Shown here piece by piece: positions 1-64,000 of a stretch of DNA of 64,000 bases. Made by a program: the position numbers and the translations under genes. Position 1 is the first letter of the stretch. Each line of letters starts with the position of its first letter. The DNA is taken from the NCBI RefSeq assembly GCF_013409305.1, contig NZ_JACBZJ010000001.1:310001-374000 (forward strand), written 5' to 3'. Under the pieces are notes generated by a model, which saw nothing but the letters and a program-made list of their open reading frames with translations, was not told where the DNA came from and did no database searches. This DNA comes from Cellulomonas soli. Lineage in GTDB: Bacteria; Actinomycetota; Actinomycetes; Actinomycetales; Cellulomonadaceae.

Positions 1-1
1 G

Positions 2-601
2 CCCCCGGGCTCGGGCCCGACGCTCGTGCTCAAGTCGATCAACGCGGAGCAGCGGCCCGCCGATGCCGAGCGGCTGCGCCTCGCGGTGGCCGACCGACCT
101 GACGTCCTGCTCCTCGAGGACTTCCTGAGCCCCGACGACAGGGACTCGCTCGTCGCGGCCTGCGACGTGTACGTCTCGCTGCACCGGTCCGAGGGCCTCG
201 GCCTGACGATGGCCGAGGCGATGGCGTGGGGCAAGCCCGTGATCGCGACGGGGTACAGCGGGAACCTCCAGTTCATGTCCCACGAGAACAGCTACCTCGT
301 CCCGTGGACCCCAGGAACGATCCCTGCCGACGCGGCACCGTACCCGGCCGGTGGACGGTGGGCCGAGCCCGACCTCGACGCGGCGGCAGCGCTCATCCGC
401 CGGGTCCTCGACGACCCGGCGGAAGCCGTCGCACGGGGGCACCGCGCGGCGGCCGACATCGCACGCCTGCACTCGCCCCAGGCCGCGGGCGAGCGTGTGG
501 CCGCACGCCTGGACGCCCTGCGCGCGCGCCGACGGGTCGCCGCCACGCTCCCCGCCGTGAGCTCGATCGCCCGCCGTGCCCGCCTGCGTCTGGGTCGCTG
601 A
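2..601 (+). CDS. Glycosyltransferase, GT4-like, C-terminal part (cut by window edge)
   Basis: The reading frame is open from the left edge, so only the last 200 codons are visible. The residues LVLKSIN and the later stretch SLHRSEGLGLTMAEAMAWG followed by GKPVIATGYSGN are the C-terminal nucleotide-sugar-binding half of a GT-B glycosyltransferase, including the E-x7-E-type loop. It would transfer a sugar from a nucleotide donor to a growing polysaccharide on the cytoplasmic side of the membrane. A GTG at 26 could be read as a start, but family-typical sequence precedes it, so it is internal. The tail is rich in Arg and Ala. Donor and acceptor cannot be read from the sequence. Confidence 0.85.
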   Translation, partial: PPGSGPTLVLKSINAEQRPADAERLRLAVADRPDVLLLEDFLSPDDRDSLVAACDVYVSLHRSEGLGLTMAEAMAWGKPVIATGYSGNLQFMSHENSYLVPWTPGTIPADAAPYPAGGRWAEPDLDAAAALIRRVLDDPAEAVARGHRAAADIARLHSPQAAGERVAARLDALRARRRVAATLPAVSSIARRARLRLGR

Positions 602-688
602 GTCGGACCCGACGCCGGCGCCATCGGCTACGCTCTGCCCCGAATCACCCGCCGCCGGCGAGTCCACGACGCAGGGAGCCTCGACCAC

Positions 689-1306
689 GTGAGCCGTGTC
701 GTCATCGTCGGGAACGGCGGGCACGCGCGGGCCTGCCTCGACGCGTGGAACCCTGCGGCAGGGACCCCGGTCGGCTGCGTGGGCCCGGACCCGGCGGACG
801 CCCTGGGCGTGCCCTACCTCGGCGACGACTCCGACCTGGAGCACCTCGTGCAGGACGGCACGTCGCACGCGTTCGTCGCCCTCGGCTCCAACCGCGTGCG
901 ACGCGAGCTGACCTCGAGGTGCCTGGACGCCGGTCTGGTCATGACGACCGTCATCGCCCCCAGCGCCCAGGTCGGGGCCACCGCCCGTGTCGGGGCGGGT
1001 ACGATCGTGCTGCACAAAGCGGTCGTCGGCGCCAACGTCGTCCTCGGTGCCGGCTCGATCGTGAACACCGCCGCGAGCGTGGACCACGACTGCGTCGTGG
1101 GGGACTTCGTCCACATCGCTCCGGGCGTCCACCTGGCCGGCACGGTCCACGTCGGCGACGGTGCCATGATCGGGATCGGCGCGAGCGTCGTCCCGGGCGT
1201 CTCGATCGGTGCCGGCGCCGTCGTCGGCGCCGGGGCCGTCGTGCTGAAGGACGTTCCCGCCGGGAGCACAGTCGTCGGAGTACCTGCACAGGAGTTGAGG
1301 TCTTGA
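689..1306 (+). CDS. NeuD/PglD-family sugar N-acyltransferase
   Basis: A 205-residue protein. Residues 1-95 form a small Rossmann-like domain (VVIVGNGGHAR at the N terminus). Residues 95-205 are a left-handed beta-helix of hexapeptide repeats (IGAGAVVGAGAVV) ending in VVGVPAQ. His133 in VDHDC lies where PglD has its catalytic base. The family transfers an acetyl or other acyl group from CoA to the amino group of a nucleotide-linked amino sugar. The next gene is a perosamine-synthase-like aminotransferase whose start overlaps this stop, so GDP-perosamine is the likely substrate (a PerB-like role). Start GTG 689 has AGGGAG at 673-678. The exact acyl donor is unknown. Confidence 0.85.
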   Translation: MSRVVIVGNGGHARACLDAWNPAAGTPVGCVGPDPADALGVPYLGDDSDLEHLVQDGTSHAFVALGSNRVRRELTSRCLDAGLVMTTVIAPSAQVGATARVGAGTIVLHKAVVGANVVLGAGSIVNTAASVDHDCVVGDFVHIAPGVHLAGTVHVGDGAMIGIGASVVPGVSIGAGAVVGAGAVVLKDVPAGSTVVGVPAQELRS

Positions 1307-2412
1307 TCCCTATCGCGAGCCCGGACCTGTCCGGCAACGAGTCGCAGAACGTCGCGCAGTGCCTGGAGTCCACGTGGATCTCCTCGGCAGGGCGGTTCAT
1401 CTCGGAGTTCGAGGACGCGTTCGCCAAGGTCGCCGGAACGCGTCATGCCGTCGCGACGAACAACGGCACGACCGCGCTCCACCTCGCGCTGGTCGCCGCA
1501 GGGGTCGGACCGGGCGACGAGGTCATCGTGCCTGCCCTGACGTACATCGCCACGGCGAACGCCGTGCGCTACTGCGGCGCCACGCCTGTCTTCGCCGACG
1601 TCGTCGCCGACACGATGAACATCGACCCGGCCGACATCGAGCACCGGATCACCGAGCGGACGAAGGTCGTCGTGCCCGTGCACCTGTACGGGCACCCGGC
1701 GGACATGAGCCCGATCATGGAGGTCGCGCAGCGGCACGGCCTCACGGTGATCGAGGACGCGGCCGAGGCCCACGCGTCGAGGATCGACGGGCGTCCGGTC
1801 GGCTCGATCGGCCACCTCGGTGTGTTCAGCTTCTTCGGCAACAAGATCGTCACCACGGGTGAGGGCGGCGCCGTCACGACGGACGACGACGAGATGGCCG
1901 CTCGCCTGCGCCTGCTGCGCGGGCAGGGCATGGACCCGCAGCGCCGCTACTGGTTCCCGGTCGTCGGCTTCAACTACCGGATGACGAACGTCGCCGCAGC
2001 CATCGGTGTCGCCCAGATCGAACGCATCGACGCCCTGCTGGCGCGCCGCACGCAGATCGCCAGGCTGTACACGGACCTGCTCGCGGGCGCCGAAGGCATC
2101 GCACTGCCCGTGGAGCGACCGAACGCCCAGCGCGTGGACTGGCTGTACACGGTGCAGATCACCGGCTTCACGAGCGACCAGCGCAACCGGCTCATCGACC
2201 TCCTCGCCGAGGACGGGATCGAGACGCGCCCGGTGTTCTACCCCTTGCACCTCATGCCGCCGTACGAGTCGACCCCGGCGCTGCACTTCCCGGTGGCGGA
2301 GCAGGTCGGTGCGGAGGGGATCTCGCTGCCGACGCACACGCTGCTCAGCGACGAGGACGTCCGGACCGTCACGGACGCGCTCGTCGCGCGCGTGGCCCAG
2401 CTGCGCGCCTGA
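1303..2412 (+). CDS. rfbE: GDP-perosamine synthase-like DegT/DnrJ/EryC1 aminotransferase
   Basis: A 369-residue PLP enzyme of the usual family length. STWISS, NNGTTALHLAL, GDEVIVPALTYIA, VHLYGHP and FFGNK (PLP lysine about residue 181) followed by TTGEGG match the GDP-perosamine synthases (RfbE/Per) closely. The reaction converts GDP-4-keto-6-deoxymannose plus glutamate to GDP-perosamine. The start is a TTG overlapping the preceding stop (TTGA), with GGAG at 1291-1294. No earlier in-frame start gives a family-like N terminus. A Gmd that would supply the substrate is encoded at 13,529-14,515, and the preceding acyltransferase fits the following step. A different 4-keto sugar substrate remains possible. 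Confidence 0.82.
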   Translation: MIPIASPDLSGNESQNVAQCLESTWISSAGRFISEFEDAFAKVAGTRHAVATNNGTTALHLALVAAGVGPGDEVIVPALTYIATANAVRYCGATPVFADVVADTMNIDPADIEHRITERTKVVVPVHLYGHPADMSPIMEVAQRHGLTVIEDAAEAHASRIDGRPVGSIGHLGVFSFFGNKIVTTGEGGAVTTDDDEMAARLRLLRGQGMDPQRRYWFPVVGFNYRMTNVAAAIGVAQIERIDALLARRTQIARLYTDLLAGAEGIALPVERPNAQRVDWLYTVQITGFTSDQRNRLIDLLAEDGIETRPVFYPLHLMPPYESTPALHFPVAEQVGAEGISLPTHTLLSDEDVRTVTDALVARVAQLRA

Positions 2413-2450
2413 CGTCCACCCCGCCCGACAGCCACGAGGTCGTGACAGCC

Positions 2451-4091
2451 ATGCCTGAGAGCCCCTTCGTCTCGTACGCCCAGCACGGCGAGGACGTCAT
2501 CCTGTGGCGTGCGTTCGGTGGACGCACGGACGGCACCTACGTCGACGTGGGCGCCTACGACCCGACCGCCGACTCCGTGACCCGCGCGCTCTACGAACGT
2601 GGGTGGCACGGGGTCAACATCGAGCCCGGGCCGGGCCGCATCGACTCCTTCGAGGACGCACGGCCCCGCGACGTGAACCTGGCGATCGCCATCGGTGACG
2701 AGGACGGCACCGCGACGCTGACGATCCCCGACCTGCCGGGGTGGTCGTCGCTCCTGCCCGAGGACCGCACGGGCGTGGACCCTGCCACGGCACGGCACGT
2801 GGAGGTGCCCGTGCGGCGGCTCGACACGTTGCTCCCCGAGCTCGGGCTCGAGCACGTCGACGTGCTGAAGATCGACGTGGAGGGCAACGAGCCGGCGGTC
2901 GTCCGCGGCCTCCTCGGGGGCCCGGTCCGGCCCACGGTCTGCGTGGTCGAGGGCGTGGCTCCGGGCGTAGGCCGCGTCGCGGGCGACGAGGCCGTCGCGC
3001 TGCTCGTCGAGGTGGGTTACCGGCACTGCCTCTTCGACGGGCTCAATCACTACCTGACCCTGGACGACACCCTCGCGGACGCCCTTGCGATCCCGGCGAG
3101 CCCGATCGACGCGTACGTCCCGATCGGCGTGCAGCTTCTCGTGGACGAACGTGCACAGCTGCACGCGCGGATCGAGGAGCTCGCCGCGCAGATCGAGGGG
3201 CGCGTCGCCGTGACCCCCGCCGAGTCCCCCGCTCGCGGGGAGGACGCGGAGGACCTTCCCGTCCCGGCCGCCGCGGACCCCGGCCGACCGCCGGCCCCCG
3301 CGGAGCTCGACGCGTCCGCCACGGCGCCCGTGCACCCGGCGGCGCGGAGCGAGGAGCGTACGGCGCGGAGGCGCAGCACGGTCGGCCGCATCCTCGGCGG
3401 CGGGCAGGAGGACGCCATCGCCCTGGCCGTCGGGCCGCAGCCTCACCTCCTCGACGCCGGCCCGCTCCCCGCCGACGCCGCGGTGGCACTCCTCTACCGC
3501 GAGATCCTCGGGCGGGAGGTGGACGAAGCGGGCCTGCAGGGCTGGACCGATCAGCTGGGCGCCGGTACCTCACTGGTCCAGGTCGCACGAGGACTGCTCG
3601 GCTCCGCGGAGTTCGCCGCCCGGCCGGCGGCCGTGCGCGCGACGACCCTCGCCGCGGTCGACGAGTGGCAGCTCACCGTGGCCCGCCAGGAGGTGGCTGC
3701 CCCGTACCGCGCGCGGCTCGGTGTGCTCGGTGGAGGCACCGTGCACGACGAGATCCTCGTCCGAGCGCTCTTCGCCGCGGGTCTGCACCGCGAGCCGACG
3801 ACGCAGGAGCTGCACATCGAGGCGGACAAGCTCCGTTCCGGCATCGGGAGGGACACGCTCGTGGGCGCCTTCGGCGACCGGCCCGATGTCCGCGCCCGGC
3901 TCCTCGGCACGATCCCGACGAGCGTGCGGCAGCGGCTGCGTCGGCTCGTCGAGCACGGCGCCTCGGCTGCCGCGTTCCGGTCGCTCGTCGCCGAGGCCGA
4001 GTCAAGGCTCCTCGGCGCGCTCCTCACCGATGAGAGCTCTGTGCAGGAGCACGCACCGCTGACCGTGGCGGGCGCGGGCGGCGACGCGTAG
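2451..4091 (+). CDS. FkbM-family methyltransferase fused to DUF4214 region
   Basis: About 546 residues. The first 240 form an FkbM-type SAM-dependent methyltransferase: YAQHGEDVILWRAF, then YVDVGAYDP (the glycine-rich SAM motif), GVNIEPGP, and DVLKIDVEGNE near residue 140. A low-complexity Ala/Pro/Glu linker follows (about 245-330). Then comes a DUF4214 unit (LLYREILGREVDEAG) and a weaker second copy near residue 430 (LHREPTTQEL). FkbM enzymes O-methylate sugars or lipids, so it may methylate the polysaccharide made here. ATG 2451 is preferred over GTG 2442 because GAGG at 2436-2439 lies 11 bases from the ATG but only 2 from the GTG. The last base overlaps the next gene's start. Confidence 0.85.
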   Translation: MPESPFVSYAQHGEDVILWRAFGGRTDGTYVDVGAYDPTADSVTRALYERGWHGVNIEPGPGRIDSFEDARPRDVNLAIAIGDEDGTATLTIPDLPGWSSLLPEDRTGVDPATARHVEVPVRRLDTLLPELGLEHVDVLKIDVEGNEPAVVRGLLGGPVRPTVCVVEGVAPGVGRVAGDEAVALLVEVGYRHCLFDGLNHYLTLDDTLADALAIPASPIDAYVPIGVQLLVDERAQLHARIEELAAQIEGRVAVTPAESPARGEDAEDLPVPAAADPGRPPAPAELDASATAPVHPAARSEERTARRRSTVGRILGGGQEDAIALAVGPQPHLLDAGPLPADAAVALLYREILGREVDEAGLQGWTDQLGAGTSLVQVARGLLGSAEFAARPAAVRATTLAAVDEWQLTVARQEVAAPYRARLGVLGGGTVHDEILVRALFAAGLHREPTTQELHIEADKLRSGIGRDTLVGAFGDRPDVRARLLGTIPTSVRQRLRRLVEHGASAAAFRSLVAEAESRLLGALLTDESSVQEHAPLTVAGAGGDA

Positions 4092-5140
4092 TGCGGGTCG
4101 TCATCGCGTCGACCACGGTTCCTCACATCAACGGGGGTGGGCGGCTGATCGTCGAGTGGACCGCGGCGGCCATGCGCGAGCACGGCCACGAGGTGGAGGA
4201 GTTCTACCTGCCGTTCCCGACGTCGGTCCGCCCTGACCTGTCGGCCGTGGTCGGCCTGCGCGCCATGCCGTTCGCGGGGGCCGGCGACCGGCTCGTCGCG
4301 ATCCGCTGGCCCGCCCACCTGATCCGTCACGAGAACAAGGCGACCTGGTTCATCCACCACTACCGCCAGCTGTTCGACCTGTGGGACACCCCGTACCGTG
4401 ACGTCCCGGCCAACGCCGAGGGCATCGCGTACCGCGAGGCGCTGCGCCGCATCGACAACCTCGGCCTCGCCGAGTCGCAGTCGCTCTTCACGAACTCGCT
4501 CATCGTGCGCGACCGTGTCCGGCAGTACAACGGTCTGGAGGCCGAGCCACTCTTCCCCCCGTTGGGCGGCGACACGAGCAGGTTCCACCAGGGACCGGTG
4601 GGCGACTACGTCTTCTACCCGAGCCGCGTCACGCCGATCAAGCGGCAGCTCATCGCGGTCGAGGCCATGCGCTACACGACCTCCGGCGTGCGGCTGGTGA
4701 TCGCCGGAAAGCCTGAGGTCGCGCCGTACGAGCACCAGCTCCGGGCCTACGTGCGCGAGCACGGCCTGGAGGACCGCGTGGAGCTGCGGATGGGGTGGCT
4801 CGACGAGGAGGACAAGATCTCCCTGCTCGCCGGCTGCCTGGCTCTCGCCTACCTGCCCGTGGACGAGGACTCCTACGGCTACCCGTCGCTCGAGGCGTCG
4901 CACAGCGCCAAGCCGATCGTGACGCTGACCGACGCGGGCGGCGCGCTGGAGTTCGTGCGGGACGGTGTGGAGGGTCTCGTCGCGGAGCCGGACCCGCGAC
5001 GCCTCGCCGAGGCGTTCGACCGCCTGTACGAGGACCGTGAGGAGACCGGCCGCATGGGTGAGCGCAGCCACGCCCGTCGTGCCGAGCTGAACATCGCCTG
5101 GCCGCACGTCATCGACCGTCTCCTGGGGCTGGGCGCGTGA
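4091..5140 (+). CDS. Glycosyltransferase family 4
   Basis: A 349-residue GT-B enzyme. The N terminus VVIASTTVPHINGGGRLIVEW is typical of GT4 acceptor domains. The C-terminal half has SRVTPIKRQ, RLVIAGKPE and YLPVDEDSYGYPSLEASHS, the donor-binding loop with two acidic residues. It should add one sugar to the lipid-linked polysaccharide on the cytoplasmic face. GTG 4091 overlaps the upstream stop by one base, so translation is probably coupled. The next gene is a clear paralogue sharing the YLPVDEDSYGY block and general layout, which suggests a tandem duplication followed by divergence. The transferred sugar is not predictable. Confidence 0.88.
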   Translation: MRVVIASTTVPHINGGGRLIVEWTAAAMREHGHEVEEFYLPFPTSVRPDLSAVVGLRAMPFAGAGDRLVAIRWPAHLIRHENKATWFIHHYRQLFDLWDTPYRDVPANAEGIAYREALRRIDNLGLAESQSLFTNSLIVRDRVRQYNGLEAEPLFPPLGGDTSRFHQGPVGDYVFYPSRVTPIKRQLIAVEAMRYTTSGVRLVIAGKPEVAPYEHQLRAYVREHGLEDRVELRMGWLDEEDKISLLAGCLALAYLPVDEDSYGYPSLEASHSAKPIVTLTDAGGALEFVRDGVEGLVAEPDPRRLAEAFDRLYEDREETGRMGERSHARRAELNIAWPHVIDRLLGLGA

Positions 5141-6162
5141 AGATCCTCGTCGCGAACAATGCGGCACCCTTCGTCCGTGGCGGTGCCGAGCTCCTGGCGG
5201 ACCGGCTCGTCCTCGAGCTCCGGCGCGCCGGGCACGAGGCCGAGCTGCTGCGCCTCCCGCTCGGTGACGACCCCGAGCAGATCCGCGACGGCATCACGGC
5301 CGCCGCGCTGCTCGACGTCGTGAACGTCGACCGGGTCATCGGCCTGAAGTTCCCGGCGTACCTCATCCCGCACCACGACGTGGTGATCTGGCTCGTGCAC
5401 CAGTTCCGGCAGGCCTACGACCCACCGCCCGTCGGGTGGCAGAGCGACCCGCGGACCGATCCCGTCGTGGCCGCTGTCCGCGCCTCTGACGCGCGCGCCT
5501 TCGAGCAGGCGAACCGCATCTACGCGATCTCCCCGATGATCGCCGAGCGGCTCAGGACGGCGAACGGCATCGAGGCCGAGGTGCTGCTGACCCCGCCGCA
5601 CGCCGACGCGCCCTATCGTTGCGCCGAGTCCGAGGACTTCCTGGTGGCGCTCGGCCGGATCTCCGCCGGCAAGCGCCAGCACCTGGCGGTCGCCGCGATG
5701 GCGCATGCGGCTCCGGGGTACCGCCTGGTCGTGGCCGGCGCCCCGGACGACGACGCCGCGCTCGACGCCCTGCAGCGCGAGATCGACGCGCACGGTCTCG
5801 CCGACCGTGTCGAGCTCGTCCCACGGTTCATCAGCGACCAGGAGAAGCTGGACCTGCTCGCGCGCTCCATCGGCTCGGTCTACCTTCCCGTGGACGAGGA
5901 CTCCTACGGCTACGTCTGCTACGAGGCTGCGATGTCGAGCAAGCCGTCGATCACGGCGACGGACTCCGGAGGCACGTTGACTCTCGTCGACCACGGACGC
6001 ACCGGCCTGGTCGCCGACCCCCGCCCGGAGGAGCTGGCCCAGGCGTTCGACCGTCTCGCGAGCGACCGGGCGGCGGCACGCACCATGGGCGAGGGCGCCC
6101 GAGCGCTCGCGCTGGACCTGAACCTGTCGTGGCAGCACGTGATCGAGGAGCTCACGCGATGA
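5137..6162 (+). CDS. Glycosyltransferase family 4 (paralogue of preceding gene)
   Basis: A 341-residue GT-B enzyme. It begins KILVANNAAPFVRGGAELLAD. A middle segment LVHQFRQAYD resembles the FIHHYRQLFD segment of its neighbour. The C-terminal domain contains LGRISAGKRQ, YRLVVAGAPD and YLPVDEDSYGYVCYEAAMSS, then STGD-free sequence leading to TDSGGTLTLV. It overlaps the previous gene by the 4-base GTGA, and the next gene starts inside its stop codon. Function is transfer of a nucleotide-activated sugar to the growing glycan. Similarity to the previous protein suggests related donors or successive linkages; this is inference. Confidence 0.88.
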   Translation: MKILVANNAAPFVRGGAELLADRLVLELRRAGHEAELLRLPLGDDPEQIRDGITAAALLDVVNVDRVIGLKFPAYLIPHHDVVIWLVHQFRQAYDPPPVGWQSDPRTDPVVAAVRASDARAFEQANRIYAISPMIAERLRTANGIEAEVLLTPPHADAPYRCAESEDFLVALGRISAGKRQHLAVAAMAHAAPGYRLVVAGAPDDDAALDALQREIDAHGLADRVELVPRFISDQEKLDLLARSIGSVYLPVDEDSYGYVCYEAAMSSKPSITATDSGGTLTLVDHGRTGLVADPRPEELAQAFDRLASDRAAARTMGEGARALALDLNLSWQHVIEELTR

Positions 6163-7475
6163 AGGTCGCCATGGTCACGCCGATGTCCCCGGACTCGGCG
6201 ATCGCGGACGTCATGCTCCAGACCGTGCTCCCGCTCGCGAGCCACTGGCAGCTGGACGTGTGGACGCCGACCGAGGGCGAGCTACGACCCTGTCCCGTCC
6301 CGGTGCACCGCTTCGAGGACACCCACCCCGAGGTGGTCGCGGCGCTCGAGCGGTACGACGTGGTGGTGCACGTGCTCGGGGACAGCCCCCTGCACACCCG
6401 CATCCTGCCCCTGGCGATCGCGGTCCCCGGCCTCGTCGTCCTGCACGACGCCTCGATCACGAACCTCGTGCGCCACACCGCGATCGACCGGGGCTTCCTC
6501 GCCGAGCTCGTCCGCGGTGTGCGGGCCGAGCACGGGCCCGGAGCCGCTGAGGTCCTCAGGACCGGAGCCCCCGAGGACCGCCCCGGAGGCTGGATGCAGT
6601 TCTGCGCCGACGTCCCGCTGGACGGCACGGTGCTCGAGCGGAGCCTCGGGGCGGTCGTGCACTCCGACTGGCATGCCCGCCGGGTCGACGGTCGCTCGCT
6701 CGGCGACGTGACCGTCGCACGGCTCCCCGTGCCGACCAACCGCACCCACACCCCCGCACGCGACGAGGCGTCCGCGCTGCTCGACACCCTGAAGGCCGAC
6801 GACGTGCTCGTCGTGACCGTGGGATCCGTCAATGCCAACCGGCACATCGACGAGATGCTCGAGGCGACGGCCGGCGACGAGCTGCTGGCCCGCCGCGTGC
6901 GGCTGTGGGCGATCGGTGCCGCCGAGGACGACGAGGCCGCCCGTCTGCGCGCGACGGCCGACCGGCTCGGGCTCTCCGATCGCTTCGACATCACCGGCCG
7001 GGTCACCGACGGCGTCCTCGCCGCGCTGCTCGATCGTGCGCACGTCGGTTTCGCCCTGCGCGACCCCGTCCTCGAGGGCCAGTCGGCGTCGGTCCTGACC
7101 CAGATGGAGGCCGGTCTTCCCGTGGTCGTGTACGACCACGCGCACTACTCCGAGCTGCCGGCCGACGCGGTCGTGAAGGTGGACCCCGCGACGGGTGCGC
7201 GTGGCGTCGCCGCGGCCCTCCGTCGGCTGGTCGACGAACCCGACCTTCGGGCGCGGCTGGGCGCCCGGGCGCGCGCCCACGTGCTCGAGGAACGCACGCC
7301 CGAGGCCTACGCCGACGCGCTGCGTGAGGCCGCGTCGCTCGCCATGGCGGCCCGTCCGCTGCTGCACGTCACCTCGGACGTGGCCGCCCGGCTCGCCCGC
7401 CTGGACCTCGACACGGTACCGGCCGTCGTGGACTCCGTCATGGACGTGCTGTTCGAGCTCTACGACCTGGCGTGA
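6159..7475 (+). CDS. Glycosyltransferase, GT4-like
   Basis: A 438-residue GT-B-like protein starting at the ATG inside an ATGA overlap. The N terminus KVAMVTPMSPDSAIAD and the segments VVHVLGDSP and VVLHDASITNLV are typical of GT4 relatives that act on cell-wall polymers. The donor domain has VVTVGSVNANRHIDEM, DITGRVTDG and SVLTQMEAGLPVVVYD. It is the last gene of a tightly packed run that begins before the window and is followed by a hairpin at 7,481-7,504. The usual E-x7-E loop is altered (EGQSASVLTQMEAG), so donor use may differ from its two neighbours. Confidence 0.8.
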   Translation: MKVAMVTPMSPDSAIADVMLQTVLPLASHWQLDVWTPTEGELRPCPVPVHRFEDTHPEVVAALERYDVVVHVLGDSPLHTRILPLAIAVPGLVVLHDASITNLVRHTAIDRGFLAELVRGVRAEHGPGAAEVLRTGAPEDRPGGWMQFCADVPLDGTVLERSLGAVVHSDWHARRVDGRSLGDVTVARLPVPTNRTHTPARDEASALLDTLKADDVLVVTVGSVNANRHIDEMLEATAGDELLARRVRLWAIGAAEDDEAARLRATADRLGLSDRFDITGRVTDGVLAALLDRAHVGFALRDPVLEGQSASVLTQMEAGLPVVVYDHAHYSELPADAVVKVDPATGARGVAAALRRLVDEPDLRARLGARARAHVLEERTPEAYADALREAASLAMAARPLLHVTSDVAARLARLDLDTVPAVVDSVMDVLFELYDLA

Positions 7476-7480
7476 GCCAG

Positions 7481-7504
7481 CGGCGCCCACGGTACGGGGC
7501 GCCG
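7481..7504 (+). terminator. Hairpin after the glycosyltransferase run
   Basis: A perfect 8-base stem (CGGCGCCC and GGGCGCCG) encloses an 8-base loop, 5 bases after the TGA of the preceding gene. There is no T tract, which is common for terminators in high-G+C actinomycetes. A TATCCT hexamer at 7,507-7,512 follows directly and could be the -10 element of the next gene. Confidence 0.6.
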
Positions 7505-7635
7505 GATATCCTCTGACGCGGATCTCGTCGTGCCTGCGCCGGCGTCATCCCGACCGGGGCGGGCCCACCGCCCAGCCGACCGCGCCAGCGGCCGGCCCTG
7601 TGGCCGCCCGAGCGGCCCGCCGAGATGTGGAGACC

Positions 7636-9951
7636 ATGGCAGAGGACCTGAACGACACCGCCCCGGCGTCCGGGACGGCGCGGGCCTCCGCCGCGTTCGA
7701 CGCCATCACCCGGTGGTGCCGCCGGTTCGGCCTGCTGGTCGAGTCGGTCTCGGTGGTCGCACTGTCGTCGGTGTTCTTCGTGATCGGGTTCGGCCCGATC
7801 GGGAGGCTGCGGTTCCCGCTGGCCGGTGGCGACCTCATCCCTGCGTACGTCGTCGGGCGGATGTGGGCGGACGGCTCGCCGTTCGGTGACGCGAGCGTCG
7901 GTTTCCCGTTCGGCATGGACCTGCGCTACTTCCCCACCGCCGACCTGACGCAGAACGTCCTCGTGGGCGTCTTCGGCGCCGCCACGAAGGACGCCTTCCT
8001 CGCCACGAACCTGCTCTTCGCGGTGTCCTTCCCCCTCACCGCCCTCGCCATGCTCTGGGTCGTCCGCCTGTGCGGGCTGCGCGGCCCTGTCGCGGTGTTC
8101 GCGGCAGTGGGCCTGACGCTCATCCCCTACCACTGGCTGCGGATCGGGCACATCTTCCTCGGCACGATGTACTCAGCCGTTCTCGCCGTCGCTCTCGCGC
8201 TCCTTGTCGGGACGGGCGAGGTCCGCCGTCGGCTCCGGTCGCCCCACCGTGGGTGGCACGCCCTCGCCCTGCTCGGCGCCGCATTCGTCGTGGGTGCCAG
8301 CGGGGTCTACTACGCATGCTTCGGCATCATGCTGATCGCCGTCGCGGCCGTCTACGACACCTTCCGGAGCGGCCGCGCCCGGTCGCTGCTGGTCGGTCTG
8401 TTGCCTGCGCTCCTCGTCGTCGCCTCGCTCGGGCTCGCGCTCTTCCCGGCCTGGTGGTTCGTCCGGGAGCACCCGGCGCTGGCCGGCGTCGCCGAGCGCT
8501 TCCCGTTCGAGTCGGTCAGCTACTCCGGCGCGCTCGCGTTCGTCATCCTCCCGGCACCGCTCTCGCAGGTGCCCGGGATGGACGCCGTCAACGAGTTCGT
8601 CCGGTCCGCCTACGTCCAGGCCGGTGCGACCACCCAGTCGGGTGTCATCTGGTACGCCGACGCGGGCTCGTTGTTCACCGTCGCCGCGATCCTCGTCGCG
8701 CTCGGAGGGGCGCTGCACGCCGTGCGTCGACGCGCCGCGGGCCGACCGGCCACCCCACCCGCCGAGACAGCGACCGGAACGGCCGCCATCCCCGTCGCCC
8801 TCGGGCTCGTCGGGACGTTGCTCACGGTCGTCGTGCTCTTCTTCGTCCCCTGGGGCCTCAACTTCCTCTTCGCGATGACCGTCAGCCCTCAGCTGCGCGC
8901 GTGGGACCGGCTGGTCCCCGTGATCTTCACACTGGTCGTCGCCGCTGCCTCGGTCGCGTGGCGCCGGTGGCGGATCGCCCGTGGCCGGTTCGCGCCGTGG
9001 GTCGTGCTCGTGGTCGGGCTGGGGTTCCTGCTGATGGACTCCGTCCTGCCCTACCGGTCGCAGTTCTACGCCTGGACAGACGCCGGCGCGGGCGCCCTGG
9101 CCACGGGCAAGGCCTACACGGATCAGCTCGAGGCGGCGATCCCCGGCGAGTGCGCCGTGCTCCAGCTCCCCTACGTCGCCTACCCCGAGGCGCCCCCCGT
9201 CGAGAACCTCTCGGCCTACGAGCACCTGTGGCTCCCCCTGGCCGACCCGCAGAAGGAGTGGTCGTTCGGCGCGATGAAGGGCACCGTCGACAGTGCCTGG
9301 CTCGAGCAGCTCGGCAACGACCTCGACGCGCAGGCCGTGCAGGAGCTTGCTGCGGGTGGGTTCTGCGCCGTCCACGTCGACCGCCGCGGCTACACGGAGG
9401 ACGACTACGCGAGCCTCATGGCCAACCTGCGAGGGCTCCTCGGCGCTCCGGTCGCCACCGGGCACGACGGGGACTGGTCCGCCTTCCGGCTGCCGTCCGC
9501 AGGAGACACGCCCGAGGACGTCGCCATCGAGCTGGACGCCCTGTCCGACACCTCCCAGCTGTTCTGGGCCCCGGCGCGGATCCGACCGACGGGTGTGCCG
9601 TCGGCGATCCCTGAGAGCGACGCCTTCTCCACATGGTGGACGCTCCCGGGCGAGGCGTCCTTCGACGTCACCGCCATCGACCCCGCGGCCGACTTCACCG
9701 GCGTCTCCATGGAGGTCGTCGCGTCGACCTGCTCAGCGCGCACGGTCACCGTGACGCTGGACGACGGCACGAACGAGTCCTCGACGACCGTCCAGCTGGC
9801 CGCCGGTCAGAGCGAGCCGGTCGCCCTCGAGCTCCCGAGCCCGACCACACGGGCGACCCTGGCGGTCGAGTTCACGGGTGAGGCATGCGTACCCGATGGC
9901 GCCGAGCTCGCCAGCAGCGTGACGGTCCGCGACCCGCTCGCCACCTGGTGA
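7636..9951 (+). CDS. Large polytopic membrane protein, GT-C-like, unknown function
   Basis: About 771 residues. The first 475 contain some 10-12 membrane segments. An acidic residue follows the first of them (LAGGDLIPAYVVGRMW), as in GT-C glycosyltransferases, and HWLRIGHIFLG lies in a middle loop. The last 300 residues are probably extracytoplasmic and include LQLPYVAYPEAPP and a beta-rich tail. The protein at 22,575-24,788 is a clear paralogue. A role in adding sugars or other groups to the exported polymer on the outer membrane face is inferred from topology only. ATG 7636 was chosen because MAEDLNDT leads directly into the first membrane segment; in-frame GTG codons upstream cannot be excluded. 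Confidence 0.65.
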   Translation: MAEDLNDTAPASGTARASAAFDAITRWCRRFGLLVESVSVVALSSVFFVIGFGPIGRLRFPLAGGDLIPAYVVGRMWADGSPFGDASVGFPFGMDLRYFPTADLTQNVLVGVFGAATKDAFLATNLLFAVSFPLTALAMLWVVRLCGLRGPVAVFAAVGLTLIPYHWLRIGHIFLGTMYSAVLAVALALLVGTGEVRRRLRSPHRGWHALALLGAAFVVGASGVYYACFGIMLIAVAAVYDTFRSGRARSLLVGLLPALLVVASLGLALFPAWWFVREHPALAGVAERFPFESVSYSGALAFVILPAPLSQVPGMDAVNEFVRSAYVQAGATTQSGVIWYADAGSLFTVAAILVALGGALHAVRRRAAGRPATPPAETATGTAAIPVALGLVGTLLTVVVLFFVPWGLNFLFAMTVSPQLRAWDRLVPVIFTLVVAAASVAWRRWRIARGRFAPWVVLVVGLGFLLMDSVLPYRSQFYAWTDAGAGALATGKAYTDQLEAAIPGECAVLQLPYVAYPEAPPVENLSAYEHLWLPLADPQKEWSFGAMKGTVDSAWLEQLGNDLDAQAVQELAAGGFCAVHVDRRGYTEDDYASLMANLRGLLGAPVATGHDGDWSAFRLPSAGDTPEDVAIELDALSDTSQLFWAPARIRPTGVPSAIPESDAFSTWWTLPGEASFDVTAIDPAADFTGVSMEVVASTCSARTVTVTLDDGTNESSTTVQLAAGQSEPVALELPSPTTRATLAVEFTGEACVPDGAELASSVTVRDPLATW

Positions 9952-9992
9952 GCCGGAACCCACGACCCGCAGCGGCTCGCCGCTGACGGAGC

Positions 9993-10025
9993 GGCCTCTC
10001 CCGAGCGCATCGCTCAGGAGAGGCC
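9993..10025. terminator. Bidirectional hairpin between convergent genes
   Basis: GGCCTCTCC and GGAGAGGCC pair over 9 bases. Inside, GAGCG and CGCTC pair over 5 more around a CAT loop, with a single C/A mismatch between the two stems. It lies between the stops of a plus-strand gene ending at 9,951 and a minus-strand gene ending at 10,055, so it can serve both. Confidence 0.8.
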
Positions 10026-10054
10026 ACGACCACAGACGCGTGGCCGAGGAACTC

Positions 10055-12553
10055 TCAGCTCCGGCCCAGCACGCGTCGTACCCGTCCGGATGCGCGCCGG
10101 CTCACCTCGCGGACACCGCCGGCGGCAAGGTAGCCCTTGGCCAGCGCCACGTCGGCACGCAAGGAGGTGCTCGGCGACGGCTGCGTCCAGCGCTTGCCCG
10201 AGGGCCCGCCTGCGGCCGGGACCGCGAGGTCGACGGCGCGGCGCGGGGTACGGCAGAACTCCACGAGCGGCGCGAGCACGCGCGACCACGCGTACCGCTC
10301 GGCGAAGGAGCCCACCGCCTTCCTGGCGGCGGCCGCAGCCTCGGCGTCGTAGAGCATCTCCTCGAGCGCCTGCTCCAGGCTTGCGAGGTCCTGCGCGGGG
10401 ACCGTCCTTCCGAGCCCGTGGTCACGGATCAGAGGTGCGAACGTGTCGCCGTCCGTCGCGACGATCGGCAACGACGCCCACAGGTAGTCGAGGATCCGGG
10501 TCCGGAAGCTGAAGGCCGTCTCCACGTGCTCGAAGTGCGTCGAGACGCCGACGTCCGCGTCGAGGAGGTAGTCCGCGCGCTCCTCGTAGGGCACCCAGCC
10601 CTCGTTGAAGAACACGTGGCGGTCCGTCAGCCCGAGCTCGTCGGCCAGCTGCCGCGTCTCCCACGCGACCCGCATCTGCGGGACGCCCGGGTTCGGGTGC
10701 TTGAGTCCCAGGAAGAACAACCGGACGTCCGGTCGACGGTCCTTGAGCGCGTCGATCGCCCGGATCAGCGTCAGCGGGTCGAACCAGTTGTAGACGCCGC
10801 CACCCCAGAGCACGACCTTGTCGTCCGGCCCGATGCCCGGTACGACACCCTTGATCCCGTGCCGACGCTGCACGGGCGGGGAGTCCTCGACGCCGAAGGG
10901 CACCACCGAGATCAGGTTGTCCAGCGAGGCGTCCTCGTCGTACACCGCTGGGCTGATGCGCCCCTGCCCCGCGAGCTGGCCGAGCCAGAAGTCGCGCTGC
11001 TTGTCGGAGGCGCACAGCAGGAAGTCCGCGCGGCGCAGCTGCTCGTTGAGCGCGTGGGTGGTGATCTCCACGGCGTGACGACGGCCGTCGGGACCCAGCT
11101 CGCGGGCCTGCTCGAGCTGCTCGAGGTGCATCGGGTCGTAGATGTCCGCCACGACGATGACGTCGGAGTCCTTCAGCCACGGTGCGGTCTCGAGGAGGAA
11201 CCCCTGGAACACCACGACATCGGCCCACGCCGTCGGCTCCCGCAGCCCGGTCCCGGCCGCGTACTCGACGCTGAACCCGTCGCCCGCACGCCGGGCGCCT
11301 GCGGTCGACACCAGCCTGACCTCGTGGTCCGGGGCGAGCGCCTTGGCCATCTCCCACGCGCGGATCGCCGGGCCGGCCATCCGGTCCAGCAGCGGCTCAC
11401 CGGTCACGATCAGGATCCGGTGACGGGCGGTGAAGTGCTCCGCGATCCCGAACGCCTCGACCAGGACCTCGTGCGCAGCCAGGTAGCTCGGCATGCCGTA
11501 CGCCGGCTCCATCGCCTCGCGGAACAGCGGCAGCAGGTCGCGGTCGCTGCGCCGCCGCCGGGCCTGCAGCTCACGGCGCGACGTGAGCAGCGACGGCATC
11601 TGCTCGACCAGGTAGTCGATCGCGAGCGGGCCCGTCAGAGCCATCTTCGGCACCTCGAGCGTGCCGATGTCGTCCCCACCGGGCGAACGCTGCAGGTCGA
11701 GCGCGGTCGCATCGAGGCCGGACCGCGCCACCGAGCGGCGCACCGACAGCGCCATGGCGGCAGGGAGGGCGCGGGCGAGCGACTCGTCGTCGTAGTTCTT
11801 GAACATCGTGAGCAACGCGTTCCGCTCGAGCAGGTAGCTCTCGCGGTAGTTCCCGAACTTGCGCATCGTCACGTGGTGCTTGTGGTAGGCCACGGACTCG
11901 GGTACGTACCGCACGCGATGGCCGAGCAGGTTGAGCCGCCACCCGAGGTCGACGTCCTCGTAGAACATGAAGAAGCGCTCGTCGAACCCGCCGAGCTCGC
12001 GGTACAGCCCGGTGCGGACGAACATCGCGGCACCCGTGCCGAACAGCACATCCTTGGCGACCTCGTAGGCCCCGGTGTCCGGCTTCTCGACCTCGCGCTT
12101 GTACCCCATGCCGAACCACGTGAGCGAGCCGTCGACGTAGTCGACCAGCGCACCGTCCCAGTCCAGGACCTTGGACGCCACGGCTCCGACCGTCGGGTCC
12201 CGGTCGAGCTCGGCCACCGCGGCCTCGATCCAGCGCGGCCCCGGGCGGGCGTCGTTGTTGAGGAATGCCACGTACTCCCCCGTGGCGTGCTGCACCCCGA
12301 GGTTGCAGCCGCCGGCGAAGCCGAGGTTCGCCCCCGACTCGATCACGAGCGCCCCGGGTACGGCTGCGCGGATCTGCTCGGTGCTGCCGTCGCCGGAGTC
12401 GTTCTCGACGACCACCAGCTGGAGCCGGTCCGCCGGCCACTCGACGTCGTCGAACGCCCGCAGGGCCGTGATCGTGTCGTCGGCACCCTTGTAGTTGACC
12501 AGGACGACCGTGACCACGCCCGGGCGGGGTTCGGCGTTCTCTCGTGACCTCAC
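10055..12553 (-). CDS. Bifunctional glycosyltransferase: GT2 fused to GT4
   Basis: An 832-residue fusion. Residues 13-270 are a GT-A family 2 enzyme: TVVLVNYKGADD, VVVENDSGDGS, NLGFAGGCNLG, AFLNNDARP (metal-binding D-x-D-like site) and FFMFYEDVDLGWR. These resemble rhamnosyltransferase-type GT2 proteins. After an alpha-helical linker, residues about 370-770 are a GT-B domain (ILIVTGEPLLDRMAGPAIRA, VVPFGVEDSPP, WGGGVYNWFDP). One protein could therefore add two sugars in sequence. The GTG start overlaps the stop of the upstream gmd-like gene (GTGA), tying it to deoxyhexose supply. GDP-6-deoxyhexose donors are a reasonable inference but are not shown. Confidence 0.88.
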   Translation of the reverse strand: MRSRENAEPRPGVVTVVLVNYKGADDTITALRAFDDVEWPADRLQLVVVENDSGDGSTEQIRAAVPGALVIESGANLGFAGGCNLGVQHATGEYVAFLNNDARPGPRWIEAAVAELDRDPTVGAVASKVLDWDGALVDYVDGSLTWFGMGYKREVEKPDTGAYEVAKDVLFGTGAAMFVRTGLYRELGGFDERFFMFYEDVDLGWRLNLLGHRVRYVPESVAYHKHHVTMRKFGNYRESYLLERNALLTMFKNYDDESLARALPAAMALSVRRSVARSGLDATALDLQRSPGGDDIGTLEVPKMALTGPLAIDYLVEQMPSLLTSRRELQARRRRSDRDLLPLFREAMEPAYGMPSYLAAHEVLVEAFGIAEHFTARHRILIVTGEPLLDRMAGPAIRAWEMAKALAPDHEVRLVSTAGARRAGDGFSVEYAAGTGLREPTAWADVVVFQGFLLETAPWLKDSDVIVVADIYDPMHLEQLEQARELGPDGRRHAVEITTHALNEQLRRADFLLCASDKQRDFWLGQLAGQGRISPAVYDEDASLDNLISVVPFGVEDSPPVQRRHGIKGVVPGIGPDDKVVLWGGGVYNWFDPLTLIRAIDALKDRRPDVRLFFLGLKHPNPGVPQMRVAWETRQLADELGLTDRHVFFNEGWVPYEERADYLLDADVGVSTHFEHVETAFSFRTRILDYLWASLPIVATDGDTFAPLIRDHGLGRTVPAQDLASLEQALEEMLYDAEAAAAARKAVGSFAERYAWSRVLAPLVEFCRTPRRAVDLAVPAAGGPSGKRWTQPSPSTSLRADVALAKGYLAAGGVREVSRRASGRVRRVLGRS

Positions 12554-13524
12554 GGTCGGCTCCTCAACAGCTCAAGATCGTGGTCGACCATCCGGGCGAC
12601 GATCCCGTGGAAGTCCACCGTCGGCGTCCAACCGAGCACCCGCCGCGCCTTGCCCGGGTCGCCCACCTGCTCGGCCGCGTCGGCAGGCCGCACGAGCTTC
12701 TCGTCGACCCTGACGTGGGCCTCCCAGTCGTCGATGCCCGCGTGCCGCATCGCCACCTCGACGAACTCGGCGACCGTGTGGACCTCACCGGTCGCCACGA
12801 CGTAGTCGTCAGCCGTCTCGTGGCGCACGGCGCGCACCATCGCGTCGACGTAGTCCGCAGCCCATCCCCAGTCCCGGCGGACGTCCGTCCGTCCGAGCGT
12901 CAACGACCCGCGACCCTCGTGCGCGATCCGCGCCACCGTCGAGGTGATCTTCCGGGTGACGAAGGCCGTCGGCCGCGACGGGGACTCGTGGTTGTACAGC
13001 ACGCAGGCCGACACCGGCAGCCCTCGTTCGCGGTAGATCGACGCCATGTGGTGCGCGTAGGCCTTCGCGGCACCGTACGGCGAGCCGGGCCGCAAGGGGG
13101 TCTGCTCGTCCTGCGGCGAGACCACGGCCTGCCCGAAGATCTCCGCGCTCGACGCCTGCAGGACCCGCACGGGATTCCCCGTGCGCTCCTGGAGCCGCCA
13201 CGCGGCCTCGAACACGGCCACGGCTCCGACGCCGCTCACGAGACCGGTGGACACCGGGTCCACCCAGGACTGCGCCACGGAGCTGACGCCGGCGAGGTTG
13301 TACACCTCCGCCGGCGCCACCTCGGCGATCAGCGCCTCGACGGTCGCGGTGTCGAGAAGGTCGCCGACGTGCAGGGCGACGCCGGCGGGCAACCGGGAGG
13401 CCGCCTCGACCGCATCGTCAGCCGTGCGGACCAACCCGTGCACCGAGGCGCCCTCGGCCGCGAGCCTCTCGGCCAGCAGGGAGCCGTCCTGCCCAGCGAC
13501 GCCGGTGATGAAGACCCGGGTCAC
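12550..13524 (-). CDS. GDP-mannose 4,6-dehydratase-like SDR (second copy; possible reductase)
   Basis: A 324-residue extended SDR. GVAGQDGSLLAE at residue 8, SSAEIFG (Glu128), SPYGAAK (Tyr150, Lys154), YNHESPSRP and RRDWGWAADYVDAM are signatures of GDP-mannose 4,6-dehydratase. It is more diverged than the adjacent true Gmd at 13,529: it lacks the Gmd-typical RGQNN block after the Rossmann fold. Two tandem homologues are not needed for one dehydration step. This copy may have become a 4-reductase making GDP-D-rhamnose or a related sugar, or may act on another substrate. Which of these applies cannot be read from the sequence. Its stop overlaps the start of the GT2-GT4 fusion gene. Confidence 0.8.
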   Translation of the reverse strand: MTRVFITGVAGQDGSLLAERLAAEGASVHGLVRTADDAVEAASRLPAGVALHVGDLLDTATVEALIAEVAPAEVYNLAGVSSVAQSWVDPVSTGLVSGVGAVAVFEAAWRLQERTGNPVRVLQASSAEIFGQAVVSPQDEQTPLRPGSPYGAAKAYAHHMASIYRERGLPVSACVLYNHESPSRPTAFVTRKITSTVARIAHEGRGSLTLGRTDVRRDWGWAADYVDAMVRAVRHETADDYVVATGEVHTVAEFVEVAMRHAGIDDWEAHVRVDEKLVRPADAAEQVGDPGKARRVLGWTPTVDFHGIVARMVDHDLELLRSRP

Positions 13525-13528
13525 CCGG

Positions 13529-14729
<1,201 letters not shown>

Positions 14730-15632
14730 ATGACCGTCAGCGCCCAGGACCGGATCGAGGCAGTCGCGCGCGAGCCGTTCACGACCACGGGTCGCGAGAG
14801 CGGCTGGACGGGTGCGTGGCGCTCGGTCGTCGACATCTGGGGGCATCGCGAGCTGCTCGACCTCCTGGTCCGGCGCGAGCTGAAGTCCCGCTACAAGGAC
14901 AGCGCTCTCGGGTTCCTCTGGTCGATGATCCGACCGCTCACCATGCTGTTCGTCTACTACGTCGCCATCGGCAAGGTGCTCAACGGTGAGCGCTCCATCC
15001 CGGGCTTCGCCATCTTCGTGTTCACCGGCCTGACAGCCTGGGGCCTGTTCTCGGAGATCGTCGCCGGCGGCACGGGTTCCATCGTGGGGAACTCCGGGCT
15101 CGTGAAGAAGATCTACCTGCCGCGAGAGGTCTTCCCGCTCAGCGTCGTCGGGTCTGCCCTGTTCAACTTCGCGATCCAGCTCTCGATCCTGATCATCGCC
15201 ACGCTCGCGCTCAGGCAGCCGCCCACGCAGTACGTCTTCACCTACTTCCCGGTCGCGACGCTCCTGCTGCTCGTGCTCGGGTTGGCGCTCGCGCTGATGC
15301 TGGGCGCAGCCAACGTCTTCCTCCGCGACATGCAGTACCTCGTCGAGGTGGTCCTGATGGTCGCGATGTGGGCCTCGCCCATCGTCTACTCCTGGCAGCT
15401 CGTCGACGGCAAGCTCCCGGACGGGTTGCTGAAGGACCTGTACCTGTCCAACCCTGTCACGCTCGCGATCCTCGCCTACCAACGCTCGTTCTGGGCCGAG
15501 GGCGCCGACAGCACCTACCCCGAGGACCTCATGACCCGACTCCTGATCGCGCTCGGCATCTCTGCCGTCCTGCTCGTCATCGGCCAGCGGGTCTTCGCCC
15601 GCGCCGAGGGCAACTTCGCGCAGGAGCTGTGA
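14730..15632 (+). CDS. wzm: Polysaccharide ABC exporter, permease subunit (Wzm/TagG type)
   Basis: A 300-residue ABC-2 type membrane protein. The cytoplasmic N terminus includes LVRRELKSRYKDSALGFLWS, a hallmark of O-antigen and teichoic-acid export permeases. About six membrane helices follow, with VKKIYLPREVFPL between helices 2 and 3. With the ATPase encoded next it would flip a complete undecaprenyl-linked polysaccharide across the membrane. ATG 14730 is preferred over the in-frame GTG 14697 because GGAG lies 5 bases upstream of it. The next gene's start lies right at this stop, so subunit stoichiometry may be set by coupling. Confidence 0.92.
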   Translation: MTVSAQDRIEAVAREPFTTTGRESGWTGAWRSVVDIWGHRELLDLLVRRELKSRYKDSALGFLWSMIRPLTMLFVYYVAIGKVLNGERSIPGFAIFVFTGLTAWGLFSEIVAGGTGSIVGNSGLVKKIYLPREVFPLSVVGSALFNFAIQLSILIIATLALRQPPTQYVFTYFPVATLLLLVLGLALALMLGAANVFLRDMQYLVEVVLMVAMWASPIVYSWQLVDGKLPDGLLKDLYLSNPVTLAILAYQRSFWAEGADSTYPEDLMTRLLIALGISAVLLVIGQRVFARAEGNFAQEL

Positions 15633-16861
15633 TGACGACCCCGGACGTCAGCGTCATCCGCGTACGCGGAGCCTCCAAGCAGTTCCGTATCCGCAAGGAC
15701 AAGTCGCTCAAGGACCGCGTCGTCGGCATCATGCGCGAGAAGCGCACGAGCGAAGAGTTCTGGGCCTTGCGCGACATCGACCTCGACATCGAGGCCGGCA
15801 CGACGGTCGGGCTCGTCGGCCACAACGGCTCCGGCAAGAGCACGCTGCTGAAGCTGATCGGCGGCATCCTGCAGCCGACGACCGGCATCGTGCAGCACCG
15901 GGGCCGCATCGCGGCACTGCTCGAGCTCGGTGCGGGCTTCCACCCTGACCTGACGGGCCGCGAGAACGTCTACCTCAACGCGTCGATCCTCGGCCTGAGC
16001 AAGCAGCAGACCGACTCGTACTTCGACGCGATCGTGGACTTCTCCGGCATCGAGCGCTTCATCGACGCCCAGGTGAAGTTCTACTCGTCAGGCATGTACG
16101 TCCGCCTCGCCTTCGCCGTCGCCGTGCACGTCGACCCGGAGATCCTGCTCGTCGACGAGGTCCTGGCGGTCGGCGACGAACCGTTCCAGCGCAAGTGCAT
16201 GGACCGCATCCACCAGTTCCAGGCCGAGGGGCGCACGATCGTCCTGGTCTCGCACTCTGCGGAGCAGGTCGGCGAGCTGTGCCATCGGGCCGTGGTGCTC
16301 GACGGTGGCCGCATCGTGTTCGACGGCGCGGCCGAGCGCGGTATCCAGGTGCTGCGCGAGGGCTACGAGACCGCACGCGTCCTCGCCGAGGCGGCCGCGG
16401 CCAATGCCAGCGCCGCGATCGCGCGGCCGGCGGACCACGCCACCGTCGATCGGGTCGAGGTCCTGGACGGCGCAGGGGCGCCCGTGGACTCCGTGGCCTC
16501 GGGCGACCCGCTCGAGGTCGTGATCACCTACCGTTCCAGCGCACCGCTCACCGCCTGGCGCGGGGCCATGACGATCGACACCCCGCTCGCCCAGGTGGTG
16601 TACGGCACGAACACCGAGCTCTCCGGGGTCGAGGTGCCGACGCTGCACGGCGAGTGCCAGCTGCGCCTCCGGTTCCCGCGCGTGGACCTCATGTCGGGCA
16701 CCTACCACGTCACGGCTGCGCTCCAGGCGCTCGACGGCACGTCGATCGACTGGAAGGGCCAGGCCGCGTCCTTCACGGTGACGTCTCCCACCACCGGTGT
16801 GGGGATCGCCGACCTGCGACCCAGCATCGAGGCCGTCCCGGCGACGAGCTCCCACCTGTGA
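15632..16861 (+). CDS. wzt: Polysaccharide ABC exporter, ATPase with C-terminal extension (Wzt type)
   Basis: A 409-residue protein. Residues 1-250 are an ABC ATPase: Walker A GHNGSGKST (63-71), ALLELGAGFHPDLTGREN typical of polysaccharide exporters, the signature YSSGMYVRLAFAVA, and Walker B ILLVDEVLAVGD. An Ala-rich linker follows. Residues about 265-400 form a beta-rich domain (LEVVITYRSSAPL, YGTNTELSG) that resembles the Wzt C-terminal domain, which in O9a-type systems recognises the modified non-reducing end of the chain. That would agree with a terminal methyl group from the FkbM enzyme at 2.4 kb; the link is inference. CAGGAG precedes the ATG. Confidence 0.92.
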   Translation: MTTPDVSVIRVRGASKQFRIRKDKSLKDRVVGIMREKRTSEEFWALRDIDLDIEAGTTVGLVGHNGSGKSTLLKLIGGILQPTTGIVQHRGRIAALLELGAGFHPDLTGRENVYLNASILGLSKQQTDSYFDAIVDFSGIERFIDAQVKFYSSGMYVRLAFAVAVHVDPEILLVDEVLAVGDEPFQRKCMDRIHQFQAEGRTIVLVSHSAEQVGELCHRAVVLDGGRIVFDGAAERGIQVLREGYETARVLAEAAAANASAAIARPADHATVDRVEVLDGAGAPVDSVASGDPLEVVITYRSSAPLTAWRGAMTIDTPLAQVVYGTNTELSGVEVPTLHGECQLRLRFPRVDLMSGTYHVTAALQALDGTSIDWKGQAASFTVTSPTTGVGIADLRPSIEAVPATSSHL

Positions 16862-16881
16862 CCGACGAGGGGTACCACCGC

Positions 16882-17562
16882 ATGACCGACTCCACGACCT
16901 CGCCCGTGACGCCGCGCGCAGCGCAGCACGGCACGACGAGCTCGTCCGAGGCAGCCGTCGTCCTCCGCATCGCCACCCGGCTCGACACGGCGACGTTCAC
17001 GGCATCGGCGATCGACGACCCGCTCCTGCTCGGCCCCCTCGAGTCCGCCCTCACCCGCGTGCCGCGGGGCGGCGCCGTGCTCGTCGGCTCGGAGGCGGAC
17101 GTCGTCGCGGCCCTCGACCCGGCGGGGGTGCACCCCGTCGTGCTCCTCGTGCCGGCCGACGACCTGCCGTCGGCAGTCACCCCGACGTGGCACACCGCCG
17201 TCCTCGAGGCCGGATACGTGGGATGCCTGGTCACGGCCGGCTGGCGCCTCTACGTCCGCGCCGAGTCGGCCGACACGCTCGGGCCCGCGTTGAGCTACCC
17301 GCCCACCGACGCCGAGCGCGACGCCACGCAGGAGCTCGGGCGGGAGGCCTTCCTGGCCGAGATCGTGGCGTGGCGGACCGCCGCCCTGACCCGGTGGTCG
17401 GTGCGCGCGTACGAGGAGAGCGGCAAGACCAACAAGGACCTGCTCGACGAGCTGACGCGGACGACGGACATCCTCGAGACGGTCTACCGGACCTTCTCCT
17501 GGCGGGTGACGGCCCCTCTGCGGGCCGTGCAGTCGGCGCGTATGCGCTCGGCCCGCCGATGA
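16882..17562 (+). CDS. Unrecognised protein between exporter and glycosyltransferases
   Basis: A 226-residue soluble protein that I do not recognise. The N-terminal half has a possible Rossmann-like pattern with weak strands (AVVLRIATRL, GAVLVGSEADVV, VVLLVPADDLP). The C-terminal part is helical, with charged heptads (YEESGKTNKDLLDELTRTTD) and the ending SWRVTAPLRAVQ. Such tails occur at the ends of many polysaccharide-cluster glycosyltransferases and methyltransferases. It could be a reduced methyltransferase or an adaptor for the export or synthesis complex. ATG 16882 is preceded by GAGGGG at 16,867-16,872; a GTG at 16,858 overlapping the wzt stop is the alternative. Its stop overlaps the next start (ATGA). 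Confidence 0.6.
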   Translation: MTDSTTSPVTPRAAQHGTTSSSEAAVVLRIATRLDTATFTASAIDDPLLLGPLESALTRVPRGGAVLVGSEADVVAALDPAGVHPVVLLVPADDLPSAVTPTWHTAVLEAGYVGCLVTAGWRLYVRAESADTLGPALSYPPTDAERDATQELGREAFLAEIVAWRTAALTRWSVRAYEESGKTNKDLLDELTRTTDILETVYRTFSWRVTAPLRAVQSARMRSARR

Positions 17563-19055
17563 CGGTCACCCTCGGCACGGTGCCGGACCCGAGCGTCGCG
17601 CTCGACCGGCGACTGGCTGCCGTCGCACCCTTCCTGCTCGGCGAGACCGGCCACGACCACGAAGGCGCCCCTGGGCACCTTGCGGCCGACCTCCTCCCCC
17701 GGCTCCTCGACGCCTGCCGACGCACCGGGCGTCGTCAGGACCTCTGGCTCCTGCTCACCGCACTCGCGGGCGCGATGCCGCACGAGCGCGACATGCGTGC
17801 GGTCTCCCGCGAGCTCGAGCTGGAGACAGGGCGTTCCGCGCAGCTGCGCGTGCTCGACGTCGCGTTCGAGATGGCGGCCGACACCGACGGCGCCTACGAG
17901 CTCGACGTGGTCCGGGGCGCCGTCGTCGTCGACGTCGACTTCTGCGCACGTCGCGACTTCCACACCGGGATCCAGCGCGTCGTCAGGGAGACGGTCCCGC
18001 GCTGGGACGAGGTGCACGAGATCCTGCCCGTGGCCTGGACCGACTCCTACACCGCGCTGCGCCGGCTCCACCCGTCCGAGGTGCCCAACGTCATGGCGTA
18101 CGAGCCCGGTGCGGCCGCACGGCAGACGGACCACGGTGCCACCCGGCTCGTCGTGCCCCTCGACTCGAGCATCATCCTTCCCGAGATCCCCGAGCCCGAG
18201 GCCAGCGACGCCTACGCCGCACTGGCGCAGTGGACCGGCAACCGGATCGCCGCGATCGGCTACGACATGATCCCCCTCGTCAGCGCCGACCTCCGGCCCG
18301 GGTTCGAGGCCACACGCTTCGTGCGCTACCTCAACGTCGTCAAGCACGCCGGGGTCATCGCCGGGATCAGCCGCTCGGCGACGACGGAGTTCGTGGGATT
18401 CGCGCAGACCCTCGCCGCGCAGGGTCTGACAGGCCCCGCGGTCACCGAGGTCCTGCTGCCGGCCTCGTCGCCCGACAAGCAGAGCGCCCAGCTGGTCGAG
18501 AGCCCCGCCGCGCGCCCGACCGTCGTCTGCGTGGGCACCCACGACCCGCACAAGAACCATGCCGTGCTCGTGCACGCGGCGGAACGCCTGTGGCGCGAGG
18601 GCGTGCAGTTCGAGCTGGTGTTCATCGGAGGCGTCGGCTTCCTCGGGCCGGGCGACCTGTGCTTCACGTCGCTGCAGCAGGCGGGCCGACCCGTCCGCCA
18701 CCTGGGTCGCGTGAGCGACGAGGTGATGTCCAGCACCATGCGCGACGCGGCGTTCTCGGTGTTCCTCTCGCTGCACGAGGGGTACGGCCTCCCGGTCGCC
18801 GAGGCGCTTGGCTGCGGCACGCCGGTCGTCACCTCGAACTTCGGTTCGCTGCAGGAGATCGCCGAGGGAGGCGGCTGCGTCGTGGTCGACCCGCGCGACG
18901 ACGACGCCGTCACCGACGCGCTTCGCGACCTGCTGGTCCACCCGGAGCGCCGTCAGCAGCTGCGCGAGGAGATCCGAACGCGCGTCGAGCGGACGTGGGA
19001 CGCCTACGCAGAGGAGCTGTGGTCGACGGTCATGCCCAGCGAGGAGCAGAAGTGA
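17559..19055 (+). CDS. Glycosyltransferase family 4 with an N-terminal extra domain
   Basis: A 498-residue protein. The first 115 residues are helical and unlike a GT-B fold. The catalytic part then begins at VVVDVDFCARRD with TGIQRVVRETVPRW, a motif found in one branch of GT4. The donor domain has VVCVGTHDPHKNHAVLVHAA, FSVFLSLHEGYGLPVAEALG and GTPVVTSNFGSLQEIAE. It is a cytoplasmic glycosyltransferase using a nucleotide-sugar donor. The next gene is a paralogue of the same length and layout, so both probably act on the same polymer. The ATG is within an ATGA overlap. Confidence 0.88.
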   Translation: MTVTLGTVPDPSVALDRRLAAVAPFLLGETGHDHEGAPGHLAADLLPRLLDACRRTGRRQDLWLLLTALAGAMPHERDMRAVSRELELETGRSAQLRVLDVAFEMAADTDGAYELDVVRGAVVVDVDFCARRDFHTGIQRVVRETVPRWDEVHEILPVAWTDSYTALRRLHPSEVPNVMAYEPGAAARQTDHGATRLVVPLDSSIILPEIPEPEASDAYAALAQWTGNRIAAIGYDMIPLVSADLRPGFEATRFVRYLNVVKHAGVIAGISRSATTEFVGFAQTLAAQGLTGPAVTEVLLPASSPDKQSAQLVESPAARPTVVCVGTHDPHKNHAVLVHAAERLWREGVQFELVFIGGVGFLGPGDLCFTSLQQAGRPVRHLGRVSDEVMSSTMRDAAFSVFLSLHEGYGLPVAEALGCGTPVVTSNFGSLQEIAEGGGCVVVDPRDDDAVTDALRDLLVHPERRQQLREEIRTRVERTWDAYAEELWSTVMPSEEQK

Positions 19056-20554
19056 GCACACCGGTCCTCCACCGTCGGGTACGCGTGCCGGGGACACGCC
19101 CGGAGACCCGGGCGATCTGGGCCCGTCGGCTCCGAGCCGTCGCCGAGGTGCTCGGACGGTCGCCGCAGCTGTCCCCCGGTGCGCAACCGTCCGTACGTCA
19201 GCTTGAGGCGGAGCTCGCGCACGTCGTCGACCTGCGGGACCGCGGTGAGGTCTGGCTCGCGCTCGCGGCGGTCTCCGGGGTGCTCCCGGTCGACCGGACC
19301 GTGACGGAGCTCTGCCGCGCGGCGGAGTTCGACGGCGCCCGTCCGCTGCTCACCGAGATCGTCAGCTCTTCCCGCCCGCGCACGCTCGACCGCGAGGTAC
19401 GGATCGTCACGGACACCACCGTGGTCGACGTGCACCACACGGCGCACACCGTCCTGGCGACCGGGATCCAGCGGGTGGCTCGCGAGACGGCGCGCCGCTG
19501 GTCGAAGGAGCACCCCTGCACGCTCGTCGCCTGGATCGACGACTTCGACGCCATGCGCGAGCTGACGGCGCTCGAGCGCGCGCGGATCGCCGGCGACCCG
19601 CTGCCGGACTCCAACGAGGGCTCCTCCTCGGGGTCCGTGATCGTCGTCCCGTGGCGAGTGACCTACGTGCTCCCCGAGCTGGTCGCCGACCGACGCCGAA
19701 ACCAGAGGCTGCTCGCCTTCGCACGCCACACGCCCAGCAGGACGGGTGTCATCGGCTTCGACTGCATCCCGATGACCTCGGGCGACACCAGCGACGAGGG
19801 CGTGCCGGACTTCTTCGCCGACCACCTGGCGACGGTGCGCCACTTCGACCGGATCACCACCATCTCGGAGGCTGCCGGTCGCGAGTACGGAGGGTGGCGG
19901 ACGATGCTGGGCGCCATCGGCATGGTGGGGCCGGACATCGAACCCATCCTGCTGCCCGCCGAGGCTCCGCCCGCCGCCGAGGCTTCGTTGGACCGCGCCC
20001 GTCGGAGGTTCCTCGTCGGGGGTCTGCCCATGGTGCTGTGCGTGGGGACGCACGAGCCGCGCAAGAACCACGGGGCTGTCCTGCACGCGGCCGAGGTGCT
20101 GTGGCGCGAGGGCATCGAGTTCAGCCTGACCTTCGTCGGGGGCCACTCGTGGCGCGGTCACGACTTCACGCGCCGGCTGGCCGAGCTGCAGCTCGCCGGC
20201 CGCCCCGTCGAGTCGGCCTCCGGCATCGACGACGAGCTGCTGTGGGCTGCCTACCGCCTGGCCCGGTGCACGGTGTTCCCGTCCTTCAACGAGGGCTTCG
20301 GCCTCCCCGTCGCGGAGTCGTTGGCCGCGGGGACGCCCGCGATCACCTCGGGCTACGGGAGCATGCGGGAGATCGCCGAGGCCGGAGGCGCCCTCCTGGT
20401 GGACCCCCGCGACGACGCATCGGTCACCGATGCCCTCCGGCGCCTGCTCAGCGACGACGAGACCCACTCCCGGCTGGCCGCCGCTGCGCTCGCGCGGCCG
20501 CCTCGCACCTGGGACGACTACGCCGCCGACGCCTGGGCGTTCCTGGCCGGATGA
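19052..20554 (+). CDS. Glycosyltransferase family 4 (paralogue of preceding gene)
   Basis: A 500-residue protein with the same plan as its upstream neighbour: a helical N-terminal domain (about 1-115), then TVVDVHHTAHTVLATGIQRV and ARETARRW, and a donor domain with LCVGTHEPRKNHGAVLHAAE, CTVFPSFNEGFGLPVAESLA and GTPAITSGYGSMREIAE. The matched motifs show tandem duplication. It is the last gene of the wzm-wzt operon; a strong hairpin follows 3 bases after the stop. The GTG start lies inside the GTGA overlap. The sugar transferred is unknown. Confidence 0.88.
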   Translation: MSTPVLHRRVRVPGTRPETRAIWARRLRAVAEVLGRSPQLSPGAQPSVRQLEAELAHVVDLRDRGEVWLALAAVSGVLPVDRTVTELCRAAEFDGARPLLTEIVSSSRPRTLDREVRIVTDTTVVDVHHTAHTVLATGIQRVARETARRWSKEHPCTLVAWIDDFDAMRELTALERARIAGDPLPDSNEGSSSGSVIVVPWRVTYVLPELVADRRRNQRLLAFARHTPSRTGVIGFDCIPMTSGDTSDEGVPDFFADHLATVRHFDRITTISEAAGREYGGWRTMLGAIGMVGPDIEPILLPAEAPPAAEASLDRARRRFLVGGLPMVLCVGTHEPRKNHGAVLHAAEVLWREGIEFSLTFVGGHSWRGHDFTRRLAELQLAGRPVESASGIDDELLWAAYRLARCTVFPSFNEGFGLPVAESLAAGTPAITSGYGSMREIAEAGGALLVDPRDDASVTDALRRLLSDDETHSRLAAAALARPPRTWDDYAADAWAFLAG

Positions 20555-20556
20555 CG

Positions 20557-20586
20557 CCTGTGGTCCCCGGCTCCGGGGACCACAGG
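20557..20586. terminator. Perfect 12-base-stem terminator
   Basis: CCTGTGGTCCCC and GGGGACCACAGG form a perfect 12-base stem around a 6-base loop. It lies 3 bases after the stop of the last wzm-wzt operon gene and 6 bases before the end of the convergent SpoIID-like gene, so it can stop transcription from both sides. Confidence 0.88.
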
Positions 20587-20591
20587 GTCTG

Positions 20592-22466
20592 TCACGGGAA
20601 CCGGGCCTGGGCTCGGTCCCAGTACTCGCTCGACTGGCCGATCAGGGCCGGCAGGATCAGGTCGCCGCGCCCGTTCATCAGCACCGGCACGAAGGTCCCG
20701 ACGCCCGAAGGGTCGGGTCCGCGGCCCAGCATGGTCTGGTAGTACCCGTTGAGGCGCACCAGCGCCGCCTCCTCGGAGCGTGTGATGCCACGCACCGCCG
20801 CCTGGCGGCCGTTCTTGTGCGCGTAGTCGAGCCACCACCGGCACTCGGACTCCGTGGCTGCGCGCCCCAGGACCGCCTGGTACATCGCGGCGACCCAGCG
20901 CATCTCGTCGCCGCCGCCCAGGTTGAGCACCGCCTCGTCCGACCCGTAGATGCCCGCCTGGAGATCCGGGACGTTCCACCCGCTCTGGAAGAGACGCACC
21001 CAGAACGCCGAGCCTTCGGCCTCGGGCTCTCTGTTGAGGGCGGCCCGGTACTGCTCGGCCACGATGGTCTGCAACCGTTCGGTCGAGCCGACAAGAGCGG
21101 CGGCCGTCGTCGACGCGTTGGACGTCCGGGCGATCTCCTGGGTCCAGGTCGCCAGGCCCGTCGGGTCGGGATCGCGCCCGAGGATGTCCCGGTAGAGCGC
21201 CTTGACGACCGCGGTGGCGGCGGTGACGGTGACGCCGGAGACCGTGAACCAGTCGCTCTGCAGCGCCAGCGCCGTGCGCACCTGGCTGCCGGTGAAGGTG
21301 CGCAGGCCGGAGGACGTGGAGACCAGCAGGCTGGTGACCCTCCCGCCGTCCTGGCCCACGCCGTTGCGCGAGACCACGGCGATCGACAGGATGTCGGGCA
21401 CCCCGAGCAGCTGCGCCACCCTGCTCTGCGTCAGAGTGGTCGTCCACGTGTGGTGGCCGTTGGCCGACGTCGCGTCGCCGAGGTCCTCCACGGCGGGGAA
21501 CGTGCCCCCCGCGGTCCAGCCGCCGGTCGAGGAGCTGAACTCGGTCCGGGCGACCGCGCCGCGCGCGTCCCGCATCACTTGGCCGGCGGTGGCGGCGATG
21601 GCCTGGTCGGTCGTGGTCGCGGAGACGTCCGTGCGCGCGCCGCTGCCGGCGTAGATCGCGGCACCTTCGTACACCTGGCACGCGGTCGTGTCACAGGTGA
21701 GCGCACCCGACGACCTCGAGCCGCCCGCCAGGGCGTAGCTGCGGGCCGCGACGGCCTGCGCCTTGAGCGCCTCCATGCCGCGGCCGCCGCCGGCGGTCCC
21801 CCAGGAGGCCGACGACTCGCGCGGCACGACGCCCCGCAGGTAGTCCTCGGTCGGCAGCCGGTTGATCGTGTACTGCGTCCCGCCGACATCGACGAACTGC
21901 AGCACGCCGCGGTAGGCCTGCGTCCCGGAGGACTCGCACACGCGGACGAGGTTGTCGACGTTCCCCGGGTCGGCGGCACTGGCGATGGCCGACCCCGAGC
22001 CGAAGGTGCCCCAGGCTGTCCACGGCCCGCCGCAGCCGGGTCCGGTCCAGGCGGTGAACATGCCCGAGGAGGTGCGCCGCACGAGAACGGCGGCACTGTT
22101 CGTGCGCACCGTGCCGACGGTCAGTGCAGGCGCCGTGACGATCGTGTCCTTGCCCGAGAGACCGAGCAGCTCGACGGACATCTCGGGGTTCCCGGCGTTC
22201 GCCTGCAGGCTGGTGCCGCCGTAATAGTGGGCCAGGATCTGCGCGTAGCCCCAGCCGTAGTCGACCGCGTAGCCGTACGCACCCCACTGCCCCATGCCCC
22301 TGCCGTGACCCCAGCCGTGGCCCGTGAACGTGAGGGTCGGGTCGGCCGCGGTCGCGGCGGTCGCACCGGGACCGGCCACGAACCCGAGCGTCGCGAGCAG
22401 CGACACCAGGACACCGACGACCACGGACCGTCGGCCGCGCCGACCTCGTTCACCCATGCGGCCCAT
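20592..22466 (-). CDS. Secreted SpoIID/LytB-domain protein with four DUF4214 repeats
   Basis: About 624 residues. An Arg-rich N terminus and a hydrophobic stretch (VVVGVLVSLLATLGFVAG) ending AATAADP form a signal peptide. Next is a SpoIID/LytB-like region: GHGWGHGRGMGQWGAYGYA near residue 50, then LPTEDYLRGVVPRESSASWG and ALKAQAVAARSYAL. In this superfamily such regions cleave or bind denuded peptidoglycan glycans. Four DUF4214 units fill the last 210 residues (LYRDILGRDPDPTGLATW, then LNREPEAEG, LGRAATESE, LGRGPDPSG). The same four-unit array ends the amidase at 43.4 kb. The start is uncertain: ATG 22466 or ATG 22457; neither has a strong ribosome-binding site. Confidence 0.85.
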   Translation of the reverse strand: MGRMGERGRRGRRSVVVGVLVSLLATLGFVAGPGATAATAADPTLTFTGHGWGHGRGMGQWGAYGYAVDYGWGYAQILAHYYGGTSLQANAGNPEMSVELLGLSGKDTIVTAPALTVGTVRTNSAAVLVRRTSSGMFTAWTGPGCGGPWTAWGTFGSGSAIASAADPGNVDNLVRVCESSGTQAYRGVLQFVDVGGTQYTINRLPTEDYLRGVVPRESSASWGTAGGGRGMEALKAQAVAARSYALAGGSRSSGALTCDTTACQVYEGAAIYAGSGARTDVSATTTDQAIAATAGQVMRDARGAVARTEFSSSTGGWTAGGTFPAVEDLGDATSANGHHTWTTTLTQSRVAQLLGVPDILSIAVVSRNGVGQDGGRVTSLLVSTSSGLRTFTGSQVRTALALQSDWFTVSGVTVTAATAVVKALYRDILGRDPDPTGLATWTQEIARTSNASTTAAALVGSTERLQTIVAEQYRAALNREPEAEGSAFWVRLFQSGWNVPDLQAGIYGSDEAVLNLGGGDEMRWVAAMYQAVLGRAATESECRWWLDYAHKNGRQAAVRGITRSEEAALVRLNGYYQTMLGRGPDPSGVGTFVPVLMNGRGDLILPALIGQSSEYWDRAQARFP

Positions 22467-22574
22467 GGTGCACCAGGCCAAGCGCAAATGCAGGGACCCA
22501 CCGCCCCACTAGTCTGTGCTGGCCGCGGACCTGCGAGCACAAGAACGACAGACCTGACGAAACGGACGCACATC

Positions 22575-24788
22575 GTGACTGGCCCTGCGGTGGAGCCCGC
22601 GCCGCCGCGTCGGAACTTCCTCTCACGTGTGCTCGTCGAGCTCGCGTACGGGCTCGGCGCCGGTGCGGTGTCCGTCGGGCTCGCCGCGGCGGTCGTGCGC
22701 CTGTGGAAGGCGACGTTCTCCGTGCCGATCAGCTACTCAGGCGACGCGATGCTCGTGCTGAGCGTCGCGCGGAACATGCAGGTCTCCGGCTCTTACCTGC
22801 ACGCCGACCAGCTCGGGGCGCCGTTCGGCCAGGATCTCGCGGCGTTCCCGGGTTCGGTCGGCGACCTCTGGCACCTGGGCGCCCTCCGGCTCCTGACCTT
22901 GGTCCTGTCACCCGCCGAGTCGTACAACGTCTTCCTGGTCGCGAGCTTCGTCGGCGTCGCGCTGACCTCCTACGTCGCCTTCCGGTGGCTGGGGACCCGT
23001 CAGCTCCTCGCCGCGACGCTCGCGGTCGTCTACTCGGTGGCCAGCTACCACTTCGCCCGCGCCGGGGGGCACCTGTTCCTGTCGGCGTACTTCTCCGTGC
23101 CGCTCGGCGTGGCGATGGCCGTCCACCTGCTCCGTGGGCGTGTCGACCTGCTGCGTCCGCCGCGTCGCTTCGGGCGTGACGAGTGGCTCTCGGTCGGCGC
23201 GATCGTGCTGCTGGTGGGCGGCGGTGTCTACTACGCAGCCTTCTGCGCGCTCCTCCTCCTCACGGCGGGGACGCTGCGTGCGCTCGCCGAGCGCCGGTGG
23301 AGGCCTCTGCTCAACGGCATCGGCGCCGTCGGGGCACTGGTGCTCGGCATCGCCGCCACGGCACTGCCCTACCTCGTCTACGACCCGCCGGTGGGGTCGA
23401 GCACACCGGTGCAGGGCCGCACGTACGGTGCGGCGGAGACGTTCGGACTGAAGATCGTCGACCTCGTGCTCCCACTGCCCGCGCACCGCATCGACCTGCT
23501 GCGGCACTTCCGCGCGGTCACCGATACCCAAGGGATCCGCGGTGAGGGCACCGAGACGCTCGGCATGCTGGCGACGCTCGGCCTGCTGGCCGTGGTCATC
23601 GCGCTCCTCGTCCCTCGGGTCCGACCCGCCGGTGAGGCGCTCGAGCGGCTGCGTGCGCACGGCACGCTGGCCGTGGTGATGATCCTGTGCTCGACGATCG
23701 CGGGCTTCGGCGGGCTCCTCGCCGTGCTGGGGTTCGGCATGCTGCGCGCCTGGAACCGCGCCTCCATCGTCATCGCCTTCTCGGCGCTGTGCGGGGTCGC
23801 GGTGATCCTGGAGCTGCTCTGGGCACGGCTTCGTCCACGGCTGCCTGCACGCCCTCGGTTCCTGGTCCCCGCGACCGCCGTGCTGCTCAGCGGCGGGCTC
23901 GTGCTGGCGGCCACGTTCGACCAGACCGGCGACCAGTTCCTGCCGGACTACCCGCGGACCGCCCAGCAGTGGGACCGCGACGGGCGGTACTTCGCCGGCC
24001 TGGAGGCGCGCTACGGCACGGGGGCCTCAGTGTTCCAGCTCCCCGTCACGAGCTTTCCGGAGAACGGTGCCGTCGGGGCCATGCCTGACTACGACCACCT
24101 GCGCGGCTACCTGCACAGCGACCTGGCGTGGAGCTACGGCGGCGTCAAGGGCGGGCCCGCGCAGTGGCAGCAGGTCGCGTTCGCGGATGGCGTCGAGGCT
24201 GCGCTGCCCCGGCTCGTCGCGGCGGGGTTCGACGCGCTCTACGTCAACCGCGCCGCGTACCCGGATCGCGGGGCCGAGATCGAGTCCGCGATCGTGGCCG
24301 TGACGGGCCCCCAGGCGCCCGCCGTGGACGAGGCCGGCGAGCTGGCCACCTACGACCTGCGCGCATACGGCGAGAGACTGCGCTCCGAGGGCGCGGTCCC
24401 CGATCGCGACGAGGTCCTGCACCCGGTGCACGTCGAGACGGGCGAGGGCTTCTACGCCCCGGAGGAGCTGGACGGCGAGCGCTTCCAGTGGGCGGGTTCG
24501 CTCGCGGAGGCGCAGATCATCGTGCCTCTCTCGCAGCCGACCCGTGTGCGCCTGACCGGTGAGGTCCGACTGCCGACGGCGGACGGCATGCTGCGCGTGA
24601 CGGTCGACGGCGTCGACTCCTACTTCGTGGCGGTCGACCACGTCGTCGAGCTCGACATGCCGCTGACTCTGGACCCGGGGGCGACCAACCTCGGCTTCGC
24701 GACGAACTCCGACGCCGAGGTCGTCGAGGGTGACGGTCGCGACCTGCGCCAACAGTTCGTGGGCCTGACCGTGACCCGCAACGGCTGA
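22575..24788 (+). CDS. Large polytopic membrane protein, GT-C-like, unknown function (paralogue of 7,636-9,951)
   Basis: About 737 residues. Some 10-12 membrane segments in the first 450 are followed by a 285-residue extracytoplasmic tail. An acidic residue follows the first membrane segment ([16 protein letters not shown]), as in GT-C enzymes; [12 protein letters not shown] and [20 protein letters not shown] mark the loops. The tail shares V-x-QLP, YxHL and WSxGxxKG blocks with the 7.6 kb protein, which shows homology over the full length. A role in outer-face modification of the exported glycan is inferred. The GTG at 22,575 gives a short Pro-rich N terminus before the first segment; no strong ribosome-binding site is seen. 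TAGTCT at 22,510 is a -10 candidate. Confidence 0.65.
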
Positions 24789-24796
24789 ACGAGCGG

Positions 24797-25942
24797 TCAG
24801 CTCCCCACACCGGCGAGCTCGTGCGGTCCCGCACCATTCCCCGTCGGGGCCGTGCGGGTCCGTCCCGCCCACCGGCGCCCGAGGTGGTGCGTCGGCTTCT
24901 CGACGGCCAGATGGATCGCTGTGGCGCAGCCGATCGCAGCGGCCCCTGCGATCAGGACCGCGAGGGGGCCCCACACGCCCCGGCCGGCCAACCAGGAGAT
25001 CAGGGCGTAGCCGAGCACCGGATGCACCACGTACAGCGGGTAGCTGATCGCTGCGAGGAAGCCGAGGCCGCGGCCCGGGTTGCTCCAGCGATCTCCGACC
25101 GCGGCGACCGCGGAGAAGACGCCGACCGCGCCGACGAACGTCAGCCGGTACTTCCAGGACGTCGGCACGACCGGCGTGGTGGACGCCAGGACGACGAACT
25201 CGGCCACCAGGGCGAGCACCAGCACGACGGCGGGCCCCCGTCGCAGTCGCCCAGCGCGATGCACGAACAGCGTGACCCCGACGAGCATGACCGGGATGAA
25301 GGGGCAGGCCAGGAGCACGACGAAGCGGATGCCCTCCGCCCACGCGGCGCTCGGGAGGTGCGGCAGCAGCGTCTGGACGAGGGCGCATCCCGCGGCGACC
25401 GCCGCGATCGCCCACCATCGCGTGGTCAGGCGGCGGAACGCGACCACGCACACGCCGTAGAAGACCAGCTCCACGATCAGCGTCCACACGATGCCGTCGC
25501 CGGGAGCCGACGCACGCACGAGGTAGGCCAGGCCGGGGACGGAGCCGAGGAGCACCGACCCCGCGTGCAGCTCGTCGCCGGGGTCGGACATCGCCGCGAT
25601 CGTCAGGCACGTGATCAGGTACCCCGCCGCGTACGTGGGCAGCAGGCGCATCGCCCGACCCACCACGAAGCCCGCCCGCGAGTAACGGTCCAGGGAGATC
25701 GAGATCACGAAGCCGCTCAGCAGGAAGAACAGGGCGACGCCGAGTGCGGCGAGGTCCACAGGCAGGGCGCTGATCGCGCGCGCCCAGACCGGGGCGCCGT
25801 CGTCGCCCGGGTACAGCGGCGTCCTGCGGGCCAGCGACGCGGAGACGTCCTGGCTCATCCAGAACGCCACGGAGAAGTGATAGCCGAGGACGATCAGCGC
25901 AGCGATGCCACGCAGGGCGTTGGCCCACTGGAGACGCTTCAC
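24797..25942 (-). CDS. Acyltransferase-3 family membrane protein (OafA-like)
   Basis: About 381 residues with 10 membrane helices. The start [20 protein letters not shown] (conserved Arg and His), [10 protein letters not shown] and YPLYVVHP match the acyltransferase-3 family, which moves acetyl or other acyl groups across the membrane to polysaccharide hydroxyls. There is no C-terminal SGNH domain; the protein ends soon after the last helix, in a short polar tail. It stands between convergent and divergent neighbours, so it is probably a single-gene unit, and O-acetylation of the surface polymer is the likely job. GTG 25942 is chosen because family similarity begins there; GTG 25984 would add 14 residues. 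Confidence 0.88.
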
Positions 25943-26010
25943 CGCGCGAGAGTAGCGGGCAACGGGCAGAACGCTCCCCCGCACGCGTCAGCCGGGCTAC
26001 CTCACCCCGG

Positions 26011-26016
26011 TATGCT
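26011..26016 (+). promoter_or_regulatory. Candidate -10 element upstream of rfbH
   Basis: TATGCT lies 34 bases before the rfbH ATG, in the 108-base gap after the divergent acyltransferase gene. AGGGAG at 26,041-26,046 is the ribosome-binding site. No good -35 hexamer is seen at 16-18 bases, so the promoter call is tentative. Confidence 0.4.
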
Positions 26017-26050
26017 GGCGGGTCGTTGCTCGGACGAGTCAGGGAGTCAC

Positions 26051-27367
26051 ATGAGCCAGGCGTTGGATGCTCGACGCGCGCAGATCCTCGCGTCGGTCAG
26101 GGAGTACGCGGAGGAGTCTCTCGCGGCTCGCGAGTTCGTGGCCGGCGAGTCCACGGTGCCGGTCTCGGGCAAGGTCCTGGACGCAGCCGACATGGTCGCG
26201 CTGGTCGACTCCTCGCTCGACGGCTGGCTGACGGCGGGCCGGTTCACGACCGAGTTCCAGGACACCCTCGCCGACTACGTGGGCACGCGAGCGGCCTCGT
26301 TCGTCAACTCTGGCTCGTCGGCCAACCTCTGCGCGCTCTCCGCGCTGACGAGCCCGAAGCTCGGCAAGCGGCGCCTCGTGCCCGGTGACGAGGTCGTCAC
26401 CGTCGCGGCGGGCTTCCCGACCACGCTCAACCCGATCATCCAGAACGGACTGACCCCCGTCTTCGTCGACGTCGAGCTCGGCACCTACGACGCCATCGGC
26501 GACCAGCTCCGCGAGGCCATCGGGCCCAAGACGCGAGCGATCATGATGGCCCACACGCTGGGCAACCCGTTCGACCTGGACCTCGTGCAGGAGCTGTGCA
26601 AGGAGCACAAGCTCTGGCTCGTGGAGGACTCGTGCGACGCCCTCGGCTCGACCTACCGGGGCCAGCGGACGGGCAGCTTCGGCGACACGGCGACGGTCTC
26701 GTTCTACCCGGCCCACCACATCACGACCGGTGAGGGTGGCGCCGTCTTCTCGAAGCACCCCCTGGTGACGCGTCAGGTCGAGTCGTTCCGCGACTGGGGT
26801 CGCGACTGCTACTGCGAGACCGGCAAGGACGACACCTGCGGCAAGCGCTTCGAGTGGAGCCTGGGCGACCTGCCCGTGGGGTACGACCACAAGTACACGT
26901 ACAGCCACATCGGGTACAACCTCAAGGGCACGGACATGCAGGCCGCTCTCGGCCTGAGCCAGCTCACGAAGCTGGACCACTTCGTCGCCCGGCGCAAGGA
27001 GAACTTCAACTACCTCTACGAGCGCCTGCGCGACGTCGAGGGCCTCATCCTGCCCGTGGCCACACCCCACTCCGACCCCGCGTGGTTCGGCTTCCCGATC
27101 ACCCTGGCGGACGACCTCAACGTCAACCGCGAGGACCTCATGCGGCACCTGGAGTCGCGCAAGGTCGGCACGCGCCTGATCTTCGCCGGCAACCTGCTGC
27201 GCCAGCCCGCCTACCGTGGCCTCGACTGCCGCATCGTGGGTGACCTGCGGAACTCCGACACGGTCATGAACCGCTCGTTCTGGCTCGGCGTGTACCCGGG
27301 CTTGACGAACGACATGCTCGACTACGCCGCCGACAGCCTCATCGAGTTCGTCCGCGGCGGACGCTGA
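26051..27367 (+). CDS. rfbH: CDP-6-deoxy-4-hexulose 3-dehydrase (E1, RfbH/AscC type)
   Basis: A 438-residue PMP-dependent, iron-sulfur enzyme. It dehydrates CDP-4-keto-6-deoxyglucose at C3, the key step to 3,6-dideoxyhexoses. Three marks identify it. [12 protein letters not shown] has His222 where aminotransferases carry the PLP lysine. Cys195, Cys253, Cys255 and Cys263 reproduce the exact C-x57-C-x1-C-x7-C [2Fe-2S] pattern of E1. [13 protein letters not shown] and the overall length also match. E1 needs a reductase partner for turnover; the ferredoxin reductase and ferredoxin two and three genes downstream are the candidates, since no E3-type fusion protein is seen. It is the first gene of an eight-gene operon. 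Confidence 0.96.
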
Positions 27368-28416
27368 TGCACTACCTCGTCACCGGTCACACCGGGTTCA
27401 AGGGCGCCTGGTTGACGTCGCTGCTCCTCGCGCAGGGGCACCGCGTCTCCGGTCTGGCTCTCGACCCGACGGCGGGGTCCCTCTACGTGCAGGCGGGGCT
27501 CGGCGCCTCGCTCGATCACGACCTACGGGTGGACATCCGCGATGCCGAGGCAACTGCCCGGGCGGTGACGGAGGTCGGCCCGGACGTGGTGCTCCACCTC
27601 GCGGCGCAGCCGCTGGTGCGCGAGTCCTACCGGGACCCGCGCACCACCCACGAGACGAACGTGCTCGGCACGTTCAACGTCCTCGAGGCCGTGCGCTCGA
27701 CCCCGTCGGTGCAGGCGCAGGTCATCGTGACGACCGACAAGGTCTACCGGAACGTGCGGCAGATCTGGGGGTACCGCGAGGACGACGCCCTGGGCGGCGT
27801 GGATCCGTACTCCGCCTCCAAGGCGGCCGCCGACCTCCTGACGCAGTCCTGGATCGCCAGCTCGGGGAGCACCGTTCCCACGGCCATCGCCCGCGCCGGC
27901 AACGTCGTCGGCGGCGGGGACGTGTGCGCCGAGCGGCTCATGGTCGACCTCGTCGCAGCGTTCTCCGCGGGGCGCAGCGTGCGACTGCGCTACCCCGACG
28001 CGGTCCGACCGTGGCAGCACGTGCTGGACTGCCTGAACGGCTACCTCGTGCTCGCGGACGAGCTGCTCGCCGGCCGCCAGGCCGGTGAGGCGTTCAACTT
28101 CGGACCGGGATCCGAGTCGTTCGTGCGGGTCGGCGACCTCGCCACGCGTGTGGCCGACCTGTGGGGCGCAGGGGCGTCGATCGAGCTCGACGAGGACCCG
28201 CAGCCTCACGAGGCCGACCTGCTCGCGCTCGACGCGCGCAAGGCGGAGCTGCTGCTGAGATGGCGTGACCTGCTCTCCTTCGAGGAGACCCTGGCGTGGA
28301 CCGTCAGCTGGGAGAAGGCCGTCCGCTCGGGAGCTGACGCCGCCGAGGTGACCGCGGACCAGATCCGCGAGTTCCTCGCGCGGCGCCCGACGGCGGCAGC
28401 AGGGTCCGCAGCATGA
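27367..28416 (+). CDS. rfbG: CDP-glucose 4,6-dehydratase
   Basis: A 349-residue extended SDR. TGHTGFKGAWLTSLLL (NAD-binding loop) and TTDKVYRN are the signatures that separate CDP-glucose 4,6-dehydratase from its dTDP and GDP relatives. DPYSASKAAAD holds the Tyr/Lys pair, and RPWQHVLDCLNGYL is also typical. It turns CDP-glucose into CDP-4-keto-6-deoxyglucose, the substrate of RfbH. CDP-glucose would come from RfbF, encoded at 42.5 kb in the facing operon. The ATG shares one base with the rfbH stop. The C-terminal 30 residues are Ala-rich and variable. Confidence 0.95.
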   Translation: MHYLVTGHTGFKGAWLTSLLLAQGHRVSGLALDPTAGSLYVQAGLGASLDHDLRVDIRDAEATARAVTEVGPDVVLHLAAQPLVRESYRDPRTTHETNVLGTFNVLEAVRSTPSVQAQVIVTTDKVYRNVRQIWGYREDDALGGVDPYSASKAAADLLTQSWIASSGSTVPTAIARAGNVVGGGDVCAERLMVDLVAAFSAGRSVRLRYPDAVRPWQHVLDCLNGYLVLADELLAGRQAGEAFNFGPGSESFVRVGDLATRVADLWGAGASIELDEDPQPHEADLLALDARKAELLLRWRDLLSFEETLAWTVSWEKAVRSGADAAEVTADQIREFLARRPTAAAGSAA

Positions 28417-29453
28417 ACCCCGTCGCCGCGCGCACCTCGTGCGACCTCGTCGTGGTCGGCGCGGGGCCGACGGGCCTGTTCGCCACGTACTACGCGGGCT
28501 TCCGCGGCCTGTCCGTGCTGCTGCTGGACGCCCAGCACGAGCCGGGCGGCCAGGTCACGGCGTTGTACCCGACGAAGGCCATCCACGACGTGGCAGGCTT
28601 CCCCGCAGTGCCCGGCGCCGATCTCGTCCGCGGTCTCGTGGCGCAGGCCGAGGCCCACGAACCGAGGATGGTCTTCGGCGCCCAGGTCGTCGACCTGGTG
28701 CGCGACGAACGCTCCGGCACCCTGACCCTGTCGCTCGCTGACGGCAGCCAGGTGGACGCGCGCGCTGCCGTCCTGTCGACGGGCGTCGGCGGCCTCCGTC
28801 CTCGGACGCTGCCCGTCGGCCACGGGTGGCACGGTCGCGGCGTCGCCTACACGGTCGGGGATCCGACCGACCACACCGACGAGGACGTGGTCGTGATCGG
28901 CGGTGGCGACAGCGCGCTCGACTGGGCGCTGCAGCTGCAGCCCGTCGCACGCAGCGTCACCGTGGTGCACCGCAGGCGCGCGTTCCGCGCGCACGCCGCA
29001 TCCGTGGCCCGCGCCGAGAAGTGCGGGGTCCGGCTGCTGACCGACTGCGAGCTGCTCGCCATCCACGGCGACGACTCCGTCCGTTCGGTCGTCCTGCGCG
29101 ATCGCGACGGCTCGGAGCAGGAGTTGCCGGCCACCACCGTGGTCGGCGCGCTCGGGCTCGTCACGGCACCCTCACCGTTCGCCGCGTGGGGCCTGGAGCT
29201 CGTGGACCGCAAGCTCGTCGTCGACCAGTCGATGGCCACGAACATCCCCGGTGTCTTCGCGGCGGGCGACGCCACGAGCTACCCCGGCAAGGTGCCCCTC
29301 ATGGCGGTCGGCTTCGGCGAGGCGGCTACGGCCGTGAACAACGCCGCCGTGCACATCGACCCGGAGCTCTCCCTGTTCCCAGGGCACTCCACGGACGAGG
29401 AGCAGGGGACGACCATGGCGTCCGACCCCACCCCGCTCGCAGTGGAGGCCTGA
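28413..29453 (+). CDS. Ferredoxin-NADP+ reductase, thioredoxin-reductase-like (YumC type)
   Basis: A 346-residue flavoprotein. The FAD site is VVGAGPTGLFATYYAGFRG with the acidic strand end LLLDAQHEPGGQ. The NAD(P) site is VVVIGGGDSALDWALQL, followed by VTVVHRRRAFRAH. The second FAD motif is GVFAAGDATSYPGK. The redox CxxC of thioredoxin reductase is absent, and the GGGDSALDWA form is typical of YumC-like ferredoxin-NADP+ reductases. It would pass electrons from NADPH to the ferredoxin encoded 2 bases downstream. Placement directly after rfbG and rfbH suggests it powers the E1 reaction, replacing the usual E3; this is inference. The start overlaps the previous stop (ATGA). Confidence 0.88.
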   Translation: MNPVAARTSCDLVVVGAGPTGLFATYYAGFRGLSVLLLDAQHEPGGQVTALYPTKAIHDVAGFPAVPGADLVRGLVAQAEAHEPRMVFGAQVVDLVRDERSGTLTLSLADGSQVDARAAVLSTGVGGLRPRTLPVGHGWHGRGVAYTVGDPTDHTDEDVVVIGGGDSALDWALQLQPVARSVTVVHRRRAFRAHAASVARAEKCGVRLLTDCELLAIHGDDSVRSVVLRDRDGSEQELPATTVVGALGLVTAPSPFAAWGLELVDRKLVVDQSMATNIPGVFAAGDATSYPGKVPLMAVGFGEAATAVNNAAVHIDPELSLFPGHSTDEEQGTTMASDPTPLAVEA

Positions 29454-29455
29454 CC

Positions 29456-29800
29456 ATGGCATTCGTCATCGGACCGGCGTGCATCGACGCCCAGGACCGC
29501 TCGTGCATCGACGTGTGCCCCGTCGACTGCATCTACGAGGGCGGCCGCAAGACGTACATCAACCCCACCGAGTGCATCGACTGCGGCGCCTGCGAGCTCG
29601 CCTGCCCCGAGCTGGCGATCTTCCCCGCGCGCCGCGCGAAGGGCGACGAGACCCGCGAGGCGTTCCGTGACGGCGAGATCGAGTTCTTCGCGACCGTCCT
29701 CCCCGGCAGGAGCGAGCCGGTCGGCAACCCCGGTGGAGCCGATGCGTTCGGCCCCGTCGGCGTGGACATCCCGCTGGTCGACGGGTGGGACGGCGCATGA
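29456..29800 (+). CDS. 7Fe ferredoxin ([3Fe-4S][4Fe-4S])
   Basis: A 114-residue ferredoxin. Cys9, 17, 21, 25, 40, 43, 46 and 50 repeat the spacing of Azotobacter ferredoxin I shifted by one residue. By that comparison Cys9/17/50 hold a [3Fe-4S] cluster and Cys21/40/43/46 a [4Fe-4S] cluster. Core motifs are CIDVCPVDCIYEGG and ECIDCGACELACP. The C-terminal 60 residues form an acidic tail common in FdxA proteins. It starts 2 bases after the reductase gene and overlaps the next gene, so it is firmly inside this sugar operon. A role as electron carrier to RfbH is the simplest reading. Confidence 0.94.
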   Translation: MAFVIGPACIDAQDRSCIDVCPVDCIYEGGRKTYINPTECIDCGACELACPELAIFPARRAKGDETREAFRDGEIEFFATVLPGRSEPVGNPGGADAFGPVGVDIPLVDGWDGA

Positions 29801-31293
29801 CCGCAGGCACGGCGAGAACCTGGGCCGAGCGGTACGGCTCACTCGCCGTGCTGGGGCTGGGGATCGGGCTCCTCACGCTCTGGGTGGCCGCCAGCTACCT
29901 CGAGCGGGTACCCAGCACGCTCATGGTCTTTCCCCCGGCCGACAACTGGTGCCAGATCGGCACGGAGTCCTTCGGGGTCCACTGCTTCGGTGACTTCGCG
30001 ATCGTCGACGAGCTGTTCGCGCAGGACGCCTGGAACTCGGGCTGGGGCTCGGTGGCGTCCTACCCCGCACTCGCCTGGCTGCCCTCGCTGCTGATCCGGC
30101 GGCTCGGCGAGTCCCTCGGCGGTGGTCAGCTGCCCACGGCGATGTTCCTCGTCGTGGCCGGGTCGTGCCTGCTCGTCCCCGCCGTCTGGGCCGCATGGGG
30201 CAACCTGCGTTCGCGACTGCCCGTGACCGTGGTCCTCGTGGGCGCGTCGACCTCTGCCTTCCTCGTCACCATGGACCGGGCGAACACCGTCGCGCTCACC
30301 GTGCCGGCACTCCTCCTCTTCGCCGTCGCCGTCTCGCGGCGGAAGTTCGGCTGGGTCGGCGTGGCTGTGACCGTGGCCGCGCTGCTGAAGCCTCAGCTCG
30401 CGCTGCTGGCGGTCGTCCTGCTCGCGCACCGGCAGTACCGCACGTTCGTGCTCACCGCCGTGTCGACCGCGGGCTTCACCGTGCTCGGCTTCCTCGCGTT
30501 CCCGCGCTACTTCCCCGAGAACCTCTTCGGCTGGGTCCGCGCGATCTCCGGCTACAGCGACATCCAGTCGATCGATGTCGGGTACCCGGTGAGTCTCGGG
30601 GCCTCGCGCGGCGTGCTCACGGTCGTCGACCTGACCGGTCTCGGTGCGCTGCTGGGTGACGACCGTGCTGCGCTCGTCGACGCCCTCGGGTCCGCCGCCG
30701 GTCTGCTGAACCTGGTCGTCATCGGGCTCCTGGCAGCCGTCATCCTCCTCACCGCTCGCAGGGTCAACCCGCTCTGGACGGTGTTCCTGGCATTCGGCGT
30801 CGTGCTGTACTCGTCGAGCACCGTGTACGTGTACTACCTGTCGATGCTCCTCGCGGTCGCCGCGCTGGTGCTCAGGGATGCACGCACCAGCACGCCGCCG
30901 ACGGGACGGACGTGGGCGGGGACGCTCGACGACGGGCCGGCAACCACGGCATCGAGGATGACCCGTGTGGCCACCGGGTCGCTCGTCGTCGCCACGGTCC
31001 TCGTGCTGGCACCCGTCGTGGTCCCGACGGCAGTCCTGCCCGACGGCCTCGTCGACGCCTGGTCGGTCGGCGGCGTGCCGAGCCTCTACCAGCTGGTGTC
31101 AGGACCCGTCCTGCTCGCGGCGATGGCACTGGTGGCCCTCGGCGCGCTGCGCGCCTGGCGCTCGTCGCGCGCAGGCGACGAGCCGCAGGTCCAGGACGGA
31201 CCCGCTGCGCGGGCCGACGGCGACGAGGTCGAGGCCGACCCGTCGACCGGGACGGTCACCCCGACGCAGCCGACCGCGGAGCCGGCGCGATGA
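29797..31293 (+). CDS. Polytopic membrane glycosyltransferase, GT87/DUF2029-like (GT-C)
   Basis: About 498 residues with 10-11 membrane segments. A loop with an acidic residue follows the first segment (VFPPADNWCQIG). TMDRANTVALTVPALLLFAV and AALLKPQLALLAVVLL resemble the mannosyl/arabinosyl GT87 group, where the K-P-Q motif after an inner helix is common. The last 60 residues are an acidic cytoplasmic tail. Such enzymes use polyprenyl-phosphate sugars on the outer face. The next two genes encode a GtrA-like flippase candidate and a GtrB-like GT2, completing a three-component module. The ATG lies in an ATGA overlap with the ferredoxin gene. Confidence 0.75.
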   Translation: MTAGTARTWAERYGSLAVLGLGIGLLTLWVAASYLERVPSTLMVFPPADNWCQIGTESFGVHCFGDFAIVDELFAQDAWNSGWGSVASYPALAWLPSLLIRRLGESLGGGQLPTAMFLVVAGSCLLVPAVWAAWGNLRSRLPVTVVLVGASTSAFLVTMDRANTVALTVPALLLFAVAVSRRKFGWVGVAVTVAALLKPQLALLAVVLLAHRQYRTFVLTAVSTAGFTVLGFLAFPRYFPENLFGWVRAISGYSDIQSIDVGYPVSLGASRGVLTVVDLTGLGALLGDDRAALVDALGSAAGLLNLVVIGLLAAVILLTARRVNPLWTVFLAFGVVLYSSSTVYVYYLSMLLAVAALVLRDARTSTPPTGRTWAGTLDDGPATTASRMTRVATGSLVVATVLVLAPVVVPTAVLPDGLVDAWSVGGVPSLYQLVSGPVLLAAMALVALGALRAWRSSRAGDEPQVQDGPAARADGDEVEADPSTGTVTPTQPTAEPAR

Positions 31294-31799
31294 GCGAGCC
31301 CCGCTCGTCCACGGAGGCCGTGCACGACGGCACGGACCCTCGCAGCCTCGGACGGCGCCTGCGCGACACCGTCGGGCGCTCCGTCATCGCGCGCTTCGCC
31401 TCGGTCGGTGTCGTCAACACGCTCGTCGACCTGGGCCTGTACGTCCTGTTCCGAGGCCTCGGGATGCCGCTCCTGCTCGCCAACACCCTGTCGACGTCCG
31501 CAGGCATGGCCGTCTCCTTCTTCGGCAACCGGAGCTTCGTGTTCGGCGCCACCGACAACCGACGGCGTGAGATCACGCTCTTCGTGATCGTCTGCGGGCT
31601 GGGCATCTGGGTCGTGCAGCCGGCGGTCATCGCGGGTGTCGGCCGGCTCGCCGAGCTGGCCGGACTGGGCGAGGGCTTCCTTGTCGACACGTCGGCCAAG
31701 ATCGCTGCGATCCTCGTCGCAGCCGTCTGGAACTTCGTCCTGTACGGACGCGTCGTCTTCCGCGGCGGGCGTCCCCCACGAGAGGTCGCCAAGGCATGA
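31290..31799 (+). CDS. GtrA family membrane protein
   Basis: A 169-residue protein with four membrane helices after a 35-residue polar N terminus. ARFASVGVVNTLVDLGLYVLF, STSAGMAVSFFGNRSFVFG and WNFVLYGRVVFRGG are standard GtrA features. GtrA proteins are thought to flip polyprenyl-phosphate-linked sugars to the outer membrane face. It overlaps both neighbours by four bases, between a GT-C-like enzyme and a GtrB-like GT2. It is one of three GtrA proteins in the window (also 40,962 and 51,279). Confidence 0.9.
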   Translation: MSEPRSSTEAVHDGTDPRSLGRRLRDTVGRSVIARFASVGVVNTLVDLGLYVLFRGLGMPLLLANTLSTSAGMAVSFFGNRSFVFGATDNRRREITLFVIVCGLGIWVVQPAVIAGVGRLAELAGLGEGFLVDTSAKIAAILVAAVWNFVLYGRVVFRGGRPPREVAKA

Positions 31800-32809
31800 G
31801 CACCCAACCAGGGTCACCCGCGGACGAGACGGCCGGACCGGCCGAGGTCAGCGTGGTGATCCCCGTCTACCGGGGCGCCACCACCCTGCCCGCGCTCGTC
31901 GCCGAGATGGCGGCGCTGACCGGGAGCACCGCTAGCCCGGACGGCAACAGCTTCCGGATCCGCGAGCTGGTGCTGGTGTGGGACCACGGGCCCGACGAGA
32001 GCGACCGGGTGATCGCCGAGCTGACGGAGACCTACGACTGGGTCCGTGCGGTGTGGCTGTCCCGGAACTTCGGGCAGCACCCCGCGACGATCGCGGGGCT
32101 CGCAGCGACGACCAGCGAGTGGGTCGTCACCATGGACGAGGACGGCCAGCACGACCCGCAGGACATCGGCCGACTCATCGACACCGCGCTGCGCGAGGGC
32201 GTCGAGCTCGTCTATGCCGACCCGACGAACCTGCCTCCGCACTCGGTGGTCCGCAACCTGGGGTCGCGACTGGCGAAGGGCGTCGTGCTGCGGGCTCTGG
32301 TCGGGACGACCCCGACCCCCTTCCACAGCTTCAGGCTGCTGCACGGCGAGCACGCGCGCGCCGTCGCCGCCTACTGCGGGCCGGGTGTCTTCCTCGACAT
32401 CGCCCTGACGTGGGTCGTCGGGCGATCGGTGCAGTGCCCGGTGACCATGCGCTCCGAGGGCCGTGCCGCGACGTCGTACAACATGCGCCGCCTGGTCTCG
32501 CACTTCTGGCGGCTGGTGCTCTCCAGCGGCAACCGTCCGTTGAGGGTCATGTCGGCGGTCGGCGTGGCTACCGCGGTCCTCGGTCTCCTGCTCGCCGTCG
32601 TGCTGATCGCGCAGCGCCTGTTCGGCGGGATCGACGTTCAGGGGTGGACCTCGGTGATCGTCGCCGTCCTCGTGCTCGGCGGGCTCATCCTGACGTCCCT
32701 CGGCGTCATCGCCGAGTACGTCGGCCTCGCTGCCAGCATGTCGATGGGGCGCCCCCTCTTCGTCGCCGTCTCGGCTCCGGACAGCGCTCGCCGTCGGCAG
32801 CCCGCATAG
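31796..32809 (+). CDS. GtrB/ArnC-like polyprenyl-phosphate glycosyltransferase (GT2)
   Basis: A 337-residue protein. The GT-A domain has VSVVIPVYRGATTLPALV, WDHGPDESD, WLSRNFGQHPATIAGLA and VVTMDEDGQHDPQDI, the D-x-D-type metal site of the DPM1/GtrB group. Two membrane helices close the protein (VGVATAVLGLLLAVVLI and IVAVLVLGGLILTSLGVIA). Enzymes of this type move a sugar from a nucleotide donor to undecaprenyl phosphate. With the GtrA gene directly upstream it forms a lipid-linked sugar supply pair. A CDP-linked sugar would be an unusual donor for this family, so its substrate is open. Confidence 0.88.
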   Translation: MSTQPGSPADETAGPAEVSVVIPVYRGATTLPALVAEMAALTGSTASPDGNSFRIRELVLVWDHGPDESDRVIAELTETYDWVRAVWLSRNFGQHPATIAGLAATTSEWVVTMDEDGQHDPQDIGRLIDTALREGVELVYADPTNLPPHSVVRNLGSRLAKGVVLRALVGTTPTPFHSFRLLHGEHARAVAAYCGPGVFLDIALTWVVGRSVQCPVTMRSEGRAATSYNMRRLVSHFWRLVLSSGNRPLRVMSAVGVATAVLGLLLAVVLIAQRLFGGIDVQGWTSVIVAVLVLGGLILTSLGVIAEYVGLAASMSMGRPLFVAVSAPDSARRRQPA

Positions 32810-32811
32810 AC

Positions 32812-33771
32812 GTGACGGACGTCTGGGTGGTCGGCGCGGGTGGCCTGCTCGGCTCCGCGCTCGTCCGGCGCGCCCGTTCGACCGCACGGCTGTTCTCGTC
32901 GGCACGCATCCCGTGGGGCTCGCCGGAGGCGGTCGATGTGCTGCGCGCCGAGGCTGACCGCTTCCACCGGCAGCGGGCCGACGGCCATCCGTGGGTCGTC
33001 GTCTGGGCGGCCGGGGCCGCCGTGATCGCCTCGACTCCGGATCAGCTCGAGCAGGAGCAGCAGGTGCTGCTCGAGTTCGCAGAGGCACTTGCCCGGCGTG
33101 GCGAGCCCCACGGCTGCCTGCTCTTCGCCTCCTCGGCGAGCGTCTACGGCACGAGCCGCGCGGTCGCCTCCGACGAGCTCAGCCCGGTTGCACCGCTGAG
33201 CGGGTACGCGCGTGCCAAGCTCGCCCAGGAGGACGCGTTGCGCGCGATCCTTGCCGGTCGGGTCCCGCTCGCGACCGCACGACTGGCAACCCTGTACGGG
33301 CCCGGCCAGGACGTCACGAAGGGGCAGGGCCTGATCTCGTCGATGTGCCACGAGGCCCTCACGCGGCGCACCGTCTCGATCTTCGTGCCGATGGACACCA
33401 CGCGCGACTACCTCTATACCGACGACGCGGCGACGCGCTGTCTCCATGTCGCGCACACGTGCCTGGCACGTGCGGAGGACGTCACACGCGTCGTGGCGTC
33501 CGGAAGGCCCACCACCATCGGGGAGATCGCCCGGACCGTGCAGGCCGTCGCGCATCGGCGGTCACCGTTGTTGCAGGTCGTCGCCACGGGTTCTGCCCAT
33601 GCCCGCCACGTGGCGCTCAGGACGACCGACCGCTCGCTCGCCGCGCTGCCCACCACCCCGTTGCCGAACGGGGTCGCCGCCGTCTACCGCGACCTGGTGG
33701 GTCGATACCAGCGGGCGTCGACCGCGGGCCCGATGTCGCCGCGCACGCTCAGGTCAGACTCTCGGCGCTGA
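32812..33771 (+). CDS. NAD-dependent epimerase/reductase (extended SDR)
   Basis: A 319-residue SDR. VWVVGAGGLLGSALVRRA is the NAD site; FASSASVYGTSR and YARAKLAQED carry the Ser/Tyr/Lys residues. RDYLYTDDAATRCLHVA is typical of NDP-sugar epimerases and 4-reductases. As the last gene of the rfbH operon it may reduce or epimerise the CDP-4-keto-3,6-dideoxyhexose, or a C-branched derivative of it. It does not show features that single out abequose, paratose or tyvelose enzymes. The GTG starts 2 bases after the upstream stop. The last 23 bases overlap the end of the convergent gene at 33,749. Confidence 0.8.
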   Translation: MTDVWVVGAGGLLGSALVRRARSTARLFSSARIPWGSPEAVDVLRAEADRFHRQRADGHPWVVVWAAGAAVIASTPDQLEQEQQVLLEFAEALARRGEPHGCLLFASSASVYGTSRAVASDELSPVAPLSGYARAKLAQEDALRAILAGRVPLATARLATLYGPGQDVTKGQGLISSMCHEALTRRTVSIFVPMDTTRDYLYTDDAATRCLHVAHTCLARAEDVTRVVASGRPTTIGEIARTVQAVAHRRSPLLQVVATGSAHARHVALRTTDRSLAALPTTPLPNGVAAVYRDLVGRYQRASTAGPMSPRTLRSDSRR

Positions 33772-35038
33772 CTGCGGCAAGGTTGCCCGCCAGCGTCAGA
33801 GCCACGAGCAGTCCGACGAGGGCACCGCTGAGGAGCCGCCAGGCCCGCGCTCTCGTGCTCGGCACGCGAGCGTCGAGGGCCCTCCAGACGGCACCACCTG
33901 CCAGGGCGAGCCCGACCTGGCCGTACACGACAGGCAGATACCCCTGTCCGAGCTCGACGGACTGCTGCCACCGCAGGGTCATCCCGACGAGCACGGACGA
34001 GGACACCCACATCCAGATCCCGAGCACCACCACCGTCCACGCACCGCCACGAGGGACGGCACCGCCCGGGGCGCGTCGCCCTCTCCCGGCTACGAGGTAC
34101 ACGCAGACAGCGGCGGGCACGCCCGCGAGCAGGGTCGTCACGGCCAGCGCACCGACCGTGATCGGCGGCACACCGTCGGCGTGCAGCCACCACTGGGAGA
34201 GCGGGAGCGCTGCCACCATCTGCCGAGCGGTGGTCCTGAGGACGTCGCCGGGCACGAGCGCCACCTGGTAGGCAGGTGCGACACCCACCATCCTGGAGCG
34301 GAGGAACAGCACCCAGGCCGCCTGGAGCACCGCCGGGACGACGAACGCGAGGGCACGCCTCCACCGGCGCGTGAGCACGATCACGAGCAGCACGATCGGC
34401 GGTACGAAGAGGATGACCGTCTCGTAGGTCAGCAGCGCACCGGAGTAGAGCAGGGCCGCGCCGAGCGCCGCCCACCATCGGCCCGACCGCAGCACCAGGA
34501 CCACGGCCGCGAGCGTCGCCGCGGTCGTCAAGGTGAGCAGACCGCTGAACGCCGTGTACGCGTCCGCCCAGACGCGAATCTGCACGAGCCCGAGCAGGAG
34601 GACGGCCGTCACGACTCCCCCGGACCAGGCACGGGACGCGCGGCCGACGAGCAGAGCGGCGGTGAGCAGCGCGAGCGCGAGGGTCGCCACCAGGACCAGC
34701 TTGTAGGCGGCGTGCGTGTCGGCCACGTAGAAGACGGACAGCGTCCAGCTCACGGAGCCGGGGAAGAACCGCCCTTGATGCTCCATCCAGTCGGTCGTGT
34801 TGAACACGATCGCGTGCCACAGCGTCCAGTGGACGCTGGCGAGGTTCTCGTGGACCTGGGAGTTCACGACATCGTCGCCGCGATAGGGGGTGCTGGCGAT
34901 GACCGCTCCGAAGGCCGCCACGAGCCAACCCACGAGGCCCACGACGACCGCCGCCGACACGGGTGCCGGATCGGCGAGGTGGCCGTGCCGTGCGGGCCGG
35001 GCCTCCGGGTCGGCTTGCACGTCCGTCAGCGTGCTCAC
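33749..35038 (-). CDS. Polytopic membrane protein, GT-C-like
   Basis: About 429 residues with 10-11 membrane helices. After the first helix comes STPYRGDDVVNSQVH; a DD pair at this place is typical of GT-C glycosyltransferases. WMEHQGRFFPG follows in the same loop. Middle helices alternate with short Arg-rich loops (VLTRRWRRALAF). It is the last gene of the minus-strand operon, which also encodes GtrA (40,962) and GtrB-like GT2 (41,474), so it may be the outer-face transferase of that module. GTG 35038 overlaps the NUDIX gene stop (GTGA); an upstream in-frame start would lie inside the NUDIX gene. Confidence 0.7.
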   Translation of the reverse strand: MSTLTDVQADPEARPARHGHLADPAPVSAAVVVGLVGWLVAAFGAVIASTPYRGDDVVNSQVHENLASVHWTLWHAIVFNTTDWMEHQGRFFPGSVSWTLSVFYVADTHAAYKLVLVATLALALLTAALLVGRASRAWSGGVVTAVLLLGLVQIRVWADAYTAFSGLLTLTTAATLAAVVLVLRSGRWWAALGAALLYSGALLTYETVILFVPPIVLLVIVLTRRWRRALAFVVPAVLQAAWVLFLRSRMVGVAPAYQVALVPGDVLRTTARQMVAALPLSQWWLHADGVPPITVGALAVTTLLAGVPAAVCVYLVAGRGRRAPGGAVPRGGAWTVVVLGIWMWVSSSVLVGMTLRWQQSVELGQGYLPVVYGQVGLALAGGAVWRALDARVPSTRARAWRLLSGALVGLLVALTLAGNLAAVSAESLT

Positions 35039-35691
35039 GTCGCAGGCTCCGTCGGCAGCTTTCGGGCAAGCCACGGGGCGTCCGCCGCACGCAACGACTC
35101 CGTGTCAGTTCCCGCCACGGCCGCGGCAAGCAGCCCTGCGACCGTGATGCCGTTCTCCAACGAGCCGTCGAGGCACCAGCGCACAGCCTCCTGGAGCGGC
35201 ACCCAGCGCCGCTCCATCTCGGCTTCCTCGTCGAAACGGGCGAACTCCTCGCCTTCGCCGACGGGCACCAGCCCTGTGGCGAGCAGCACCCGGATGGTCT
35301 CGTCGGCCATCCCCGGCGAGGTGAGCAGGTCGACGAGCGTGTGCCACACGGACGCACGCACCCCGCCCTCCTCGTAGAGCTCCCTGCGCGCGGCGTCCGT
35401 GGGTGTCTCGGTCGTCGAGTCGAGCAGACCAGCCGGGATCTCCCACAGGCGCCGTCCGACCGGGTGCCGGTACTGGCGCACCAGGAGGACCCGGCCGTCG
35501 TCGTCGAGCGCGACCACGCCGACCGCGCCGGGGAGCTGGACGACGTCCCGCTGCGAGACGGAGCCGCCCGGCATCTCGACCAGGTCGGACCTGACGGAGG
35601 CCACACGACCCTGGAAGACGTCCCTGCTCTCCACGACCGCGTACCCGTGGCCGGCCGGCACCTCGGGAGTCGGTTGCGCGTCGGGGCTCAT
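35035..35691 (-). CDS. NUDIX hydrolase, ADP-ribose pyrophosphatase-like
   Basis: A 218-residue protein. The NUDIX box reads AGLLDSTTE, then seven residues, then RRELYEEGG, and is complete with its catalytic glutamates. LLVRQYRHPVGRRLWEIPAG before the box is typical of ADP-ribose/NDP-sugar pyrophosphatases. It hydrolyses nucleoside diphosphates linked to another moiety. Standalone ADP-ribose pyrophosphatases are housekeeping genes in actinomycetes, so its place deep in a sugar operon with 4-base overlaps on both sides is notable. It could remove unwanted NDP-sugars, or its presence may only reflect operon history. The ATG is in an ATGA overlap. Confidence 0.88.
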   Translation of the reverse strand: MSPDAQPTPEVPAGHGYAVVESRDVFQGRVASVRSDLVEMPGGSVSQRDVVQLPGAVGVVALDDDGRVLLVRQYRHPVGRRLWEIPAGLLDSTTETPTDAARRELYEEGGVRASVWHTLVDLLTSPGMADETIRVLLATGLVPVGEGEEFARFDEEAEMERRWVPLQEAVRWCLDGSLENGITVAGLLAAAVAGTDTESLRAADAPWLARKLPTEPAT

Positions 35692-36638
35692 CCCGGCACG
35701 CGCCCGTCCAGCCACCGCGCGGTCTCCCGCACGAGCTCCGGGAGTGCCCGGAGTCCCAGTCCGGCCTCCCGTGCCAGCTCTGCCATCATCGTGCCGTCCC
35801 CCACGTAGCTGTTCTCCTCCGCGGCCGGGTCCCATGTGCGCTCGGCCTCGTCGGTGCGGCCGTGCACGGAGGCGACGACCCTCGCCAGTTCCCCGACCTC
35901 GATCGGAGCACCCCCGGAGTCGAACACGACCGAACGCCCGCGCACGCTCGCCCAGAGGCACAGCGCGACGACCTCGTCCACGCCGCAGTACGTGCGCACC
36001 ACCGGACCGGTCGCGCTCACCTGCAACGGCCGGCCACCGGCAGCCATGCCGATGAGGCTGCCGAGGGCGTACTTCTCCGGCTTGGTCATGCGTGGTCCGG
36101 CGACGCTGAACACGCGAGGTACGACGTACGTCGCCCCCACGTCCTCGCATGCCCCGGCGAATGCGAGCTCGTCCACGCGCTTGAGGGCGCCGTACGGGTC
36201 CGCGTCGACATCGGCCACGAACCGCGGTCCGGCGCCGTAGACCGCCCCGGACGACGAGACCACGACTCCCCTGGGGCGATGTGCCGCCACCGCGTCGAGC
36301 ACGGTCGCGGAGATGGCGAGGTTGCGGCGCACGTACGCGTCGACACCGACCTCGGCCACCTTGTCCCGGGTGAGGTACGCGAAGTGGAGCAGCAGGGTCG
36401 GCGAGGGCACCCGCCCGGGGAGCTCGGCGAGAGGCAGGACCTCCACCTGACGCCCATCGGCGACGGTCACGACCCGGTGGCTGCTGGCGTACGCCTGGAC
36501 CCGCTCGGGCGCCTCCGTCCCGAGCGCCCCGTAGAGCAGGTCGAGCGCAGTGGCCCCGAACCAGCCCGTCGCGCCGGTCACAGCCACGCGGTCGTCGCCG
36601 GCCGCGAGCAGGCTCGCGACCAGCTCCGCCGGTGTCAC
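35688..36638 (-). CDS. NAD-dependent epimerase/reductase (extended SDR)
   Basis: A 316-residue [21 protein letters not shown] binds NAD(P). [13 protein letters not shown] and [14 protein letters not shown] hold the catalytic Ser, Tyr and Lys. [19 protein letters not shown] and [16 protein letters not shown] follow. It likely reduces a keto group or inverts a centre on a nucleotide sugar made by the neighbouring enzymes. It is distinct from the SDR at 32,812. In the yersiniose pathway a reductase follows the thiamine-diphosphate enzyme; this gene or the 32,812 gene could play that part, but the sequence does not prove it. The GTG overlaps the previous stop. Confidence 0.8.
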
Positions 36639-37438
36639 GCCCGCTGGCTGAGCAGCTGCCAGCGGCTCTCGAGCATCTCGATGCGCTTGGAGTCCTCGCG
36701 GTGGATCGTCCCGTAGTACTCGCGCTTGTTCAGGAGCCAGAGGAGCTCGAAGTGAACCGCGTTGAGCAGCCCGGGCTTGACCTCGTCGGTCTCGGCAGCG
36801 GCACCGTGGAAGACGACCTTGCGCGTCTCGAAGCGGGTCAGGTGGACCTCGCGGATGCGCTTGATGACCGGCAGCGAGTCGATCGACACCGCACCACCGA
36901 CGACGAGGTCGAGGCCCTTGGCCTTCGCCAGCTCGGCGACGTTGAGGACGTACTCCGTGATCTTCTCGGAGTTGATGTCGTCCCGGCCCAGACCGAGGCT
37001 GCCCGCGAAGTCGACGCGACCGAACACGATGCCGTCGACACCGGGCGTGCCGGCCGCCAGGGTCGCGACCTCCTCGCGGTGCTCGTAGCAGGTGATGGTC
37101 TCCATGTTGAACAGGAAGTCCGTGTCCTCGCGCTCCTCGGCGTTGTAGACCTGGTCCTTCGCGGCGATGTACTTCGAGAGGGCGTACGGCGTCTCGACCA
37201 TCGGCGCGACGATGTAGCGGACGCCGATCTGCTTGGACTCCAGCAGGTCACGGATCGCCTCGCACCCACCGATCTTCACGGTGAGCGGCAGACCCGCGGC
37301 ATGGGCGATCTCGACGAGGCGCAGGAGCTCGTCCATACGGGTGCCCTCGGCCTCGAACTCCGCCTTCACAGCGGCGTAGCCGAACTCCTCCTTGCCTCGG
37401 CGGAGGATCTCCGTCATCTGGCGTTCGGTCTTGTTCAT
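36635..37438 (-). CDS. HpcH/HpaI aldolase/citrate lyase-family enzyme
   Basis: A 267-residue TIM-barrel protein. [30 protein letters not shown] (metal-binding Glu) and [19 protein letters not shown] (metal-binding Asp) match HpcH/HpaI class II aldolases and citrate-lyase beta-like proteins. These make or break C-C bonds between pyruvate or acetyl units and aldehydes or keto acids. It lies between a thiamine-diphosphate enzyme and an SDR, with 4-base overlaps, so it is probably part of the sugar pathway rather than catabolism. Its substrate is unknown. ATG 37438 begins [15 protein letters not shown]; in-frame codons further upstream lie inside the neighbouring gene. Confidence 0.85.
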
Positions 37439-39231
37439 CGTGTGAGCTCCTTCTGCTCGGCGGTGAGGCGGCCGAGGACGCGACGCGCCACGTCCTCGGG
37501 GAGGTCCGGCGACATCAGGTGCAGCGGGTTGGACTCCATGCTGCCAGTCGCCGTGACTCGCGAGGTGATCTTCGGGAAGTACGTCTGCTCGGGGTCGATC
37601 GGGACGACGAAGCACGCCGGCCCCGGGGCGTCGAAAAGCTCACGGGCCTCGGGCGCATCCAGGCCGCGCTGGTCGAGGTCGGCGACCGGGATCCCGTAGG
37701 CACGGAAGAGCAGTTGCCAGTCGGGGAAGCCGAGCCCCGTGCGGATGTCGCAGCCGAGGTACGCCCCACCGAAGTACCCGCGCTGGGTCATCCGGATGGA
37801 CGCGTAGCCCTCGTTGCTGAAGAGGAACAGCTTGATCGGCAGGTCGTTGACCGCGACCGTGGCGAGCTCCTGCGAGTTCTGCATGAACCCGCCGTCCCCT
37901 TCGAAGAGCACGGTCCGTCGGCCGGGAGCCGCCAGCGCGGCTCCGATCGCACCCGACAGGCCGTACCCCATGCTGGCCAGGCCGTGGTCGCTGATGACCG
38001 TCTGACCCAGCTTCTGGTCGAACGCCTGCAGCGTCACGGTGAATGCGCCCCCGCTGCTGCACGGGATCACGACATCCGAGGGCGTGCACACGCGCGAGAC
38101 GTCGCTCACGAACTGGTACGGGTCCAGGTAACCCTCGGCCGTGGTGTTCACGTCCTCGATGACGGGCAGGAGCGCGCGAACCGCTTGGCACTCCTCGAGC
38201 CAGTCGCCCCAGGTCGGCAGGTCCGCGTCGAGCACCTCGACGAGCGCGGCGTCGGCGTCGGCGTGCCACGGGATGTCGACCCGCGGGTGCCCCTTCGTGA
38301 GCTCGGTCTCGTCGATGTCGACCTGCACGACGGTCGCCAGCGGGGCGAACTGCTGCCAGTTGAACCCTGTCTGCTGGAGCCCGAGCCTGGTGCCGAGGGC
38401 GAGGACGAGGTCAGACTGCTGGATGAGCACGTTGGCGGCGCGCTGACCCCACGTGTTCGGTCGACCGGCGTACACGACATCGTCGGCCCCGAGCCGGTCC
38501 GCACCGTTCCACGTCGTCATGACCGGGAGCGACAGCTCCCGGAGCCGAGGCAGCGCGGCCGCGGCGGCCGCACGGCTCACCCCACCGCCGAGCAGGAGCA
38601 CGGGACGCTGCGCCGCGCGGAGCGCATCGACCACCTCCACGGCACGGCTCTCGCCCGCGCGAGCCGGGAAAACCCTCTCCGCGACGCCGTCGTCGAGCGA
38701 GGCAGCGTCGACGGGGGCGCCTTGCGCGTCGAGGCAGATCTCGAGGAACACAGGACCAGGCCGCCCTGTGCTGCCCCGCTGGACCAGATCGGTGAACGTG
38801 CGTCGGCTGATCGGCCGCTCGATGCGCTCCGAGACCACGGCCACAGGCGCGGACATCGCCACACCGTCGATCTCCTGGATGCCGCGCTGCCGCAGCGTGT
38901 CGCCGGCGAGATCGGTGGACTTGACCTGCCCGCCGATGACCAGCAGCTCGCGGCTCTCGAGGTACGCGCCCGCCATGGCCGTGAGCAGGTTCGTCAGACC
39001 GGGCCCGGCGGTCACGAGCGCGAAGGCCCGCTCGTCGCTGCCCGTCGCACGGGCCTGCTCGTTGAAGTACTCGGTCGCGATCCCTGCCGCCACCTCGTGC
39101 ACCACGGGGACGCACGTCATGGTCTGGCGGGCCCCGTCCAGCAGGTGCATCGAGTTGCCACCTGCGACGAAGAAGCAGTGCGTGTACCCGAGTTCTCCCA
39201 GCCAGCCCATCATCAGGTCGCTGTACTTCAC
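37435..39231 (-). CDS. Thiamine-diphosphate enzyme, acetolactate-synthase-like
   Basis: A 598-residue three-domain ThDP enzyme. Glu46 (in [10 protein letters not shown]) is the cofactor-activating glutamate. A central domain has [13 protein letters not shown]. The ThDP/metal site begins at Gly445-Asp446-Gly447 ([18 protein letters not shown]) with Asn473 28 residues later. It differs from biosynthetic acetolactate synthase in having no neighbouring small subunit and in its operon. In Yersinia, YerE of this superfamily adds a two-carbon unit from pyruvate to CDP-4-keto-3,6-dideoxyglucose; the nearby rfbF, rfbG and rfbH make that role plausible here. The alternative is another acyloin- or keto-acid-forming step. 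The GTG overlaps the cyclase gene stop. Confidence 0.88.
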
Positions 39232-40292
39232 GCGGTCGGTCCCTTCAGGCTCATGATCGTCTGCTCGGTCAGTGCGAGGACCAGGTCCCAGTCCTGGGCG
39301 GTGCTGCCCGTCCGGACCTCCTTCACGCCGCCGCCCTCGGCGGGCAGGATCAGGTGGAAGCCGTCGGCACCGTGCTTCTTGTCCGCGCGGAACGCGCGCT
39401 CGTACCGCTCAGGATCGAACCGGTCCAGCGCCTCACCGACGCCGTCCGCCGAGGCGAGCAGCGCACGGCAGTGCGCCGCGAGCTGCTCGACCTGCGGGCC
39501 GGTGCCGGCGGACGGATGCTGCGTCGCGCACAGCACCCCCACCGCGACGCCGAGGCCGTGGCTGATCTCGTGGTCGACGGCCACCTCGAGGGCGTGTCCG
39601 AAGGTGTGCCCGAAGTTCAGCAGCCGGCGCTCCTTGCGATCGTGCTCGTCGATCTCCACGAACCACCGCTTGGAGCGGAGCACGAGGTCGATCAGCGCCT
39701 CGGGCTCGCTCCCGAAGCGCTCGTACGCGGCCAGGTAACCCTCGAACGCCTCCGGTCCACGGCAGAACGAGATCTTGGCGGCCTCGCTGAAGCCGGCCGC
39801 GCGCGCGGTCGGTGAGAGCGTGGTCAGGAACTCGGGGTCGACGACCACCGCGGTCGGCGGGTAGATCCCTCCGACGAGGTTCTTCACGTCCCCCACGTTG
39901 ATCGAGCTCTTGCCGCCGATGCAGGAGTCGGCCATCGCCATGAGGGTCGTCGGCACGTAGCTCCACGGCAGGCCACGCATGTAGACGTCGGTCACGAAGG
40001 TCGCCAGGTCCTGGATCACGCCGCCGCCGACCGCGACCACGTGGTCACCGCGGCGCACACCCGCGTCCCGCATCCTCAGGATCAGGTTCTCGCAGCCTGC
40101 CAGGGTCTTGGTCTCCTCACCGGCCGGCACCGCGAGGACCGGCACGCCCGTGGCCGGGACCCGGTCGACGAGCGCCTCGTCCACGACCACGAGCGCTGCC
40201 GACGCCACGGCGTCGCGGAACTGACCCGCGCCGATACGGACGTCGTAGCTCCCGGTCGAGGAGCGGACGGAGAACTCAGAGGATGCGGCCAA
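39228..40292 (-). CDS. Dehydroquinate-synthase-like sugar cyclase
   Basis: A 354-residue member of the sugar phosphate cyclase family. VVAVGGGVIQDLATFV (NAD site), YVPTTLMAMADSCIGGKSS, KNLVGGIYPP, FSEAAK and LLNFGHTFGHALE (metal-binding His) are conserved with AroB. The motif after the second metal site is SHGLGVAVGV rather than the HGEAVA form usual in AroB, and no shikimate genes are near. It therefore probably cyclises another substrate, as valiolone and deoxyinosose synthases do. Setting within a CDP-sugar operon suggests a carbocyclic or branched sugar unit. TTG 40292 is the first start in the family-like N terminus and overlaps the SDR gene by 17 bases. Confidence 0.85.
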   Translation of the reverse strand: MAASSEFSVRSSTGSYDVRIGAGQFRDAVASAALVVVDEALVDRVPATGVPVLAVPAGEETKTLAGCENLILRMRDAGVRRGDHVVAVGGGVIQDLATFVTDVYMRGLPWSYVPTTLMAMADSCIGGKSSINVGDVKNLVGGIYPPTAVVVDPEFLTTLSPTARAAGFSEAAKISFCRGPEAFEGYLAAYERFGSEPEALIDLVLRSKRWFVEIDEHDRKERRLLNFGHTFGHALEVAVDHEISHGLGVAVGVLCATQHPSAGTGPQVEQLAAHCRALLASADGVGEALDRFDPERYERAFRADKKHGADGFHLILPAEGGGVKEVRTGSTAQDWDLVLALTEQTIMSLKGPTA

Positions 40293-40965
40293 CGGTGAAC
40301 CCCAGATCGACGGCGATGGACTGTCCGGTCACACCGGTGTTACGGGCGGAGGCGAGATACGCGACCACGCTGGCGACGTCCTCCGGCTGGATCATCCTTC
40401 CAGACCCCGTCGCACTCTCGAACCGGGCGATCTGCTCGTCGGAGAGCATGCTGCGGGTCATCGGCGTGTCCACGACCCCCGGCAGCACGCCGTTGACCAG
40501 CACACCGAGCGGAGCGAGGTCGAGGGCGGCGGCGCGGACAAGCCCGCCGACAGCCGCCTTGGTGACCGTGTACGAGAACTTGCCCGGACGGGCCACCAGC
40601 TCCCAGATCGAGCTGACGACCACCACGCGGGCGTGCGGGGCGAGACGCTCGGCTGCGAGCAGGTCACGCAGCTGAGCGGCGATGAGCTCGACGTTCGTCT
40701 CGAGCATCGAGCGCAGCTCGTCGTCCTCGTGCGAGCCGACGGAGTCGTTGGCGTTGACGCCGTGGGCCCAGACGACGGCGTCCAGCAGCGGCAGGTCGGT
40801 GAGTGCACCCGGGGCGCCCAGGTCGACGACGTCCTCGGCACCGGGACGGCTCGCACGCGACGTGCGCAGGACCCGGGCCCCGTCGTCGGCCAGGGCGGCC
40901 GAGACCGCCGAGCCGAGCGCGCCGAAGCCTCCGACGACGAGTGCGGTCCGCCTCGACGAGCTCAC
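40276..40965 (-). CDS. Short-chain dehydrogenase/reductase
   Basis: A 229-residue classical SDR. VVGGFGALGSAVSAALADD is the NAD(P) site with the GxxxGxG pattern. VVVVSSIWELVARPGKF gives the catalytic Ser, and YTVTKAAVGG the Tyr and Lys. NGVLPGVVDTPMT and GQSIAVDLGFTVGRIL complete the fold. It should oxidise or reduce a hydroxyl/keto group, probably on the product of the adjacent cyclase, with which it overlaps by 17 bases. The substrate cannot be predicted. The GTG start lies within the stop of the upstream gtrA gene. Confidence 0.88.
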   Translation of the reverse strand: MSSSRRTALVVGGFGALGSAVSAALADDGARVLRTSRASRPGAEDVVDLGAPGALTDLPLLDAVVWAHGVNANDSVGSHEDDELRSMLETNVELIAAQLRDLLAAERLAPHARVVVVSSIWELVARPGKFSYTVTKAAVGGLVRAAALDLAPLGVLVNGVLPGVVDTPMTRSMLSDEQIARFESATGSGRMIQPEDVASVVAYLASARNTGVTGQSIAVDLGFTVGRIL

Positions 40966-41462
40966 GAGTCCCCGCCAGGTGCGGGCGACCCCGGCACGTC
41001 GGTCGCGACGGCCGGCCGACGGAACGTGAAGCTGCGGTGCGCCACGAAGCTGCCCAGCGCCGTGCCCACCATCACCATCGCCTGCGAGAGCAGCACCGGC
41101 AGGTGCGCGACCTCGACCAGGAGGGGCAGCACGACCAGGTTGATCGCGAAGCTCACGGCGTACACGGAGGAGAACCGGACCAGCTCACGCCACCACCGCC
41201 CGCGCACCCGGAACACGAGCCAGCGCTGCAGCACGTACGCCTCGAGGATGCTGACGACCTGGGCGACCGTGAGGATCACCAGGTAGTGCACGACATGGCC
41301 CAGCGTCAGCTGCAGGAGCGCGAAGAGGCCGAAGCCGAACGCCGAGTTGACCACCCCGACGGCGACGAACCGCACGAGTTGGCTCTCCAGGAGCCGACCG
41401 AGCGGGTTCGACCTGGGCGGCCCGTCGTCCTGCGTCGCCGAGGAGGTTGCACGCTCGGTCAT
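40962..41462 (-). CDS. GtrA family membrane protein
   Basis: A 166-residue four-helix protein: VRFVAVGVVNSAFGFGLFAL, VVSILEAYVLQRWLVF, LVRFSSVYAVSFAINLVVLP and GSFVAHRSFTFRRP. It is the proposed flippase for a lipid-linked sugar made by the GtrB-like enzyme encoded 11 bases upstream. Together with the membrane protein at 33,749 it may form a second three-component module. Start ATG 41462 is followed by a polar 30-residue N terminus. It belongs to the same family as the 31,290 protein but is clearly diverged from it. Confidence 0.9.
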   Translation of the reverse strand: MTERATSSATQDDGPPRSNPLGRLLESQLVRFVAVGVVNSAFGFGLFALLQLTLGHVVHYLVILTVAQVVSILEAYVLQRWLVFRVRGRWWRELVRFSSVYAVSFAINLVVLPLLVEVAHLPVLLSQAMVMVGTALGSFVAHRSFTFRRPAVATDVPGSPAPGGDS

Positions 41463-41473
41463 GGCCACGCCGA

Positions 41474-42475
41474 TCAGAGACCGACCCGGTGCCGGACCAC
41501 GAAGTTCGGGCGCTGCTTGACCTCTTCGTAGATCAGCCCGATGTACTCGGCGACGACCCCGATCATCGAGAACAGGATGCCGAAGAGCAGCAGCATGAAC
41601 CCGAGCAGCGAGCCGTACCCGGCGAACGGAACGCCCGCGACGACGAAGCGGATCGCGAACACGAGCAGGAGCAGCGCCGAGACGGCCGACACCGCCAGGC
41701 CTGTGACCGTGATGAGGCGCAGCGGCACGTAGGAGTGGGCGAAGATGCCCTTGAACGCCAGGTCGAGCACCTTCAGCGAGTGCGCCTTGGATTCTCCCCC
41801 GAAGCGAGGCGGACGCTCGTGGGTGATGCCCACGGACCGGTAGCCGGCCCAGGCGAACAGGCCCCGGACGAACCGGTTGCGCTCCTGCATCGTGTTGATG
41901 GTCTCGTAGACGCCCCGGTCGACCAGGCGGAAGTCGCTGGCGTTGCGCGGGATGGCGCCGTCGGTGAGCTTGCCGGCGAGCCAGTAGAAGGCCTTGCTGT
42001 TGAACGTCCGCAGCGGGCCGGTGCCCTGCCGTTCGGTGACGACCATGTAGATGTTCTCGTAGCCCTCCTCCCACTTGCGGAGGAACTGCGGGATCAGCTC
42101 GGGCGGGTCCTGCAGGTCGGCCGTCATCACGACGGCGGCATCGCCGGTCGCGTGCGCGAGGCCGGCAGTCAGGCCGCCGTCCATGCGGAAGTTGCGGGCC
42201 AGCTGGATGATCTTGAAGCGGGGGTCCGCCTCGTGGATCACCAGGAGCTTGTCGTAGGTGTCGTCCGACGAGCCGTTCTCGACGATGAGCACCTCGAAGT
42301 CGTAACCCGGCTCCGACTCCATGACGCCCTGCAGGCGTCGTGCGAGCTCGTCGACGCAGTCGGACTCGTTGTAGGCGGGGATCACCACCGAGATGAGCTT
42401 GCGGGGCGTCGCCTCACCGGCCGCGTCCTGCGAGACCTCCGTCGTGGGCACGGACTCGATCGTCGTGTTCGTCAC
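41474..42475 (-). CDS. GtrB/DPM-like polyprenyl-phosphate glycosyltransferase (GT2)
   Basis: A 333-residue protein. ISVVIPAYNESDCVDELAR, IVENGSSDDTYDKL, LARNFRMDGGLTAGL and VVMTADLQDPPELIP (catalytic DLQDP) identify the DPM1/GtrB group. Two C-terminal helices follow (TVTGLAVSAVSALLLLVFAI and GFMLLLFGILFSMIGVVA). The ending YEEVKQRPNFVVRH is typical of GtrB proteins. It makes a polyprenyl-phosphate sugar for flipping by the GtrA partner. GTG 42475 is chosen because it overlaps the rfbF stop and has GAAGG upstream; a longer start at 42,511 would lie inside rfbF. Confidence 0.9.
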   Translation of the reverse strand: MTNTTIESVPTTEVSQDAAGEATPRKLISVVIPAYNESDCVDELARRLQGVMESEPGYDFEVLIVENGSSDDTYDKLLVIHEADPRFKIIQLARNFRMDGGLTAGLAHATGDAAVVMTADLQDPPELIPQFLRKWEEGYENIYMVVTERQGTGPLRTFNSKAFYWLAGKLTDGAIPRNASDFRLVDRGVYETINTMQERNRFVRGLFAWAGYRSVGITHERPPRFGGESKAHSLKVLDLAFKGIFAHSYVPLRLITVTGLAVSAVSALLLLVFAIRFVVAGVPFAGYGSLLGFMLLLFGILFSMIGVVAEYIGLIYEEVKQRPNFVVRHRVGL

Positions 42476-43251
42476 TTCCAGACCTTCCACGGCGCAGTCC
42501 CGCCGTCCCACATCTCGTTGAGGAGCACCGACTCGCGGTACGTGTCCATCGGCTGCCAGAACCCGGCATGACGGTAGGCCGCGAGCTGCCGCTCCGCGGC
42601 CAGCGCCGCCAGGGGCTCGTGCTCGAGCATCACCGCGTCGCTGTCGCGCAGGTACTCGAAGACCGCCGGCTCGAAGACGAAGAAGCCCGCCGAGACCCAG
42701 TCCTCCATCTGCGGCTTCTCGCGGAAGCGGGTCACCAGCGACTGCTCGTCCACGTCCACCAGGCCGAAGCGCGACAACGGGCGCACGGTCGTGATCGTGG
42801 ACTTCAGCCCGTGCGAGGCGTGGAACGCCTGGAGCGCGGTGATGTCGATGTCGGCCAGGCCGTCGCCGTAGGTGACCATGAACCGCTCGCCGCGCACGAA
42901 CGGCTCGATGCGCTCGACGCGACCCGCCGTCAGCGTGCCCTGACCGGTGTCGGCCACGGTCACCGTCCAGTCGCTCTCCAGGTGGTCTCCGTGGAACACC
43001 AGTTCGCTGTTCTGGCCGAGCGTGATCGTGAAGTCCTTGTTGTGGGCGGCGTAGTTGAGGAAGTACTCCTTGATCTGCTCGCCCTTGTACCCGGCGCAGA
43101 TCACGAAGTCGGTGACCCCGTGCGCGGCGAACGTCTTCATCAGGTGCCAGAGGACCGGCTTCCCGCCGATCTCGACCATGGGCTTGGGACGGAACTCCGT
43201 CTCCTCACGCATGCGCGTACCCAGACCACCCGCAAGCAGCACGGCTTTCAT
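42472..43251 (-). CDS. rfbF: Glucose-1-phosphate cytidylyltransferase
   Basis: A 259-residue nucleotidyltransferase of exact family length. KAVLLAGGLGTRMREET is the nucleotide-binding signature. EFRPKPMVEIGGKPVLWHLM and VICAGYKGEQIKEYFLNY are specific to CDP-glucose pyrophosphorylase. VTYGDGLADID holds the metal-binding Asp and FWQPMDTYRE lies near the end. It joins glucose-1-phosphate and CTP into CDP-glucose, the entry to CDP-3,6-dideoxyhexoses. RfbG and RfbH are encoded 15 kb away in the facing operon. It is the first gene of an 11-gene minus-strand chain with overlaps or very small gaps. The 124-base gap upstream should hold its promoter. Confidence 0.96.
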   Translation of the reverse strand: MKAVLLAGGLGTRMREETEFRPKPMVEIGGKPVLWHLMKTFAAHGVTDFVICAGYKGEQIKEYFLNYAAHNKDFTITLGQNSELVFHGDHLESDWTVTVADTGQGTLTAGRVERIEPFVRGERFMVTYGDGLADIDITALQAFHASHGLKSTITTVRPLSRFGLVDVDEQSLVTRFREKPQMEDWVSAGFFVFEPAVFEYLRDSDAVMLEHEPLAALAAERQLAAYRHAGFWQPMDTYRESVLLNEMWDGGTAPWKVWK

Positions 43252-43375
43252 GTGTGTGAACTCGCCTTCCGATGCATCCGTCGGCGGGTCGCCACCAAGT
43301 TGCCCCCGCTGCGGGAGTTGAGTGTAGCCGCGCGAATCCTCCGCGGAGGCGTTCCCCGCGACGAACCTGCCCTGC
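43252..43375. other. Intergenic gap upstream of rfbF
   Basis: This 124-base gap follows the amidase gene and precedes rfbF on the minus strand. It contains a 12-base palindrome CCTCCGCGGAGG at 43,338-43,349 and, on the minus strand, a TACACT hexamer that could be a -10 element. Whether the palindrome is an operator or part of a terminator cannot be decided. Confidence 0.35.
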
Positions 43376-45322
43376 TCAGCCGAAGCTGAGGCTGCGCGCC
43401 AGGTACTCGTCCGAGCGGATGATCACGGCCCTGAGCGCGTCGTCCCCGTTCGCCATCCAGTACGGCGCCCAGGTCGCCAGGCCCGTCGGGTCGGCGCTGC
43501 GGTCCAGGAAGATGCGGTACGTCTCGTGGATGCGCAGCTCGGCGCTCTCGCGCGACCGCCAGACGCCGTACGGAGCGATCGCGAGGCCGGAACGCCCGAC
43601 CGCGCCGATCCACCACTCCACCTCGGACGGCGTGGCCTCGCGCCCCAGGATGTCGCGGTACAGCCGCTGGACGTACGCGCGGTCGTTCCCGCCTGCCTGT
43701 GCGTAGTACTCGGGACTGGCGATGAGCTGCCCGCGCAGGTCCTCCACCCGGAACACGCCGTTCATGATGGCCTGGACCTGCACCTCGAACCCGGCACCGT
43801 CAGGAGCCCGGCCGAGGATCTGGGCGTAGGCCTCCGTCACCTTGCGCTCGACGTACTCGCGGCTGCGGGCGATGCCGTCACCCAACGTCGAGGCCGGCTG
43901 CCCGGCCATGATCAGTGCCGACCAGGTCGCCAGACCCGTCGGGTCCGGGCCGCGGTTGAGCATGTCGTGGTAGAGCGAACGGACCAGCGGCTCCGAGAAC
44001 GCGATCGCGCGCGCCCGGTCGCGGATCCACTGCAGCTGTGCGTACCCGGCGTTGCCCGGGCATGCCGTGAACGCGGTGTCGCGGTGCGCGAAGACCACGG
44101 GCAGCCCGACGGTCGTCCCGGCGGCGAACCGGGAGTTCTCTCCACCGCCGGTCGTGTAGGACATGGTCCCCGCGGGGTTGCGGCCGTAGACGCCAAGTCG
44201 GTACCCGATGATCCGGGCCACCGACTCGCGCATCGCGTCGGACGGCGTCACGGTGGAGAAGTCCCCCAGCATGGACACGCCCACGGTCGCGGTGTTGAAC
44301 CCGCCGGCGTGCACGCCGATCACCGGCTGCGTGAGGCTGTTGGCGCGCCCCTCGTAGATGTTGCCCCACTTGTCGACGATGAAGTTGTAGCCGATGTCGC
44401 ACCAGTGTTGCGTGTTGATGTGGTACGCCTGGTCGTTGCGGATCTGCTGCATCGCCTGCGCCACGGTGCTGTAGTCGTTCGAGCCCGCCGTGTGGTGGAC
44501 GACCGCGCCGACGAGCGTCGAGGCGACGTCGGGGGCACAGGCCTGCGGCGCTGCGCTCCACTCGGCGCGCGAGATCACCCTGGGCGCGGCCAGCGCCGAC
44601 GAGACCTGCTTGAGCGAGGCGGTGGACACGACGGCATCGCCGCTCACGGTGGCGCCCGCCACGAGCCCGGAGATCGACGTCAGGCCGGAGGAGACGAGCG
44701 CCAGCCGGACGTCGGCGGCCGGGTCCGTGCCGGTCTCGGCGAACGCGAGCTGGACAGCATCGGACTCACCGACCCAGAGCGCGTCGGTCCCGCTCCTGGC
44801 CCCGTGGGCGGCATCGGCGCTCCCCGCGTCGGGCTGCTCCTCCGACACCTCGAGGTCGACCCAGTCGGTCCAGTCGCCGTCCGCGTCACGCGTGCGCACC
44901 TGGGGTGCGAGCTCGCCCAGGTCGACGTCCGCCGGCCAGCTGACACCGACGGTCTGGAACCCGTCGGTCTCCACGACCGCGCTCACGACCCTGTCCTGCG
45001 TGGCGGTGTCGACCACGAGCGTCTGGTCGTCGGTGACGACCCCCGCGGCCTCCGGCTCCGCCTCCAGCTGTGCCGTCGGCAGGTCGGTGGGCGCCGGCGA
45101 CTCGGGCGCTAGCTCGACCGGGATCTCCTGGACGGCGGTGTCCGGGTCGGTGGCGGGCTGCTCCGTCGAGGCAGCGGTACCGATCGCGAGGGTGCCGTCC
45201 GAACGGACGATCCCGTCGACGGCGGGAGCCTCGGCGGCGCTGCGCGCCGGCACCGAGGGGGCGCAGCCTGCGACGAGCGCGAGGACGAGCAACCCTCCCG
45301 CGTAGACGTGACGGACGACCAT
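43376..45322 (-). CDS. Lipoprotein peptidoglycan-recognition amidase with four DUF4214 repeats
   Basis: A 648-residue protein. The N terminus ends in the lipobox LVAGC, so it is probably a lipid-anchored exoprotein. A 200-residue Asp/Glu/Ala-rich region precedes an amidase-2/PGRP domain (about 240-435): ISRAEWSAAP, VVHHTAGSNDY, CDIGYNFIVDKWGNIYEGRA, then GHRD-like AHRDTAFTACPG with the zinc His and Cys. It should cleave or bind the N-acetylmuramoyl-L-Ala bond. Residues 446-648 are four DUF4214 units (LNRGPDPTGLATW, LGRAPDGAG, LGREATPSEVEWW, LDRSADPTGLATW), in the same order as in the SpoIID-like protein at 20.6 kb. GGGAG precedes the ATG. Its target polymer is unknown. Confidence 0.9.
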   Translation of the reverse strand: MVVRHVYAGGLLVLALVAGCAPSVPARSAAEAPAVDGIVRSDGTLAIGTAASTEQPATDPDTAVQEIPVELAPESPAPTDLPTAQLEAEPEAAGVVTDDQTLVVDTATQDRVVSAVVETDGFQTVGVSWPADVDLGELAPQVRTRDADGDWTDWVDLEVSEEQPDAGSADAAHGARSGTDALWVGESDAVQLAFAETGTDPAADVRLALVSSGLTSISGLVAGATVSGDAVVSTASLKQVSSALAAPRVISRAEWSAAPQACAPDVASTLVGAVVHHTAGSNDYSTVAQAMQQIRNDQAYHINTQHWCDIGYNFIVDKWGNIYEGRANSLTQPVIGVHAGGFNTATVGVSMLGDFSTVTPSDAMRESVARIIGYRLGVYGRNPAGTMSYTTGGGENSRFAAGTTVGLPVVFAHRDTAFTACPGNAGYAQLQWIRDRARAIAFSEPLVRSLYHDMLNRGPDPTGLATWSALIMAGQPASTLGDGIARSREYVERKVTEAYAQILGRAPDGAGFEVQVQAIMNGVFRVEDLRGQLIASPEYYAQAGGNDRAYVQRLYRDILGREATPSEVEWWIGAVGRSGLAIAPYGVWRSRESAELRIHETYRIFLDRSADPTGLATWAPYWMANGDDALRAVIIRSDEYLARSLSFG

Positions 45323-46553
<1,231 letters not shown>

Positions 46554-46614
46554 TCTGCACAGGTCCTCCACCACGCCCGTGCGCCCGCTCCCCCGTGCGC
46601 GCCGGTCGGGCTCC

Positions 46615-46620
46615 TAGGAT
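46615..46620 (+). promoter_or_regulatory. Leaderless-type -10 element (TAGGAT) of the first LCP gene
   Basis: TAGGAT is followed by exactly 6 bases and then the GTG start at 46,627. There is no ribosome-binding site between. This spacing places the transcription start at the first base of the start codon. Confidence 0.55.
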
Positions 46621-46626
46621 CCATCC

Positions 46627-47892
46627 GTGACCATCCGCCACGCCGCTGCCACGCGCCCGCGAACCGCCCGGCACGCCCGCCGGTTCGGCACGCACGGGGT
46701 GCTGCGCGCGCTCGCGATCACGGTGACGGCCGTGCTGGCCTTCGGGCTGGCCGGCGGTGCGGCGGTGTACGCGAAGATGACGTCGAACATGGAAGGTGTC
46801 GACATCTCGGGGATGGTGGACCCGATCATCGAGGCGACGCCGGCCAACCCGGACGACCCCAACGCCGGCAAGGACGTCAACATCCTGGTCCTGGGCTCGG
46901 ACGTGCGTGACGGCGAGAACGGCGCGATCGGCGGAGAGGCCGACGGCATGCGCTCGGACACCACGATCGTCGTGCACGTCTCGGCCGACCGGGAGCGGGT
47001 CGAGCTGGTCTCCATCCCTCGTGACTCCCTGGTGGACGTGCCGTCGTGCCGGATGAGCGACGGGTCGACCACCGGGGCCTACAACGGCATGTTCAACTCG
47101 GCGTTCGCGACGGGTGCCGACAACGGCGGCGACATCGCCTCCGCCGCGGCGTGCACGATCAACACGGTCCAGCAGAACACCGGGGTCCGCATCGACCACT
47201 TCGTGGTGGTCGACTTCGTCGGGTTCGTGCAGATGGTCGACGCCCTCGGCGGCGTGAACATCTGCATCCCGGACGCGATCGACTCTCCGAAGGCCGGGCT
47301 CGTCCTGGCCGCCGGGTACCAGACGCTCAACGGCACGCAGGCGCTCGGGTTCGCCCGGGCCCGCACCGGCGAGGGGCTCGGCGACGGGTCGGACACCAAC
47401 CGGCTCGGCCGTCAGCAGCGCCTGATCGCGGCGGTCGTGACCGAGGTGCTCTCGAAGAACCTGCTGACGGACCTGCCCGCGCTCATCCAGTTCGCGTCGG
47501 CCGCCACGTCCTCGCTCACGACCGACAGCGGACTGTCCTCGATCGACGCGATCCCCGGGCTCGCCTACAGCCTGCGCGGGGTGTCCACCAGCAACGTGTC
47601 CTTCATGACGATCCCCTTCGCCGCTGCACCCAGCGACCCGAACCGCGTGGTGTGGACGTCGGCAGCCGACGAGATCTGGGCGAACATCGCCGCGGACGTC
47701 CCGATGCTCGGGGTCGAGGAGACCCCCACCACGCCGACCGAGACCACGACGCCCCCTGCCGACACCGCAGGGACGCCCACCGACACCGCGACGGCCCCGA
47801 CCGACACCACCTCGACGGCGCCCGCCCCGGCCGAGACGAAGGAAGCCGGCAAGGAAGCCTTCGACGCCGGCGACGTCACCGCGGTCTGCTGA
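46627..47892 (+). CDS. LytR-CpsA-Psr (LCP) family glycopolymer ligase
   Basis: A 421-residue membrane-anchored protein. One signal-anchor helix (LAITVTAVLAFGLAGGAAVY, about 30-50) is followed by an extracytoplasmic LCP domain: NILVLGSDVRDGEN, SDTTIVVHVSADRERVELVS, IPRDSLVDVP, DFVGFVQMVDALGGVNICIP and LGFARARTG. LCP enzymes transfer undecaprenyl-linked wall polymers to peptidoglycan, so it may attach the polysaccharides made in this locus. The C-terminal 75 residues are a Thr/Pro-rich tail with extra Cys residues. The GTG start follows a TAGGAT element by 6 bases and probably gives a leaderless message. A second LCP gene follows after 8 bases. Confidence 0.92.
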   Translation: MTIRHAAATRPRTARHARRFGTHGVLRALAITVTAVLAFGLAGGAAVYAKMTSNMEGVDISGMVDPIIEATPANPDDPNAGKDVNILVLGSDVRDGENGAIGGEADGMRSDTTIVVHVSADRERVELVSIPRDSLVDVPSCRMSDGSTTGAYNGMFNSAFATGADNGGDIASAAACTINTVQQNTGVRIDHFVVVDFVGFVQMVDALGGVNICIPDAIDSPKAGLVLAAGYQTLNGTQALGFARARTGEGLGDGSDTNRLGRQQRLIAAVVTEVLSKNLLTDLPALIQFASAATSSLTTDSGLSSIDAIPGLAYSLRGVSTSNVSFMTIPFAAAPSDPNRVVWTSAADEIWANIAADVPMLGVEETPTTPTETTTPPADTAGTPTDTATAPTDTTSTAPAPAETKEAGKEAFDAGDVTAVC

Positions 47893-47900
47893 GGATCCCC

Positions 47901-49337
47901 ATGACACCACGCCCGCCGGACGACACCCCGCCGAGCTTCGCACCCGCGAGCTCCGGCCGACGGCGACCCGGGGCCGACGACCCGGCCGTCGTGGTCGGCA
48001 AGCCGCAACGCCCGGCTCCCGCCGCTCCGGTGCGACGACCCGCCGAGCCGCGCACGCCGCCGTCGGGTCAGGCGGCACGACCGTCCGGCCAGGCGGCACG
48101 ACCGTCGGGCCAGGCCGGGCGACCCGCCTCGATCGCCCCGGGCGCGGCTCGTCCGGTCCGGTCGTCGGCCGACGCCGTACCGGTGACGGGCAAGCCACCG
48201 ACGCCGGGGCGCAGCACCTCGTCCCATCCCCGCACGGCCGGCTCGGCACCTCGCTCCACCGCGGGTACCGCACGACCGAGCGCCTCGGGCGCACCACGCG
48301 CGCCGCGTACCGCAGGCGCCACGGCACCGGGCCGTTCACCCGCGCCGAGCTCCTCCACGTCCGCCGAGCGGCCGACCGGCGGTGCACGACGTCGACGCAA
48401 GCGCGCGATCGCCACGGTCGCCGTGCTCGTCCTCGTCGCCCTGATCGCCTGGCCCGTCGGGCTCGTCATGTGGGCGAACGGGCTCGTGCAGCACACCTCG
48501 GCCTTGTCGGGCGCGCCCGACACCCCGGGCACCACCTACCTGCTCACGGGTTCGGACTCACGGGCCGACGGGGCGATCGGGGACGACGAGACCGAGGGCG
48601 CCCGCACCGACACGATCCTGGTGCTGCACGTGCCCGAGAGCGGGCCGACCGCCCTGATCTCGCTCCCCCGCGACACGCTCGTCGACGTGCCGGACAACGG
48701 CCAGGCCAAGCTGAACGCAGCGTTCTCGTGGGGACAGGCTCCCCTGCTCGTCCGGACGGTCGAGGGCCTGACCGGACTGACGATCGACCACTACGCCGAG
48801 ATCGGCATGGCGGGCGTCGAGCAGGTGGTCGACGCCGTGGGCGGCGTCGACCTGTGCTATGACGCGGACGTCAACGATGCCGACTCCGGCATGGTGTGGA
48901 CGGCCGGCTGCCACCAGACGGCCGGCGCCCAGGCGCTCGCGTTCGCTCGCATGCGCAAGTCCGACCCGGAGGGCGACATCGGGCGGGCGAAGCGGCAGCG
49001 CGAGCTCATCAGCGCCGTCACCGGTGCGGTCTCCCCCACGCAGCTCGCCCTGCACCCGGGGCAGCAGGTCTCGCTCATCCGTGCGGGCACCGGTGCGCTC
49101 ACCCTCGACGACGACAGCGACATCCTCGACCTCGCCCGGCTCGCCCTGGCGTTCAAGGCGGCGAACGGCCCGGACGGGATCACTGGGACGCCGCCGATCG
49201 CGAGCATGGACTACCGGCCCGGCAACAACCTGGGTTCGACCGTGCTCCTCGACCCCGACCTGACCCCGGCGTTCTTCGCCGCGATCGCCGACGGCTCGCT
49301 GCCTGCCGGCCCGGTGGGCGGTGTCCCCGGGTCCTGA
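47901..49337 (+). CDS. LytR-CpsA-Psr (LCP) family protein with long repetitive N terminus
   Basis: A 478-residue protein. The first 165 residues are a cytoplasmic, Pro/Ala/Arg/Ser-rich low-complexity region that includes three 7-residue repeats (PSGQAAR). A membrane helix follows (AIATVAVLVLVALIAWPVGLV). The LCP domain has YLLTGSDSRADG, RTDTILVLHV, ISLPRDTLVDVP, MAGVEQVVDAVGGVDLCYD and LAFARMRKSDPEGDIGRAKRQ, with the Arg residues that bind the pyrophosphate. It probably ligates glycopolymer to the wall, alongside the LCP protein encoded 8 bases upstream. The basic N terminus may bind the glycan-synthesis machinery; this is inference. Confidence 0.9.
   Translation: MTPRPPDDTPPSFAPASSGRRRPGADDPAVVVGKPQRPAPAAPVRRPAEPRTPPSGQAARPSGQAARPSGQAGRPASIAPGAARPVRSSADAVPVTGKPPTPGRSTSSHPRTAGSAPRSTAGTARPSASGAPRAPRTAGATAPGRSPAPSSSTSAERPTGGARRRRKRAIATVAVLVLVALIAWPVGLVMWANGLVQHTSALSGAPDTPGTTYLLTGSDSRADGAIGDDETEGARTDTILVLHVPESGPTALISLPRDTLVDVPDNGQAKLNAAFSWGQAPLLVRTVEGLTGLTIDHYAEIGMAGVEQVVDAVGGVDLCYDADVNDADSGMVWTAGCHQTAGAQALAFARMRKSDPEGDIGRAKRQRELISAVTGAVSPTQLALHPGQQVSLIRAGTGALTLDDDSDILDLARLALAFKAANGPDGITGTPPIASMDYRPGNNLGSTVLLDPDLTPAFFAAIADGSLPAGPVGGVPGS
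48060..48122 (+). repeat. Three tandem 21-base repeats in the second LCP gene
   Basis: Units at 48,060-48,080, 48,081-48,101 and 48,102-48,122 encode PSGQAAR, PSGQAAR and PSGQAGR. The first two differ by only two bases, and the third has drifted more. Copy number could vary between strains by slippage without changing the frame. Confidence 0.85.
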
Positions 49338-49355
49338 ACCCGCGGTCTTCCCGGC

Positions 49356-49904
49356 TCAGGCCCGGGCGGTGAAACCCGTCGTCGCCCGGCCGCCGCCCGC
49401 CAGGGCCCGTAGCCGCTCACCCTTGGCATCGGCCTGCACCCGCAGACCTTCCTGGAACTCGCCCATGGCCACCCGCAGGCGTGCGGCCAGCGGGTCGGTG
49501 CCTGCTGCGAGGATGCGCACCGCGAGCAGACCGGCATTGCGCGCACCGCCGACCGAGACCGTCGCGACGGGGACACCGGCCGGCATCTGCACGATCGACA
49601 GCAGCGAGTCCATGCCGTCCAGGTACGCCAGCGGCACGGGGACGCCGACCACCGGCAGCGTGGTGACCGAGGCGAGCATCCCGGGCAGGTGAGCGGCCCC
49701 GCCGGCCCCCGCGACGACCACACGCAGGCCCCGGTCGGCCGCGGTGCGCCCGTACTCGACCATCTTGTCCGGCTGCCGGTGCGCGGAGACGACATCGACC
49801 TCGATCGGGACGTCGAACTCGGCGAGCGCCTGCGCCGCCGCCTGCATGACGGGCCAGTCGGAGTCCGACCCCATGACGATGCCGACGAGGGCCTGACCTG
49901 CCAT
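49356..49904 (-). CDS. purE: 5-(carboxyamino)imidazole ribonucleotide mutase
   Basis: A 182-residue class I Pur[30 protein letters not shown] (catalytic His) and [16 protein letters not shown] with [20 protein letters not shown] are the expected motifs. It moves the carboxyl group of N5-CAIR to C4 in purine synthesis, after PurK encoded just upstream on the same strand. ATG 49904 is preceded by a GGAG-like site. The 114-base gap to purK holds no other gene. This is ordinary housekeeping next to the wall-polymer genes. Confidence 0.95.
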
Positions 49905-50018
49905 GTGCCTGTCTCCGTCCGTCCGTGCGCCGCGACCGTCCTGCCGGTGCGTCACGCCGCGAGGCGCTGCGCGTCCATCATCACCCGCCGGCACCCGGCC
50001 GGCGGTGCGAGAGCGGCC

Positions 50019-51185
50019 TCAGCCGTTCCGCTCACCGCGAAGCAGGGCGGCCGCGGCACGGGCGCGGGCACGCACGTCGGCCAGGTCGGTGCCGCTGACG
50101 TTGACGTGGCCGAGCTTGCGTCCGGGCCGCACCTGCTTGCCGTAGAGGTGCACCTTGGCCTGCGGGTCGCGGCCGACCACCTCGGCGAGGGCATCGGTCG
50201 GGTCCGGGAGCGAGGAGCCCAGCACGTTCGCCATGACGGTCCACGTGGCCAAGGGCGAGGTGTCGCCCAGCGGCAGGTCGAGGACCGCGCGCAGGTGCTG
50301 CTCGAACTGGCTGGTCACCGCACCGTCGAGGGTCCAGTGGCCCGAGTTGTGCGGTCGCATCGCGAGCTCGTTGACGAGCACGCGCGGGTCACCGCCGTCC
50401 GGGGCCGGCACCTCGAACATCTCGACGGCGAGCACGCCCGTGACCCCGAGCCCCTCGGCGATCCGGGTGGCGACCTCGAGCGCCTCGGCCTGCGTGCCCG
50501 CGTGCAGGTCGGGGGCGGGGGCCACGACCTCGGCGCAGACGCCGTCCTGCTGCACGGACTCCACCACGGGCCAGGTGCGCACCTCTCCGGACGGCCGGCG
50601 TGCGACGAGCACCGCGAGCTCCCGGGTGAAGGGCACCTTCTCCTCGACCAGGAGGGGGACGCCCGCGCCCGAGGCCATGGCGTCGAGCCAGTCGGCGACC
50701 TCGTGCGAGGCCCGCACGACCCGCACACCCTTGCCGTCGTAGCCGCCGCGGGCTGTCTTGACCACCGCTGCGCCACCGACCTGGGCGAGGAAGTCGTCGA
50801 GCTCCTCGCGCGCGGTCAGCGGACGCCAGCGGGGGATCGGGACGCCGATCGCGTCCAGGTGGCTGCGCATGACGATCTTGTCCTGCGCGTGCACGAGCGC
50901 CGCTGCGTCGGGCCGCACCGCGACGCCCGCGGCGACGAGCCGGTCGAGCAGCGCGTTCGGCACGTGCTCGTGCTCGAAGGTGAGCACGTCCGCACCCTCG
51001 ACGAGCGCGAGGATCGCCTCCTCGTCGGACGCGGAGCCAACCGGGGCGTCGACCACGACCTGCGCCGCCGACGACGACGAGTCCTCCACGAGGACGCGCA
51101 GGTGGATGCCCAGCGCGGTCGCCGCGGGGGTCATCATGCGCGCGAGCTGTCCGCCACCGACCACTGCCACCACGGGTGCTGCCAC
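50019..51185 (-). CDS. purK: 5-(carboxyamino)imidazole ribonucleotide synthase
   Basis: A 388-residue ATP-grasp enzyme. VVAVVGGGQLARMMTPAA begins the N-terminal domain. LTFEHEHVPNALLDRL, QDKIVMRSHLDAIGVP, VVKTARGGYDGKGVRVV (ATP-binding lysines) and VNELAMRPHNSGHWTLDGAV are PurK hallmarks. It carboxylates AIR to N5-CAIR with ATP and bicarbonate, supplying PurE. GTG 51185 is the first start giving the family N terminus. A TACGCT hexamer 8 bases upstream may be its -10, leaving almost no leader. It is divergent from gtrA at 51,279. Confidence 0.95.
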   Translation of the reverse strand: MAAPVVAVVGGGQLARMMTPAATALGIHLRVLVEDSSSSAAQVVVDAPVGSASDEEAILALVEGADVLTFEHEHVPNALLDRLVAAGVAVRPDAAALVHAQDKIVMRSHLDAIGVPIPRWRPLTAREELDDFLAQVGGAAVVKTARGGYDGKGVRVVRASHEVADWLDAMASGAGVPLLVEEKVPFTRELAVLVARRPSGEVRTWPVVESVQQDGVCAEVVAPAPDLHAGTQAEALEVATRIAEGLGVTGVLAVEMFEVPAPDGGDPRVLVNELAMRPHNSGHWTLDGAVTSQFEQHLRAVLDLPLGDTSPLATWTVMANVLGSSLPDPTDALAEVVGRDPQAKVHLYGKQVRPGRKLGHVNVSGTDLADVRARARAAAALLRGERNG

Positions 51186-51266
51186 GGGCGCTGAGCGTAG
51201 CCGAGCACGCGGGCACGGGTGCTCCGCGTCCGCCGAAGGGCCCAGGCCGCCCTCAGGGTTCCGGGC

Positions 51267-51272
51267 TATCCT
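51267..51272 (+). promoter_or_regulatory. Leaderless-type -10 element (TATCCT) of gtrA at 51,279
   Basis: TATCCT is followed by exactly 6 bases and the GTG start. No ribosome-binding site lies between them, so the message should begin at the start codon. Confidence 0.55.
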
Positions 51273-51278
51273 CGCCGC

Positions 51279-51782
51279 GTGAGCCGGACCGACGCCACCG
51301 TCGCCGCCGTCGTCCCCGACGCCGGTCCACGCGCGGTGCCGTCGTGGCTGCCTGCACGGGTCCCCGTCGCCTGGTGGGCGCGCGCACTCGAGCTCAGCCG
51401 GTTCCTGTCGGTCGGCGCCGTCGCGTTCGTCGTGGACCTCGGGCTGTTCAACCTGCTGCGCTTCGGGCCCGCCGGTCTCCTCGAGCACAAGCCGCTGACG
51501 GCGAAGGTCCTCTCGGTCGTGGCCGCGACCCTCGTGTCCTGGGTGGGCAACAGGTGGTGGACGTTCGCGGATCAGCGCTCGGGTCGCCAGGGACGTGAGC
51601 TCGTGGTGTTCGCGGCCGTCAACCTCGTGGGCATGGTCGTCCCTGTGCTCACGCTCGCGTTCTCGCACTACGTGCTCGACCTGACCACCGCGCTCGCCGA
51701 CAACGCCGCGACGGTGACCGGCATCGTGCTGGCCACGGCGCTGCGCTACGTCGGCTACCGTCGCTGGGTCTTCACGGGCTGA
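51279..51782 (+). CDS. GtrA family membrane protein
   Basis: A 167-residue protein with four membrane helices: LSRFLSVGAVAFVVDLGLFN, VVAATLVSWVGNRWWTF, VVFAAVNLVGMVVPVLTLAF and GIVLATALRYVGYRRWVFTG. These fit GtrA, a putative flippase of polyprenyl-linked sugars. Unlike the other two GtrA proteins of the window it has no GT2 partner beside it; it is divergent from purK, a neighbourhood often seen in actinomycetes. GTG 51279 sits 6 bases after TATCCT and is preferred to the upstream in-frame start at 51,219. Confidence 0.88.
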   Translation: MSRTDATVAAVVPDAGPRAVPSWLPARVPVAWWARALELSRFLSVGAVAFVVDLGLFNLLRFGPAGLLEHKPLTAKVLSVVAATLVSWVGNRWWTFADQRSGRQGRELVVFAAVNLVGMVVPVLTLAFSHYVLDLTTALADNAATVTGIVLATALRYVGYRRWVFTG

Positions 51783-51803
51783 CAGTGCCCGACGCCCACA
51801 GCT

Positions 51804-51823
51804 GACGGCGCTCCGTCGCCGTC
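51804..51823. terminator. Hairpin between gtrA and manA
   Basis: GACGGCG and CGCCGTC form a perfect 7-base stem around a 6-base loop in the 49-base gap between two convergent genes. No T tract is present. It may terminate transcription from both directions. Confidence 0.5.
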
Positions 51824-51831
51824 CCGTCGCG

Positions 51832-53028
51832 TCAGGGGACGTCCGCCTGGACGATCTGACCGTCCCCGCGGGCGGTCAGCGGTCCGTCGGCCGAGGACAC
51901 GAACGCGGCCTGGCCGCGGGCGAGCATGAGGACGCCGTCCTCCCGGGACGCGATCTCGACCTCGCCCTCCAGGCACAGCACGATCCGCGGACCACGGCCG
52001 GGGACCCTGATCGTGCCCCCGTCGTTCAGCCGGGTGAACGACAGCTCGAAGTCGTCGACCGGCGCGTAGAAGATCTCTGTCGAGGTGAACACGCGCTCCG
52101 GGGCGATACGGATCGGCGGCGCGGCAGCGCAGTCGAGGTTCGCCAGCAGCTCCACCACGTCGACGTGCTTGCCGGTGAGCCCGGCCCGCAGCACGTTGTC
52201 GGAGTTCGCCATGATCTCGACCCCGAGACCGTGCAGGTAGGCGTGCACGGACCCTGCAGGGACGAACAGCGCCTCCCCGGGCTCGAGCGTGACCGGGTTG
52301 AGGAGCACCGACGTCACCGCACCCGCGTCGCCCGGGTGGCTGGCAGCCAGACGCATGACCGTGCGGTCCGTCCTGGGTGAGGGCGAACCGGCCGCGAGCC
52401 GACGCGCGCACGCCTCCGCGAACGCCTGCACCTCGGCGGCACCCGGCCGCGTGCGCGGGTCGAGCAGCCACTCGAAGGCCGCACGGACCCCGGACGAGGT
52501 GGCGTCCGCCATGAGCAGGCCCGCCAGGTCCGCGGCCAGCGGGGTGTCGAGGTCGTCCAGCAGCTCGGCCGCCCGCCGGGGTGCGCGGAACCCGACCATC
52601 GCGTCGAACCGCGTCAGCGCGTACACCAGCTCGGGCTTGTGGTTGGCGTCCCGGTAGGAGCGGTGCGGGGCCGAGCGCGGGATGCCCGCGGCGTCCTCGC
52701 GCGCGAACCCCTCCCGAGCGCGCTGCGCCGCCGGGTGCACCTGCAGCGACAGCGGTGTCTCCGCCGAGATGAGCTTGAGCAGGTACGGCAGCTGCTCGCC
52801 GAACCGCTGGGTGACGCCGCTGCCGAGGTGGCGGACCGGGTCCGCGACGAGCAGCTGGTCGAGCGGGACGTTCCCGTGCTCCGTGAGCACCGTCGCAGGA
52901 GCGCTGGCGTGCGCGCCGAACCACGCCTCGGCGACCGGCAGCCCGTCCGGCACGAGCCCCAGGACGTCCGGGATCGCGGTGGTCGAGCCCCAGGCGTAGT
53001 GCTGGATCACGTGCGAAAGGCGGTACAC
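51832..53028 (-). CDS. manA: Mannose-6-phosphate isomerase, class I
   Basis: A 398-residue cupin enzyme. YAWGSTTAIPDVLG, PLSLQVHP (zinc Gln and His), ANHKPELVYAL (zinc Glu) and LFVPAGSVHAYLHGLGVEIM (zinc His) are typical. It interconverts fructose-6-phosphate and mannose-6-phosphate, feeding GDP-mannose synthesis and so the Gmd enzymes at 12.5-14.5 kb. GTG 53028 has GAGGTG 4-5 bases upstream and gives the family N terminus YRLSHVIQHYAWG; an upstream GTG at 53,064 would add 12 unrelated residues. Phosphomannomutase and GDP-mannose pyrophosphorylase genes are not in view. Confidence 0.94.
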   Translation of the reverse strand: MYRLSHVIQHYAWGSTTAIPDVLGLVPDGLPVAEAWFGAHASAPATVLTEHGNVPLDQLLVADPVRHLGSGVTQRFGEQLPYLLKLISAETPLSLQVHPAAQRAREGFAREDAAGIPRSAPHRSYRDANHKPELVYALTRFDAMVGFRAPRRAAELLDDLDTPLAADLAGLLMADATSSGVRAAFEWLLDPRTRPGAAEVQAFAEACARRLAAGSPSPRTDRTVMRLAASHPGDAGAVTSVLLNPVTLEPGEALFVPAGSVHAYLHGLGVEIMANSDNVLRAGLTGKHVDVVELLANLDCAAAPPIRIAPERVFTSTEIFYAPVDDFELSFTRLNDGGTIRVPGRGPRIVLCLEGEVEIASREDGVLMLARGQAAFVSSADGPLTARGDGQIVQADVP

Positions 53029-53094
53029 GGCACCTCGTTCAGATCGGGGGGCGGCGGTCCGCACCCGGGACGACGACCCATTCTGCCCTGTCGC

Positions 53095-54417
53095 TCACCA
53101 GCGTCGGCGGTCCTTGCTGGTGGCGACCACCGCGCCTCGCGGCAGCACGACGTCCGGACGCAACGAGGCCGGCACCCCCGACAGGAACAGGGCGAACACC
53201 GCCGGACGTCGCTGGGCGAGCTCCAGCCGTCCGCCGTCCGCCGAGGCGAGATCACGGGCGAGAGCCAGTCCGAGCCCTGTGCCCGCACCGGACGTCGCGC
53301 CCCGCTCGAAGATCCGGGGGGCGAGGTCGTCCGGCACCCCGGCACCCTCGTCGCCGACCTCGACCACGACCGCGTTCGACGGCCCTCCCGAACGGGTGCG
53401 GATGGTCGTGGTGCCAGCGCCGTGCTTGAGCGAGTTCTCCACGAGCGTGGCGAGCACCTGCGCGAGGGCGCCGGGCGTCGCGAGCACCTGGACGGCCGGG
53501 TCGACGTCCACCACGAGGCGACGCCCCTGAACCTGGAAGGTCGGCGCCCACTCCTCCTCCTGCTGGTGGACGACCTCGATCAGCGGGACGGCCTCGGTCG
53601 TGCCGCCCTGCGAGCGACGGGAGCGGGCGAGCAGGTCGTCCACGACACGGACGAGGCGCTCGACCTGCTCGAGCGAGATGCGGGCCTCCTCGGACACCTC
53701 GGGCTCGGAGGCGGTGTCCATGATCTCCTCGAGGCGCATGGACAGCGCGGCCAACGGGGTGCGCAGCTGGTGGGAGGCGTCGGAGGCGAACTGCCGCTCG
53801 GCGGCCAGACGGCCGGCCATCCGGTCCGCGCTGCGGGCCAGCTCGGCGGCGACCAGGTCGATCTCCTCGACGCCGGAGGGTTCGAGCTGCGGTCGGACCT
53901 GCCCCGACCCGAGCTGTTCGGCCGAGGCTGCCAGGTACACCAGAGGCGCGGCGAGCCGGTTCGCCTGCCAGATGGCCATCGCGATCCCGGCGGCGAACGC
54001 GACGACCGCGGCCACGACGACGAGCCCGATGATCCGCACGCTCAACCAGAAGACGTCCCACCAGCGCACCTCGAGGAGCACCAGCGCGCCGTTGTTCGAC
54101 GTGGTCTGCACCGACAGCGAACGCCCCTCGACCGGGGTGCCCGCCTGGAACACCTGGCCGTCGGAGGTCCGCACGAGCACCGAGGCGGCCAGCTCGCCGT
54201 CGGTGCCGGTGTACGGCTCGAGCATCCGCTCGGTGAGCTCGATGTCCTGGTCGACCCGCAGGTCGACCGAACGGGCCAGCGCCTCCGCGCGCTGGTCGAG
54301 GCCGCGCATCTCGTTCTCGCGGACCAGCTGCGCGCCGAGGAACGCCAACGGGAAGCCCAGCAGGACGACCGCGACGGTCACGGCCGCGATCGTCGCCTGC
54401 AGCACACGGCGGCGCAT
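53095..54417 (-). CDS. Sensor histidine kinase of an OmpR-type two-component system
   Basis: A 440-residue membrane kinase. Helix 1 (residues 8-30) and helix 2 (IIGLVVVAAVVAFAAGIAMA, about 145) enclose a 110-residue extracytoplasmic sensor region. A HAMP-like segment follows (NRLAAPLVYLAASAEQLGSG). The phospho-acceptor is in ASDASHQLRTPLAALSMRLE. The ATPase domain has LATLVENSLKHG (N box), VGDEGAGVP and GAGTGLGLALARDLA. The signal is unknown. It is preceded by its response regulator gene on the same strand, 85 bases away. ATG 54417 has GAGAGGGG upstream. Confidence 0.93.
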   Translation of the reverse strand: MRRRVLQATIAAVTVAVVLLGFPLAFLGAQLVRENEMRGLDQRAEALARSVDLRVDQDIELTERMLEPYTGTDGELAASVLVRTSDGQVFQAGTPVEGRSLSVQTTSNNGALVLLEVRWWDVFWLSVRIIGLVVVAAVVAFAAGIAMAIWQANRLAAPLVYLAASAEQLGSGQVRPQLEPSGVEEIDLVAAELARSADRMAGRLAAERQFASDASHQLRTPLAALSMRLEEIMDTASEPEVSEEARISLEQVERLVRVVDDLLARSRRSQGGTTEAVPLIEVVHQQEEEWAPTFQVQGRRLVVDVDPAVQVLATPGALAQVLATLVENSLKHGAGTTTIRTRSGGPSNAVVVEVGDEGAGVPDDLAPRIFERGATSGAGTGLGLALARDLASADGGRLELAQRRPAVFALFLSGVPASLRPDVVLPRGAVVATSKDRRRW

Positions 54418-54449
54418 GGTGGTGCCCCTCTCGCCCTCGGTTCGGTCGG

Positions 54450-54471
54450 CCTCGAGACGGCCTCGAGACGG
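54450..54471. repeat. Two tandem 11-base repeats in the regulator-kinase gap
   Basis: CCTCGAGACGG occurs twice in a row at 54,450-54,460 and 54,461-54,471. The second copy continues into TCTCGG, so CGAGA and TCTCG can pair around a 3-base loop. It lies in the 85-base space between the response regulator gene and the kinase gene and could lower kinase expression. Confidence 0.5.
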
Positions 54472-54502
54472 TCTCGGACCGTCGGTGTGCGAGCGGTCGC
54501 GG

Positions 54503-55195
54503 TCAGTACCGCTCGCCCGCCCCCGTCTCGAAACGGAAGCCCATGCCACGCACGGTCGAGATGTACCGCGGGGCGTTCGCGTCGTCGCCGAGCTTGCGGC
54601 GCAGCCACGACACGTGCATGTCGAGCGTCTTGGTCGAGCCCGTCGGGTCCGAGCCCCACACCTCACGCATGAGCGTCTCGCGCGAGACGACCGTGCCGGC
54701 GGCGCCCACGAGCACGCGCAGCAGGTCGAACTCCTTGGCCGTCAGGTGCAGCTCGCGATCTCCCTGGAACGCGCGGTGCGCGGCCACGTCGACCCGGACG
54801 TTCTGGGCGTGCACCTCGTCCTCGTCGGACGGGTCGGCACCCGTGCGGCGCAGCAGCGCCCGGACGCGGGCGAGCAGCTCGGCGAGCCGGAAGGGCTTGG
54901 TGACGTAGTCGTCGGCGCCTGCGTCGAGACCGACGACGAGGTCCACCTCGTCGGCCCGCGCGGTCAGCACGAGCACCGGGGTCGTCAGGCCCTGGTTGCG
55001 GATCGCCCGCGCCACGTCGAGCCCGTCCATGTCCGGCAGACCGAGGTCCAGGACGACGAGATCGGCCGCACCGGCACCGTCGATGGCACCTTGACCAGTT
55101 CCTTGCACGTGGACGTCGTAACCTTCACGACCCAGGGCACGAGCCAAAGGCTCGGCAATCGCCGGATCGTCCTCGGCCAGCAGCACGTGGGTCAT
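54503..55195 (-). CDS. OmpR-family response regulator
   Basis: A 230-residue regulator. The receiver domain has LLAEDDPAIAEPLARAL (acidic pair), VVLDLGLPDMDGLDVA (phospho-acceptor Asp), VLVLTARADEVD and DYVTKPFRLAELLARV. The winged-helix DNA-binding domain has LTAKEFDLLRVLVGAAGTVV, TKTLDMHVSWLRRKLG and ISTVRGMGFRFE. It is paired with the kinase encoded next. The ATG lies 6 bases after a TAGCAT element and probably starts a leaderless message. Target genes are not evident from the sequence. Confidence 0.95.
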   Translation of the reverse strand: MTHVLLAEDDPAIAEPLARALGREGYDVHVQGTGQGAIDGAGAADLVVLDLGLPDMDGLDVARAIRNQGLTTPVLVLTARADEVDLVVGLDAGADDYVTKPFRLAELLARVRALLRRTGADPSDEDEVHAQNVRVDVAAHRAFQGDRELHLTAKEFDLLRVLVGAAGTVVSRETLMREVWGSDPTGSTKTLDMHVSWLRRKLGDDANAPRYISTVRGMGFRFETGAGERY

Positions 55196-55201
55196 CGCCC
55201 C

Positions 55202-55229
55202 ATGCTAGGTCACGAGTACGTCAGGGCAA
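55202..55229 (-). promoter_or_regulatory. Leaderless-type promoter of the OmpR-family regulator
   Basis: On the minus strand TTGCCC (55,224-55,229) is followed by a 16-base spacer, TAGCAT (55,202-55,207), 6 bases, and then the ATG at 55,195. Of the four leaderless candidates in this window it has the best -35 element. Confidence 0.65.
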
Positions 55230-55367
55230 CCTCACTCCGCCACCAGACTCGCCGGGCGTCGGTGCAGCCAGGTGAGCCGCAGGGGCGCGTGGCCCTGCGA
55301 CCCGGGTCGGACCGTAGCGCACGCCCCGGTCCTCCCGCAGGCGCACGACCGCCCGCACCGCGCCCCC

Positions 55368-55373
55368 TACCCT
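55368..55373 (+). promoter_or_regulatory. Leaderless-type -10 element (TACCCT) of the NarL-type kinase
   Basis: TACCCT is followed by exactly 6 bases and the GTG start at 55,380. No ribosome-binding site is present between them. Confidence 0.5.
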
Positions 55374-55379
55374 CATGAC

Positions 55380-56741
55380 GTGAGCCTGTGGGAACGACTG
55401 ACGCGCTGGGAGGGGCAGCACCGCTTCGCCGTCGATGCCGCCGGCACGGCTCTCTTCGCGCTCGTGGCCGTGCCCGCGGCGACCGTCTTCGCCTCCGAAC
55501 CGAACACGAGCGCGACCGTCGCCCGATGGGCCGCCCTGGCCGTCGTGACGCCGCTGGCCTGGCGCCGGGTGCGTCCGGTCGCCTCGGTCGTCTCCGTCTA
55601 CGTCGTCGCGCTGACCCACCTCGCGATGGGGTACCCGTTCCTCATGCCGGCCGACCTCGCCGTGCTGGCCGCCCTCTACTCGGTGACCGTGAACGGGCCG
55701 CGCTGGGCGCACCGGACCGCGATCGCCGGCGCACTGCTCGGCAGCCTCGTCCTCGGCGTCGCCCTCGCCTGGCCCGACCAGCTCCCCTCGGTCGCCATCA
55801 CCGCGGTGTTCTGCGGGGCCGTGGCCCTGACCACCTGGGCGTTCGGGCTGGTGCGACGCCAACGGCAGGAGACCCTGGAGTCGCTGCGCGACCGCGCCCG
55901 GCGCCTGGAGATCGAACGCGACCAGCAGGGGCAGATCGCCACGGCCGCCGAGCGGTCGCGCATCGCGCGCGAGATGCACGACATCGTCGCCCACTCCCTG
56001 ACGGTCATGATCGCCCAGGCCGACGGCGGCCGGTACGCGGCCGACGCCGACCCCGCGGCGGCGTCGCGCGCGCTCGGCACGATCGCGGAGACCGGGCGAG
56101 CGGCCCTCAGCGACATGCGGCGCCTGCTCGGGGTCCTGCGCACGGACGCCCCGGCGGGCGTGCGAGCCGGAGCGGCCAACCCGACCGCGACGGGCGGCCT
56201 GCGGGCGCCCGGGCGGCTCCCCGACAGGGCGCGCTCCACCCACGCCGCGGTCCCGCCCCCGGTCGAGCTGGGTGCGACCGCGGACGGCGCAGCCCCGGAA
56301 CGCCCCGAGGACCGGTTCACGCCGCTGCCCGCCGAGGGCGACCTCGACGCGCTCGTCGAGCAGATGCGCGCCAGCGGGCTGCACGTCTCCCTCGTCCGCA
56401 TGGGCACGCCGCGGTACCTGCCGCCCGGTGCCGGGCTGACCGTGTACCGGATCGCCCAGGAGTCGTTGACGAACGTGCTCAAGCACGCCGGACCGGGCCC
56501 CCGGGTGACCGTGCTCGTGCACTGGCTTCCCGGGGCCGTGGCCGTCGAAGTCAACGACGACGGGCGCGGCGCCGCCGCCGACACCGACGGTCTGGGTCAA
56601 GGGGTGCTCGGCATGCGTGAGCGGGCCGCGATGTTCGGCGGGACCGTCACCGCGGGCCCTCGCCCGGGAGGCGGGTTCCGGGTGCGCGCCCAGCTGCCGA
56701 CGCCGGAGGACGCCGGCGCAGGTGAGAGGCTGGACGGATGA
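55380..56741 (+). CDS. Sensor histidine kinase of a NarL-type two-component system
   Basis: A 453-residue protein. Several membrane helices occupy the first 160 residues. A coiled-coil (RQRQETLESLRDRARRLEIE) leads into the HisKA_3 domain with RSRIAREMHDIVAHSLTVMI (phospho-acceptor His). The ATPase domain has IAQESLTNVLKHAG, VEVNDDGRG and GVLGMRERAAMFGGTV. Between the two lies a 50-residue Ala/Pro/Gly-rich insertion (about 260-310) that most homologues lack. Its stop overlaps the response regulator start (ATGA). An ABC transporter operon follows and is the likely regulatory target. GTG 55380 is placed 6 bases after TACCCT. Confidence 0.92.
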   Translation: MSLWERLTRWEGQHRFAVDAAGTALFALVAVPAATVFASEPNTSATVARWAALAVVTPLAWRRVRPVASVVSVYVVALTHLAMGYPFLMPADLAVLAALYSVTVNGPRWAHRTAIAGALLGSLVLGVALAWPDQLPSVAITAVFCGAVALTTWAFGLVRRQRQETLESLRDRARRLEIERDQQGQIATAAERSRIAREMHDIVAHSLTVMIAQADGGRYAADADPAAASRALGTIAETGRAALSDMRRLLGVLRTDAPAGVRAGAANPTATGGLRAPGRLPDRARSTHAAVPPPVELGATADGAAPERPEDRFTPLPAEGDLDALVEQMRASGLHVSLVRMGTPRYLPPGAGLTVYRIAQESLTNVLKHAGPGPRVTVLVHWLPGAVAVEVNDDGRGAAADTDGLGQGVLGMRERAAMFGGTVTAGPRPGGGFRVRAQLPTPEDAGAGERLDG

Positions 56742-57475
56742 GCACCACGACCTCCGAGCGCACCGCCGATCCGGTGCGGGTGGCCCTGGTCGACGACCAG
56801 CAGCTGGTCCGCGCCGGGTTCCGCATGGTCATCGACTCCCAGCCGGACCTGCTGGTCGTCCTCGAGGCCGGCGACGGCGAGCAGGCCGTGCGCGAGCTGG
56901 ACCCGGTCGCCCGGACCGCCACCGGACCTGTCGACGTGGTCCTCATGGACGTGCGCATGCCCCGCATGGACGGCCTGGACGCCACCGCGCGCATCACCGC
57001 CCGCGGCACCGACGCGCAACCGGCCCCCCGCGTGATCGTGCTCACCACCTTCGACCTCGACGAGTACGTGCTGGCCGCGATCCGGGCGGGCGCGAGCGGG
57101 TTCCTGCTCAAGGACGCCCCGCCCGAGGAGATGCTCGCCGCGATCCGGACCGTGCACCGCGGCGACGCCGTCATCGCCCCGTCGAGCACGCGTCGACTCC
57201 TCGAGCACCTGGTGACCGTGCTGCCCGACGAGTCCCCCGACTCCGCGGCAGCACCCGCACGCAGGGCCGTGGCCGACCTCACCGACCGCGAGCGCGAGGT
57301 GCTCGTGCTCATGGCGCACGGGCGGTCCAACACCGAGATCGCCGGCGACCTGTACGTCGCGGAGGCGACGGTGAAGACCCACGTCGGGCGGATCCTGTCC
57401 AAGCTCGGGGCTCGCGACCGCGTCCAGGCGGTCGTCGTCGCGTACGAGACGGGGCTCGTGCGACCCGGAGGCTGA
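56738..57475 (+). CDS. NarL/LuxR-family response regulator
   Basis: A 245-residue regulator. The receiver domain has VALVDDQQLVRAGFRMVIDS, VVLMDVRMPRMDGLDATARI (phospho-acceptor Asp) and SGFLLKDAPPEEMLAAI. The LuxR-type helix-turn-helix has LTDREREVLVLMAHGRSNTE and VAEATVKTHVGRILSKLG. The domain linker of about 40 residues is Ala/Pro-rich. It is translationally coupled to the kinase gene upstream. It probably controls the ABC transporter genes 173 bases downstream, as is common for such pairs; this is inference from position. Confidence 0.95.
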   Translation: MSTTTSERTADPVRVALVDDQQLVRAGFRMVIDSQPDLLVVLEAGDGEQAVRELDPVARTATGPVDVVLMDVRMPRMDGLDATARITARGTDAQPAPRVIVLTTFDLDEYVLAAIRAGASGFLLKDAPPEEMLAAIRTVHRGDAVIAPSSTRRLLEHLVTVLPDESPDSAAAPARRAVADLTDREREVLVLMAHGRSNTEIAGDLYVAEATVKTHVGRILSKLGARDRVQAVVVAYETGLVRPGG

Positions 57476-57648
57476 GCCCGCCGGCCGGCACGTGCGACCT
57501 CGGGACCGGCAGGGTCGGCCCCAGGGATGACGTCGTGACCTGCAGGACCACACCCACGGCCCGACGACGGCGCGGGGCGCGGTCCGTAGCGTCGACGACA
57601 TCGTCACCCGTCGGCCGCCACGGCCGTACCGACCCCAGGAGCACACGC
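57476..57648 (+). promoter_or_regulatory. Region upstream of the MacB-like ABC transporter operon
   Basis: This 173-base gap has a TAGCGT hexamer at 57,587-57,592, 56 bases before the GTG start, as a possible -10 element. AGGAG (57,637-57,641) is the ribosome-binding site. A binding site for the adjacent NarL-type regulator may lie here, but no clear inverted repeat was recognised. Confidence 0.4.
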
Positions 57649-58464
57649 GTGGGAACCACACCAGAGCGTCCCGTCGAGCAGCACCCGACCGCCTCACGAG
57701 CCCGCGGGCTCAGCAAGGTCTACGGGCACGGGGCCTCGGCCGTCCGGGCGCTCGACGGCGTCGACATCGACTTCGCGGCGGGGGCGTTCACCGCGATCAT
57801 GGGCCCGTCGGGTTCGGGCAAGTCCACGCTCATGCACCTGCTCGCGGGCCTCGACCAGGCGAGCGGCGGCACCGTGCACCTCGGGCCGACCGAGCTGACC
57901 AGCCTGGACGACGACGCGCTGACCCGGTTGCGTCGGGACCGGGTGGGTTTCGTCTTCCAGTCGTTCAACCTGCTGCCGATGTTCACGGCCGAGCAGAACG
58001 TGCTGCTGCCGCTCGAGCTCGCCGGCGCCCGCGTCGACCGGGCCTGGTTCGACACCCTCGTCAGCACCCTGGGGCTGGGCCAGCGTCTGACGCACCGGCC
58101 CAGCGAGCTGTCCGGTGGCCAGCAGCAGCGGGTGGCGATCGCCCGGGCGCTCATCGCGAAGCCGGACGTCGTGTTCGCCGACGAGCCGACGGGCAACCTC
58201 GACTCCCGCTCGGGGGCGGAGGTGCTCAGCTTCCTGCGCCGGTCGGTGCGCGAGCTCGGCCGCACGATCATCATGGTCACGCACGACCCCGCGGCTGCGG
58301 CCTACGCCGATCGCGTCGTGCTGCTGGCCGACGGGCGCATCGCGGGCGAGGTCCACGACCCGACGCCGGAGTCGGTTCTCGCCGCGCTCGACGCGCTGCG
58401 TCAGCTCGACGGTGCGCCGGAGCCGGGCCTGGCCACGGGTGCGATCTCGGTGGTGGGTGCCTGA
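57649..58464 (+). CDS. ABC transporter ATP-binding protein (MacB/LolD type)
   Basis: A 271-residue ATPase. Walker A is IMGPSGSGKSTLMHLLAGLD. FVFQSFNLLPMFTAEQNVLL is the typical Q-loop segment of the LolD/MacB group. The signature is LSGGQQQRVAIARAL and Walker B is VVFADEPTGNLDSRSG. It works with the FtsX-like permease encoded next, whose ATG shares its last base. Such pairs do mechanical work on envelope substrates or export antimicrobial peptides. GTG 57649 has AGGAG at 57,637-57,641. The C-terminal 30 residues are variable. Confidence 0.93.
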   Translation: MGTTPERPVEQHPTASRARGLSKVYGHGASAVRALDGVDIDFAAGAFTAIMGPSGSGKSTLMHLLAGLDQASGGTVHLGPTELTSLDDDALTRLRRDRVGFVFQSFNLLPMFTAEQNVLLPLELAGARVDRAWFDTLVSTLGLGQRLTHRPSELSGGQQQRVAIARALIAKPDVVFADEPTGNLDSRSGAEVLSFLRRSVRELGRTIIMVTHDPAAAAYADRVVLLADGRIAGEVHDPTPESVLAALDALRQLDGAPEPGLATGAISVVGA

Positions 58465-60956
58465 TGCTGCGACTCACGCTGGCGCAGATGCGCCGCAGCG
58501 TCGGTCGCCTGGCGGCGGCGGGCATCGCGATCGCGATCAGCGCGGCGTTCCTGACCGCGACCCTGCTGGCGGGCAAGGTCATGACCCGTGCCGGGTACGA
58601 CGCGGTCACCGCGATGTACGCCCAGGCCGACCTGGTCGTCGCCGGGGACTTCACCTCGGACGACGTCGCGACCGCGCGCGACCTGCCGGGCGTCGCCGCC
58701 GCAGACCCGCTGCTCGTCACCGGCGTCCCCCTGGAGCACGGGAGCCGCACCGTGTGGCAGCCCATGCTCGCGACCACCTCCGACCCGCGGCTCTCCTCGC
58801 TCGAGCTCGTCGACGGCTCGCTCCCGACGACCTCCGGGCAGGTCGCGCTCGAGGCCGGCGCGCTCGACCGGCTCGGGCTGAAGGTCGGCGACCCGCTGAC
58901 CCTCGAGTGGACGCAGTGGAGCGACGACCCCGACACGGAACCGACCGAGCACACGGTCGACCTGCAGGTGGTCGGCGAGGTGAGCGACCCGAACAACGCG
59001 TGGACGGGGTACGGCGGCGCAGGCGTGGCCCTCGCGGAGGACCTGCAGACCTGGTCGGCCGGCAGCGAGGAGCTCCCGGCCTCGATGCTGGTCGCCACCG
59101 ACGACCTGGCGACGGCCCGCGCCGAGCTCGCGCAGGCCTTCCCCGGGTCCGACGTGAAGACCCGGGACGAGGCGGCCGCGGCGCAGATCGCGCAGATGTC
59201 CGGCCAGGGCAACGTGCTGCTCATGGTCGTGCTCGGCTTCGCGGCGGTCGCGCTGCTGGTCGCGGCACTGGTCATCTCGAACACGTTCCAGGTGCTCGTG
59301 GCCCAGCGGACCCGCACGCTCGCCCTGCTGCGCGCGGTCGGTGCGGTGCGCGGTCAGCTGCGCATGTCGGTCGTCACCGAGGCGGCGATCCTCGGGCTGA
59401 CCACGTCGGCGCTCGGGGTCCTGCTCGGCGGTGCGCTGACCCAGCTCGCACTGAGCGCGGCCGGGGGGATGGACCTGGGCGTGCGGCTGCCGACCACGAT
59501 CGACGTCGACGCCACGGTCGTGCTCGTCCCGCTGCTGGTCGGCACGCTCGTCACGGTGCTCGCCTCGCTCGTCCCGGCGCGGGCAGCCACCCGGGTCTCC
59601 CCCGTCGAGGCGCTGCGTCCTGCCGACGCCCCGACGACCGACGACCGCGCCGGTCGGTTCCGGCTGGTGTTCTCGGTGCTGCTCGTGGTCCTCGGGCTGC
59701 TCGGCCTCGCCGGCGGTGCCGGCCTGGCGATGCTCGGTGCCGGTGACCCCATGGGTGCGCTCGGCGTAGCGGTGCTCGGCGGTGCGCTCTCGTTCGTCGG
59801 CGTCCTCGTCGGGTGCGTCTTCTGGGTCCCGAAGGTCGTCTCCCTGACGGGTCGCCTGATCGCCCGCACCGGGCCCAGCGCCCGGCTCGCCGCCGCGAAC
59901 ACCCTGCGCAACCCGCGACGGACCGCGGCGACGAGCACCGCGCTGCTCATCGGGGTCACGCTCGTGACGTTGATGACCACGGGCGCGGTGACCACGGAGG
60001 CGTCGATGTCGGGCGAGCTGGACACGCGCTACGCGGTGGACGTGGCCGTCGCCATGCCGGACGGTGACGGTGACCTGCCGAGCTCGGCGGTCTCGACGCT
60101 CGGCGGGGTCGACGGCGTCCGCCAGGTGGTGCAGCTGACCTCCTCGACGGTCACGGTGGACGGCGCCGAGGTCCTGCTCCTCGGGCTCGAGCCGTCCGAC
60201 GCCTCCGTGCTCCGGGACCCGGCCCTGCTGCGGGACCTCGACGACGGTGCGATCGTGCTGGCCGACGGGATCGAGAGCCTGGCGGACTCCGATGTCAGCA
60301 CCGTGACCGGCGACGCCGGCTCCGCGGACCTCGAGGTCCTGGAACCGGGTCTGGGCGGGAGCGCGGCCGTCGTCACGAAGGCGACGCTCGCCGGCCTCGA
60401 CCCGTCCGCAGGCACGACCACCGCATGGCTGTCGCTCGACGGCAGCCGCACCGCGGCGCAGGTCGTGCAGGACGTCACCGACGCGTTCCCCGACACCGCC
60501 CTGGAGATCAGCAGCGGGGCGGTCGAGCGCGAGCAGTACACGCAGGTGCTCGACACGCTCCTCGCGATCGTCGTGGGCCTGCTCGCCGTGGCGGTCGTCA
60601 TCGCGCTCATCGGGGTCGCGAACACGCTGTCGCTGTCGGTCATCGAACGTCGGCGGGAGTCCGCGACCCTGCGGGCGATCGGGCTCACGCGGTCGCAGCT
60701 GCGCACGACGCTCGCCGTCGAGGGCGTGCTCATCGCCGGTGTCGGTGCCGTGCTCGGCATGGCGCTGGGCATCCTGTACGGCTGGGCGGGCGCGGCGACG
60801 GTGTTCGCCGGCATGGGCCCGCTGCACCTGGCCGTGCCGTGGCTCGACCTCGCGATCGTGCTGCTGGTCGCGTGCGCCGCGGGCCTGCTGGCCTCGGTGG
60901 TCCCGGGGCGTGCGGCCGCCCGCACGTCGCCGGTCGCGGCCCTCGCGGTCGACTGA
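58464..60956 (+). CDS. ABC transporter permease, FtsX/MacB family (duplicated FtsX domains)
   Basis: An 830-residue permease. It has an N-terminal helix (AAAGIAIAISAAFLTATLLA), a 190-residue extracytoplasmic domain, three helices forming the first FtsX domain (VVLGFAAVALLVAALVISNT, then RTRTLALLRAVGAVRGQLR), a central helix pair, a second exodomain, and a final FtsX domain (ALIGVANTLSLSVIERRRES with ATLRAIGLTRSQLR). It ends at PGRAAARTSPVAALAVD. This is the usual plan of actinobacterial MacB-like exporters with two FtsX units in one chain. The substrate is unknown. It is followed by a strong hairpin at 61,014. Confidence 0.92.
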   Translation: MLRLTLAQMRRSVGRLAAAGIAIAISAAFLTATLLAGKVMTRAGYDAVTAMYAQADLVVAGDFTSDDVATARDLPGVAAADPLLVTGVPLEHGSRTVWQPMLATTSDPRLSSLELVDGSLPTTSGQVALEAGALDRLGLKVGDPLTLEWTQWSDDPDTEPTEHTVDLQVVGEVSDPNNAWTGYGGAGVALAEDLQTWSAGSEELPASMLVATDDLATARAELAQAFPGSDVKTRDEAAAAQIAQMSGQGNVLLMVVLGFAAVALLVAALVISNTFQVLVAQRTRTLALLRAVGAVRGQLRMSVVTEAAILGLTTSALGVLLGGALTQLALSAAGGMDLGVRLPTTIDVDATVVLVPLLVGTLVTVLASLVPARAATRVSPVEALRPADAPTTDDRAGRFRLVFSVLLVVLGLLGLAGGAGLAMLGAGDPMGALGVAVLGGALSFVGVLVGCVFWVPKVVSLTGRLIARTGPSARLAAANTLRNPRRTAATSTALLIGVTLVTLMTTGAVTTEASMSGELDTRYAVDVAVAMPDGDGDLPSSAVSTLGGVDGVRQVVQLTSSTVTVDGAEVLLLGLEPSDASVLRDPALLRDLDDGAIVLADGIESLADSDVSTVTGDAGSADLEVLEPGLGGSAAVVTKATLAGLDPSAGTTTAWLSLDGSRTAAQVVQDVTDAFPDTALEISSGAVEREQYTQVLDTLLAIVVGLLAVAVVIALIGVANTLSLSVIERRRESATLRAIGLTRSQLRTTLAVEGVLIAGVGAVLGMALGILYGWAGAATVFAGMGPLHLAVPWLDLAIVLLVACAAGLLASVVPGRAAARTSPVAALAVD

Positions 60957-61013
60957 CGCCGGGGTCGCAGGGGTGCACGGGTTCGACCGGGCCTGAGACC
61001 GCTGCGAACCGAC

Positions 61014-61061
61014 CGACGGGCCTGTGGGCAGGTGGCACGACCACCGCCCGCGGGCCCGTCG
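61014..61061 (+). terminator. Extended hairpin terminator after the ABC transporter
   Basis: CGACGGGCC pairs with GGCCCGTCG (9 bases). Inside, after a 3/3 internal loop, GGGC-A-GGTGG pairs with CCACC-GCCC around the 5-base loop CACGA, with a single bulged A. It begins 57 bases after the permease stop and 37 bases before the start of the next gene. Confidence 0.75.
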
Positions 61062-61097
61062 CCCGTCTGCGTGCGCGAGCGACGGCACGCTCGAGGT

Positions 61098-64000
61098 GTG
61101 CTCCTGACGACCCTGCACCCGGACCCCACCCGCGGGCCGGGTCTGCACACCACCGACGTCGACGTCGACGAGGGCCTCGCGGTCCCCGCGCTGCTCACCC
61201 ACCTCGTCCGGCTGACCGGCTGGGCCGGGTGGCCGCAGAGCCCGGTCGCCGTCGGCCCGGCGACCCTGGCCCCGGGGCACCCCTCGGGCCAGTACCCCCT
61301 GGTACCGGGCTGCGTGCTGCGACCGGGCCCGGACCCGGACCCGACAGGTGAGGTCGGGGGACGCAGCGCGGCCGCGCTGCGGGAGCAGTGGCACGTCGCC
61401 GTGACCTCCGGACCCGACTGCGGTGCGGTCGTCGGCCTGCCCCTCGCTCCCATCGGGGTGCGGCTCGCCGCGCACGGGTCCCCCGACCCGACACCGGGCA
61501 TCCCGACCGTCCAGGACCCGACCTGGGGCGACCTCGTCGTGCAGGTGCGGCTCGTGCGGCACCGGGCCGGGGTCCGGGCGTTCGTCCGCATCGCCGGTCA
61601 CGCGCCGGAGGGCACCGGGCCGGCGGCTCTCGCGCGACCGGCAGCCCAGCGCTCGATGTCCCAGCGCCGGACGGCGCGGCGCCGACGCGTGCGCACCGCA
61701 CCGGTGCTGTCGACCCGCGCGGCCTTCCCTCGGATGCGGCGCGGCTGGACCCGATGGAGGCCCGGCGACGCCCTGCACGTGGGCGCCAGCGTCCTCGAGC
61801 TGCGCCGCTCGCCGCAGGTCGGGCTCCCGGTGCCCACGCCGGGCGACCGTCCCCGCACGGGGCGAGGCCTCCCCGCGCGTCGCGCCGACCTGATCGGCCT
61901 GCTCGCACCCGCGCTCGGCTCGGTCGTCCTCGCGGCAGCGCTGCGTCAACCCCTCCTGCTCGTCTCGTGCCTGGTCGGACCGCTCGCGCTGCTCACCTCC
62001 CGGCCCGCCCGGGAGCAGGATGCATCGCGGGCCACCGCGGTGGGACCCACCGATCCCGCCGCCCTCGCCGCCGCGACCGTGCACGCGCTGTGGCGCACCG
62101 GATCGGTACCCCCGTCCGACCAGGGCGGCCCCGGGGCCCTCGCGAACGCGCCCGCCCCGTCGCCGCAGCCGGCCTGGTCCGGGGCCCTCGACGGCCCCGG
62201 TGCCACCCTCGCCGTCAGCGGGTCGCCCGCGCACGCCCGGGCGGCCGCCCGGGCCGTCCTGCTGGGCGCCGTCGGGCCGCACGGCTCGCTGCCGGTCCTC
62301 GTGCACACCGGCAGCGGACTGCACTGGTCGTGGACCCGCTGGATCGCCGCGCCAGCCCGTACGGCCACGCTCCCGACCCCTCAGGACCCGGAGTCCGTGG
62401 TCGTGGTCGACCTCACGCACAGCAGCACGGGCCACACGAACCCGTCCGCTGCGGCGTCCGACACCCTCGCCCTGCTGGCGTCGTGGCGAGCCCGTGTCCC
62501 CTCGACGCACCGCCTCCTGCTCGTCGTCCCCGCCGCCACCGGCCGGAGCCGGTCCCGGGTCCCTCCGCACGAGGGCGCACGGGCGGTGCCCGCGTGGTGC
62601 CGCACGGTCATGGAGGTCGACGAGACCCTGGCCCGGTTGCGCACGCCCGACGGCCGCACGTCGACCGGCCCTGTGCACGGGGTGGGCCACGGCTGGGCCG
62701 AGGAGCAGGCGCGCCGGGTCGCGGCCGTCCGACACGCCCGCGCCGCACTCCCGTCGGCACCGGGCCCGAGCACTGACGGGCGGACGACAGGTGGCGGACC
62801 GGCCGTTCCCTCGACGAGCGACCTCGGCGCCCTGGCGGGCGTGCCGGCAGCCGAGCCCGCCGCCGTCCTCGCCGCGTGGGACCGGCACGCCCGCGGGCTG
62901 CAGGCCGTCCTGGGCGCCGGGCCCGGTGGGGATCCCGTGACCGTCGACCTCGTGCGCGACGGGCCTCACCTGCTCGTCGCCGGAACGACCGGTGCCGGCA
63001 AGTCGCAGCTGCTCAGCGCCCTCGTGCTGACGCTGGCGCTCGCCCATCCGCCCGAGCGCCTCACCGTGGCGCTCATCGACTTCAAGGGCGGCACGAGCCT
63101 GGGGGCCGTGGCCGACCTGCCGCACGTGGTCGGCCGGGTGAGCGACCTCGACGCGGCGCACGCCACCCGGGCGCTCACCGGGCTCCGGGCCGAGCTGCGC
63201 CGACGGGAACGGCTCGTCGGGGCGGCAGGGGTCCGGGACATCGCCGAGCTCGACCCCACCGACCCGACGACACCCGCCCGCCTCCTCGTGGTCGTCGACG
63301 AGTTCCGCGCGCTGGCCGACGAGCTCCCCGACGCCCTGCCTGCGCTGGCTCGCCTCGCCGCCCAGGGACGCTCGCTCGGCATGCACCTCGTGCTCGCGAC
63401 GCAACGACCCGCGGGCGCGGTGACCCCCGACCTGCGGGCAAACATCGCACTACGGATGTGCCTGCGGGTCACGGACGCCGCGGAGTCCCAGGACGTCCTG
63501 GACGCACCGGACGCGGCACGCATCGGCGCGAGCACGCCCGGACGTGCCTGGCTGCGCCGGGGAAGCGGCCGGCTCGAAGCGGTGCAGGTCGCCCGCACGC
63601 GCACCGCAGTGGCGGCCACGCCCGTGCGCCCGGCACCGCCGTGGTCCGGCGAGGGGCGTCCCCGCAGCGCGCCCGGCGCTCAGGCCGAGGTCGACGCCGA
63701 CGCACGCGCCTGGGTCGGGGCGATCCGCCGTGCCGGCGCGGGGCGCCCCGCGCCGGCAGGCCCCTGGCTCCCCGAGCTGCCGCCGTCCGTGACGGTCGCC
63801 GAGGCGCTCGCTGCCGACGGCATCGACGCACGCGGCACGGCGCCGGACCTGCCTCTGACGCTCGCGTTGGCCGACCTGCCCGACGAGCAGCGCCGCGCGT
63901 CGGTGCCCTGGGCTGCCGCCGACGGCCACCTGCTCGTCCTCGGCGGACCCCGGTCGGGCCGGACGACCACGCTCGTCGGGCTCGGCCTGCAGGCGGCAGC
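61098..64000 (+). CDS. EssC/EccC-like FtsK/SpoIIIE ATPase (cut by window edge)
   Basis: At least 967 codons are open to the right edge. The N-terminal 260 residues include a possible forkhead-associated-like region (GDALHVGASVLELR). Two membrane helices follow near 265-300 (LLAPALGSVVLAAALRQPLL), as in EssC. The first ATPase domain has Walker A VAGTTGAGKSQLLSALV (about 629-645), ALIDFKGGTSLG, Walker B LLVVVDEF and LATQRPAGAVTPDLRANIAL. A second P-loop near residue 947 reads GGPRSGRTTTL, with Arg replacing the Walker lysine. Such proteins energise type VII-like secretion or related transport. GTG 61098 is the likely start; GTG 61071 is possible. No WXG100 gene is visible. Confidence 0.8.
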   Translation, partial: MLLTTLHPDPTRGPGLHTTDVDVDEGLAVPALLTHLVRLTGWAGWPQSPVAVGPATLAPGHPSGQYPLVPGCVLRPGPDPDPTGEVGGRSAAALREQWHVAVTSGPDCGAVVGLPLAPIGVRLAAHGSPDPTPGIPTVQDPTWGDLVVQVRLVRHRAGVRAFVRIAGHAPEGTGPAALARPAAQRSMSQRRTARRRRVRTAPVLSTRAAFPRMRRGWTRWRPGDALHVGASVLELRRSPQVGLPVPTPGDRPRTGRGLPARRADLIGLLAPALGSVVLAAALRQPLLLVSCLVGPLALLTSRPAREQDASRATAVGPTDPAALAAATVHALWRTGSVPPSDQGGPGALANAPAPSPQPAWSGALDGPGATLAVSGSPAHARAAARAVLLGAVGPHGSLPVLVHTGSGLHWSWTRWIAAPARTATLPTPQDPESVVVVDLTHSSTGHTNPSAAASDTLALLASWRARVPSTHRLLLVVPAATGRSRSRVPPHEGARAVPAWCRTVMEVDETLARLRTPDGRTSTGPVHGVGHGWAEEQARRVAAVRHARAALPSAPGPSTDGRTTGGGPAVPSTSDLGALAGVPAAEPAAVLAAWDRHARGLQAVLGAGPGGDPVTVDLVRDGPHLLVAGTTGAGKSQLLSALVLTLALAHPPERLTVALIDFKGGTSLGAVADLPHVVGRVSDLDAAHATRALTGLRAELRRRERLVGAAGVRDIAELDPTDPTTPARLLVVVDEFRALADELPDALPALARLAAQGRSLGMHLVLATQRPAGAVTPDLRANIALRMCLRVTDAAESQDVLDAPDAARIGASTPGRAWLRRGSGRLEAVQVARTRTAVAATPVRPAPPWSGEGRPRSAPGAQAEVDADARAWVGAIRRAGAGRPAPAGPWLPELPPSVTVAEALAADGIDARGTAPDLPLTLALADLPDEQRRASVPWAAADGHLLVLGGPRSGRTTTLVGLGLQAA

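Follow-up and report, generated by a model that had tools for sequence, protein, structure and literature searches.

A conserved operon of Cellulomonas soli with an AroB-like protein suggests a pathway to a CDP-3,6-dideoxyhexose with a long C4 branch

Which sugar is made by an operon that joins a gene of CDP-sugar supply to those of an aldolase, a ThDP-dependent carboligase and an AroB-like protein (AroBL)? The operon lies in a stretch of 64,000 nucleotides of the Cellulomonas soli genome (the window), and an earlier note on this DNA had proposed that it leads to an unusual C-branched or carbocyclic CDP-sugar. All the genes named in that note were located in one operon on the minus strand between positions 35035 and 43251, mostly with 4-base overlaps (Table 1). 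The GT2 and GtrA genes, absent from its gene list, also fall within this range; the best NCBIfam match of the GT2 protein is PgfS, at 227.9 bits and thus below the cut-off of 500. The facing operon, thought to provide the 4-keto-3,6-dideoxyhexose, does contain rfbG and rfbH, and these score above their NCBIfam cut-offs, as does rfbF, the third gene for CDP-4-keto-3,6-dideoxyglucose. The flavoprotein and ferredoxin encoded at 28413..29800 may act as electron donors to RfbH. An acyltransferase is encoded at 24797-25942, outside the nine-gene operon.

Table 1. Genes of the two facing operons in the window, with their main family matches (scores in bits).
Feature	Position	Strand	Match
rfbF, glucose-1-phosphate cytidylyltransferase (gives CDP-glucose)	42472..43251	-	TIGR02623 332.9, cut-off 300.25
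GT2, polyprenyl-phosphate-type glycosyltransferase	41474..42475	-	PF00535
GtrA-type membrane protein	40962..41462	-	PF04138
SDR reductase	40276..40965	-	PF13561
AroBL, DHQS-fold sugar-phosphate lyase/cyclase (TTG start)	39228..40292	-	DHQ_synthase PF01761 117.6, cut-off 24.2
ThDP-dependent YerE-like carboligase	37435..39231	-	PF02776/PF00205/PF02775 (three TPP-enzyme domains)
HpcH/HpaI-type aldolase (HpcH)	36635..37438	-	HpcH_HpaI PF03328 32.3, cut-off 25
NAD-dependent epimerase/dehydratase-type protein	35688..36638	-	PF01370 61.2
NUDIX hydrolase (accessory)	35035..35691	-	PF00293 67.7
rfbH, CDP-4-keto-6-deoxyglucose 3-dehydrase (E1)	26051..27367	+	NF011936 695.6, cut-off 423
rfbG, CDP-glucose 4,6-dehydratase	27367..28416	+	TIGR02622 381.4, cut-off 278.45
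Thioredoxin-reductase-like flavoprotein	28413-29453	+	PF07992
Ferredoxin	29456-29800	+	Fer4 domains; FdxA_Actino 115.2, just below cut-off 125

The reading that we prefer, and regard as about equally likely to be right or wrong, is that the product is a CDP-3,6-dideoxyhexose bearing at C4 a long polyhydroxyalkyl branch, from whose precursor AroBL would eliminate phosphate without closing a ring. RfbF, RfbG and RfbH would generate CDP-4-keto-3,6-dideoxyglucose. The HpcH aldolase would condense pyruvate with an aldose phosphate, most simply erythrose 4-phosphate, and so yield a 2-oxo-3-deoxy-aldonate phosphorylated at its far end. On this product AroBL would carry out the oxidation, phosphate elimination and re-reduction of a 3-dehydroquinate synthase (DHQS); the chain would then end in a deoxy carbon (CH3) beside a ketone, which the SDR would reduce. 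The ThDP enzyme would decarboxylate the resulting 2-oxo acid and add the remainder to the C4 ketone of CDP-4-keto-3,6-dideoxyglucose, the epimerase/dehydratase-type protein, a candidate reductase, would reduce the new branch ketone, and GT2 and GtrA would hand the completed sugar over from CDP to a lipid carrier. Where sister operons have a HAD phosphatase in place of AroBL and SDR, the chain would end in OH. We infer the substrates, the products, the order of the steps and the halting of AroBL before ring closure; the product is best read as a caryophyllose-like sugar. To our knowledge, the characterised members of the DHQS superfamily all close a ring, so a non-cyclising AroBL would be new. 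Ring closure after the elimination is thought to be spontaneous in this superfamily, which counts against the reading.

In a conservation survey of 80 loci anchored on HpcH in named genomes, the proposed search for AroB-like, ThDP and HpcH/HpaI genes side by side uncovered a conserved cassette, with ThDP in 72 loci and AroBL and SDR in 58 each. The epimerase-type gene and rfbH each occur in 55 of the 80, rfbG in 51, rfbF in 50, GT2 in 46 and GtrA in 25. The NUDIX gene, which had been counted in the pathway set, lies outside this conserved core (2/80), and the flavoprotein/ferredoxin pair was likewise seen in just two loci. The SDR gene is found directly upstream of AroBL in every AroBL-containing locus (58/58) and in none of the 22 loci that lack AroBL; the same arrangement holds in 9/9 AroBL-containing loci of a second, replication set. 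Because the gene set recurs across several phyla, including in Prochlorococcus and Synechococcus, its grouping in an operon is more than chance. A homologue on an Ilyobacter plasmid (36%) sits in a catabolic-looking region, and one in Novosphingobium adjoins rfbF and rfbG, with no ThDP or AroBL within the 32.8 kb read. No paper naming this combination of genes was found in the literature searched, by searches aimed only in part at the gene set; since most subscription papers lay outside them, this absence is no proof.

The Pfam score of the HpcH aldolase is low, though above the gathering cut-off (Table 1), and its residues E113, R141 and D143 are invariant in 32/32 aligned sequences; going by HpaI motifs, E113 and D143 may be the metal ligands. 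The ThDP enzyme had been compared to YerE, and its best solved relative is indeed JanthE (PDB 8rph, 285 bits, versus 195.6 bits for the next match, an acetolactate synthase). We rejected its assignment as an acetolactate synthase, since JanthE is closer, its scores are far below the listed acetolactate synthase NCBIfam cut-offs and three other ThDP-type matches, the best of them 31% identical, occur elsewhere in the C. soli genome. A second ThDP type, scored in locus L049, matches JanthE better (438.7 bits). Together with the rfbF, rfbG and rfbH scores, the match to JanthE upholds a pathway to a C4-branched CDP-3,6-dideoxyhexose. JanthE accepts long 2-oxo acids, hydroxylated 2-oxo acids are preferred by ErwE, with MMAR_2332 similar, and the donor used by YerE is pyruvate (PMC12247030). 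This last point, and the DHQS-like nature of AroBL, would agree with a division of labour in which the ThDP enzyme uses pyruvate to add a yersiniose-type two-carbon branch and HpcH, AroBL and SDR supply, on their own, a quinate-like cyclitol acid as a decoration of the polymer. We consider this very improbable, as the nine operon genes include no acyl-activating or acyl-transfer gene (the acyltransferase mentioned above lies apart), and the observed exchange for a HAD phosphatase (see below) would be surprising for a cyclase in such a scheme.

What, then, is AroBL? It scores 224.9 bits against TIGR01357, the aroB equivalog, and ten other AroBL proteins score 217-248 bits (scored on the portions that matched, which for two proteins are plainly incomplete), all below the cut-off of 305. 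The best NCBIfam match of all 11 proteins is TIGR04425, an AroB-related putative sugar phosphate phospholyase (cyclizing), with 251.9 bits for the C. soli protein and 260-300 bits for the ten others (again over matched stretches, two clearly partial), but membership was rejected since all 11 (252-300 bits) fall short of the curated cut-off of 400; neither the name nor the number of this family was found in the literature searched. In a quick tree, which carries a long-branch warning, a single branch (SH-aLRT 99) splits 18 AroB from 56 AroBL sequences, the C. soli one included and frames of 280 residues or fewer left out. Position 94 is Gln in 56/56 AroBL versus G or T in 18/18 AroB. AroBL keeps the DHQS fold and catalytic residues, features common to much of the superfamily, and EEVS and DDGS match it more weakly in sequence than most AroB do. 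The placement asked for in the earlier note thus puts AroBL outside the AroB clade, in a genome that has a second DHQS. Neither of two outcomes that the note had named as refuting its proposal, a cyclase that is the genome's only, housekeeping AroB and a ThDP enzyme that is its acetolactate synthase, was therefore observed. Judged by sequence, AroBL is a specialised AroB homologue and not the housekeeping AroB. Most named database records of AroBL, among the matches listed, are annotated as 3-dehydroquinate synthase, as would be expected of a redundant or relaxed housekeeping DHQS present in the cluster by chance; the separate clade, the Q94 signature, the constant SDR partner and the second DHQS in the genome make this hardly credible. 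AroBL also departs from DOIS: positions 222, 226 and 305 are invariably Arg, Asn and Lys in the 56 AroBL sequences versus Gly, Glu and Asn in 2d2x, the one DOIS sequence compared. These three residues presumably handle the substrate carboxylate, and because AroBL keeps them where the DOIS lacks them, they fit a carboxylate-bearing substrate.

The role of AroBL can be approached from the loci that do without it. That these would carry a phosphatase was set down as a prediction once some loci were known to lack SDR and AroBL, and before their genes were annotated, and nine of ten substitute candidates from loci without SDR and AroBL proved to have a Pfam HAD domain. With a HAD model built from nine HADs of AroBL-negative loci, so that its counts are biased toward such loci, a HAD was detected in 12/22 loci lacking AroBL versus 1/58 loci with it (L050; Fisher p 1.2e-7, kinship ignored). 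A plain HAD motif count, though weaker, goes in the same direction (8/22 versus 2/58). The model missed a NagD-type HAD recognised by Pfam in L010; two of the HADs counted are distant (3.1 kb in L079 and 7.9 kb in L039), that of L024, where the contig stops, is a fragment of 102 residues, and L045 has neither AroBL nor HAD. Among nine independent pairs on the HpcH tree, HAD was opposite to AroBL in seven to nine and the same in none over 200 pairings (sign test, p 0.004-0.016). For this count, six contig-end loci (L021, L026, L034, L055, L057 and L062) were left out, though kept among the 22, L028 and L031 were moved to the AroBL-positive side because AroBL was located farther along their contigs, outside the flank, and L010 was entered as having a HAD. 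In the replication set, where four of 20 stretches (L120, L121, L128 and L129) were already in the first set and not counted, a same-strand HAD adjoins HpcH in 6/7 loci without AroBL versus 0/9 with it, the former having more distant HpcH proteins (41-50% identity) than most of the latter (48-64%). No ThDP was detected in two of these AroBL-negative loci (L123 and L138), and in one AroBL-positive locus (L125) a weak HAD lies on the opposite strand at a distance of about 2 kb. In a 20-genome sample, AroBL is in the fetched stretch of 14 and absent from that of six.

This exchange of SDR and AroBL for a HAD phosphatase suggests that AroBL serves to take the phosphate off the chain made by the aldolase. 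The same data also fit with AroBL and SDR acting before the aldolase; they would convert an aldose phosphate to the omega-deoxy aldose, which HpcH would then join to pyruvate, with HAD giving the non-deoxy aldose. NeuB-family synthases, which often take unphosphorylated aldoses, are seen in place of HpcH and count in favour of this order. We nevertheless find it quite unlikely, since the DHQS residues kept by AroBL and lacking in DOIS suit a 2-oxo acid better than a plain aldose phosphate.

It is also possible, if unlikely, that AroBL acts after the ThDP enzyme, on a C4 branch derived from a C7 donor whose terminal phosphate has been kept. This branch would be DAHP-like, with the sugar standing where the carboxylate would be, and AroBL would cyclise it to a C-linked cyclohexane polyol whose ring ketone would be reduced by the SDR. 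That AroBL makes a DHQ-like carbocycle C-linked at C4 of a nucleotide sugar in this way, from actinomycetes to Prochlorococcus, we judge unlikely; if true, it would be a shikimate-type cyclisation performed on a CDP-sugar. A ring closed in this way would leave no branch ketone for the epimerase-type protein, a candidate reductase, to act on; its gene, however, has much the same frequency with AroBL (41/58) as without it (14/22), and an open chain thus fits better than a closed ring. The invariant R222 and N226, absent from DOIS with its carboxylate-free substrate, further point to a carboxylate that is still there when AroBL acts. Of the seven distinct HAD loci for which a comparison with an AroBL partner was feasible, four have epimerase orthologues with at least 49% identity and the other three are at 27-29%; L077 has no epimerase, and its AroBL partner has one. 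The earlier claim of a product beyond yersiniose is upheld in part: the pathway probably does go further, while the carbocyclic or bicyclic product is possible but less favoured, the epimerase counts fitting an open chain better.

If the open-chain pathway is correct, the cassette is a concrete gene set toward donors of longer C4-branched sugars of the caryophyllose, erwiniose and gastriose kinds. The alternation would provide a rule, by which species with AroBL and SDR are expected to have a branch end that differs from that of species with HAD. Granulicella rosea DSM 18704 and Thermomonas beijingensis RSS-23 belong to the former, Azonexus fungiphilus DSM 23841 and Aquidulcibacter paucihalophilus TH1-2 to the latter. 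AroBL would represent a DHQS clade that may perform partial DHQS chemistry outside aromatic synthesis, tied to a ThDP subfamily valuable as a catalyst for tertiary alcohols.

The nearest comparison for the product is caryophyllose. Its genes in M. marinum (MMAR_2331-2333) place rfbF, GT2 and ThDP side by side, as in C. soli. HpcH is present in three of 198 Mycobacterium genomes and a close ThDP in five, not counting another three whose ThDP is 37-38% identical. In two of these five, a NeuB-family synthase, a maker of 2-oxo-3-deoxy acids, stands beside the ThDP gene and HpcH is absent; AroBL was not found in the stretches read of these two loci, which, going by gene order, are laid out like the M. 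marinum genes. A CH3-ended branch may therefore arise without AroBL, and we rejected a gene-for-gene equivalence with M. marinum-type caryophyllose synthesis, since the two like-ordered loci carry NeuB and not HpcH/AroBL. The source of caryophyllose, and of caryose, is Trinickia caryophylli; no AroBL of this species was among the 120 of 3273 matches that were listed. The structure given in PMC5706390, 3,6-dideoxy-4-C-(1,3,4,5-tetrahydroxyhexyl)-hexopyranose, has a CH3-ended branch, and from it we derive that the C4 branch would need a donor like a 3,7-dideoxy-2-oxo-heptonate. Bradyrhizobium sp. CCGUVB4N and B. canariense are among the organisms with AroBL relatives in the protein matches listed. 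For bradyrhizose, the account of an 11-gene cluster in PMC4743980 includes a putative glucose 4,6-dehydratase and calls the synthesis genes unknown.

AroBL shares its fold and catalytic residues with AroB and the sugar phosphate cyclases DOIS, EEVS, DDGS and EboD, the last presented in PMC5133447 as an earlier new clade of this superfamily, and differs from AroB in its separate clade, its Gln94 signature and its score below the AroB NCBIfam cut-off. The word "3-dehydroquinate" has no occurrence in the main text of PMC12247030, a review of YerE-like C4-branching. The systems of yersiniose (YerE), erwiniose (ErwE) and JanthE have the same CDP-glucose/RfbG/RfbH supply and YerE-like ThDP enzyme as the C. 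soli locus, in which, by comparison, the HpcH aldolase, AroBL and SDR are parts of the conserved cassette.

The window occupies C1:310001-374000 of a 4.26 Mb single-contig genome. Within the nine-gene operon, neighbouring genes overlap by 4 bases at six of eight junctions, the SDR and AroB-like (AroBL) genes overlap by 17, and GT2 and GtrA are 11 bases apart. The earlier note described the operon correctly but omitted GT2 and GtrA. The usual RfbH reductase seems to be replaced by a thioredoxin-reductase-like flavoprotein and ferredoxin, a pair also found near the cassette in two other loci (L005, L008), and the facing operon is furnished as though the same CDP intermediate fed a second sugar.

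Features of the window and of comparison loci in other genomes
Feature	Coordinates	Strand	Content
Nine-gene operon	43251-35035	minus	rfbF, GT2, GtrA, SDR, AroBL, ThDP, HpcH/HpaI, epimerase-type, NUDIX
Facing operon		plus	rfbH, rfbG, thioredoxin-reductase-like flavoprotein, ferredoxin, GT87-type membrane protein, GtrA, GT2, another epimerase, in succession
Redox pair (window)	28413-29800		thioredoxin-reductase-like flavoprotein, ferredoxin
Facing operon's own set (window)	29848-33771		GT87-type protein, GtrA, GT2, epimerase
648-aa protein (window)	43376-45322		amidase_2 domain and DUF4214; flanked by rfbF and the dTDP-glucose 4,6-dehydratase
dTDP-glucose 4,6-dehydratase (window)	45558-46553		
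L096 (mycobacterial)	12625-16653		NeuB-family synthase and methyltransferase beside YerE-like ThDP; HpcH replaced
L098 (mycobacterial)	12078-16781		as L096
L101 (mycobacterial)	5714-7494		ThDP match in two overlapping pieces, as if frameshifted
L003 (Novosphingobium humi plasmid)	14097-16807		HpcH homologue (55%) adjoining rfbF and rfbG; ThDP and AroBL not found within the 32.8 kb examined

A scan for relatives of the HpcH/HpaI-type aldolase (HpcH) that took a single genome per species (84,980 species) gave 329 places, of which the best 80 were retained and scored by tblastn with the window's genes. These 80 loci contain the YerE-like carboligase (ThDP) in 72 cases, SDR and AroBL in 58 each, rfbH and the epimerase in 55 each, rfbG in 51, rfbF in 50, GT2 in 46 and GtrA in 25; the internal control, window neighbours outside the cassette, scored 2 each for NUDIX, FNR and ferredoxin and 0 for the second epimerase. 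All of rfbF, rfbG, rfbH, SDR, AroBL, ThDP and HpcH occur in 22/80, including loci of Prochlorococcus, Synechococcus, Thermomonas, Thiomonas, Mycobacterium, Propionibacteriaceae and Oxalobacteraceae. Every AroBL (58/58) has SDR directly upstream on the same strand, and SDR was found in none of the 22 AroBL-less loci among the 80. With queries and thresholds that varied between searches, and centre genomes counted in, HpcH of the cassette type is rare in most phyla sampled (Actinomycetota 5/396, Acidobacteriota 6/396, Pseudomonadota 4/388 genomes); it occurs in 38/377 Cyanobacteriota, nearly always at 42-50% identity. AroBL relatives under species names include Cellulomonas soli and C. xiejunii.

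HpcH-kind aldolases make 2-oxo acids of the type used by the YerE-like enzymes ErwE and JanthE. YerE couples acetaldehyde derived from pyruvate to CDP-3,6-dideoxy-4-keto-glucose, ErwE and similarly MMAR_2332 prefer 4-hydroxy-2-oxo acids, and JanthE accepts long 2-oxo acids, as described in PMC12247030. Given these donors and the family chemistry, we read HpcH as making the 2-oxo acid donor of ThDP. Acting on an aldose phosphate, it would yield a product with a terminal phosphate, which a HAD would hydrolyse in HAD-type loci; with AroBL and SDR, the phosphate would be eliminated and the resulting ketone then reduced. A C4 aldose would lead to 3,7-dideoxy-2-oxo-heptonate as the predicted donor and a tetrahydroxyhexyl branch like that of caryophyllose (PMC5706390). 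We infer the step order, the aldose and the open chain of the branch.

DHQS-type enzymes take off a terminal phosphate, so a phosphatase-like substitute was expected in loci without SDR and AroBL, an expectation set down after some loci had proved to lack both and before substitute genes were scanned. Nine of ten candidates belong to the HAD_2 family and the tenth (L045) has no Pfam match; L010, also AroBL-less, carries a NagD-type HAD. A model made from nine HADs of AroBL-less loci, and thus biased toward that group, found HAD in 12/22 of these (10 within 3 kb of HpcH/ThDP) versus 1/58 with AroBL, and a plain motif-I search free of this bias in 8/22 versus 2/58. In Acidobacteria, HAD occupies the exact slot: HpcH-HAD-ThDP (L064) versus HpcH-SDR-AroBL-ThDP (L076, L083). 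The HpcH tree has 81 rows (61 with AroBL, 13 with HAD, 1 with neither and 6 left uncounted), and its supported branches require no fewer than 9 state changes. When pairs were drawn at random 200 times, HAD changed opposite to AroBL in 7-9 of 9 independent pairs and never together with it (p 0.004-0.016 by sign test).

The replication set comprised 16 new loci, nine with AroBL, all with SDR upstream of it and none with a same-strand HAD within 3 kb; a weak HAD about 2 kb off on the opposite strand in L125 would count against the swap under the replication's own criterion. In six of the seven without AroBL, whose HpcH is more distant (41-50% identity to the window's), a same-strand HAD adjoins HpcH; none was found in L138, and ThDP was not detected in L123 or L138. 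Six cyanobacterial loci with HpcH at 47-50% divide evenly between SDR-AroBL (L133, L136, L137) and HAD (L134, L135, L139).

A close ThDP (79-100% identity) occurs in 5/198 Mycobacterium genomes, three carrying HpcH, SDR and AroBL and two a NeuB-family synthase adjoining ThDP, with no HpcH match. NeuB enzymes likewise make 2-oxo-3-deoxy acids, and their independent substitution for HpcH argues for HpcH as donor maker. The layout in L096 and L098 appears similar to that of MMAR_2330-2336 in M. marinum. Mycobacterium HpcH of the HAD-type L042 is 81-82% identical to that of AroBL-type L023, L025 and L028, versus 92-93% among the latter, ThDP being 79-82% in both comparisons; the larger HpcH divergence perhaps reflects a different aldose.

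The epimerase-type protein is a candidate reducer of the ThDP-made ketone. Its gene is present in 41/58 loci with AroBL and 14/22 without, and for 13 selected pairs of one HAD and one AroBL locus, involving 10 HAD loci, identity was at least 49% in 6 and 27-29% in 3, with 4 unscored; it is kept at that upper level in 4/7 scored HAD loci. This presence in both kinds of loci and partial retention across swaps favours an open chain, against which counts that characterised members of AroBL's superfamily are known to cyclise.

Ten HpcH loci (L010, L039, L047, L049, L055, L067, L071, L079, L080, L084) carry a second subfamily of ThDP, which shares 33-37% identity with that of the window and occurs with AroBL, with HAD or, in a contig-cut locus, with neither; its L049 member is much closer to JanthE (PDB 8rph; 438.7 bits). 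AroBL relatives P0295 and P0302, among the matches listed, come from Bradyrhizobium sp. CCGUVB4N and B. canariense and might help to find the genes for the bicyclic sugar bradyrhizose. Our literature searches found no paper naming this gene combination. AroBL belongs within the sugar phosphate cyclase superfamily; membership tests placed it in neither AroB, DOIS nor TIGR04425. The window pathway works like the YerE-like C4-branching group, sharing the two features tested, and AroBL possibly represents one new enzyme function within this known type of pathway.
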